DNA from: Sphingomonadaceae bacterium
GTDB taxonomy: Bacteria > Pseudomonadota > Alphaproteobacteria > Sphingomonadales > Sphingomonadaceae
Length of the DNA: 35,018 nt
Direction of reading: 5' to 3'
NCBI GenBank assembly: GCA_020847445.1
Contig: JADLBY010000015.1
Location: 1 to 35,018, forward strand
A program made the position numbers and the translations under genes. This document shows, one piece after another, positions 1 to 35,018 of the stretch; position 1 is the first letter of the stretch; each line of letters begins with the position of its first letter. A model generated the notes under the pieces. It was given only the letters and a program-made list of their open reading frames with translations, did no database searches and had not been told where the DNA came from.

Positions 1-225
<225 letters not shown>

Positions 226-246
226 CTTTAGAGTCCCACCATCAAC

Positions 247-264
247 GACAGTTCTGGAACTGTC
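247..264 (+). other. Hairpin in the 23S-5S spacer
   Basis: GACAGTTC and GAACTGTC form a perfect 8-bp inverted repeat around a 2-nt centre. A second weaker stem, GGTTG (270-274) with CAACC (287-291), follows. Such stems in rRNA spacers commonly serve as processing sites; that role is inferred here. Confidence 0.5.
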
Positions 265-343
265 CGAGAGGTTGGATAATAAGTCTCAACCAGCACGGGC
301 ATCGATTATAACCCTTCATTTGCAACAGAGCGCTTGCTCCATT

Positions 344-459
344 GCTTGGTGACCATAGCGTCAGTGACCCACCCGATCCCATCTCGAACTCGGCCGTGAA
401 ACCTGATTGCGCCGATGGTACTACCGCTTAAGCGTTGGAAGAGTAGGGCGTCGCCAGGC
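344..459 (+). rRNA. rrf: 5S ribosomal RNA
   Basis: About 116 nt with the canonical 5S layout. The 5' strand GCTTGGTGAC pairs with the 3' strand GTCGCCAGGC to form helix I, with G-U wobbles. The conserved internal text GACCCACCCGATCCCATCTC and GAACTCGGCCGTGAAAC is present. It sits about 120 nt after the 23S 3' end, as expected of a standard rRNA operon. The ends are placed from helix I pairing and may be off by a base or two. Confidence 0.96.
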
Positions 460-506
460 ATTGCAGCAGGCGCTTTGATTGCACGAGGAAACCCATTCAC
501 AGTTTC

Positions 507-546
507 AAAAAGGCGGCACCGGATACATTCGGTTGTCGCCTTTTTT
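507..546 (+). terminator. Terminator-like hairpin after 5S rRNA
   Basis: AAAGGCGGCACCG pairs with CGGTTGTCGCCTTT around an 8-nt loop and runs into a T tract at 541-546. It is the strongest intrinsic terminator candidate for the rRNA transcript, yet the initiator tRNA lies downstream. Either the tRNA depends on read-through by the antiterminated rRNA polymerase, or it has its own promoter. I see no convincing -35/-10 pair for it. Confidence 0.75.
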
Positions 547-553
547 CTTTTCT

Positions 554-577
554 GGATCAGTTGTTTGCAATTGATCC
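554..577 (+). other. Perfect hairpin between 5S and tRNA
   Basis: GGATCAGTTG and CAATTGATCC pair over 10 bp (one G-U) around a TTTG loop, with no following T run. It is the first of three hairpins between the terminator-like element and the tRNA. The others are 610-628 (GTTTCGC/GCGAAAC) and 651-666 (GCGACA/TGTCGC with a GCGA tetraloop). They are most simply RNA-processing signals for the rRNA-tRNA precursor; this is inference. Confidence 0.45.
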
Positions 578-585
578 ATGGTTGA

Positions 586-604
586 CGCGGGATGGAGCAG
601 CCCG
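586..604 (+). repeat. 19-nt copy of the tRNA-fMet 5' end
   Basis: CGCGGGATGGAGCAGCCCG at this site is identical to the first 19 nt of the initiator tRNA at 678-696, 92 bp downstream. The match stops after the start of the D loop and no T arm or acceptor 3' strand follows. It is therefore a truncated tRNA fragment rather than a second tRNA gene. Confidence 0.8.
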
Positions 605-677
605 CCGCCGTTTCGCCATTCGCGAAACGGGAAACAAAAATGGCTTCCGGGCGACAGCGATGTCGCTTCGTTGGTGG

Positions 678-754
<77 letters not shown>

Positions 755-771
755 ACATTATAATAGCATTG

Positions 772-800
772 GGATCGGCCGCCTGGTCGGTCCTTTTTTT
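772..800 (+). terminator. Intrinsic terminator after tRNA-fMet
   Basis: GGATCGGCC pairs with GGTCGGTCC over 9 bp (two G-U) around a GCCT loop, followed directly by seven Ts. It ends the rRNA-tRNA transcript. The remaining stretch to the leftward uxaA stop at 901 holds no gene I can support. Confidence 0.88.
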
Positions 801-900
801 ATGCCGGGCAGGACGGCAAGGCCGCTTGGCGCAGCGTGCCGTCGCACCGGTTTCAGCGCCCGATCAACCGGTCTGCGCCGCGCCGATAGGAACTTGTGGT

Positions 901-2400
901 TCAGAACATCGCGCCCGGCACCCAGGGAACCCATTCATTTTCGCCCAGCCCCAGCGCCTCCGACGCCGTTTGGCGTCCGCTGGCGGTGGCGAGCAGATAG
1001 TCGAACAGCTGTTCGCCCATCTGCTGCAGCGAAACCCCGTTCAGAACGGCGCTGCAGTCGACGTCGATATCGTCTGCCATTGCCATGGCCAGCACGGCGT
1101 TGCTTGCCAGCTTGATGGTCGGCACCGGGCCCGATCCAAAGACCGAGCCCCGCCCGGTCGTGAAGAGAATGAGATTGGCCCCGCCGGCGATCTGCCCGGT
1201 AGCAGAGCAGGGATCATAGCCGGGGGTGTCCATGAAGGTCAGGCCCGGCCCGTCCACCGCGCCCGCATAATCGACCACCGCGTTCAGCGGCGATGTGCCT
1301 GCCTTGGCAACGGCGCCCAGCGACTTTTCAAGGATTGTCGTTATGCCGCCCGCCTTGTTGCCGGGCGACGGGTTGTTATCGAGGCTGGCGCCATCGCGTG
1401 CGGCATATTCTTCCCACCAGCCGAGGCGATCGATCAGCGATTGCGCCACTTGCGGACTGGCCGCCCGGCGCAACAGCAAATCTTCGGCGCCGAAGATCTC
1501 CGGCGTTTCGGAAAGGATCGCCCTTCCTCCGGCGCCGATCAGCAGGTCGGTCGCCGCCCCCAATGCCGGATTTGCGGTCAAGGCCGAATAGCCGTCCGAC
1601 GCGCCGCATTGCAGGCCGATGGTCAGGTGCTGCGCAGAGACGGGCTGGCGTGTGCACAGGTTGGCGATCGGCAGCATCGCTTCGACAATCGCTGTCCCGG
1701 CGGCGATGGCCGCGATGGTTCCGCCTGCGTCCTGAATCGATAATTGCCGCAGGCGCGCGCCTTCGGCCAATCCGGCGGAATCGAGCAGCGGATCGATCTG
1801 GTTGACCTCGCAACCCAGGCCGACAATCAGCGTTGCCGCAAAATTCGGATGAGCGGCATAGCCCGATATTGTCCGGCGCAAATTGTCGATTCCACGCCCC
1901 GTCTTCGCCATCCCGCATCCGGACATATGGCTGAACGCGATCACGCCATCGACATTGGGATATGCGGCAAGCCGTTCAGGCGTAAAATGCGCGGCGATGC
2001 GTTTGGCGACCGTGGCAGAGCAGTTCACCGACGTGAGGATCGCGATATGGTTGCGCGTGCCGACCCGTCCGTCGGGCCGGACAAAGCCGTCAAACGATGC
2101 CTGTCGCGGCGCAGGCAGAACAATGTCGGTGCCGACCGCGTTTCGATCGACCCGGCCTGCAAAGGCAAGATTATCGACGTGCACATGCTCGCCCGCAGCT
2201 ATCTCGCGGCTGGCAACACCGATTGCATGCCCCAGTTTGAACACCGGCGCGCCTTGGGCAATCGCCTGGATCGCAAATTTGTGCCCGGCGGGCACGGGGG
2301 CAAGGAGCGTGACACCATCGAGGATATCGCCCGCGTCGAGCGCCTCTAGGGCGATGGCGACATTGTCCCGGCTATGGGCGATGAGCCATCGTCGCTGCAT
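901..2400 (-). CDS. uxaA: Altronate dehydratase (UxaA)
   Basis: A 499-residue protein of the UxaA family, which dehydrates D-altronate to 2-keto-3-deoxygluconate (KDG) in cytoplasmic galacturonate catabolism. Length matches the E. coli enzyme, about 495 residues. The N-terminal 80-90 residues form a SAF-type domain (DAGDILDGVTLLAPVPAGHK, later EIAAGEHVHVDNLAF). The catalytic part has family signatures: GRVGTRNHIAILTSVNCSAT, FSHMSGCGM, GLGCEVNQID and GLQCGASDGYS. The conserved Cys residues suit the iron/manganese-dependent dehydratase chemistry of the family. It is the last gene of a leftward three-gene operon, 7 bp after the transporter stop. Its partner reductase and isomerase lie at 17-20 kb. 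No clear terminator follows it. Confidence 0.93.
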   Translation of the reverse strand: MQRRWLIAHSRDNVAIALEALDAGDILDGVTLLAPVPAGHKFAIQAIAQGAPVFKLGHAIGVASREIAAGEHVHVDNLAFAGRVDRNAVGTDIVLPAPRQASFDGFVRPDGRVGTRNHIAILTSVNCSATVAKRIAAHFTPERLAAYPNVDGVIAFSHMSGCGMAKTGRGIDNLRRTISGYAAHPNFAATLIVGLGCEVNQIDPLLDSAGLAEGARLRQLSIQDAGGTIAAIAAGTAIVEAMLPIANLCTRQPVSAQHLTIGLQCGASDGYSALTANPALGAATDLLIGAGGRAILSETPEIFGAEDLLLRRAASPQVAQSLIDRLGWWEEYAARDGASLDNNPSPGNKAGGITTILEKSLGAVAKAGTSPLNAVVDYAGAVDGPGLTFMDTPGYDPCSATGQIAGGANLILFTTGRGSVFGSGPVPTIKLASNAVLAMAMADDIDVDCSAVLNGVSLQQMGEQLFDYLLATASGRQTASEALGLGENEWVPWVPGAMF

Positions 2401-2407
2401 GGTCCGC

Positions 2408-3694
2408 CTATTCGACTTCGACCCGCGCCAGCCTGGGCGACAGCAGGTGGATGGCGAAAACGGCGAGGAAATAGGTCACCGTGCAGGCGGCAAAGATCAG
2501 CGTGTAATTGCCACCGGTTGCGTCGAGCACAAGCCCGGTCGATTTGGCCATGATCATCCCGCCAATGCCACCGGCAAAACCGCCCAGACCAATGGCCGAT
2601 CCAACCGCGCGCTTTGGAAACATGTCGGGCGGGATCGACAGCAGGTTTGACGAAAAGGACTGATGCCCGGCAAGCGCAATGCCGATCAGCACAACGGCAA
2701 GCCACATATTGCCGATGCCAGTGACGAAGAGCAACGGCAGCACGCAGCAACCGGATAGCAGCATTGTCGCCTTGCGTGCAAAATTGGGCGTGCGGCCGTT
2801 CTGGATGAGCTTTGACGACATCCAGCCGCCAGCGATACTGCCGACATCGGACAGCAGATACATGATGATCATCGGCAACAGCACGACTTTCAGATCGACC
2901 TGATAGGTGGAGCTGAAATATTTGGGCAGCCAGAACAGCATCAGGAACCAGACCGGATCGGTCAGGAATTTGGCCACGGCAAAGGCCCAGGCCTCGCGTT
3001 TGCGCACAAGCCGCGACCAACCGATCTGCGCGATCGTTTCAGGCGGATCATGCTCGATCCAGGCGAGTTCGGCGTCGCTGACCTTCCCGCTTTCGCGCGG
3101 ATTGCTGTAATGCCAGAGCCACAGGCCGAGCAACAGGACGCCGAACAACCCGGAAACGATGAAGGTCTGGCGCCAGTCCAGCCCGAAATGGACCATCAGC
3201 AGCGCAATCGTCGGCGCGGTAAGGATGACGCCGATGGTGGTCGCGGAATTGACCCAACCGATCGCATAGGCGCGTTCCTTCTGCGGGAACCATTCGCTGC
3301 TGGCGCGCACCACCGAGGGGAAATGTCCGGCTTCGCCCACGCCCAGCACGACGCGCGCGGCCATGAACGAACCCACCGATGCGGCAAAGCCGTGTGCGAC
3401 ATGGCCTATGGTCCAGATGCTGATCGCGATGGCATAGCCGATTTTGGGGCCAAACCTGTCGATCAGCCAGCCCATGATCAGGAAACCCGTGGCATAGGCC
3501 GCCTGAAATGCAGTGACGATATTGCCATAATCGTCTTCGCTCCAGCCCATTTCCTTGCCCAGATCGGGGGCCAGCAGGCCGAGCATCGTGCGGTCGATAT
3601 AGTTGACCGTGGTCGCAAGGAAGAGGAGCGCGATAATCGTCCAGCGATACCGCCCCGCACCGGGGGTTGCATGCGCCGCTGCAGAATGTGTCAT
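2408..3694 (-). CDS. MFS transporter, ACS family, probable hexuronate importer (ExuT-like)
   Basis: A 428-residue major facilitator protein with about twelve hydrophobic segments. It opens with a helix around WTIIALLFLATTVNYIDRT, where the NYIDR motif is typical of the anion:cation symporter family that includes hexuronate transporter ExuT and glucarate and galactonate permeases. The start chosen is the ATG preceded by GGAGAGGA, 13 codons inside the longest frame. That places it 25 bp after the hydratase stop, which fits an operon. Next to uxaA, the likely substrate is galacturonate or another hexuronate moved across the inner membrane with protons. Substrate choice within this family cannot be read from sequence alone. 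Confidence 0.88.
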   Translation of the reverse strand: MTHSAAAHATPGAGRYRWTIIALLFLATTVNYIDRTMLGLLAPDLGKEMGWSEDDYGNIVTAFQAAYATGFLIMGWLIDRFGPKIGYAIAISIWTIGHVAHGFAASVGSFMAARVVLGVGEAGHFPSVVRASSEWFPQKERAYAIGWVNSATTIGVILTAPTIALLMVHFGLDWRQTFIVSGLFGVLLLGLWLWHYSNPRESGKVSDAELAWIEHDPPETIAQIGWSRLVRKREAWAFAVAKFLTDPVWFLMLFWLPKYFSSTYQVDLKVVLLPMIIMYLLSDVGSIAGGWMSSKLIQNGRTPNFARKATMLLSGCCVLPLLFVTGIGNMWLAVVLIGIALAGHQSFSSNLLSIPPDMFPKRAVGSAIGLGGFAGGIGGMIMAKSTGLVLDATGGNYTLIFAACTVTYFLAVFAIHLLSPRLARVEVE

Positions 3695-3719
3695 GTCCTC
3701 TCCTCTCCCGTCGATCCGC

Positions 3720-4526
3720 TCAGGCCGTGGCAAATGCTATCTGGCAGCCTATTCCGGCAAAATCGCCGAAACGGGCTTCGAATTTCTGACCGGCGGAAAT
3801 TTCGTGCACCCCGGTGACCGCCCCGGTTGACACCAGAAGGCCGGGCGCAATGGCGATCCCGCGCGAAAGCAGGTTCTCGACCAGATATTTGACCGAACCC
3901 AGCGGACCATCGGGAAAGGCGGACGCCCGGCCCGTTCCGACTTCTGCGCCGTCGATACTGGCGGTAACGACCCAGTCGTCCAGCCCCGCCCCACGCCAGT
4001 CGGGAATTTCCTGCCCCAGGATCAGTCCATTATTGTTGCCGAAATCGGAAATCGTGACCAACGGACCCTGCCTGTTGATTCCGGCGAAGGGTGAACTGGC
4101 CACTTCAATGCCGATGAAAACTGCGTCGACCAGATCGGCTGTCTCCGCAAGCGACAATCTGGTGGTTCCGGGTTTCGGCGCTGATCCCAGCCTGAAAACA
4201 AATTCGGCCTCTGCGGCACCGAAGCCGTTGCGGAATATTTCGCCGGTAGCGACCTCGTCAGCGGCCGCAGTCTTGATCCTTTTGGCAAATATCGGCCCCG
4301 GAAGGCGGTTCGTGCCCAGCCTTTCCAGCCAGGGCGAATTGATTCGGCCCACTTTCCAGCCTGCGACCGGCTCTCCGAACAGCGCAATGGCAGCATCCTG
4401 GATGGCCAGTGCGCCGCCCAGATCGGCAGGCTCGACCCCCGGATAATCCGCCAATGCAGCGGCATTGCGACGCGCGCTGACAAATGCCGCGGCAATGCTT
4501 CTGGCTTCGGCAATTTTCGGCAACAC
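3720..4526 (-). CDS. MhpD-like 2-keto-4-pentenoate hydratase family protein
   Basis: A 268-residue protein of the hydratase/decarboxylase branch of the fumarylacetoacetate hydrolase superfamily, near the usual 260-270 residues. Features seen include the N-terminal helix pair (EARSIAAAFVSARR), GWKVGRIN around residue 57, the acidic metal-site segment AAEAEFVFRLGS, and FIGIEVASSPF. Known relatives hydrate 2-hydroxypenta-2,4-dienoate in aromatic meta-cleavage pathways, but none of those genes are nearby. Here it leads an operon with a uronate transporter and altronate dehydratase, so a 2-keto-3-deoxy sugar acid or related enol is a plausible substrate; that is inference. The start is a GTG preceded by AAGGGGAAG. 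An overlapping ATG four bases upstream is out of frame. Confidence 0.8.
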   Translation of the reverse strand: MLPKIAEARSIAAAFVSARRNAAALADYPGVEPADLGGALAIQDAAIALFGEPVAGWKVGRINSPWLERLGTNRLPGPIFAKRIKTAAADEVATGEIFRNGFGAAEAEFVFRLGSAPKPGTTRLSLAETADLVDAVFIGIEVASSPFAGINRQGPLVTISDFGNNNGLILGQEIPDWRGAGLDDWVVTASIDGAEVGTGRASAFPDGPLGSVKYLVENLLSRGIAIAPGLLVSTGAVTGVHEISAGQKFEARFGDFAGIGCQIAFATA

Positions 4527-4563
4527 GCATCTTCCCCTTGGTATGTCGTTACGGCACAGCTAT

Positions 4564-4579
4564 GGGAAACCGGTGTCAT
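4564..4579. promoter_or_regulatory. Putative LacI-family operator 1
   Basis: GGGAAACCGGTGTCAT, with a perfect right half (GGTGTCAT) and a degenerate left half of the palindrome ATGACACC|GGTGTCAT. It lies between the divergent hydratase operon and the lacI-type gene, so it could control both. Three related sites are found at 5687, 11516 and 11651. Confidence 0.65.
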
Positions 4580-4643
4580 TTACAAGAATGCTTGGCTGAC
4601 GAGCCCGATATTTATTGCTATGCATCGCAAAATTCAGGGATAA

Positions 4644-5672
4644 GTGCGAACCTTAATGAAGCCGACCATTAACGATATTGCACGCATTGCGGGCGTTTCG
4701 AAGAAGACAGTCAGCCGGGTGATCAACGATTCGCCGCTGTTGACCGAGGAGACGCGCGACAAGGTTAAGGCGGTTATTTCCGAGGTCGGATATGTGCCGA
4801 ACCCGCAGGCACGGGCTCTGGCGCTGGGACGCAACTTCCTGATCGGCCTGGTCCATGACAATCCGAACGCGCAGATGATTCTCAACATGCAGCAGGGCAT
4901 ATTGGAAGGTCTGCGCGATACGGAATTTGCGATGGGGGTGCAGCCGGTCAACCGCAGCTCGCCGACTTTGGTTGAGGATATTCGCGGCTTCATCGTCCGC
5001 CACCGGCTCTACGGCATCGTCATCCTGCCGCCGATTTCGGAAAATGATGCCGTCGCCAGAATGTGCGTCGATGCGGGCTGCCGCTATGTCCGCATGGGTT
5101 CGGCCGTTCTCGATCAAAGCGAGCATATGGTCGCATCGAACGACCGTGACGCGGTTCGGGATGCCACGCAATTCCTTATAGAACAAGGGCATAGGGACAT
5201 AGCGATTGTGACGGGGCCACATGGCTTCCGTTCCGCGGCCGAACGTCTGGCCGGTTTTGAGGATGCGCTCGCCGCCGCAAATATCGGGCTGCCGCGCAGT
5301 TTCCGGGCGCAGGGCGAATATACGTTCGATTCGGGGCTGGTCGCGACCGAAAAGCTGCTCGACCTGTCACCGCGTCCGACCGCAATCTTTGCCTCGAACG
5401 ACGAGATGGCCGCTGCCGTCCTCTATGCCGCACGCCTGCGCGGCATCAGGGTGCCCGAGGATCTTTCGATCGTCGGATTTGACGATACACCGATTGCTTC
5501 GCGTGTCTGGCCGCCGTTGACAACGGTGCGCTGGCCGATTGTCGCAATGGGGCGCTCCGCCGCACATAAGCTGATTGCCGGTGCGGTCGACGGGATCGAT
5601 CTGGGCAACGAGCCGTCCGAATTTCTTTCCACGCTCATCCGCAGGGGGTCCGTCGCGCCACCCAAGCAATGA
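4644..5672 (+). CDS. LacI-family transcriptional regulator of the uronate locus
   Basis: A 342-residue LacI/GalR repressor. The N-terminal helix-turn-helix reads TINDIARIAGVSKKTVSRVI, followed by the hinge helix region (NPQARALALGR). From about residue 65 there is a periplasmic-binding-protein-like effector domain with family signatures GFDDTPIASRVWPPLTTV and ASNDEMAAAVLYAA. The effector is probably a uronate intermediate such as KDG or galacturonate, judged only by neighbours. The start is uncertain. A GTG at 4644 follows AGGGA with short spacing, while an ATG four codons later (4656) begins the usual MKPTI-type N-terminus but lacks a well-placed ribosome site. It sits between two operators and likely represses or autoregulates the locus. 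Confidence 0.93.
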   Translation: MRTLMKPTINDIARIAGVSKKTVSRVINDSPLLTEETRDKVKAVISEVGYVPNPQARALALGRNFLIGLVHDNPNAQMILNMQQGILEGLRDTEFAMGVQPVNRSSPTLVEDIRGFIVRHRLYGIVILPPISENDAVARMCVDAGCRYVRMGSAVLDQSEHMVASNDRDAVRDATQFLIEQGHRDIAIVTGPHGFRSAAERLAGFEDALAAANIGLPRSFRAQGEYTFDSGLVATEKLLDLSPRPTAIFASNDEMAAAVLYAARLRGIRVPEDLSIVGFDDTPIASRVWPPLTTVRWPIVAMGRSAAHKLIAGAVDGIDLGNEPSEFLSTLIRRGSVAPPKQ

Positions 5673-5686
5673 GCTTGCATTTGCAA

Positions 5687-5702
5687 ATGACACCGGTTAC
5701 CT
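5687..5702. promoter_or_regulatory. Putative LacI-family operator 2
   Basis: ATGACACCGGTTACCT, with a perfect left half of the palindrome, lies in the 91-bp gap between the regulator stop and the isomerase start. It shares 15 consecutive bases with the site at 11516. A further 12-bp palindrome, CATTTGCAAATG (5678-5689), overlaps its left edge. Confidence 0.72.
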
Positions 5703-5763
5703 TGGGTGCGTACAGCATGGACGATCCATCTGGGCGTCAACCAATCCGGGACGAGGAATATTT

Positions 5764-6402
5764 ATGAAAATCGCGCTGATCACCGAAAACAGCCAGGCCG
5801 CGAAAAATGGCATCATCCATGATGCGCTGACCGCCGTTGCCGAGCCGCTTGGCCATCAGGTTTTCAATTACGGGATGTACACGGCCGAGGATGAAGCCTC
5901 GCTGACCTATGTCATGAACGGCCTGCTGACCGGCATACTGCTCAATTCGGGCGCGGCCGATTTTGTCGTTACCGGTTGCGGCACGGGGATGGGGTCGATG
6001 CTCGCCTGCAACGCGATGCCGGGCGTGTTCTGCGGCCTGGTGATCGATCCGACCGATGCCTTCCTGTTCAGCCAGATCAACGATGGCAATGCGATCTCCA
6101 TGCCCTATGCCAAGGGCTTTGGCTGGGCGGCCGAACTGAACCTGCAGGATTGCTACCGCAAGATTTTCGAGAATGAAGGCGGTGCTGGCTATCCCAAGGA
6201 GCGGGCGCATTTCATGGCCGCGAACCGCAGCATCCTGAAAGAGATGAAAGCCGCCTCGTGCAACGACATGCTGACCGTGCTCAAAAATGTCGATCAGGAT
6301 CTTTTGAAGGCGGCGATCGCTGGCGAACGCTTCGCCGACTATTTCTACCCCAATGCCAAAGACGAACAGATCGCCGCCTATCTGCGGGCGCTGACTGCCT
6401 GA
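5764..6402 (+). CDS. RpiB/LacA/LacB-family sugar isomerase, probable DhuI-type 5-keto-4-deoxyuronate isomerase
   Basis: A 212-residue protein of the RpiB/LacAB fold. Visible segments are MKIALITENSQAAKN, the loop VVTGCGTGMGSMLACN (the family's substrate-binding Cys/Gly loop) and DPTDAFLFSQINDGNA. It is longer than ribose-5-phosphate isomerase B (about 150 residues). It matches my recollection of the streptococcal DhuI group, which isomerises 4-deoxy-L-threo-5-hexosulose uronate to 3-deoxy-D-glycero-2,5-hexodiulosonate. That role fits its position one base upstream of kduD, which uses that product, and the absence of a classical KduI here. The ATG chosen is preceded by GAGGA; the longer frame runs back into the regulator. 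Identification as DhuI is by family memory and context, not assay. Confidence 0.85.
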   Translation: MKIALITENSQAAKNGIIHDALTAVAEPLGHQVFNYGMYTAEDEASLTYVMNGLLTGILLNSGAADFVVTGCGTGMGSMLACNAMPGVFCGLVIDPTDAFLFSQINDGNAISMPYAKGFGWAAELNLQDCYRKIFENEGGAGYPKERAHFMAANRSILKEMKAASCNDMLTVLKNVDQDLLKAAIAGERFADYFYPNAKDEQIAAYLRALTA

Positions 6403-6403
6403 A

Positions 6404-7174
6404 ATGGGCATTTCATTTGATCTGTCGGGCAAGGGTGCACTCGTCACCGGTGCCAATACCGGCATAGGCCAGGCAATCGCGGTCGCACTGGCTGAGGCGG
6501 GGGCCGATGTCGCGCTGGCGGGCCGTTCGGATCCGGTAGAGACGCTGAAACTGGTCGAGGCGACCGGGCGCAAGGCGGTCAACATCAGCGCCGACCTGTC
6601 GTCGACGCAGCCCGTCCAGCGCGTCGTCGACGAGGCGCTGGCGGGGCTTGGCCGGATCGACATATTGGTGAACAATGCCGGTATCATCCGCCGCAACGAC
6701 CTGCTCGATTTCGGCGAGGAGGATTGGGATGCGGTGATGGACACCAACCTCAAGACGCTTTTCTTTCTCAGCCAGGCGGCGGCGCGCCATATGGTGTCGC
6801 GCGGCCCGGAAAATGGCAGTGCCGGTAAGATCATCAACATCGCGTCGCTGCTGACCTTCCAGGGAGGAATCCGCGTGCCCAGCTATGCTGCGGCCAAATC
6901 GGGCGTCGGCGGCGTGACCAAGGCGATGGCGAACGAACTGGCGGCCAGCGGCGTGCAGGTGAACGCGATCGCGCCGGGCTATATCGCCACCAACAACACT
7001 GCTGCCTTGCAGGCGGACGCAACGCGCAGCCGCCAGATATTGGAACGCATCCCGACCGGACGCTGGGGCAGTCCGCAGGATATTGCCGGGGCTGCGGTCT
7101 TCCTCGCCTCGCCGGCATCGGATTATGTCACCGGCCATGTGCTGGCCGTGGACGGCGGCTGGCTCGCGCGCTAG
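6404..7174 (+). CDS. kduD: 2-dehydro-3-deoxy-D-gluconate 5-dehydrogenase (KduD)
   Basis: A 256-residue classical short-chain dehydrogenase. The cofactor motif TGANTGIG starts near residue 15 and NNAG follows near 90. The catalytic triad is S148, Y161 and K165 (SYAAAKSG). The C-terminus VDGGWLAR and the segments INIASLLTFQGGIRVPSY and NAIAPGYIATNNT closely match E. coli KduD. The enzyme reduces 3-deoxy-D-glycero-2,5-hexodiulosonate to KDG in unsaturated uronate catabolism. It starts one base after the isomerase stop, so the pair is translationally coupled and catalyses consecutive steps. Confidence 0.93.
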   Translation: MGISFDLSGKGALVTGANTGIGQAIAVALAEAGADVALAGRSDPVETLKLVEATGRKAVNISADLSSTQPVQRVVDEALAGLGRIDILVNNAGIIRRNDLLDFGEEDWDAVMDTNLKTLFFLSQAAARHMVSRGPENGSAGKIINIASLLTFQGGIRVPSYAAAKSGVGGVTKAMANELAASGVQVNAIAPGYIATNNTAALQADATRSRQILERIPTGRWGSPQDIAGAAVFLASPASDYVTGHVLAVDGGWLAR

Positions 7175-7183
7175 TTTGACGGC

Positions 7184-8194
7184 ATGGCGGGCCCGATCCT
7201 GTTCTTTGGCGAATTGCTGATCCGGCTCACCGCGCCGGGCAACGAACTGCTGATGCAGTCGCCGACGCTCAACCTGCATGTCGGCGGTGCCGAGGCGAAT
7301 GTCGCGATCGGGCTTGCGCGGCTGGGACATGCCACCCGGATGGTCAGCGTCGTTCCCGATAACGCGCTGGGCCGAGGCACGCTCTCCACCGTCCGTTCGC
7401 ACGGGGTCGATTGCAGCGCGGTATCGCAAGCTCCGGGGCGGATGGGCCTGTATTTCCTTCAGGTCGGCGCAGGCTTGCGTTCGTCCGAAATTGTCTATGA
7501 CCGCGCAGGATCGAGCTTTGCGCAGGCGGGTGCCGATGCCTTTGACTGGGACTCTCTGCTTGCAGGCGCACGATTGCTGCACCTGTCGGGGATCACACCG
7601 GCGCTGGGCCCGCAATCGGCGGAGCACGCGCTGGCGGCGGCGCGTGCGGCGCGGCGGCTGGGCGTGCCGCTTTCGTTCGACGGCAATTATCGCGCGTTGT
7701 TGTGGGACGCATGGAACAGCGATCCGCGGGCAATCCTTTCCGAGCTGATCGGAATGGCCGACATATTGTTCGGCAACCATCGCGACCTGTCGCTGGTTCT
7801 GGGCAGGCAGTTCAGCGGCGAGGGGGAGGATCGGCGGCGCGAGGCGGCTGAGGCCGGGTTCGCGGCCTTTCCCGACCTTAAACTGATCGCCTCGACCGCG
7901 CGCCACACGGTCAGCGCCGATCATCACCGCATCGCCGCGCGCGTCGACCTGCGCGATGGCGGCTATCAGACCTCCGAAACCGAAGTGACCGGGATCGTCG
8001 ACCGCATCGGTGCGGGCGATGCCTTTGCGGCGGGCGTGCTGCACGCGCATCTGGGTGGTGGCGATGCAAAGACGATGGCAGAAAGCGGGCTCGCGCTGAC
8101 GTGCCTCAAACACTCGCTTCCCGGCGATGCGAGCCTGTTCGGGCAGGGCGATATCGATGCCTTCATGGCGGGTGGGCTCGATGTCCGGCGTTGA
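7184..8194 (+). CDS. kdgK: 2-dehydro-3-deoxygluconokinase (KdgK), PfkB family
   Basis: A 336-residue PfkB/ribokinase-fold sugar kinase. It starts with the typical strand ILFFGELLIRLTAPG and has the GGAEANVAIGLARLG motif near residue 33. The ATP-site/catalytic signature DRIGAGDAFAAGVLHA lies near residue 270, with the GAGD anion hole and catalytic Asp. KdgK phosphorylates KDG to KDPG, the point where the saturated (UxaA) and unsaturated (KduD) uronate branches of this locus converge. It begins 9 bp after kduD and its end overlaps the esterase start by 14 bp, consistent with one operon. The KDPG aldolase needed next is not in the window. Confidence 0.92.
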   Translation: MAGPILFFGELLIRLTAPGNELLMQSPTLNLHVGGAEANVAIGLARLGHATRMVSVVPDNALGRGTLSTVRSHGVDCSAVSQAPGRMGLYFLQVGAGLRSSEIVYDRAGSSFAQAGADAFDWDSLLAGARLLHLSGITPALGPQSAEHALAAARAARRLGVPLSFDGNYRALLWDAWNSDPRAILSELIGMADILFGNHRDLSLVLGRQFSGEGEDRRREAAEAGFAAFPDLKLIASTARHTVSADHHRIAARVDLRDGGYQTSETEVTGIVDRIGAGDAFAAGVLHAHLGGGDAKTMAESGLALTCLKHSLPGDASLFGQGDIDAFMAGGLDVRR

Positions 8195-9716
8195 TGGCTG
8201 GAGCCGCCGCGCTGTGTTGACGGCCGGCATTGGCTTTGCCGGATTGTGCGCATATCGGTTGAGTGCAACCACGATCAGATTACCTGAAATATTCGCGCCG
8301 TCGGGACGGTATATTGGCAGCTTCGTGTACGATCCTGCCGATCAGGTAACGGTTCAGGCGCATCGCTATTCTGGATTACGTTATGGCAGGGCTGCACGGT
8401 TCCAGCCGCCAACGCTAGTACAATCAAAAAATTTGATGGATGAGCAGGCGCCGGGCTATGGTTCTGCTGCGCCACAACAAGGGTCAAAATACGATCCGAC
8501 ATCGGAAGACTGCCTTTTCCTAAATGTTTGGACGCCAGCCCATCTTTATGAAAGCAAAGGCCCGAAACTGCCCGTCATGGTCTATTTCCACGGCGGTGCC
8601 TATTCGACCGGCTCGGTTACCGATCCACTGAACGACGGTGCTGCCCTCGCCGCGCGCGGCGATGTGGTCGTGGTCACCGTCAACCACCGGCTCAATGCGC
8701 TGGGCTATCTCTATCTGCCGGACCGCTTCCCCGACAGCGGCAATAATGGCCAGCTCGATCTGATCTGCGCGCTGCAATGGGTGCAGCGCAACATATCTGC
8801 CTTTGGCGGTGACCCCGAAAATGTCACTGTCTTTGGCCAGTCGGGCGGGGGCGCGAAGATTGCGACGCTGATGGCAATGCCAGCCGCCAAGGGGCTGTTT
8901 CACAAGGCGATCACGATGAGCGGGCAGCAGGTAACGGCTTCCGGTCCGCTGAATGCAGCAAGGCGGGCGCAAGCGTTGCTCGATAGGCTCGGGTCCGGGG
9001 TCGATCCCGCAACCGCGCCGGTCGAACAGCTGGTGGCCGCACTGTCGGCAACCGATCCTATCCTTGGCGGCGGGGTCTATATGGGGCCGGTGCTCGACAT
9101 GCGGAACCTGTACCGCCACCCTTTCTGGCCCGATGCCGCGCCGCAGTCGCTCGATATGCCGATGCTGCTGGGTAATACCGTGGCGGAAACCCGCGCCTTC
9201 TTCCCGCCCGACCATCCCAGACTGAAGGGACTGGACTTTGGCAATCTGCCGCAGCGCATCGCCCCGGAAATGCGCATCGACGCCCGGCCCGACTGGGTGG
9301 TGGGGGAATTCCGCGCGCGCTATCCCAGGGACAGCGCCGAACAACTGTTCCACCGCATCGTCACCGCCGCGCGCAGCTGGCGCGGGCAGGTGGAGGAGGC
9401 TGATGCACGGGCCCGCGCCGGGCGCGGCAACACTTTCGTTTACCAGCTCGACTTCGAACAGGCGAAACATACCGACGATATCGGCTTGTCTTTCGGGACC
9501 ATTGCCAGCCCAACGCCAGCGCAGACGGCAATGAGCCAAACCGTAATGGACGCCTTCATCCGCTTTGCCAAAACCGGCAATCCCGGCTGGACTCCCTATG
9601 AGCTGAAAGCACGCAAGACGATGGTGTTCGATACCCAAAGTCGCGTCGTCGCCGATCCGCGCAAATGGGAACGCGAACTGTTCGCCCGCATCCCCTATGT
9701 GCAGCCGGGAACGTAA
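8181..9716 (+). CDS. Exported type-B carboxylesterase
   Basis: A 511-residue alpha/beta hydrolase of the carboxylesterase type B family. The N-terminus WSRRAVLTAG plus a hydrophobic stretch resembles a twin-arginine signal. Family segments present: SEDCLFLNVWTP, VYFHGGAY (oxyanion hole) and the nucleophile elbow FGQSGGGAK. An acidic residue in NTVAETRAFF and a His in KHTDDIGLSFG complete the expected triad. The elbow GQSGGG differs from the common GESAGG. A role in removing acyl or methyl esters from pectin is inferred from context. The start at 8181 overlaps kdgK and gives the signal sequence; longer frames add unrelated residues. Roughly 8205-8570 is visibly richer in A/T than the rest of the gene. 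Confidence 0.85.
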   Translation: MSGVDGWSRRAVLTAGIGFAGLCAYRLSATTIRLPEIFAPSGRYIGSFVYDPADQVTVQAHRYSGLRYGRAARFQPPTLVQSKNLMDEQAPGYGSAAPQQGSKYDPTSEDCLFLNVWTPAHLYESKGPKLPVMVYFHGGAYSTGSVTDPLNDGAALAARGDVVVVTVNHRLNALGYLYLPDRFPDSGNNGQLDLICALQWVQRNISAFGGDPENVTVFGQSGGGAKIATLMAMPAAKGLFHKAITMSGQQVTASGPLNAARRAQALLDRLGSGVDPATAPVEQLVAALSATDPILGGGVYMGPVLDMRNLYRHPFWPDAAPQSLDMPMLLGNTVAETRAFFPPDHPRLKGLDFGNLPQRIAPEMRIDARPDWVVGEFRARYPRDSAEQLFHRIVTAARSWRGQVEEADARARAGRGNTFVYQLDFEQAKHTDDIGLSFGTIASPTPAQTAMSQTVMDAFIRFAKTGNPGWTPYELKARKTMVFDTQSRVVADPRKWERELFARIPYVQPGT

Positions 9717-9718
9717 TA

Positions 9719-9737
9719 AATAGGGACTGTCCCTATT
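9719..9737. terminator. Palindromic bidirectional terminator / REP-like element
   Basis: AATAGGGACTGTCCCTATT is a perfect 9-bp inverted repeat around a single base, with a T run continuing to 9740 on the plus strand and an A run before it. It lies directly after the esterase stop and contains the stop codon of the convergent cupin gene, so it probably terminates both transcripts. Confidence 0.65.
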
Positions 9738-10119
9738 TTTGATTATTCGGATAGCTGATGATGATCGTCAGCGGTTTCCTGCCCAGCTGTTTGATGCCGA
9801 CCACCGCATCCTTGTACAGATAGGCCGCCATTCCGGGTTTCAAACGCTGCGTCACGCCGTCGCTGGTCACATCGCCTTCGCCCGAAAGCACATAATAGAC
9901 CTCGTCATGCGCGATCGGGTGCAGGCCGATCGCGGCGCCCCGGTGCAGCACGCGCTTGCGGAATTCCATCGCGCGCGGAGGCGGCGCGGCGTCGCTGATC
10001 CGATAGGCGGTCGACAGGCCGATATTGCCGTGCGGCGGTGGCTCCTCGCGCCGCACATCCTCTTCGTGCACCACAACCATCGGCGGCGCAGCCATAGCCA
10101 GTAACAGCGACAGCATCAT
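9733..10119 (-). CDS. Small exported cupin-domain protein
   Basis: A 128-residue protein starting with a hydrophobic stretch (MMLSLLLAMAAPPMVVV) that looks like a short signal peptide or anchor, followed by one cupin barrel. Cupin motif 1 is recognisable (H67, H71, E73 in GLHPIAHDEVYYVLSGEG). Motif 2 (LKPGMAAYLYKDAVVGI) lacks the usual His. The start codon overlaps the pectate lyase stop as ATGA, so the two are translationally coupled. KdgF, which linearises unsaturated galacturonate, is also a small cupin. That role is possible by context, but the incomplete metal site and apparent export argue for caution. Its stop codon lies in the palindrome at 9719-9737. Confidence 0.75.
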   Translation of the reverse strand: MMLSLLLAMAAPPMVVVHEEDVRREEPPPHGNIGLSTAYRISDAAPPPRAMEFRKRVLHRGAAIGLHPIAHDEVYYVLSGEGDVTSDGVTQRLKPGMAAYLYKDAVVGIKQLGRKPLTIIISYPNNQK

Positions 10120-11453
10120 TGCCGCATGCTCCGGTCGCGCGGGGAGAGCGCCTCCTGCGGCCCGCTTGTCTGGCCCGGATATGTGCCCGATTTCGGCTCC
10201 ATCGTGTCGAGGTTCCAATCGGCTTCGACAAAAGGTGCGGTCACAGCCTTGACCGCGCCGTAACTGCCGACCTCGCCTTCATCGTCGATAATCTCGCCGC
10301 GTCCTTCGGCGACGAAAAACAGCACGCGGATATCGTGCGCATCGCGGTCCCACGGCCGGGCCCCGGCCAGCGCCAGCACATGGGTTTCGACGTCGCGCGC
10401 CGGCAGCACCTGCAGCCCGGGCCACCAGCTGACCGGTTTCTTCGCGGCGATGATCCGCGCATGGGTTTCTCCATAGCGACCCAATTGCGGCAGCGGCACA
10501 CCATGTTTGTCGACCGCGATATTGTCCTTGCCATAATAGAGCAGATCGCCATCGCCGCCGAGCATCAGGAAGGGCAGCCCCGCATCGGTCGATGGCCCGC
10601 CGCGCATCACATTGCCGACCGCCGACAGCTCACCCGTGACATAGGGGTGTCCGGCCCATTCGAGCGCCATCAGATTGTAATGCACCGCGCGCTTGCCCGG
10701 ATCATAGATCAGGTTGTTGACCATCGCCGCCTGCACGCCACCTTTCAACAGCGGCGAACGCTCGACATTATGCGCCCAGATGTTGCGATAGAACAGGATG
10801 CCGGTCGTATTATCGTGCACCAGCGATCCCTTGCTGTGCTCGCCCTTGGGGTGGCTCGAATCGGCCAGGCCTTCGGCCGCCAGATTATAGCTGAAGGTGA
10901 TGTTGCGGCTGGTGCCGCGCCGCCAGTCCTCCACGCTGTTGCCGGTGAAACGCGGGCCCGAGGCGGACATATTCTCGTCGATCCCCCACATGAAGGTGCA
11001 GTGATCGATGATCACATTGTGCGCGGCGACGGTGGAGATCGAATCGGCTTCCCAGCCGCTCATCCGCTTCTCGCCATCGGCACCGGTGCGGACGCGGATA
11101 TGGCGGATGATGACGTCGTGCGTCTTGAGGTCGATACCGCCCTTGATCAGTGTGATTCCGGGCGAGGGCGCGGTCTGCCCGGCTATCGTCAGAAAGGGTT
11201 CGGTGATCTGCAGGCTGGTCTTGCCCAGATCAATCTGGCCTGCCACTTCGAACACCACGATGCGCGGCCCCTTTGCCTCGATAGCGGCTTTCAAACTGCC
11301 CGGCCCGTCGGCGTTCAGATTGGTCACACGGATGATCTGCCCGCCGCGCCCGCCGGGCGTTTCGCTGGCCCAGCCGACGGCTCCGGGAAAGGCAGGGGTG
11401 GCCACCGCCGGCGTGGCGGCCGCCAGGATCAGACAGGCAATTATCGTACGCAA
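10116..11453 (-). CDS. Secreted pectate lyase, polysaccharide lyase family 1-like
   Basis: A 445-residue right-handed beta-helix lyase. A signal peptide (MRTIIACLILAAATPAVA) precedes AFPGAVGWASETPGGRGG, the usual start of bacterial pectate lyases of this type. Helix-turn segments typical of the family follow: RVTNLNADGPGSLKAAIEA, LTIAGQTAPSPGITL, VIIRHIRVRTG, NVIIDHCTFMWGIDENMS and HNVERSPLLKGG. It should cleave polygalacturonate by beta-elimination outside the cytoplasm or in the periplasm, giving unsaturated oligogalacturonates for the DhuI-like/KduD branch. The start is a TTG eight bases after GGAGG; the longer ATG frame would spoil the signal peptide. A LacI operator lies upstream at 11516. 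Confidence 0.9.
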   Translation of the reverse strand: MRTIIACLILAAATPAVATPAFPGAVGWASETPGGRGGQIIRVTNLNADGPGSLKAAIEAKGPRIVVFEVAGQIDLGKTSLQITEPFLTIAGQTAPSPGITLIKGGIDLKTHDVIIRHIRVRTGADGEKRMSGWEADSISTVAAHNVIIDHCTFMWGIDENMSASGPRFTGNSVEDWRRGTSRNITFSYNLAAEGLADSSHPKGEHSKGSLVHDNTTGILFYRNIWAHNVERSPLLKGGVQAAMVNNLIYDPGKRAVHYNLMALEWAGHPYVTGELSAVGNVMRGGPSTDAGLPFLMLGGDGDLLYYGKDNIAVDKHGVPLPQLGRYGETHARIIAAKKPVSWWPGLQVLPARDVETHVLALAGARPWDRDAHDIRVLFFVAEGRGEIIDDEGEVGSYGAVKAVTAPFVEADWNLDTMEPKSGTYPGQTSGPQEALSPRDRSMRQ

Positions 11454-11515
11454 CGGGACAACCTCCAATTTCTTGCAGCATCTTGACATGAGCCGCGCTT
11501 TATCACAATGTTCTT

Positions 11516-11531
11516 ATGACACCGGTTACCA
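11516..11531. promoter_or_regulatory. Putative LacI-family operator 3
   Basis: ATGACACCGGTTACCA lies between the divergent pectate lyase and TonB-receptor genes, 63 bp from the lyase start. It is identical over 15 bases to operator 2. Its centre is 135 bp from operator 4, a spacing that would allow a DNA loop across the shared control region. Confidence 0.72.
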
Positions 11532-11650
11532 TAAAGCAATTCCGCCGGATTATCAGATCGCAGAAAATGCGGCAAATCCGGAGAAATCAAACAGAAACCG
11601 GGCAATATGGGACAGAGGAGGGCGCTTGATCTGCCTTTGTCCGAATCACT

Positions 11651-11666
11651 TAGACACCGGTGTCAT
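11651..11666. promoter_or_regulatory. Putative LacI-family operator 4
   Basis: TAGACACCGGTGTCAT contains the perfect 12-bp palindrome GACACCGGTGTC, the most symmetrical of the four sites. It lies 25 bp before the TonB-receptor start, where bound repressor would block transcription or early elongation. Confidence 0.75.
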
Positions 11667-11690
11667 AACCGGAATTTAGGGGAGTTTGTA

Positions 11691-14543
11691 ATGAAAGTCT
11701 CGAAAAACGCTTCGTCCAGGCAGTTGATGGTGCACCTTCTGTCCGCGACTTCGATTGCCGTGCTGGCCGCCGGTTCGGCGCAGGCCCAGGAAGCGCCCGC
11801 CGAAGATGCCGTCGCCACCGAAGCCGCAGCCGAGGACGAAATCGTCGTCACCGGTTTCCGCCAGTCGCTGGAGGCGGCGCTGAACGTCAAGCGCGACTCG
11901 GTCGCAGCCGTCGATGCCATCGTTGCCGAAGACATTGCCAAATTCCCCGACCAGAACCTTGCCGAATCGCTGCAGCGTATTCCGGGCATCTCTATCTCGC
12001 GTGATGCAGGCGAAGGGCGCGCAATCACCGTGCGCGGCCTTTCGAGCCAGTTTACCCGCGTTCGTGTCAACGGCATGGAAACCATCGCCACCTCGACCGA
12101 CGGCGCCGCTGCAAATCGCGACCGCGCTTTCGATTTCAACGTGTTCGCGTCAGAACTGTTCAGCAGCCTCGTCGTCCACAAAACCGCTTCGGCCTCGCTC
12201 GATGAAGGTTCGCTCGGGGCGGTCGTCGATCTCAACACCGGCAACCCGCTGGGCGGCAAGTCCGGGCTTCGGGGCGCCGTCTCGGTCATTGGCTCCTATA
12301 ACGATCTGTCCAAGGATTTTGGTCCGCGGCTTGCGGGCCTGCTCAGCTGGCGCAACGACGCAGGCACCTTCGGCATTTCGGCCTCGGCTGCCTATTCGAA
12401 AACCAATGTGCTGGAACTGGGCAACAACACCGTCCGCTGGGCGCAAGCCCGTTTCGACGGTGTGGGCACGACCAACTGCTTCACCACCCAGAATTCGGGC
12501 GGCACCTATGTTGCGAGCGCGGCTTGCGACCAGGCGGCACTTGCATTCCACCCGCGCATCCCGCGTTATGGTGAGGTCGCCCATGATCGTGAACGTCTGG
12601 GCCTGACGGGATCGGTCCAGTTCGCGCCCACCGATTCGACCAAATTGTCGATCGACGCGCTCTATTCGAAATTCAGCGAGGATCGCGCGGAGTCCTGGGG
12701 CGAAGTGTTGCTGCGTTCGAATGAACGTTCGATCAATGTCGTCAACCCGGTCTATGATTCGAACAACAACATGATTTCGGCGACGCTCAACGACGCCTGG
12801 GTCCGCACCGAATCCTATCTGCGCAAAAGCTCGACCGAATTTTATCAGGTCGGCGGAACATGGGACCAGGATCTGGGTGACCGCTTCCGCTTCACCCTGA
12901 CCGGCGGGGTTTCCAAATCGAACGCCGACATCCCCGTCGAAACCACGATCGTCTTCGACGATCGCGATGCGCAGGGCTATCAGTTCGACTATAGCGATAT
13001 GGCCAATCCGCGGCTGACCTTTGGCACCAGCGTGACCACGCCCGGCAATTTCCAGCTGGCTGAAATCAGGGACCGGCCGTCCAACGTCACCAACCGTTTC
13101 AAGACCGTGCAACTGCGGACCGAATGGGATGTGGTCGACGATTTTACCGTCAAGCTCGGTGGCGTCTGGCGCCGGTTCGACTTTGATACCGTTGCCTTCA
13201 CCCGCGACACTGCGGTGTGCGGCAATGGTGGTGTCGATCGCGTGCTGGGAACGCTGACATGCTCCGCCACGTCGGCCTTTGGCCCGACCGCCGTCTATGG
13301 CTTCCCTGTCACCGCAGCGCTGTCGCAGCTGTTCAATCTCGGCAAGGCAGGACAGCCGGACGGTAACACGAACAGCTGGCTGGTGCCGAATATCGACGCG
13401 TCGGCTGCCTTTACCAACCTGTACAACCGCGCCCTCGTCGTCGATGCGGGCAACAATCGCGGCGTGAGGGAAGAAACCAAGGGCGCCTATTTCCAGGTCG
13501 ACGGCAAGGGCGAATTGCTTGGCCTCGAATATGCGGTCAACGCCGGTGTCCGCTATGTCAAAACCAGCCAGTCGTCCTACGGACTGGTCGGGGCGGTCAA
13601 TGCAACGGTCAAGCGCAGCTATGAAGACTGGCTGCCGTCTGCCAATATCGCGCTGTATCCGGCCGAAAATGTGATCATCCGTGCGGCGGTCGCGGATGTG
13701 ATGACACGCCCGACGCTGGGGTCGCTAACCCCGGGCGGTTCGGTCGACGGTTTCAACTTCCGCGTGACCAGCGGCAACCCCTTCCTGGAACCCTATCGGG
13801 CCACCAATTATGACCTGGCGCTCGAATGGTATTTCGCTCCGCAGGCGATCCTGTCGGTCGCGCTGTTCAAAAAGGATGTGCATAGCTTCACACGGTCGGC
13901 GTCAGTTACCGGCGCAACCTTCACGCAAACGGGGCTGCCGGTATCGGTGATCAATCCTTCGTCGCCCGCTGCGCTGAACCCGGCATTGCAGTCGCAGCCG
14001 ATCTGGACATTGGCGACCACCGTGAACGGCACGGGCGCGACGCTGAAGGGTGTCGAACTGGCGGCGCAAGTGCCGTTCAAGACATTTGCCGATGGTTTCC
14101 TGGGCAATTTCGGTGTTCTGGCCAATGCGACCTTCATCGACTCCGGCGCTGATTTCACCCTGCAGGGCCCGGCCATCGTCTCGGGCGGTGCGCTTCAGAA
14201 TGTCACCCTGAGCACGTCGCTCGCCAATGTCTCCAAGCGCGCCTATAATGGCACGCTCTATTATGACGACGGCGCGTTCAGTGCGCGTGTGATGGTCAGC
14301 TATCGCAGCCGCTATCACGAAGGCGCGAGCGGCACGGGCAATGTGCTGGAAGGTTATGGCGCAACCACGAACCTCGACGCATCGATGCGCTACAAGCTGA
14401 CCGAATGGCTCGAACTTTCGGTCGAGGGCAACAATCTGCTCGACACCTATCGCTATCGCTTCACCGATATCGATGCGGACCGGAACTATGAAAACAACCA
14501 TTTCGGCCGCACCATCCTGTTCGGTGCACGTATGAAGATCTAG
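11691..14543 (+). CDS. TonB-dependent outer-membrane receptor, probable pectin-oligomer importer
   Basis: A 950-residue TonB-dependent receptor. A signal peptide ends in AGSAQAQ near residue 31 and a TonB box follows (DEIVVTG near 50). The plug domain includes KRDSVAAVDAIVAEDIAKFP and LAESLQRIPGISISRDAG, the typical sphingomonad/Caulobacter carbohydrate-receptor plug. A 22-strand barrel region should extend to the C-terminus (FGRTILFGARMKI). The ATG at 11691 follows GGGGAG and gives the signal peptide. Flanked by pectate lyase and GH43 and preceded by two operators, it likely imports oligogalacturonides or arabinan-bearing fragments across the outer membrane. The exact ligand cannot be read from sequence. 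Confidence 0.94.
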   Translation: MKVSKNASSRQLMVHLLSATSIAVLAAGSAQAQEAPAEDAVATEAAAEDEIVVTGFRQSLEAALNVKRDSVAAVDAIVAEDIAKFPDQNLAESLQRIPGISISRDAGEGRAITVRGLSSQFTRVRVNGMETIATSTDGAAANRDRAFDFNVFASELFSSLVVHKTASASLDEGSLGAVVDLNTGNPLGGKSGLRGAVSVIGSYNDLSKDFGPRLAGLLSWRNDAGTFGISASAAYSKTNVLELGNNTVRWAQARFDGVGTTNCFTTQNSGGTYVASAACDQAALAFHPRIPRYGEVAHDRERLGLTGSVQFAPTDSTKLSIDALYSKFSEDRAESWGEVLLRSNERSINVVNPVYDSNNNMISATLNDAWVRTESYLRKSSTEFYQVGGTWDQDLGDRFRFTLTGGVSKSNADIPVETTIVFDDRDAQGYQFDYSDMANPRLTFGTSVTTPGNFQLAEIRDRPSNVTNRFKTVQLRTEWDVVDDFTVKLGGVWRRFDFDTVAFTRDTAVCGNGGVDRVLGTLTCSATSAFGPTAVYGFPVTAALSQLFNLGKAGQPDGNTNSWLVPNIDASAAFTNLYNRALVVDAGNNRGVREETKGAYFQVDGKGELLGLEYAVNAGVRYVKTSQSSYGLVGAVNATVKRSYEDWLPSANIALYPAENVIIRAAVADVMTRPTLGSLTPGGSVDGFNFRVTSGNPFLEPYRATNYDLALEWYFAPQAILSVALFKKDVHSFTRSASVTGATFTQTGLPVSVINPSSPAALNPALQSQPIWTLATTVNGTGATLKGVELAAQVPFKTFADGFLGNFGVLANATFIDSGADFTLQGPAIVSGGALQNVTLSTSLANVSKRAYNGTLYYDDGAFSARVMVSYRSRYHEGASGTGNVLEGYGATTNLDASMRYKLTEWLELSVEGNNLLDTYRYRFTDIDADRNYENNHFGRTILFGARMKI

Positions 14544-14576
14544 TCGCCGGTCCGGGTCGCAACGGGATTGGGCGCG

Positions 14577-14617
14577 GGGCCGGTTTCCTTCCCAGGGGAA
14601 GCCGGCCCTGTTTTTTT
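14577..14617 (+). terminator. Strong intrinsic terminator after the TonB receptor
   Basis: GGGCCGGTTTCC pairs with GGAAGCCGGCCC over 12 bp (one G-U), followed by seven Ts. It ends 11 bp before the GH43 start. It should make receptor mRNA more abundant than the downstream enzyme mRNA, unless a promoter in the 85-bp gap supplies the latter. Confidence 0.88.
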
Positions 14618-14628
14618 CGGGATACATC

Positions 14629-16260
14629 ATGATTGATCGTCGCAAAGGATTGAAACTGGCGGCTTTGGCAGCGTTCTGGCCCAGGGGATTACTGGCGCAG
14701 GGTTCGGCAGCCAGCTCCTCGCTCGATCCCTATTCCGGCATGCAATGGGGCAAGGGCTATGAAGGCCAGCGCAAGGCCGATCTGGGCGACGGGACTTTTC
14801 TGAATCCCATTTTCGCAGGCGACCATCCGGACCCCGCGCTGCTGTGCGACGGCGACGATCATTATCTGACCTTTTCCAGTTTCGACGCCTATCCAGGCAT
14901 CACTATCTGGCACAGCCGCGACCTGGTGAACTGGCGACCGGTCACGGCGGCGTTGCGCCACCCGGTCGGTTCGGTCTGGGCACCCGATCTGGTCCGGCAT
15001 GCTGGCCGCTATTACTGCTATATTCCGGCGCGGACGGCCGACCGACGCTCGATCTATGTCATCACAGCGGATCGCATCGAAGGGCCGTGGAGCCCCCCGG
15101 TCGACCTCAACCTACCCATCCATATCGATCCCGCCCATGTCGCCGACGAAAAGGGACGGCGCTGGCTTTTCCTGTCGGGCGGAGATCGCGTCCGCCTCAG
15201 CGATGACGGCATGGCAACCATCGGCGAGGTCGAGCATGTCTATGATCCCTGGCGCTATCCCGAAGAATGGGTGGTCGAAACTTTCGCTCCCGAAGGGCCC
15301 AAGATCGTCAAGCGCGACGGCTGGTGGTACATGACAACCGCTGTGGGGGGCACCGCAGGCCCGCCAACCGGCCATATGGTTATCATGGCACGCAGTCGTT
15401 CGCTGGCCGGTCCATGGGAGAACTGCCCCCGAAATCCGCTGATCCGTACGCAGTCCGCGCGCGAGAAATGGTGGTCAAGGGGCCATGCAACGCTGTTCGA
15501 AGGGCCGGGCGGGCAATGGTGGATGATGTACCATGGCTATGAAAACGGCTTCTGGACGCTTGGCCGCCAGACCCTGCTGGAGCCGGTGAAATGGGGGGCG
15601 GACGGCTGGCCGGTGCCACAGGGCGGGGACTTGTCAGCCCCGCTCGCGAAGCCGGTCGACGCGGGCAGCGCGCCGCATGGCATGCCGCTGTCGGACGATT
15701 TTTCCAGCGACCGGATGGGCACCTTGTGGGCATTCTATGATCCCGCCAGCGACGAAGCAAAGCGCGTATCGCGGGTAAATGGCACGCTGCACCTAATGGC
15801 AAAGGGGACAACCCCTTCCGACTGTTCGCCGCTGTGCTGCATTGCCGGGGACCAGGCCTATCGCGTGACCGTCGATATCGACGCTGATCCGGGTGCGGAA
15901 GGCGGCATCCTGCTCTATTACAACCGTCGGCTCTATGCCGGGCTGGGTATCGGCCAGGCGGGGCTGATGATGCACCGTTACGGCCTGCAACGCCCGCGCG
16001 GGGCCATTCCCGGGCAGCGGGATACAGGCGAAAAGGCGTTCGGCAAACTGGCGATCCGGCTGACCAACGACCGCAACATCCTGACGATCCATACAAGTGA
16101 TGACGGTCGCAAGAGCTGGCGCAAGTTCGACGTGCAGATGGAAGTTTCCGGCTATCATCACAATGTCGCCTATGATTTCCTCTCGCTTCGCCCCGCCATC
16201 TATGCGGCAGGGGAAGGCGAGGTGCGTTTCCGCAATTTCACTTATGAGGCGCTGCCATGA
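14629..16260 (+). CDS. Exported glycoside hydrolase, family 43-like
   Basis: A 543-residue protein with a DRRKGLKLAALAAF twin-arginine-like signal, then a five-bladed propeller of the GH43 type. The expected catalytic acids are visible: D68 in DHPDPAL (base), D167 in HIDPAHV (pKa modulator) and E222 in FAPEGPKI (acid). After about residue 350 a second beta-sandwich domain begins (LSDDFSSDRMGTLWAFYDP), common in xylosidase/arabinofuranosidase members. It probably trims arabinose, xylose or galactose side chains from pectin; the substrate is inferred. The start lies just after the terminator, with only GGGA as ribosome site. It heads a tightly packed four-gene run. Confidence 0.88.
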   Translation: MIDRRKGLKLAALAAFWPRGLLAQGSAASSSLDPYSGMQWGKGYEGQRKADLGDGTFLNPIFAGDHPDPALLCDGDDHYLTFSSFDAYPGITIWHSRDLVNWRPVTAALRHPVGSVWAPDLVRHAGRYYCYIPARTADRRSIYVITADRIEGPWSPPVDLNLPIHIDPAHVADEKGRRWLFLSGGDRVRLSDDGMATIGEVEHVYDPWRYPEEWVVETFAPEGPKIVKRDGWWYMTTAVGGTAGPPTGHMVIMARSRSLAGPWENCPRNPLIRTQSAREKWWSRGHATLFEGPGGQWWMMYHGYENGFWTLGRQTLLEPVKWGADGWPVPQGGDLSAPLAKPVDAGSAPHGMPLSDDFSSDRMGTLWAFYDPASDEAKRVSRVNGTLHLMAKGTTPSDCSPLCCIAGDQAYRVTVDIDADPGAEGGILLYYNRRLYAGLGIGQAGLMMHRYGLQRPRGAIPGQRDTGEKAFGKLAIRLTNDRNILTIHTSDDGRKSWRKFDVQMEVSGYHHNVAYDFLSLRPAIYAAGEGEVRFRNFTYEALP

Positions 16261-17249
16261 GGATGGACAGGCGTGCACTGCTCTGGACAGGCGCGGCAAC
16301 CGCCATCGCCGCCGCTGCCAATGCCCAGACACCCCCGCCCGCGACGGGCGGCCCATTGCCCGGCGGATTGCCGCAGCCGAGCGAAACGATCGACCTGTGG
16401 CCCGGCACCGCGCCCGGTGCGCCGCCGACATTGCCGACCGAGACGGTCAATGAACGCTCGACCGACCCTCAACTGACCGACAGGGCGGTCTTTGGCATCA
16501 GCCGCCCGCGCATGGCCGTATTCCGTCCGGCCAGACCCAATGGTGCAGCGGTGATGATCACGCCCGGCGGCGGCTATCGCTGGGTCGTGATCGACAAGGA
16601 AGGCTATGAGCTCGGCCGCTGGCTATCCGCGCGCGGCTATACGGTTTTCGTGCTCTTCTACCGCCTGCCCGGTGAAGGTTGGGCGGCCGGTCCCGATGTC
16701 GTGTTGCAGGACACGCAGCGCGCCATGCGCCTTATCCGTGATCGCGCCAGCGCATATGGCATCGATCCGGAACGGGTGGCAGCGATGGGCTTTTCGGCTG
16801 GAGGCCATGCCTGCGCCGACCTGGCCGCCCGTTTTGCGCAGACAGTCTATGCGCCCGTGGACAAGGCCGATGCGCTGTCGGCACGGCCGATTGTCGCCGC
16901 CCCGATCTATCCGGTGATTTCCATGTCGGCCCCTGCGGCCCATGCGGGCAGCCACGAAAAACTCATCGGTGCCAACGCCTCAGCTGCACTGGAAGAGGGG
17001 CACAGCCCGCACCGCCATATTCCCGCCAACGCGCCGCCGCACTTCATTCTGCATGCAGAGGATGATGATGTCGTGCCGGTCGACAACGCGTTGCTTCTGC
17101 GTGCGGCCCTGCGCGCGAAGGGCATAGCCGTCGAGACGCATCTCTTCACCCATGGCGGCCATGGCTTTGGCTTGCGCAAGGCCATCGGCAAGCCTGCCGA
17201 AGCATGGCCGGACCTGTTTCTTGCCTGGGCGAAAACACAAGGACTGTAA
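16257..17249 (+). CDS. Exported alpha/beta hydrolase, acetyl-xylan-esterase-like
   Basis: A 330-residue hydrolase. The N-terminus MDRRALLWTGAATAIAAAANAQ looks like a twin-arginine signal with an A-N-A cleavage site. Triad positions are S180 in GFSAGGH, an Asp in HAEDDDVVP near 270, and a His in THGGHGFG near 302. The oxyanion segment is MITPGGGYRWV. Relatives are deacetylases acting on plant polysaccharides, so a pectin or xylan acetylesterase role is likely but not proven. The start ATGA overlaps the GH43 stop; a second Met two codons on (16263) is an equally good start. Confidence 0.85.
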   Translation: MRMDRRALLWTGAATAIAAAANAQTPPPATGGPLPGGLPQPSETIDLWPGTAPGAPPTLPTETVNERSTDPQLTDRAVFGISRPRMAVFRPARPNGAAVMITPGGGYRWVVIDKEGYELGRWLSARGYTVFVLFYRLPGEGWAAGPDVVLQDTQRAMRLIRDRASAYGIDPERVAAMGFSAGGHACADLAARFAQTVYAPVDKADALSARPIVAAPIYPVISMSAPAAHAGSHEKLIGANASAALEEGHSPHRHIPANAPPHFILHAEDDDVVPVDNALLLRAALRAKGIAVETHLFTHGGHGFGLRKAIGKPAEAWPDLFLAWAKTQGL

Positions 17250-18650
17250 ATGCCGCAGCCGCTGTCCCTCCATCCCGACCGCCTCTTTCCGGCCGATCTG
17301 GAGACCCGCAACATTGCGCGGCGGCTCTATAGCTGCGTCGCCGGATTGCCGATCATCAGTCCGCACGGCCATACCGATCCCGAATGGTGGGCCAGTGACG
17401 CGCCGTTCGGCAATGCGGCGGAATTGCTGCTGCATCCCGATCATTATGTTTTCCGTATGCTCTATTCGCAGGGGGTCTCGCTGGAGTCGCTGGGTATCGG
17501 CAACGCACAGGCCGATCCGCGCGAAAGCTGGCGGCTGTTCGCCGAGCGGTATCACCTGTTCCGGGGCACGCCATCGCGCATCTGGCTCGACTGGGTCTTT
17601 GCGCAAAGCTTTGGCATCGATGTGCTGTTGAGCGCCGAAACCTCGGATCAATATTACGACATCATCACCGAAAAACTGAAATCCGCCGAGTTCCGCCCCC
17701 GGGCGCTGTTCGAACGTTACAATATCGAAGTGATCGCGACGACCGAAAGCCCGCTCGATGATCTGCGCCATCACCGCGCGATCCGCGAAAGCGGCTGGGT
17801 CGGGCGGGTGATTACCGCCTATCGGCCGGATCCGGTTGTCGATCCGGAATTTGAAGGGTTTCACGACAATCTGAAGGTGCTGTCCGAACTGTCCGGAGAG
17901 GATTGCTTCGGCTGGTCGGGCTATCTTGCCGCGCATCGCCAGCGGCGGGCCTATTTTGCCGCGATGGGTGCAACCTCGACCGACCATGGTCACCCGACCG
18001 CGCGAACCGCCGAGCTGTCCCCGCTTGAGGCCGAAACATTGTTCCGGCGCGTCACTGCAGGTGCGGTTTCATCCCGCGACGCAGAGCTGTTCCGCGCGCA
18101 GATGCTCACCGAAATGGCGGCGATGAGCGCCGATGACGGTCTGGTGATGCAGATCCATCCCGGAGCCTGTCGCAACCATAACCGGCCGGTCTTTGAACAT
18201 TTCGGGCGCGACAAGGGCGCGGACATTCCAACGCAAACCGAATATGTCGAGGCGCTGCGCCCGCTCCTGTCCAGATTCGGCAATCGCGCAGATATGCGCA
18301 TCATCGTCTTCACGCTCGATGAAACCACCTATTCGCGCGAACTCGCGCCGCTGGCGGGCCATTATCCGGCGCTGAAACTGGGTCCGGCCTGGTGGTTTCA
18401 TGACAGCCCGGAAGGCATGCGCCGTTTCCGCGAACAGGTGACCGAGACGGCAGGCTTTTACAACACGGTTGGCTTCAACGACGATACCCGCGCCTTCCTG
18501 TCCATTCCCGCGCGCCACGATGTCGCCCGGCGGATAGATTGCGGCTTTCTCGCGCGGCTGGTTGCGGAACATCGCATGGAGGAGTGGGAGGCCGCAGAAC
18601 TGGCGATCGACCTCGGCTATAATCTGGCCAAGGCGGCCTATAAATTGTGA
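17250..18650 (+). CDS. uxaC: Uronate isomerase (UxaC)
   Basis: A 466-residue cytoplasmic enzyme of the amidohydrolase-fold uronate isomerase family, matching the usual 465-475 residues. Signatures include LPIISPHGHTDP near residue 32 (metal-binding His pair), MQIHPGACRNHN, and PAWWFHDSPEGMRRFREQ with FYNTVGFNDDTRAFLSIPARHDVARR toward the C-terminus. It converts D-galacturonate to D-tagaturonate, or glucuronate to fructuronate, the first step of the saturated branch. It starts immediately after the preceding stop (TAAATG) and overlaps the reductase by 4 bp. Confidence 0.95.
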   Translation: MPQPLSLHPDRLFPADLETRNIARRLYSCVAGLPIISPHGHTDPEWWASDAPFGNAAELLLHPDHYVFRMLYSQGVSLESLGIGNAQADPRESWRLFAERYHLFRGTPSRIWLDWVFAQSFGIDVLLSAETSDQYYDIITEKLKSAEFRPRALFERYNIEVIATTESPLDDLRHHRAIRESGWVGRVITAYRPDPVVDPEFEGFHDNLKVLSELSGEDCFGWSGYLAAHRQRRAYFAAMGATSTDHGHPTARTAELSPLEAETLFRRVTAGAVSSRDAELFRAQMLTEMAAMSADDGLVMQIHPGACRNHNRPVFEHFGRDKGADIPTQTEYVEALRPLLSRFGNRADMRIIVFTLDETTYSRELAPLAGHYPALKLGPAWWFHDSPEGMRRFREQVTETAGFYNTVGFNDDTRAFLSIPARHDVARRIDCGFLARLVAEHRMEEWEAAELAIDLGYNLAKAAYKL

Positions 18651-20023
18651 GGCTTTCGGCGGCGGCCTTGCACGCCCTTCCCGCACCGGTCGCCCGACCT
18701 GAATATGACCGCGACCGGCATGGTATCGGCATTGTCCATTTCGGCATCGGCGCGTTTCACCGCGCGCATATGGCGATCTATACCGACGATGCGCTTGCGG
18801 CGACCGGAGGCGACTGGCGCATCCTGGGCGTATCATTGCGGTCGTCATCGGTGCGGGACCAGATGCGGCCGCAGAACGGCTTGTACACGCTGGTCGAGCA
18901 GAGCGCCGCCGGGAGCAGGGCACGCATTGCCGGCTCGGTTGCGGACGTGCTGGTTGCGATGGAAGAACGGGAACGACTGGTGGCGACGCTGGCCGCCCCG
19001 ACGACCCATATCGTCAGCTTCACCATCACCGAAAAGGGCTATTGCCGCGGACCCGACGGAGGACTCGATCCGCTGCAGGCGGACAGCAATTCTGTTTACG
19101 CCTATCTGGCGGAGGCCTTTGCCCGCCGCCGCGCCGCCGGGCTGAATGGTCTGACGCTGCTGAGTTGCGACAATCTGTCCGGCAACGGTGCCCAGTTGCA
19201 CCGGCTGATGGCCGAATATCTTGACCGGCACGCGCCCGACGCATTGGCCTGGTTTCTGGCCGAATGCACCTGTCCTTCGACAATGATCGATCGCATCGTT
19301 CCGGCAACGACAGCGGCGGACAAGATTCAGGTCGAAAATTTGATCGGCCTGCGCGACGAGGCGGCGGTGATCAGCGAACCTTTCAGCCAATGGGTGATCG
19401 AAGACCGCTTCGCTGGCCCGCGTCCCTGCTGGGACAGGCATGGCGTGCAATTCGCCGCCGATATAGCCCCATTCGAGACCGCCAAGCTGCGGATGCTCAA
19501 CGGCGCGCATTCCGCGCTCGCCTATCTCGGCCTGCAGCGGGGCCATGACTATGTGCATCAGGCGATTGCCGACGCCGAACTGTATCCGCTGATCGACCGG
19601 TTGATGCGCGAAGAAGCCGCGACCAGCCTGACCCCGTCGGCAGATCAGGATCTCGCCCGCTATGCTGACCGGCTTGTCGAAAGGTTCAGAAACCCCGCGT
19701 TGCAGCACCGGCTGATCCAGATCGCGATGGACGGCAGCCAGAAATTGCCGCAGCGCTGGCTGGAAACGCTGGCATTTCATGCGGACAATGGACGCCGATG
19801 CATCGCCATCGAGGCAGCGATTCATGCCTGGATCGACCATATCGGGAATGGCCGAAATCCGCTTGATGACCCGCTGGCAGAGCAGTTGCGCGAATTGGTC
19901 ACCCCCGGCGATCCGCGCAAAAGCATGATGGCCTTGTTTGGCACACAGGGATTGCTGCCCGGCCGCTGGTCGGCCGGAATTGCCCAAATCGCCGGGAAAA
20001 GCGCCGCAATATCATCGTCTTGA
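18647..20023 (+). CDS. Mannitol-dehydrogenase-family uronate reductase (UxuB/UxaB type)
   Basis: A 458-residue NAD-dependent polyol/uronate dehydrogenase. The N-terminal cofactor segment is IVHFGIGAFHRAHMAIY. Family signatures LLSCDNLSGNGAQ, MIDRIVPATT, EPFSQWVIED, KLRMLNGAHSALAYLG and IAMDGSQKLPQRW resemble E. coli fructuronate reductase UxuB. In this locus the dehydratase present is UxaA, which needs altronate, so the physiological role may be tagaturonate reductase. UxuA is not in the window. The GTG start overlaps the uxaC stop (GTGA). It is the last gene of the GH43-uxaC run; no clear terminator follows. Confidence 0.9.
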   Translation: MRLSAAALHALPAPVARPEYDRDRHGIGIVHFGIGAFHRAHMAIYTDDALAATGGDWRILGVSLRSSSVRDQMRPQNGLYTLVEQSAAGSRARIAGSVADVLVAMEERERLVATLAAPTTHIVSFTITEKGYCRGPDGGLDPLQADSNSVYAYLAEAFARRRAAGLNGLTLLSCDNLSGNGAQLHRLMAEYLDRHAPDALAWFLAECTCPSTMIDRIVPATTAADKIQVENLIGLRDEAAVISEPFSQWVIEDRFAGPRPCWDRHGVQFAADIAPFETAKLRMLNGAHSALAYLGLQRGHDYVHQAIADAELYPLIDRLMREEAATSLTPSADQDLARYADRLVERFRNPALQHRLIQIAMDGSQKLPQRWLETLAFHADNGRRCIAIEAAIHAWIDHIGNGRNPLDDPLAEQLRELVTPGDPRKSMMALFGTQGLLPGRWSAGIAQIAGKSAAISSS

Positions 20024-20125
20024 CAATCGGTTCGGTCGGCTATCGATCGGCGTTCTGACAACAACCGTCGCAATAGGCGTTTTTTGCGATTGCACGAAGC
20101 GTCTGCCCGCGATAGCGCAAAATAC

Positions 20126-20827
20126 ATGTCCGATTGCGATACCTGTGTTGTCCGCAACCGCGCCATTTGTTCGGCACTGGTTCCGGACGAATTGGCTGCG
20201 CTTAGCAAACTGGGCAGAAAACAGCATGTCACCCGTGGCCAGACGCTTGTCTGGGAGGGCGATGAATCGCTGGTCGTCGCCAATGTGATCCAGGGCGTAT
20301 TGAAGCTTTCGGTGTCGACGCAGGACGGGCGGGAACAGATTGTCGGCGTCGTGTTTCCTTCGGACTTTATCGGACGGCCATTTGGCAAGGAAAGCCCCTA
20401 TGGCGTCACCGCGCTGACCGACGCCGAAGTCTGCATTTTCACGCGGACGGCATTTGACGGATTCGCCAAGGAACATCCCGACTTGCAGCACAAGCTGCTG
20501 CAGCGGACGCTCGACGAGCTTGATCGCGCGCGGCAATGGATGATGCTGCTCGGCCGCAAGACCGCAAGCGAACGTATCGCAACCTTGCTGATAGAGATTT
20601 CCGACCGGCTGGGCGCGGTCGGCTGCAGCCCGATAGCGCCTTTTCTCGAACGCTTTGAATTGCCCATGGATCGCCAGCAGATGGGCGATCTGCTTGGCCT
20701 GACTATCGAGACCGTCAGCCGCCAGCTCACCAAGCTGAAAGAGGCGGAAATCATCGAATTGCCCGACAGGCGCAGCGTCGTCATCAAGGACCGCCGCAGG
20801 CTGGAGGACATAGCGACAGCCGCCTGA
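20126..20827 (+). CDS. fnr: Crp/Fnr-family oxygen-responsive regulator (Fnr/FnrL type)
   Basis: A 233-residue Crp/Fnr protein. From the chosen ATG, Cys residues at 4, 7 and 15 (CDTC, then C15) plus C103 (AEVCIF) match the four-Cys [4Fe-4S] oxygen-sensing arrangement. The cyclic-nucleotide-binding-type barrel spans about 20-130. The C-terminal helix-turn-helix carries IETVSRQLTKLKE, where E-x-x-S-R predicts recognition of TTGAT/C half-sites. Two such boxes occur at 20859 and 30898. A longer frame from TTG at 20084 would add 14 residues before the Cys cluster, with no ribosome site. It probably activates the downstream cbb3 oxidase, stress and heme genes at low oxygen. Confidence 0.9.
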   Translation: MSDCDTCVVRNRAICSALVPDELAALSKLGRKQHVTRGQTLVWEGDESLVVANVIQGVLKLSVSTQDGREQIVGVVFPSDFIGRPFGKESPYGVTALTDAEVCIFTRTAFDGFAKEHPDLQHKLLQRTLDELDRARQWMMLLGRKTASERIATLLIEISDRLGAVGCSPIAPFLERFELPMDRQQMGDLLGLTIETVSRQLTKLKEAEIIELPDRRSVVIKDRRRLEDIATAA

Positions 20828-20858
20828 CGGCAGTTGCAAAAAACGCAATCCTACTTGC

Positions 20859-20872
20859 TTGACCTAGGTCAA
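20859..20872. promoter_or_regulatory. FNR box upstream of ccoN
   Basis: TTGACCTAGGTCAA is a perfect 14-bp palindrome fitting the FNR/FnrL consensus TTGAY-N4-RTCAA. It lies 78 bp before ccoN and just after fnr. If the box is centred at -41.5, transcription would begin near 20907; the -10 there is weak. Confidence 0.82.
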
Positions 20873-20950
20873 TGCGAAATGGTGCTGTCATGGCGATGCG
20901 ATTTCATGCCAATTCCCCTGTCCAAGGGGAAAAAGTAACGGGGAAATACC

Positions 20951-22609
20951 ATGGAAAGATTGATGATGCGGGGCGGAGCGTGGTTGGCCACGGCTTTGGC
21001 TCTGCTCCTTGCCGCAGCGGCGAGTGCCGATTGGGCCTTTTCGGTCCATATGGGCATCGCCTGCCTTGCAGCGCTGATTGCCGCCTTTGCCAGTGCAAAG
21101 GGCTTTGATTTCATAACCCAGCGCTATCCGGCACTGTCGTCGCAGGCTGCAACCACCTATGACGACGATCTGGTACGCCTGGGCGTGATCGCGACGGTAT
21201 TCTGGGGCCTGGCCGGTTTTCTGGCGGGGCTTTACATCGCGCTGCAGCTCGCCTTTCCCGCGCTCAATCTCAATCTCGAATATACGACTTTCGGACGTCT
21301 GCGGCCGCTGCACACTTCTGCAGTGGTTTTCGCGTTCGGAGGCAATGCGCTGATCTCCACGAGCTTTTACGTGGTCCAACGCACCTGCCGGGCGAGACTA
21401 GCCTTCCCCGGTCTCGCCCGGTTTGTCTTCTGGGGCTACCAGCTGTTCATCGTCCTGGCAGCGACGGGCTATCTGCTCGGCGTGACCGAGGCGCGCGAAT
21501 ATGCAGAGCCCGAATGGTATGTCGACCTGTGGCTGACAGTGGTCTGGGTATCCTATCTGGCGGTTTTCGTCGGAACGATCCTGCGCCGCAAGGAACCGCA
21601 TATCTATGTCGCCAACTGGTTCTATCTCGCCTTCATCATCACCATCGCGATGCTGCATCTGGTCAACAATCTGTCGATGCCGGCCAGCCTGCTCGGTTCC
21701 AAGAGCTACAGCGCCTTTGCCGGGGTGCAGGATGCGCTGACGCAATGGTGGTACGGCCACAACGCGGTGGGCTTCTTCCTGACCGCAGGCTTCCTGGCGA
21801 TGATGTATTATTTCGTGCCGAAACAGGCCGAACGCCCGGTGTACAGCTACAGGCTGTCGATCATCCACTTCTGGTCGCTGATCTTCCTCTACATCTGGGC
21901 CGGGCCGCACCACCTGCATTATACGGCGCTGCCCGATTGGGCGCAGACGCTGGGCATGGTGTTCTCGATCATGCTGTGGATGCCCAGCTGGGGCGGCATG
22001 ATCAACGGCCTGATGACGCTCAACGGCGCATGGGACAAGATCCGCACCGATCCGATTACCCGCATGTTCGTGATGAGCCTCGCTTTCTACGGCATGTCGA
22101 CCTTTGAAGGGCCGATGCTGTCGATCAAGGCGGTGAACAGCCTGTCGCATTATACCGACTGGACCATTGGTCACGTTCACTCCGGCGCGCTGGGATGGAA
22201 CGGCATGGTGACCTTCGGCTGCCTCTATTATCTCGCCCCACGTCTGTGGAACCGCCAGCGTCTCTATTCGCTGCGCATGGTCAACTGGCACTTCTGGCTG
22301 GCGAGCGCGGGGATCGTTTTCTACGCCTCGGCCATGTGGGTCTCTGGCATCATGCAAGGCCTGATGTGGCGCGAATATGGGGCCGACGGTTATCTCGTCT
22401 ACTCCTTCGTCGAAACGGTCGATGCGATGTTCCCGATGTACCTGATCCGTGCCTTTGGTGGCCTGCTCTACCTTGCTGGTGCCCTGGTGATGACGGTGAA
22501 CATCTGGAAGACGATCGCCGGTTCTCCGCTGCGCGAAGAACTGCCGATGACCGAAACCCCCCATAATCCTGAAGCGGACCGCCCGGCGGTTGCCGTGCCT
22601 GCCGAATAA
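20951..22609 (+). CDS. ccoN: cbb3-type cytochrome c oxidase subunit I (CcoN)
   Basis: A 552-residue polytopic membrane protein, the catalytic heme-copper subunit of the high-affinity cbb3 oxidase. Ligand motifs are visible: [13 protein letters not shown] (low-spin heme His), [16 protein letters not shown] (CuB His region), [13 protein letters not shown] (CuB His pair) and [11 protein letters not shown] (heme ligands). The N-terminal 60 residues add extra hydrophobic segments, common in alphaproteobacterial CcoN. It leads ccoNOQP and follows an FNR box. The start follows GGGGAAATACC, and a signal-like hydrophobic helix begins at once. Confidence 0.97.
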
Positions 22610-22621
22610 GGAGCAAAGACA

Positions 22622-23371
22622 ATGGCATTCCGTATCATTGAACATGGCAAGCTGGAGCGCAACGTCGCCCTGCTTGGCCTCTTTGCCCTGGTGACCGTCG
22701 CGATTGGCGGTCTGGTGCAGATCACGCCGCTTTTCTGGATCGATTCGACCATCGAAAAGGTGGAGGGGATGCGTCCCTACACCCCGCTCGAACAGGCCGG
22801 TCGCAACATCTATGTGCGTGAAGGCTGCTATGTCTGCCACAGCCAGATGATCCGGCCGTTCCGCGACGAAGTCGAACGCTATGGCCAGTACAGCCTGGCG
22901 GCAGAAAGCGTCTATGACCATCCCTTCCAATGGGGGTCGAAGCGGACTGGGCCCGATCTGGCGCGCGTTGGTGGGCGTTATTCGGATGAATGGCACCGTG
23001 CGCATTTGAAAGATCCGCGCGCGGTTGTGCCCGAATCAATCATGCCGCCTTACGCCTTCCTCGCCGAACACGAGCTCAAGGTGGGTGACATGGGCAAACA
23101 ATTGTCAGCACTCAGCGCGGTTGGCGTTCCTTACAGCAAGGAAGCGATTGCCGAGGCCAATGCCGATCTTATCGCACAGGCCGATCCCAATGCCGACAGC
23201 GCAGGGCTGAAGAAACGCTACGCCAAGGTTCAGGTCCGCGATTATGATGGTGATCCGTCACGCGTTACCGAAATGGACGCGCTGGTCGCTTACCTTCAAA
23301 TGCTCGGCACCTTGGTCGACCATAAAAAGGCCGCTGCACAACAGGTGCCCAATGCGGAGGCGGCGAAATGA
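22622..23371 (+). CDS. ccoO: cbb3 oxidase monoheme subunit II (CcoO)
   Basis: A 249-residue membrane-anchored c-type cytochrome. One N-terminal transmembrane helix spans about 15-36. The heme c motif CYVCH (C69, C72, H73) is in [16 protein letters not shown], and a Met ligand is likely in [11 protein letters not shown]. Length is typical of CcoO. It passes electrons to CcoN. AAGGAG precedes the start, and the stop overlaps the ccoQ start (ATGA). Confidence 0.96.
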
Positions 23372-23526
23372 GCTACGAAACAGCACGCCAGTTTGCCGAC
23401 AGTTGGGGGCTTTTGTTCACAGTCCTCCTATTTCTGGGGCTCGTCGGCTGGACATTTCGCAAGGGGGCAAGCCGCGACCATGACGCTGCGGCGAACATGA
23501 TTTTCAGGGACGACGACAATGGCTAA
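23368..23526 (+). CDS. ccoQ: cbb3 oxidase small subunit (CcoQ)
   Basis: A 52-residue single-span protein starting [15 protein letters not shown], with one helix ([16 protein letters not shown]), a basic segment RKGASRDHD, and a polar tail [10 protein letters not shown]. Size, topology and position between ccoO and ccoP fit CcoQ/FixQ, which stabilises the oxidase complex. It overlaps ccoO by 4 bp and ccoP by 8 bp. Confidence 0.92.
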
Positions 23527-24463
23527 AAAACCTGGTGACGACACCCAACGTATCGACCAGCCCACAGGCACGGCCTTTGTCGGCCATGAATGGGATGGCA
23601 TCGAGGAACTAAATACGCCGCTGCCGCGCTGGTGGCTGTGGACCTTTTACATCACGATCATCTGGGCGCTGGCCTATGTCATCATGTACCCGGCATGGCC
23701 GCTGGTGAACAGCGCGACCGAGGGCATGCTCGGCTGGACCAGCAGGGGCCAGCTGGCCGCCGAAATGCAGGCGGCCGATGCCAAACGGGCGCCGCTCGTC
23801 AACGCGCTGGCCGCCATTCCTGTCGAACAGCTGCTCGCTGACCAAAAGCTCTATCAGGGTGCGGTTGCAGGCGGTTCTGCCGCGTTCAAGGTTCATTGCG
23901 TGCAGTGCCACGGATCGGGTGCGATGGGCTCCAAAGGCTATCCGAACCTGAACGACGATGATTGGCTATGGGGCGGCGATATCGCAGCCATCCACTATAC
24001 GCTGACCAACGGCATCCGGAACCCGGACCATCCCGAGACGCGCCAGTCGGCCATGCCCGCCTTTGATGGCATTCTGACACCTGCAGAAATCTCTGCGGTT
24101 GTGGGCCATGTCCAGTCGCTGTCGGGCAAAGCGAAGCCCAATGCCAAGGGTGCGGAACTGTTCACCACCAACTGTGCGTCGTGCCATGGTGCCGATGGCA
24201 AGGGCTTGCGTGAATTTGGCGCGCCAAATCTTGCGGACAATATCTGGCTCTACGGCAGCGATCCGGCGACGCTGATGCAAACGATCAAGCAAAGCCGTCA
24301 GGGCGTGATGCCGCGCTGGAATGACAAGCTCGACGCGGCTACGATCAAGATGCTCGCCGCCTATGTCCATTCGCTGGGCGGCGGTGAAGCCACTCCGGCT
24401 GCGGCGGCTCCTGCTGCTTCACCCGCAACGATGGAGGTTAAGGCGGCCAATGGCCAACCTTGA
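23519..24463 (+). CDS. ccoP: cbb3 oxidase diheme subunit III (CcoP)
   Basis: A 314-residue diheme cytochrome c. The N-terminal DGIEELNTPLPRWWLWTFY and a transmembrane helix (about 38-60) are typical. The heme motifs are CVQCH (127-131) and CASCH (219-223). Met ligands lie in RQSAMPAFDG and RQGVMPRWND. It accepts electrons from soluble cytochrome c for CcoO/CcoN. The last 25 residues form an Ala/Pro-rich tail that overlaps the ccoG start by 14 bp. Confidence 0.96.
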   Translation: MAKKPGDDTQRIDQPTGTAFVGHEWDGIEELNTPLPRWWLWTFYITIIWALAYVIMYPAWPLVNSATEGMLGWTSRGQLAAEMQAADAKRAPLVNALAAIPVEQLLADQKLYQGAVAGGSAAFKVHCVQCHGSGAMGSKGYPNLNDDDWLWGGDIAAIHYTLTNGIRNPDHPETRQSAMPAFDGILTPAEISAVVGHVQSLSGKAKPNAKGAELFTTNCASCHGADGKGLREFGAPNLADNIWLYGSDPATLMQTIKQSRQGVMPRWNDKLDAATIKMLAAYVHSLGGGEATPAAAAPAASPATMEVKAANGQP

Positions 24464-25907
24464 TGACCTGATTGGGGCAGACAACCCGCTCTACGAAAAG
24501 CGCAAGGGCGTCTACCCCAAGTCGGTCGATGGCTTCTTCCGGCGGTTCAAATGGGCGATCATGGCCATCACTTTGGCCATCTATTATGCCACGCCCTGGA
24601 TAAGGTGGGACCGGGGGCCGCACGCCCCTGATCAGGCCGTGTTGGTCGATCTCGCCAACCGCCGTTTCTATATGTTCAACATCGAAATCTGGCCGCATGA
24701 ATTTTATTATGTTGCCGGGTTGCTGGTGATGGCGGGAATCGGGCTGTTTCTGGTCACTAGCGCCGTCGGTCGTGCCTGGTGCGGCTATGCCTGCCCGCAA
24801 ACCGTGTGGACCGACCTGTTCCAGCATGTTGATCGCTTCGTCGATGGTGATCGCAACGCGCAGATCCGCCTCGAAAAAGCGCCTTGGGGGCCGGAGAAGA
24901 TCTTCAAGCGGCTTGGCAAATGGTCGATCTACCTGTTCGTCGCCTTCTGGACTGGCGGCGCGTGGATAATGTATTTTGCCGACGCGCCGACGCTGACAGT
25001 TGATTTCTGGACGGGTCAGGCAGCGCCCGTGGCCTATGCGACGGTCGGCGTGCTGACCGCGACGACCTTTATCTTTGGTGGCTTCATGCGCGAGCAGGTG
25101 TGCGTCTATATGTGCCCCTGGCCGCGCATCCAGACCGCGATGATGGACGAAAAATCGCTGATCGTTACCTATCGCGAATGGCGCGGCGAACCGCGCGGAT
25201 CGGTGAAAAAGGCTGAGGCGCAGCCGGGTGCTTTCGGCGATTGTGTCGATTGTAACCAGTGTGTTGCCGTCTGCCCGACCGGCATCGACATCCGCGAAGG
25301 GCCGCAAATCGGCTGCATCACCTGCGCCTTGTGCATCGATGCCTGCGACAGCGTGATGGAACAGATTGGCCGTCCGCGCGGCCTGATAGATTATTTGACG
25401 CTCGATGATGTCGCGACCGAAAAAGCTGGCGGAACCGCGCATCCGACTTTGAAGACACTCTTCCGCACGCGGACGCTGGTCTATTTTGGTATCTGGTGTT
25501 CGATCGGCCTCGCGATGCTGTTCACATTGGGGCAGCGCACGCGTCTCGACCTGACTGTGCAGCACGATCGCAACCCTCTCTATGTCCAGCTTTCGGATGG
25601 TTCGATCCGCAACAATTACACCGTCAAGGTCCGCAATATGGAGACCCGCCAGCGCGAGGTTGAACTGGTGATCAAGGGGCTGCCGGGCGCCGTCGCATGG
25701 ACCAGCACAGGTTCGCGCGAAACTGCAACCGATAGGGTGAAAGTCTCGGTCGCACCCGATACGGTGCAAAAGGTGCGGTTGTTTGTCGTCGCGTCGACCG
25801 AGGGTGCAACCCGGACCGATTTCGAAATTCAGGCCATTGCGCTGACCGGCAGTGAAAAAGGCGATAGCGACAGCGTGCGTTTTGAAGCGCCGGAGGCAGG
25901 ACAATGA
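24450..25907 (+). CDS. ccoG: CcoG (RdxA/FixG) ferredoxin-type cbb3 assembly protein
   Basis: A 485-residue integral membrane protein with iron-sulfur motifs. CGYACPQTVW appears early. A pair of [4Fe-4S] ferredoxin motifs follows in CVDCNQCVAVCPTGID and CITCALCIDACDSVM. A C-terminal Ig-like domain begins after about residue 370. CcoG is known as a cupric reductase supplying Cu(I) for cbb3 assembly. The start MANLDDLIGADNPLYEKRKG at 24450 follows GGAGG; the longer frame runs within ccoP and is not used. Confidence 0.93.
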   Translation: MANLDDLIGADNPLYEKRKGVYPKSVDGFFRRFKWAIMAITLAIYYATPWIRWDRGPHAPDQAVLVDLANRRFYMFNIEIWPHEFYYVAGLLVMAGIGLFLVTSAVGRAWCGYACPQTVWTDLFQHVDRFVDGDRNAQIRLEKAPWGPEKIFKRLGKWSIYLFVAFWTGGAWIMYFADAPTLTVDFWTGQAAPVAYATVGVLTATTFIFGGFMREQVCVYMCPWPRIQTAMMDEKSLIVTYREWRGEPRGSVKKAEAQPGAFGDCVDCNQCVAVCPTGIDIREGPQIGCITCALCIDACDSVMEQIGRPRGLIDYLTLDDVATEKAGGTAHPTLKTLFRTRTLVYFGIWCSIGLAMLFTLGQRTRLDLTVQHDRNPLYVQLSDGSIRNNYTVKVRNMETRQREVELVIKGLPGAVAWTSTGSRETATDRVKVSVAPDTVQKVRLFVVASTEGATRTDFEIQAIALTGSEKGDSDSVRFEAPEAGQ

Positions 25908-26371
25908 GCGAAGCTAGAACCAAGCCCTTTACCGGTTATCATATGGCCGCAATCCTGATCGGATTTTTCGGCATCGTGATCGCGGTCAACATCTACATGG
26001 CCAAGGTCGCGGTGGGCACCTTTGGCGGCACCGTGGTCGACAACAGCTATGTCGCCAGCCAGAATTATAATGAGTGGCTGGCCGAGGCCGACCGGCAGAG
26101 CAAGCTGGGCTGGTCGATCGCTGCGTCGCGTGTCGCTGGCGGCAGGGTTGCTTTGCAAGTCGCCGACAATGGCGTTGCAGGGCAGGGCTTTGTCATCAGT
26201 GCGCGCGCCATCCATCCGCTGGGCCGGGCGCCCGAACAGGCACTGCGCTTTGAACCGCAGGGTGATGGCAATTGGCTGTCGACCGAGGCGCTCCCTAGCG
26301 GCCGCTGGACACTCCATTTCGAAATGCGCCGCGATGCCGACCATTACCGCACGATAGCCGACGTAAAATGA
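25904..26371 (+). CDS. ccoH: CcoH/FixH family cbb3 assembly protein
   Basis: A 155-residue protein with one N-terminal transmembrane helix (about 14-34: AAILIGFFGIVIAVNIYMA) and the FixH hallmark VDNSYVASQNYNEWLAEADRQ just after it. The rest is a periplasmic domain. CcoH/FixH is needed for cbb3 oxidase maturation. It overlaps ccoG and ccoI by 4 bp at each end, so translation is coupled. Confidence 0.92.
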   Translation: MSEARTKPFTGYHMAAILIGFFGIVIAVNIYMAKVAVGTFGGTVVDNSYVASQNYNEWLAEADRQSKLGWSIAASRVAGGRVALQVADNGVAGQGFVISARAIHPLGRAPEQALRFEPQGDGNWLSTEALPSGRWTLHFEMRRDADHYRTIADVK

Positions 26372-28497
26372 ATGCACCCGCACCCAAGGCGTCGATAACG
26401 GCCTTGCCGGAAACGCTGTTTGCGGTGCCAGGGATGCGCTGTGCGGGGTGTATTTCGAAGATCGAAACCGGGCTGACGCAAGTGCCGGGGATTGCTGCAG
26501 CGCGCGTCAACTTCACTGCCAAACGGGTGGCGATCAGCCATTTGCCCGAAACCACTGTTCCCGAAATCCAGCGTGCAATTGCAGCGCTCGGCTTTGAATC
26601 GCAGCCGCTCGGCGACGAACTGGCAGGCCTTTCAGATCAGAGCAGCCGTGAACTGCTGAAGGCGATGGCCGTCGCGGGCTTTGCGATGATGAACATCATG
26701 CTGCTGTCAGTTTCGGTCTGGTCAGGTGCGAGTGGTGGCACCAAAGATCTATTTCACTGGCTGTCGGCGCTGATTGCCTTGCCGACCGTTGCTTATTCGG
26801 GGCGGCCCTTCTTTCGTTCGGCTTGGGCTGCGCTCAAGAACCGGCGCACCAATATGGATGTGCCGATTTCGATCGGTGTTGCCCTGACCACCGCCCTGTC
26901 GCTCCACGAAACCTTTGTCAGCGGCCCGCATGCTTATTTCGATGGCGTAGTCATGCTGCTCTTTTTCCTGCTCACCGGTCGCTGGCTCGATAGCGTGATG
27001 CGTGATCGAGCGCGCGATGGCGTCTCGGCGCTGCTCAAACACAAGGCGGCAGGCGCACTGGTTCTGGCCGAAGATGGCACTTCGGAATGGGTCAATGCTG
27101 ATGCACTCAAGCCCGGCATGGTGATGCTGATCGCTGCGGGCGAGCGTTTGGCGGCGGACGGCATTGTCACCAAGGGGCGTTCGCAATTCGACCTGTCGCT
27201 GCTCACCGGCGAATCGGTGCCAGTTCAAGTCGCGCCCGATGACATAGTGCATGCTGGAACGCTGAATGTGGATGCGCCGGTCGAGATACGGATTACTGCA
27301 GCTGGCGCTGCAACTGCGCTGGCCGACATTGCACGGCTGATGGAGGATGCGGGCCAATCGAAATCGCGCTACGTCCGCATCGCCGACCGTGCCGCGCGCT
27401 ATTATGCACCTGCTGTGCACACCCTCGCTTTGCTCAGCTTTGCAGGCTGGATGCTGGCAGGGGCGGGCTGGCATCAATCGCTGCTGATTGCAGTTGCAGT
27501 GCTCATCATCACCTGCCCCTGCGCGTTGGGGTTAGCCGTGCCCGCCGCACAGATAGTGACGGCAGGCGCGCTGATGAAAAAGGGCATATTGGTCAAAGAT
27601 GGCTCGGCGCTCGAACGGCTGGCAGAGGTGGATCGCGCATTGTTCGACAAAACCGGCACGCTGACTTTGGGCCGCCCCGAATTGGTGGATCGTGACGCGC
27701 TTCCGGCTTCGGTCAAACCGATCGCGCTCGCCTTGGCGCGGGCGAGTCGCCATCCGCTGTCGCAGGCCTTGCGCCGGGCGTTGGAGGCTGATGGCGTTGC
27801 TGCAGCCGACATATCAGATATCAGGGAAATTGCCGGTCAAGGGGTCGAGGCGTTCTACGGATCGGAGAGGGTCCGTCTCGAGCGCCCCGATGCGAGGAGC
27901 GCCGGTGCGTCGCTTGCTGTTCAGTTTCGGCAGGGTGATGCACCGGCGATAATCCTGACCTTTGAGGATGCGATGCGTCCCGATGCGCAATCAGCACTTC
28001 AGCAACTGCAAGCGCTTGGTATCGAAAGCGGCATCGTTTCGGGGGATCGGGCCGAAGCGGTTCAGCCTGTCGCCCGCGAACTGGGCCTGACCGCGCAAAC
28101 CGGTATGCACCCGCAAGACAAGCTAGATACGATTTCGCGCCTCTCAGCGGCGGGTCAAAAGGTGCTGATGATCGGGGATGGCCTGAATGACGGGCCCGCA
28201 CTTGCCGCTGGCCATGCGTCTTTGGCACCAGCTTCTGCCAGCGATGCCGGTCAGAACGCCGCCGATGCTGTCTTCATGGGCGACAGCCTTGCGCCAGTTG
28301 CCATTGCCGTCCGTGCCGCGCGCGCGACGCAGCGGATTGTGCGGCAGAATTTCTTGCTGGCGATCGGCTATAATGTCATTGCCGTTCCGATGGCGATCAT
28401 GGGGATGGTCACGCCGTTGATTGCAGCACTGGCCATGTCGGGCTCTTCTGTCATCGTCGTTGCCAACGCCTTGCGGTTGAAGGGTGCGGCGAAATGA
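26368..28497 (+). CDS. ccoI: Copper-transporting P1B-type ATPase (CcoI/FixI)
   Basis: A 709-residue P-type ATPase. An N-terminal heavy-metal-binding domain carries GMRCAGC (C25, C28). Other motifs are LLTGESVPV (actuator), CPCALGLAVP (metal site, about residue 383), DKTGTLT (phosphorylation, about 426), RHPLSQALR (HP motif) and GDGLNDGPAL near 607. CcoI moves copper across the inner membrane for insertion in cbb3 oxidase. The order ccoG-H-I-S is the standard assembly operon. Confidence 0.95.
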   Translation: MNAPAPKASITALPETLFAVPGMRCAGCISKIETGLTQVPGIAAARVNFTAKRVAISHLPETTVPEIQRAIAALGFESQPLGDELAGLSDQSSRELLKAMAVAGFAMMNIMLLSVSVWSGASGGTKDLFHWLSALIALPTVAYSGRPFFRSAWAALKNRRTNMDVPISIGVALTTALSLHETFVSGPHAYFDGVVMLLFFLLTGRWLDSVMRDRARDGVSALLKHKAAGALVLAEDGTSEWVNADALKPGMVMLIAAGERLAADGIVTKGRSQFDLSLLTGESVPVQVAPDDIVHAGTLNVDAPVEIRITAAGAATALADIARLMEDAGQSKSRYVRIADRAARYYAPAVHTLALLSFAGWMLAGAGWHQSLLIAVAVLIITCPCALGLAVPAAQIVTAGALMKKGILVKDGSALERLAEVDRALFDKTGTLTLGRPELVDRDALPASVKPIALALARASRHPLSQALRRALEADGVAAADISDIREIAGQGVEAFYGSERVRLERPDARSAGASLAVQFRQGDAPAIILTFEDAMRPDAQSALQQLQALGIESGIVSGDRAEAVQPVARELGLTAQTGMHPQDKLDTISRLSAAGQKVLMIGDGLNDGPALAAGHASLAPASASDAGQNAADAVFMGDSLAPVAIAVRAARATQRIVRQNFLLAIGYNVIAVPMAIMGMVTPLIAALAMSGSSVIVVANALRLKGAAK

Positions 28498-28649
28498 CCG
28501 GCATCTTGATCCTTATCCCGATTGCGCTGGGGCTTGGCCTGCTCGGATTGGGGGCCTTTTTCTGGTCGCTGCGCAGCGGCCAGTTCGACGATCTCGATGG
28601 CGCTGCGCTGCGCATCCTGATCGAGGACGAGGGACCGACCGATGATTGA
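28494..28649 (+). CDS. ccoS: CcoS (FixS) cbb3 maturation protein
   Basis: A 51-residue protein: one transmembrane helix (ILILIPIALGLGLLGLGAFFW), then the family signature SLRSGQFDDLDGAALRIL and an acidic tail. This pattern defines CcoS, needed for cofactor insertion in cbb3 oxidase. It overlaps ccoI by 4 bp and the next small gene by 8 bp. Confidence 0.93.
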   Translation: MTGILILIPIALGLGLLGLGAFFWSLRSGQFDDLDGAALRILIEDEGPTDD

Positions 28650-28887
28650 ACGTCGCGTCAATCCATGGGTGGCCGCGATGGCCTCATTGGCACTTTCGAT
28701 GCCTATCCCCGCAGCGGCGCAGGCGCGCTCGATCATGGTGTCGAACTGCATGGGTGGGATGGACCGTATCGATATCCCCGCTGACCCTTCACAGCCTAGC
28801 GATCATGGTTGCTGCAATAAAGGCTGCCACGCCGCCAATGACCGGCGCAAAAAGAACCAGGATGACAGCCAAAACGACTGCTGCTGA
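28642..28887 (+). CDS. Small exported cysteine-rich protein of unknown function
   Basis: An 81-residue protein. Residues 1-27 look like a signal peptide (hydrophobic ASLALSMPIPAAAQA). The mature part of about 54 residues is polar and has six Cys (36, 57, 58, 62, 80, 81), His at 55 and 63, and Met at 32, 37 and 40. The segment GCCNKGCHAANDRRKK stands out. Its ATG overlaps the ccoS stop region by 8 bp, so it is the last cistron of the cbb3 assembly operon. A periplasmic copper-handling role is suggested by content and position only. I do not recognise a named family. Confidence 0.75.
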   Translation: MIERRVNPWVAAMASLALSMPIPAAAQARSIMVSNCMGGMDRIDIPADPSQPSDHGCCNKGCHAANDRRKKNQDDSQNDCC

Positions 28888-28924
28888 GTTGCCGGCAACT
28901 ATCTTCAAATCAGAGGCTCCGCTG

Positions 28925-29000
28925 CACCAGCGCAGGCTGGTGCCTATCTCGCATCTCGATTTAGCCCGAAAGGCGCAATGGGCCCCAGCCTGCGCTGGGG
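28925..29000. repeat. REP-like paired hairpin element
   Basis: Two inverted copies of a ~20-bp unit flank about 36 bp: CACCAGCGCAGGCTGGTGCC (28925-28944) and GGCCCCAGCCTGCGCTGGGG (28981-29000). Each copy is itself a perfect 7-bp hairpin with a 4-nt loop. This paired layout resembles REP/BIME-type intergenic repeats. It lies between the convergent cbb3 and ompW operons. Confidence 0.7.
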
Positions 29001-29035
29001 CGGCGCAGTTTTGTTAGAGCGGCTTAATCAACCAC

Positions 29036-29065
29036 AAAAAAGAGGCGGGCTCTTGCGAACCCGCC
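29036..29065 (-). terminator. Intrinsic terminator of the ompW operon
   Basis: Read on the minus strand, GGCGGGTTC and GAGCCCGCC form a 9-bp stem closed by a GCAA tetraloop, followed by TCTTTTTT. It lies 29 bp after the ompW stop. Confidence 0.9.
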
Positions 29066-29093
29066 CCCATAGGGAGGAGCTGGTAATGCGGGG

Positions 29094-29762
29094 TTAGAGC
29101 TTGAAGCCCACACCCACGCCAAAGACGAGCGGATCGATATCCACGCCCACGCGCTGCACACCGGCAGCGGTCGTGTTAAGGCGGGCATTGGTGTCCATCT
29201 TGATATATTTGACGTCGAAATTGAGGAACATCTTCTCGTTCAGATCGATGTCGATCCCGGCCTGTGCGGCCCAGCCAAAGCTGCTGCTGAGGTGGACGTT
29301 GGTGGGGCCGACAGCAGCTTCCAAACCGCTTGATGCTTTTTCCTTGTAGAACAAGGTCCAGTTGACGCCCGCGCCGACATAGGGGCGCACCTTGGCTTCG
29401 GGTGCGAAGTGATATTGCAGCGTCACGGTCGGCGGCAACACCCAAGTCGAGGCGAGCTTGCCGATACCCCCAGTGGTTCCGGTGGTTCCCGAAACGCTGT
29501 GCTTGGACGTGGCAGCGATCAGTTCGATGCCGACATTGTTGCTCACCATATGGGTGATATCGACTTCAGGCGTGATCGCATTGTCGACCGAGACGGTTTC
29601 GGCCGCGAAGGCAGGAGTAATGCCAGTCGAATCTTCGTTCGGCGCAACCAATATGCCGCGAACGCGGATGAAGGTGTCGCCTGCTTCGGCCATGGCGGGG
29701 GTTGCCGCCATTCCAGCCATTAGGAGAGCGAGTGTGGAAATCGTTTTTATCTTGATGCTCAT
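29094..29762 (-). CDS. OmpW-family outer-membrane protein
   Basis: A 222-residue protein with a signal peptide ending at AMA/EAGD (about residue 25) and alternating hydrophobic strands of an eight-stranded barrel. Typical OmpW segments are IRVRGILVAPNEDS, TWVLPPTVTLQYHF and VRPYVGAGVNWTLFY, and the C-terminus GVGVGFKL. OmpW proteins form small hydrophobic channels and are often induced at low oxygen. The start ATG follows GGGAG. It is the last gene of a leftward run uspA-DUF2892-ompW. Confidence 0.9.
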   Translation of the reverse strand: MSIKIKTISTLALLMAGMAATPAMAEAGDTFIRVRGILVAPNEDSTGITPAFAAETVSVDNAITPEVDITHMVSNNVGIELIAATSKHSVSGTTGTTGGIGKLASTWVLPPTVTLQYHFAPEAKVRPYVGAGVNWTLFYKEKASSGLEAAVGPTNVHLSSSFGWAAQAGIDIDLNEKMFLNFDVKYIKMDTNARLNTTAAGVQRVGVDIDPLVFGVGVGFKL

Positions 29763-29787
29763 TATGTAACTCCCTGTGAGCGTTGGG

Positions 29788-29976
29788 TTATGGTTTTTTG
29801 CAGGTGTTCAGCCCGAACAAGGTGTAGGCCGGACACCAGCGGAAGAGCCCGGTGAAGAGCGGGACGAGCCCGACCCAACCCCAGACGGTTTTCGGCCCGA
29901 CAAAGACGAGCGAAATCAGAATGATTCCTGCGATGATACGCAGGATGCGGTCAGCATTTCCGACATTGGTGTTCAT
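29788..29976 (-). CDS. DUF2892 small membrane protein
   Basis: A 62-residue protein starting MNTNVGNADRILRIIAGI, then two hydrophobic helices (IILISLVFVG and GWVGLVPLFTGLFRWCPAY) ending in LFGLNTCKKP. The opening NxGxxDRxLR and the CPxYxxxGxxTC ending are the marks of the DUF2892 (YgaP membrane-domain-like) family. Its molecular role is unknown. AAAGGAA precedes the start. It sits between uspA and ompW, with gaps of 21 and 25 bp. Confidence 0.88.
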   Translation of the reverse strand: MNTNVGNADRILRIIAGIILISLVFVGPKTVWGWVGLVPLFTGLFRWCPAYTLFGLNTCKKP

Positions 29977-29997
29977 TGGAAATTCCTTTAGAAGCGA

Positions 29998-30813
29998 TCA
30001 GCGTGAGAGCATTAGCGGGACGCGTGATTGCATCGTCAGATAGCGGGTGACGCCGCCGAGCAGCGTTTCACGAAGACGCGAATGGCCATAGGCACCGATC
30101 AGGATGCAGCCTGCACCATGGTCGAGTGCGAACTGGTGCAGTACGTCATCGGTATCGCGCACGCCGGGCTTCAGATTATGCAACTCGGTCGGAATATTGT
30201 GGCGCGACAGATATTCGGAGGCCGCGGTTTGCGGGAATTCCTCTTCCTTGTTGCCGATCGATACCAGATGCACGGCAGAGGCCATTTTGAGTGTCGGCAG
30301 CGCATGGCGAATCGCGCGGGCGGCCTGTTCCGAGGCATTCCAGCCAACCACCACAGGTGCGGTCGGATCGACCCGGTCGCACCCGGCGGGAACGACCAGA
30401 ACCGGGCATCCCGAATGAACGACGACGGCGTCGACGATCGGCAAGGGATGCGTCACATCACCTTTCTGCGGGCCCGCCTGACCGAGAACGACCAGATCGG
30501 CAAGTGATGATGCAGAAACAATAGTCTGCGCGACATCGCCATCGAATGCCTGCCAGTCCCAACGAACATCTTCGTTAGCAAGCCGCTCCTCGACCTGCTT
30601 TTGCAATTGGTCCTGCTTCTTGCGCAGCTCCTCGATCAAGACGCTGCTGGTGAACATGCCACCGGCTGGATCGAAGGTCGCATAGGCACCATAGGGTGTC
30701 ACATGCATGCAAGTGAGATGCGCGTCATGCGCGCGGCAAATGTCGAGTGCGGCGGTCAGGCGGCCTTCAAAGCCGCTGTCGTCGTGGACATGGACTAATA
30801 CGGACTTCAGCAT
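29998..30813 (-). CDS. Two-domain universal stress protein (UspA family)
   Basis: A 271-residue cytoplasmic protein with two Usp folds: MLKSVLVHVHDDSGFEGRL starts the first and APVVVGWNASEQAARAIRHA the second (about residue 150). The second half ends with the nucleotide-binding signature GAYGHSRLRETLLGGVT (G-2x-G-9x-G). The first copy lacks a clear version of it. It is the first gene of a leftward operon with DUF2892 and ompW, transcribed away from the FNR box at 30898, so low-oxygen induction is likely. Confidence 0.9.
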   Translation of the reverse strand: MLKSVLVHVHDDSGFEGRLTAALDICRAHDAHLTCMHVTPYGAYATFDPAGGMFTSSVLIEELRKKQDQLQKQVEERLANEDVRWDWQAFDGDVAQTIVSASSLADLVVLGQAGPQKGDVTHPLPIVDAVVVHSGCPVLVVPAGCDRVDPTAPVVVGWNASEQAARAIRHALPTLKMASAVHLVSIGNKEEEFPQTAASEYLSRHNIPTELHNLKPGVRDTDDVLHQFALDHGAGCILIGAYGHSRLRETLLGGVTRYLTMQSRVPLMLSR

Positions 30814-30897
30814 TGCAACTTCCCCTGCAATTCCGATTGATGCCGGGATGATACGAGTCGTCGCACGGCCTGTCCTTGACCGATGACAAGGAAGTTA

Positions 30898-30911
30898 TTG
30901 ACTGAGATCAA
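30898..30911. promoter_or_regulatory. FNR box between uspA and hemN
   Basis: TTGACTGAGATCAA fits the FNR consensus TTGAY-N4-RTCAA. Placing its centre at -41.5 for the rightward promoter puts +1 near 30946, with TTAGGTATA as a -10 region near 30934-30940. That is just before the hemN ATG. For uspA, a possible -10 TATCAT (minus strand, 30853-30848) would place the box near -63. Confidence 0.78.
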
Positions 30912-30948
30912 AGCCAGATTTCGCGCTTCTGCTTAGGTATAGGCGATT

Positions 30949-32268
30949 ATGTGGCCTTATTTTCCGGATCTTTTGGCGCGGCCTGTACCGCGATATACGA
31001 GCTACCCGCCGGCCACGCAGTTCACCGAAAAGGTTGGTGCTGACGCGCAGGCAAAGGCGCTCAATGCCGTGGTCAGCGGCACGCCGATCTCGCTCTATGC
31101 GCACATCCCCTATTGCCAGTCGATCTGCTGGTATTGCGGCTGCAACACCGGGGCTGCCGGTCGGACGCAGCGGTTGCACGCTTATCTGGAGGCGCTTGAG
31201 GCCGAGATGGCGATGGTCGCCAAAATGCTCGGCGGGCGAGGAAAGCTGCAGCGTATCGCCTTTGGCGGGGGCAGTCCCAATGCCATCGAACCGATAGCTT
31301 TTGTGCGACTGGTCGACCGGCTGGTGACAATGTATGCCGGAAACAACCCAGACATTTCGGTTGAAATCGATCCGCGCGCCTGCAGCCTCGAATGGGCGAT
31401 GACATTGGCGGTCGCACAGGTCAGCCGGGTCAGTTTCGGGGTGCAGAGTTTTGAACCTGAAATTCAGGCGGCGATTGGCCGGATCCAGCCGGTGGAGATG
31501 ATCGAAACCTGCATGGCGTCGCTGCGCGCGCGCGGGATCAAGGCGATCAATTTCGATTTGATGTATGGGCTGCCGCATCAGACCAATGAAAGCCTTTTGG
31601 GCACGCTAGACCATGTTGCGCGGATGCGGCCGTCGCGCATCGCTCTCTTCGGTTATGCGCACCTGCCGCACATATTCCCGAGGCAGAAACGCATCGATAC
31701 CGCAGCTTTGCCGGGCATTGAAGCGCGTTTTGAACAGGCAGCGATCGGCTATGAACGGCTGGTGTCCGAAGGCTATGTGCCCATCGGCTTTGATCATTTC
31801 GCACTGCCCGATGACTCGCTTGCCATTGCCGCAGCCGAGGGCAAGGTGCGGCGCAATTTTCAGGGCTTCACCGAAGACCAGTCTGACGTGCTGATCGGAT
31901 TTGGCGCCAGCGCGATCAGCCAGTTTCCGGATGCAATCATCCAGAATGAGAAGAACCCCGGCGCCTATCGCGAGATTGTCGGCGCGCACCAGCTCGCTGG
32001 AAAGCGTGGACTTATCCGCGATACCGAGGACCAGCTCCGCGCGCACCTGATCGAACAGCTGCTGTGCACTGGGCGGGCTGATGCCACTTGTCTGCTGAAC
32101 GATCCCGCTGCGCTGGCATCGCTACGCCAGCTGGAGGAACGCAGACTGATCATTCGCGATGGCAATGATATCGTGATGACTGAAGCAGGACGGCCCTATG
32201 CGCGCGTGGTCGCGGCGTTGTTTGATACGACGCTGCCGGTAATGGGCACTGGTTCACTCGCCGCATGA
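30949..32268 (+). CDS. hemN: Oxygen-independent coproporphyrinogen III oxidase (HemN)
   Basis: A 439-residue radical-SAM enzyme that decarboxylates coproporphyrinogen III to protoporphyrinogen IX without oxygen. The N-terminus WPYFPDLLARPVPRYTSYPPA is typical. The iron-sulfur motif is C56-x3-C60-x2-C63 (YCQSICWYCGCNT). The SAM-binding and barrel segments FGGGSPN, VSFGVQSFEPEIQAAIGRIQP and NFDLMYGLPHQT follow, and the HemN C-terminal domain covers about 360-430. It supplies heme for the cbb3 oxidase at low oxygen. The upstream FNR box would leave almost no 5' leader. No ribosome site is seen before the ATG. Confidence 0.95.
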   Translation: MWPYFPDLLARPVPRYTSYPPATQFTEKVGADAQAKALNAVVSGTPISLYAHIPYCQSICWYCGCNTGAAGRTQRLHAYLEALEAEMAMVAKMLGGRGKLQRIAFGGGSPNAIEPIAFVRLVDRLVTMYAGNNPDISVEIDPRACSLEWAMTLAVAQVSRVSFGVQSFEPEIQAAIGRIQPVEMIETCMASLRARGIKAINFDLMYGLPHQTNESLLGTLDHVARMRPSRIALFGYAHLPHIFPRQKRIDTAALPGIEARFEQAAIGYERLVSEGYVPIGFDHFALPDDSLAIAAAEGKVRRNFQGFTEDQSDVLIGFGASAISQFPDAIIQNEKNPGAYREIVGAHQLAGKRGLIRDTEDQLRAHLIEQLLCTGRADATCLLNDPAALASLRQLEERRLIIRDGNDIVMTEAGRPYARVVAALFDTTLPVMGTGSLAA

Positions 32269-32347
32269 AAAGTGCGTTTGGCCAATAAGATAGGCGATTT
32301 ATCGAACTTGATTTGATCGCAGGTCTGATTCGTAGCACCTATCTGCA

Positions 32348-33460
32348 ATGACTCATCAGCCCACAATTCCGAACCTTACCCGTCGTTCATTTGTTGGCGG
32401 AGCAGGCGCGGCAATCGCCATATTCGCCACTCCCTCCGTCTTCGCGGAAAGCGAAACCGGCTGGAAAAAGCTACCCACGGTGCCTTTCAGGGGCAAGCAG
32501 GACGATATCAGCTTCGTTGACGCCTTTCATGGCTGGTATGGCAATGGCGAGGGGAAGCTCTATCGCACCATCGATGGTGGCGATTCATGGGAGAAAGTCT
32601 GGGATCAGCCCGGAACTTTCATCCGCGCGCTGGGCTTTGTCGACCAGCAGGTTGGGTATCTGGGTAATGTCGGGACCAACTATTACCCCGGCGTAACCGA
32701 TACGCATCCGCTCTATCGAACAGCCGATGGCGGACGGAGTTGGCAGGCGGTCTCGGCGGAAGGGATCGACAAGGTCGTCGGTATCTGTTCGATCGACATC
32801 CTGCCGGTCAAACGCATATTCCAAGGCGAATTGCGTACCAGCCATATCGTGACGACGGCAGGGCGGGTTGGCGGTCCTGCGACGATGCTGCGATCCGAAG
32901 ATGACGGGGCTAGCTGGAAGGTCATCGACCTTTCCGAACATGCAGGGATGATCCTCGACGTCAAATTCCACGATCCCAAGACCGGCTTTGTCTGCGCCTC
33001 TGGTGTGTCCGCGACGGGAGAGGGTGACGCCGTGATGCTGATGACCCGCGATGGCGGCAAAAGCTGGAAACCTGTCTGGCGCTCGAAACGGAAACTGGAA
33101 AATGTTTGGAAGATGAGCTGGCCGAGCCGCAAGGTCGGTTATGCTACGGTACAAAGCTATGACGAAGCAGCAGGAAACAGGCGCGTGGTGATCAAGACTG
33201 TTGATGGAGGTAAGAGCTGGAAGGAAATCCTCCTCGTCGACGAGGCCGGCATTCGCGAATTCGGCGTCGGTTTTGTTGACACGATGCGCGGCTGGGTTGG
33301 CACCAGCAAGGGCGGTTTTGAAACCCGCGATGGTGGCAAATCATGGCAGCGGATCGAATTCGGTCGCGCGGTCAACAAAATCAGGGTCGTACCCGGGCCT
33401 TCAGGCGGAAAACGGCTTTTTGCCATAGGTGTCGATGTGCACCGGCTCAATCTGCCCTAG
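32348..33460 (+). CDS. Exported YCF48-like beta-propeller (BNR repeat) protein
   Basis: A 370-residue protein with a twin-arginine-like signal (LTRRSFVGGAGAAIAIFATPSVFA). At least five repeats of the form R-T-x-D-G-G-x-S-W follow, for example YRTIDGGDSWEKV, YRTADGGRSWQAV, LRSEDDGASWKVI, MTRDGGKSWKPV and KTVDGGKSWKEI. These form a sialidase-like / YCF48 propeller, as in photosystem II stability factor HCF136, but such proteins occur widely outside phototrophs. The function is unknown. No ribosome site precedes the ATG. It follows hemN by 79 bp and its stop overlaps the convergent tlyA stop by 4 bp. Confidence 0.82.
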   Translation: MTHQPTIPNLTRRSFVGGAGAAIAIFATPSVFAESETGWKKLPTVPFRGKQDDISFVDAFHGWYGNGEGKLYRTIDGGDSWEKVWDQPGTFIRALGFVDQQVGYLGNVGTNYYPGVTDTHPLYRTADGGRSWQAVSAEGIDKVVGICSIDILPVKRIFQGELRTSHIVTTAGRVGGPATMLRSEDDGASWKVIDLSEHAGMILDVKFHDPKTGFVCASGVSATGEGDAVMLMTRDGGKSWKPVWRSKRKLENVWKMSWPSRKVGYATVQSYDEAAGNRRVVIKTVDGGKSWKEILLVDEAGIREFGVGFVDTMRGWVGTSKGGFETRDGGKSWQRIEFGRAVNKIRVVPGPSGGKRLFAIGVDVHRLNLP

Positions 33461-34197
33461 CTATTTTCCGCCCAGATCAGGAATTCGACATTGCCCTTGG
33501 GGCCAGTGATCGGGCTTTCGGTCAAGCCTTTCACGCGCCAGCCGCTGTCCTCAAGCCATGCTGTCACCTCGTCGCACACGCGTGTATGGATTGCCGCGTC
33601 GCGCACGACGCCCCCTTTGCCGACTTCACCCCGCCCCGCTTCAAATTGCGGTTTGATCAGTGCAACGATCTGCGCGCCGGGCTTGGCGAACGACATGGGA
33701 CGTTCGAGAACCTTGGCAAGGCTGATGAAGCTGGCATCGCAGACGATCAGGTCGACCGGTTCCGGGATATGTTCTGCGGTTAAAATGCGCGCGCTGGTCT
33801 GTTCGTGCACGATGACGCGGGGGTCCTGCCTTAATTTCCACGCAAGCTGGTTGGTGCCGCTGTCGACGGCATAGACCTTGGCAGCGCCCTTGCTCAGCAG
33901 CACATCGGTGAACCCGCCAGTAGAGGAGCCGACGTCGATCGCCACCACGCCCGTCACATCGATTTCGAACTGCTCCAGCGCATGCGCCAGTTTGATGCCG
34001 CCGCGTGAAACCCATGGGTGATCCTGCCCTTTGACGCTGATTTCAGCGTCTTCAGCCACCTGCAGCCCTGGTTTGTCCGCCTTTTTGTTGCCCAGCATCA
34101 CATGCCCGGCCATAACGAGCGCTTGCGCGCGCGTCCGGCTTTCGGCGAGGCCGCGTTCGACGAGCAGTTGGTCTATCCGGATTTTCGGTTTGGCCAT
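33457..34197 (-). CDS. tlyA: TlyA-family rRNA 2'-O-methyltransferase
   Basis: A 246-residue protein. An N-terminal S4 RNA-binding domain (IRIDQLLVERGLAESRTRAQALVMAG) covers about residues 5-65. An FtsJ/RrmJ-type methyltransferase follows, with the SAM loop DVGSSTGGFTDVLLSKGA, DLIVCDASFISLAKVL and LIKPQFEAGRGEVGKGGVV. TlyA methylates cytidines of 16S and 23S rRNA and is known as the target linked to capreomycin susceptibility in mycobacteria. The start at 34197 gives the family's MAKPKIRIDQ N-terminus; the longer frame's 88 extra residues are not family-like. Confidence 0.93.
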   Translation of the reverse strand: MAKPKIRIDQLLVERGLAESRTRAQALVMAGHVMLGNKKADKPGLQVAEDAEISVKGQDHPWVSRGGIKLAHALEQFEIDVTGVVAIDVGSSTGGFTDVLLSKGAAKVYAVDSGTNQLAWKLRQDPRVIVHEQTSARILTAEHIPEPVDLIVCDASFISLAKVLERPMSFAKPGAQIVALIKPQFEAGRGEVGKGGVVRDAAIHTRVCDEVTAWLEDSGWRVKGLTESPITGPKGNVEFLIWAENS

Positions 34198-34247
34198 GGT
34201 GATTTGGGGCCTAGCCCAAAGCCCGGCGATTGGCCATAAGGCTATCC

Positions 34248-34781
34248 ATGCGGCTGAACCATTTGATCCTGTTGCCTTTGCTCGCGCTTGCGGCCTGTGT
34301 GCCTTCGAAACCCGAACCGGTGCCACAGCCCAAGCCCCAACCCGTTCCGCCGCCTGTTGTTGTGGCGCCGCAACCGGTGCGTCCGGCGGGTGACTGGATC
34401 GACTGGCCGATCGAGCCCGGCACATGGGTCTATCGCACCGATACGCGCGGTTCGCTGGCATTGTTCGGCCCAGCTGGCGCCAATGCGACTGTCACTTTGC
34501 GCTGCGACAAGGGGCGTGGTCGCGTCTTCCTTTCGGTATCTGGCACGTCGCAGAGCGGCGCTTTGACCGTTCGGACGAGTTCGACCATGAAAAGCTTTGC
34601 GGCATCGCAGGCGTCGACCGAGCCGCCCTATTTTGCTGCCGAACTGATGCCGCGCGATCCGATCCTCGATGCGATCGCCTATAGCCGCGGTCGCTTTGCC
34701 ATTGAAATTACTGGCTTGCGCCCGATGGCGATCCCGAATTGGGCTGAAATTGGCCGCGTGATCGAGGATTGCCGCAGCTGA
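34248..34781 (+). CDS. Proline-rich lipoprotein of unknown function
   Basis: A 177-residue protein with a lipoprotein signal: MRLNHLILLPLLALAAC, lipobox LAAC with C17. A Pro-rich linker (about 18-45, KPEPVPQPKPQPVPPP) follows, then a compact domain starting WIDWPIEPGTWVYRTD and containing two Cys (LRCDKG and EDCRS) that could pair. I do not recognise a named family, although similar lipoproteins seem common in sphingomonads. It should be anchored in the outer or inner membrane facing the periplasm. AAGG precedes the ATG. It is divergent from tlyA with a 50-bp gap. Confidence 0.78.
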   Translation: MRLNHLILLPLLALAACVPSKPEPVPQPKPQPVPPPVVVAPQPVRPAGDWIDWPIEPGTWVYRTDTRGSLALFGPAGANATVTLRCDKGRGRVFLSVSGTSQSGALTVRTSSTMKSFAASQASTEPPYFAAELMPRDPILDAIAYSRGRFAIEITGLRPMAIPNWAEIGRVIEDCRS

Positions 34782-34792
34782 AATCGCGCATG

Positions 34793-34814
34793 AAAAAGGG
34801 GCCGGACGGGCCCC
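34793..34814 (-). terminator. Hairpin with minus-strand T run
   Basis: GGGGCC and GGCCCC form a 6-bp GC stem around 5 nt. The T run (five Ts) is on the minus strand, so as an intrinsic terminator it would stop leftward transcription, although no leftward gene is visible to its right. On the plus strand it follows the lipoprotein stop without a T run and may still act as a weaker stop. Confidence 0.5.
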
Positions 34815-34911
34815 TGCGCAAGAGGCAAGATATTTGCCAGAAAAAAATCGAAAAACAAGTCTTGTTTCACAGATTCGGTTGATTCAAATTCGAGTCGCGG
34901 AGGGCAAGCAG

Positions 34912-35013
34912 ATGCAAGACGCAAACAGTTTTCAACAATCGAAAGGAGGTGATCCGATGTCTCATGGTTCAGTTACGAGGTCGGACATTTCCGTTCGGGG
35001 GATCGGCTGCTGA
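34912..35013 (+). CDS. Possible short leader peptide
   Basis: A 33-codon frame beginning ATG after GGAGGG, with an internal in-frame ATG at 34957 that would give an 18-residue peptide (MSHGSVTRSDISVRGIGC). The internal start sits 7 nt after AGGAGG of a perfect extended Shine-Dalgarno sequence. A third ATG at 34964, in another frame, opens a reading frame running off the window (MVQLRGRTFPFGGSAADF). Only one of these may be the translated product. The upstream 34815-34910 is AT-rich and contains the palindrome AAACAAGTCTTGTTT (34854-34868), and may hold a promoter. Confidence 0.35.
   Translation: MQDANSFQQSKGGDPMSHGSVTRSDISVRGIGC
34941..34955 (+). promoter_or_regulatory. Perfect extended Shine-Dalgarno sequence
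   Basis: GAAAGGAGGTGATCC is complementary over all 15 bases to the standard bacterial 16S rRNA 3' tail (GGATCACCTCCTTTC). Ordinary ribosome sites in this window match over only 4-7 bases. It precedes ATG codons at 34957 and 34964. Confidence 0.7.
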
Positions 35014-35018
35014 TTTCA

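Follow-up and report, generated by a model that had tools for sequence, protein, structure and literature searches.

A LacI-family pectin locus in a member of the Sphingomonadaceae with an operator of two unlike halves at predicted promoters

Gene content of the locus and operator sites

The window, which is the whole analysed stretch of 35,018 nt from the 3.15-Mb genome of a Sphingomonadaceae bacterium, contains a pectin locus with a gene for a LacI-family regulator (positions 4656..5672, forward strand; PF00356 with 65.6 bits and PF13377 with 127.9 bits, both above cut-off). The encoded protein combines an N-terminal helix-turn-helix with a periplasmic-binding-like sensor domain, as is characteristic of the LacI/GalR family; among proteins of solved structure, its best relatives are 5ysz, from the LacI family, and CcpA. 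The ATG start codon at 4656 is kept in three Sphingorhabdus relatives, and the upstream GTG at 4644 is a less likely start. Four LacI-family genes are present in the source genome. On the reverse strand, the locus encodes a FAA-hydrolase/hydratase-like protein (3720..4526; PF01557 with 20.6 bits, below the cut-off of 23.9), an MFS transporter (2408..3733; PF07690), and a uxaA-like altronate/galactarate dehydratase (901..2400; PF20629 and PF04295 above cut-off). The forward strand carries genes for an RpiB/DUF3666 isomerase (5764..6402; PF12408, PF02502, and NF006753 above cut-off), which we take to be DhuI-like, a KduD dehydrogenase (6404..7174; TIGR01832 above cut-off), a pfkB sugar kinase that is probably a KDG kinase (7184..8194; PF00294, with KDG-kinase models matching below cut-off), and a carboxylesterase (8127..9716; PF00135), whose true start is probably internal and was placed at 8577 by the gene finder. 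They are followed on the reverse strand by a pectate lyase gene (10116..11453; NF041900 with 360.5 bits at a cut-off of 840, PF00544 just below cut-off); its open reading frame extends to 11489, but translation more likely begins at the TTG at 11453, which follows a GGAGG. A gene for a TonB-dependent receptor (11691..14543, forward strand; PF00593, PF07715) heads an operon that continues with GH43, esterase, uxaC, and uxaB-like genes (14629..20023, forward strand; PF04616, PF20434, PF02614, PF01232/PF08125).

The original prediction had placed four sites with a common core at this locus. All four were located by sequence search and are real: operator 1 (4565-4580, reverse strand; AATGACACCGGTTTCC), behind which the hydratase-like gene is the first, operator 2 (5686-5701, forward strand; AATGACACCGGTTACC), operator 3 (11515-11530, forward strand; TATGACACCGGTTACC), and operator 4 (11651-11666, reverse strand; ATGACACCGGTGTCTA). 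The two sites said to be identical over 15 bases are operators 2 and 3, which share ATGACACCGGTTACC. All four are centered on ACC|GGT, indicating an even operator with a central CG, although the search core itself contains this CG. Of the 21 ACCGGT cores in the window, four have TGAC on one side, and these are the four sites; the claim that the window holds no further copy thus stands. The motif TGACACCGGTNNC has four exact copies in the genome, every one at the pectin locus (two in the reversed control). With up to one mismatch, AATGACACCGGTTACC matches three times genome-wide, always at the pectin locus, and with up to three mismatches 19 times compared to 13 for the control, the 16 weaker matches being near chance. 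As in a local pectin/uronate regulon, the operators stand before catabolic genes with few elsewhere (4/4 at the locus), and the genome-wide scan did not find the motif to be frequent and unrelated to uronate genes.

Conservation of the operator with the regulator

Related sphingomonad genomes were scanned as well, and the core tracked the LacI homolog. In 88 loci with a homolog, all of which encode the recognition helix VSKKTVSR, the 10-bp core was found 288 times (286 physical sites) versus twice in the reversed control, and in 70 held-out loci 217 times versus none, with a site in 67 of these loci; a core site was missing in 5/88 and 3/70 loci, respectively. In seven loci outside the Sphingomonadaceae but within the class, 22 cores were counted versus none in the control, and six of the seven had a site; cores with unlike halves occurred in 42 of the 44 genera examined within the family. 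As the genomes are kin, p-values overstate their independence. The operator is thus conserved with the regulator across genomes, and this co-occurrence in the family, the held-out loci, and other families argues strongly for a compact local regulon under the LacI-family regulator, as proposed.

Genomes with the homolog contained a median of six copies of TGACACCGGTNNC (n = 86) versus one in genomes without it (n = 212). The respective means were 6.1, a value inflated by one outlier with 42 copies (G072), and 1.4, with control means of 0.7 and 0.8. At least three copies were present in 40 of the 212 genomes lacking the homolog, and raw copy number alone is no evidence. A global regulon in the outlier genome was considered and rejected: the 30 of 42 copies inspected were mostly G + C-rich and coding-like, many of the form GAC-ACC-GGT-GTC, and by eye only a few near the LacI locus were operator-like. 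The genomic context of the sites was also recorded. Homologs of window genes adjoined 3/3 sites in each of two genomes (G043, G123), 2/3 in a third (G245), and 8/9 of those examined out of 11 in a fourth (G205), where some such sites lie at least 100 kb from the regulator gene. In G091 the single copy does not adjoin a mapped pectin gene.

Unlike halves and polarity of the operator

The site had been described as a palindrome, a description that did not hold up: the conserved operator consists of two unlike halves, A and B (TGACACC|GGTTWCC), in fixed orientation. In the 88 loci, A/B combinations numbered 223, compared to 2 A/A and 3 B/B, and the 70 held-out loci contained 132 A/B sites and none of either symmetric type. 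By these counts the operator departs from the palindrome usual for the LacI/GalR family and is mostly non-palindromic. A search with ATGACACCGGTGTCAT retrieved three matches (0.10 expected); operators 1 and 2 deviate from it at three positions each, operator 4 at two, and operator 3 at more than three, and among the four sites only operator 4 approaches symmetry. The B-half is itself conserved, with C at +12 in 96% and C at +13 in 75%. Where exactly one flanking gene reads away from the site, the A-half lies upstream in 94 of 103 sites (94 vs. 9); counted by genus, 37 are in favor of this orientation, none against, and three tied.

Unlike half-sites would suit unlike subunits, and with four LacI genes in the genome the binder might be another of these proteins or a heterodimer of paralogs, one for each half. 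This is very unlikely, as copy number tracks the homolog of the regulator at 4656-5672, the helix of that protein is invariant, and the 298 genomes searched give no sign of a regulator that uses a B/B operator. A heterodimer including a paralog that prefers the B-half was rejected as a candidate: B/B palindromes (GGWAACCGGTTWCC) occurred in 24 of 298 genomes versus 18 for the reversed control.

Coupling of the operator to predicted promoters

Operator 1 (phase R7) would occupy the spacer of the predicted promoter of the hydratase-like/MFS/uxaA operon. The putative -35 element TTGTAA (4580..4585, reverse strand), which reads TTGCAA in three relatives (L208, L209, L251), has its TTG at -7 relative to the operator, and the putative -10 element TAGCTG (4557..4562, reverse strand) has TA at +16, leaving a 17-bp spacer that contains the operator. 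At operator 2 (phase R13, with an additional TTG at -7), the predicted promoter of the isomerase-kduD-kinase operon has its -35 element TTGCAT at 5675..5680 (forward strand; TTG at -13), a hexamer kept in the same three relatives. Its -10 element TACCTT (5698..5703, forward strand) has as its first four bases the end of operator 2, so that the B-half would double as the beginning of the -10. Operator 3 (phase R33) would cover the point at which transcription of the receptor operon is predicted to begin, downstream of a putative -35 element TTGACA (11483..11488, forward strand) and a putative -10 element CAATGT (11506..11511, forward strand), which are separated by 17 bp and both kept in Sphingorhabdus contaminans (L209).

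Among 433 non-redundant sites, many operators sit inside sigma70-like predicted promoters at discrete phases, which were named by the position of the TTG (R13, TTG at -13; R7, at -7; R1, at -1). With TTG at -13 (n = 72), the B-half has TAC in 68 sites and TTC in none, and this TAC would provide the -10. In the 72 sites with TTG at -7, the B-half has TTC in 63 and TAC in five, all five also having TTG at -13, and TA at +16 is present in 65/72 of these sites (65/67 for R7). No other offset from -24 to -2 comprised more than 12 of the 433 sites or had a comparable coupling. The held-out loci alone gave the same couplings in 22/24 (TTG at -13) and 37/41 sites (TTG at -7). In a mirrored control, which looked for CAA beyond the B-half, there was no peak at -13 or -7; peaks occurred at -2 (54), read as the motif's own CCAA, and at -11 (25), read as the conserved GTCAA of receptor doublets, and -33 had 11. 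A recognized phase is absent in 135 of the 433 sites, and a further 88 have TTG at -1 only, which may be just a T beside the operator. R1 serves as a label only and is not claimed as a promoter phase, because a T at -1 is common by the operator and a matching -10 occurs chiefly in receptor doublets.

That the block overlaps the -35 or -10 in some phases might suggest that it is chiefly a promoter element and the LacI gene a bystander. This is extremely unlikely, since the 10-bp core is fixed despite several positions relative to the promoter and TGACACCGGTNNC has no other copies in the genome. Considerably less far-fetched, if still unlikely, is an ordinary LacI operator. In natural lac operators the deviating half is a weaker copy within a palindrome read as symmetric, and the regulator might likewise read a symmetric palindrome, the asymmetry being functionless. 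Such a reading would accommodate the near-palindromic operator 4, the A-like second half in 63/433 non-redundant sites (31/88 of R1, 27/135 of the unphased), and the near-palindromic receptor doublets outside the Sphingomonadaceae. However, the B-half has its own conserved sequence rather than a scatter around GTCA, the orientation is strongly biased, and the +11 letter tracks the promoter phase.

Both the polarity of the operator and the one letter varying with promoter phase would follow from its sharing bases with the promoter. In phase R33, however, the operator overlaps neither -35 nor -10 and is asymmetric and oriented all the same, so that the polarity must have more behind it than shared promoter bases. 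In a tentative interpretation, which we regard as nearly evenly balanced, the two half-sites, different as they are, are both read by one LacI-family dimer, and operator and sigma70-type promoter evolved as one fused module with a small number of fixed phases. The operator would then be directional. Between two phases that differ by 6 bp, its B-half would change from TAC to TTC depending on whether it doubles as the -10, and since polarity persists in a third phase that shares no promoter element, the repressor itself may be sensitive to orientation.

The lyase-receptor gap

A role of operator 3 as the operator of the adjoining lyase gene is not supported: the promoter signals beside it point to the receptor operon, whose operator it looks like. 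Behind the near-palindromic operator 4, no convincing -35/-10 of a lyase promoter was seen by eye, and this site may either serve the lyase gene or assist the receptor promoter as an auxiliary operator. The distance of 135 bp between the two sites is correct when measured from center to center. Looping had been suggested from it, and the tetrameric lac repressor can indeed loop 135 bp. Convergent pairs recur (21 in 88 loci), many of them in the lyase-receptor gap, which is consistent with cooperation of operators 3 and 4 through a DNA loop. However, these 21 pairs, all more than 50 bp apart (16 pairs in other orientations were left out), span 67-190 bp without helical phase (Rayleigh p = 0.51 at 10.5 bp; none significant at 10.0, 10.5, or 11.0 bp), and the spacing according to coordinates is 144 bp in S. 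contaminans, the closest relative with a full gap. Looping is thus doubtful.

Proposed mechanism

The identity, conservation, asymmetry, and orientation of the sites, their link to LacI homologs, and their phase coupling are read directly from the sequences, and probably a LacI-family repressor runs the whole locus via one promoter-embedded operator type. The regulator would sense a product of pectin breakdown and act through TGACACC|GGTTWCC; we infer that it binds there and represses rather than activates, with promoter activity and transcription starts at the predicted elements. Bound repressor would shut out RNA polymerase at operators 1 to 3, operator 4 acting as auxiliary or lyase operator, and the repressor would leave its sites on meeting an effector such as KDG, galacturonate, or another intermediate. 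Such a pectin regulon appears to be common to many sphingomonads and to some families elsewhere in the class. Its searchable operator may also predict promoters, transcription starts, and remote targets, and its hundreds of sites would offer a clear-cut example from nature of a single DNA word read by two proteins, repressor and polymerase.

Comparison with known systems

No description of the regulon or operator was found among the literature matches listed. A search by sequence gave no match for TGACACCGGTGTCA and matches unrelated by title for TGACACCGGT, and the available part of PMC3870299 contains nothing on this regulon.

Escherichia coli LacI at lac O1 lies over the transcription start, and its operator has imperfect symmetry and is assisted by auxiliary operators, all of which is paralleled in the arrangement predicted here. 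In contrast to lac O1, the asymmetry here is a second half-site conserved in dozens of genera, and many sphingomonad sites lie inside the predicted promoter. The NagR motif of Shewanella, AATGACAnCGnTGTCATT, is symmetric and resembles the A-half.

In the sections available of the LacI-family survey (Ravcheev et al., 2014; PMC4052901), motifs are palindromes of conserved inverted repeats. Its local sugar regulons share with the present one a regulator adjoining its targets, sites of even length with CG at the center that mostly lie 30-140 bp before the start, and doublets 22 bp apart, which occur at sphingomonad loci too, whereas the unlike halves, polarity, and phase-tied letter set the sphingomonad operator apart. 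The Bacteroides regulators UxaR, UxuR, and KdgR in the same sections also place uronate catabolism under LacI-family control, but belong to a different lineage. Shewanella NagR, as far as covered by the available text of PMC3223726, likewise governs a local catabolic regulon including outer-membrane uptake, and its DNA binding and release by the sugar were shown; that sugar is N-acetylglucosamine, as opposed to uronates here. The methods in that text chose weak palindromes as motif seeds, and palindrome-seeded searches could overlook or symmetrize operators of the type described here.

The pectin locus and its four operators

The 3.15-Mb genome is split into 232 contigs, of which the window is contig C15. 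Near the sites, the minus strand carries uxaA, an MFS transporter gene, the hydratase-like gene (3720..4526) and a pectate lyase gene (10116..11453), the hydratase and lyase being assigned by profile matches that fall short of the curated cut-offs. Of the plus-strand genes, the LacI-family gene (4656..5672) is followed by an RpiB/DUF3666 isomerase gene (5764..6402), kduD, a pfkB kinase gene and a carboxylesterase gene, and a TonB-dependent receptor gene (11691..14543) by GH43, esterase, uxaC and uxaB-like genes. As a whole, the gene set reads as a pectin-to-KDG pathway cluster. Directly 3' of uxaB lie the gene of a CRP/FNR-type regulator and genes like ccoN, ccoO, ccoP and ccoG of a cbb3 oxidase (20084-25907). 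The ATG of the lyase ORF (11489) shares bases with the predicted -35 element of the receptor gene; if TTG 11453, preceded by GGAGG, were the start, a plausible signal peptide would remain.

Four sites had been predicted around these genes and were confirmed at 4565-4580 (-), 5686-5701 (+), 11515-11530 (+) and 11651-11666 (-). A whole-genome scan found exactly four copies of TGACACCGGTNNC, all at this locus, vs. two of the reversed pattern; chance does not account for the confinement of all four to approximately 7.1 kb of the 3.15-Mb genome. The same four positions carry sites in Sphingorhabdus contaminans, as conserved islands in otherwise diverged gaps.

Association of the operator with the regulator

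From a search of 298 family genomes with the regulator protein, up to 20 kb was taken around each of 87 matches, which together with the window gave 88 loci from 44 genera (L124 being the second locus of one genome). Identity to the regulator was 54-76%, except in L125 (48%); the closest relative in the named collection, from a Sphingorhabdus MAG, shared 93%. The recognition helix was VSKKTVSRVIN in 83 loci and VSKKTVSRFIN in five. The core TGACACCGGT occurred 288 times (286 physical sites) vs. two occurrences of the reversed core, with at least one core in 83 of the 88 loci, which supports the predicted local LacI regulon, binding being expected from the protein family.

Per genome, the median number of TGACACCGGTNNC copies was 6 with a homolog (n = 86) vs. 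1 without (n = 212); the means were 6.1, inflated by one genome with 42 copies (G072), and 1.4, with control means of 0.7 and 0.8, respectively. Three or more copies were present in 40 of the 212 homolog-free genomes, where some may be coding and some may belong to other regulators.

The held-out set drew on 404 relatives in a second collection: 80 loci were retained, of which 10 overlapped the first set and were dropped. The remaining 70 contained 217 cores vs. no controls, with a site in 67. A class-wide search of 289 genomes found homologs in seven from other families (47-52% identity), whose loci contained 22 cores vs. no controls, with a site in six.

In six loci of genus g2 (L077-L079, L153-L155), the LacI gene has a second operator 38-42 bp in front of it, aimed at the gene; this placement suggests direct autoregulation in g2.

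Copies outside the local stretch were read in four genomes. G043 and G123 each have three, two of them in front of a hydratase/MFS pair approximately 15 kb from the regulator and the third between an esterase and a receptor gene on another contig. G245 has two of three in a hydratase/receptor gap approximately 11 kb away, immediately beyond the limit of the examined stretch. Among the 11 copies of G205, nine were examined and eight had a window-gene homolog no more than 1.5 kb away; the neighbors included uxaB, uxaC, GH43 and a lyase-like gene at least 100 kb from the regulator. G091 was an exception, its sole copy lying beside no mapped gene.

Two unlike halves and a fixed orientation

The original prediction had described a palindrome, which did not hold: three of the four window sites combine two different halves, and the fourth is nearly symmetric. 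The flanks of every ACCGGT core were classed as A (TGAC) or B (GGTA, GGAA, AGTA or AGAA). In the 88 loci, A/B was found 223 times, A/A 2, B/B 3, A only 61, B only 25 and neither 517 times; the respective counts were 132, 0, 0, 85, 44 and 284 in the held-out and 11, 1, 0, 9, 4 and 38 in the out-of-family loci. The operator, with the consensus wTGACACC|GGTTWCC, is thus not a palindrome. Of the 433 non-redundant sites, 63 had a near-palindromic second half, and 58 of these lay outside the promoter phases R13, R7 and R33 (named by upstream TTG offset). Among the near-palindromic sites were the second one in the lyase-receptor gap and receptor-doublet members. A LacI-regulon survey describes palindromes (PMC4052901), and a related study states that it used weak palindromes as seeds (PMC3223726); an asymmetric operator could therefore have been overlooked in such palindrome-based surveys.

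A simple gene finder based on codon usage placed 280 of the 288 sites between genes. Where only one flanking gene read away from the site, the A-half was upstream in 94 cases and downstream in nine; L109, in which no flanking gene was called, accounts for two of these nine. By genus, 37 were for this orientation, none against, and three were ties. The other 177 intergenic sites lay in divergent gaps and were uninformative on orientation. The commonest mapped same-strand target was the FAA-hydrolase/hydratase-like gene (3720-4526 in the window; 60 sites).

Tandem operators 21-22 bp apart were present in 11 of the 88 loci (L091, L094, L095, L097, L101, L106, L110-L114); in three loci from other families (L297, L301, L302) the distance was 34 bp. 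One member of such a tandem was often near-palindromic.

Promoter phases

Upstream of the 263 non-redundant first-set sites, TTG was enriched at -13 (48), -7 (34) and -33 to -36 (71 in total) vs. a mean of 8.5 per position; TTG at -1 (81 sites) belongs in part to the operator. No peak at -13 or -7 was seen in the mirrored control, and its peaks at -2 and -11 were read as the motif's CCAA and the receptor-doublet GTCAA. With phases defined by upstream letters only, and sites with TTG at both -13 and -7 counted as R13, the pooled 433 non-redundant sites comprised 72 R13, 67 R7, 71 R33, 88 R1 and 135 without phase.

Without the both-TTG rule, the operator's TWC was TAC in 68 and TTC in none of the 72 sites with TTG at -13. 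With TTG at -7 (n = 72), it was TTC in 63 and TAC in five, all five also carrying TTG at -13, and TA stood at +16 in 65. No other offset from -24 to -2 exceeded 12 sites or showed such coupling; the p-value of the coupling is a guide only, because related genomes are not independent. Sigma70-type promoters have a 17-bp spacer, and with this spacer in both phases the operator would lie within the spacer in R7 and supply the -10 element in R13. At the isomerase gene, R13 versions had TAC in 20 of 20 and R33 versions TTC in eight and TAC in two, a comparison that breaks the confounding of phase with target. Out of family, TAC accompanied TTG at -13 in three of four sites, the fourth (GAC) being a paired receptor-side site, and TTC with TA at +16 accompanied TTG at -7 in three of three.

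Of the window sites, site 1 is R7 (TTGTAA, 17 bp, TAGCTG), site 2 is R13 (TTGCAT, 17 bp, TACCTT) with a second TTG at -7, and site 3 is R33 (TTGACA, 17 bp, CAATGT) with the operator at the predicted start. Site 3 adjoins the lyase gene yet points to the receptor gene, with a predicted leader of approximately 175 nt; no clear promoter was seen at site 4.

A repressor sitting on the promoters it controls is the simplest reading, with binding, repression and effector assumed by analogy to the family. The system is of an ordinary type, a local LacI regulon; its unusual part is the oriented, promoter-phased operator.

Looping had been suggested for sites 3 and 4. Convergent operator pairs (n = 21) were spaced 67 to 190 bp apart, not all in the lyase-receptor gap, and showed no helical phase (Rayleigh p = 0.81, 0.51 and 0.10 at 10, 10.5 and 11 bp).

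A paralog of the regulator in L120-L124 (54-57% identity, helix VSKKTVSRF) has a single TGACACCGGTTACC operator, with TTG at -12 in all five loci. In L123 (8456-9424 and 9635-10684), TGACACCGGTTACC precedes dctPQM genes of a TRAP transporter, close to a heparinase-like gene, so that the operator is unchanged and the cargo different.
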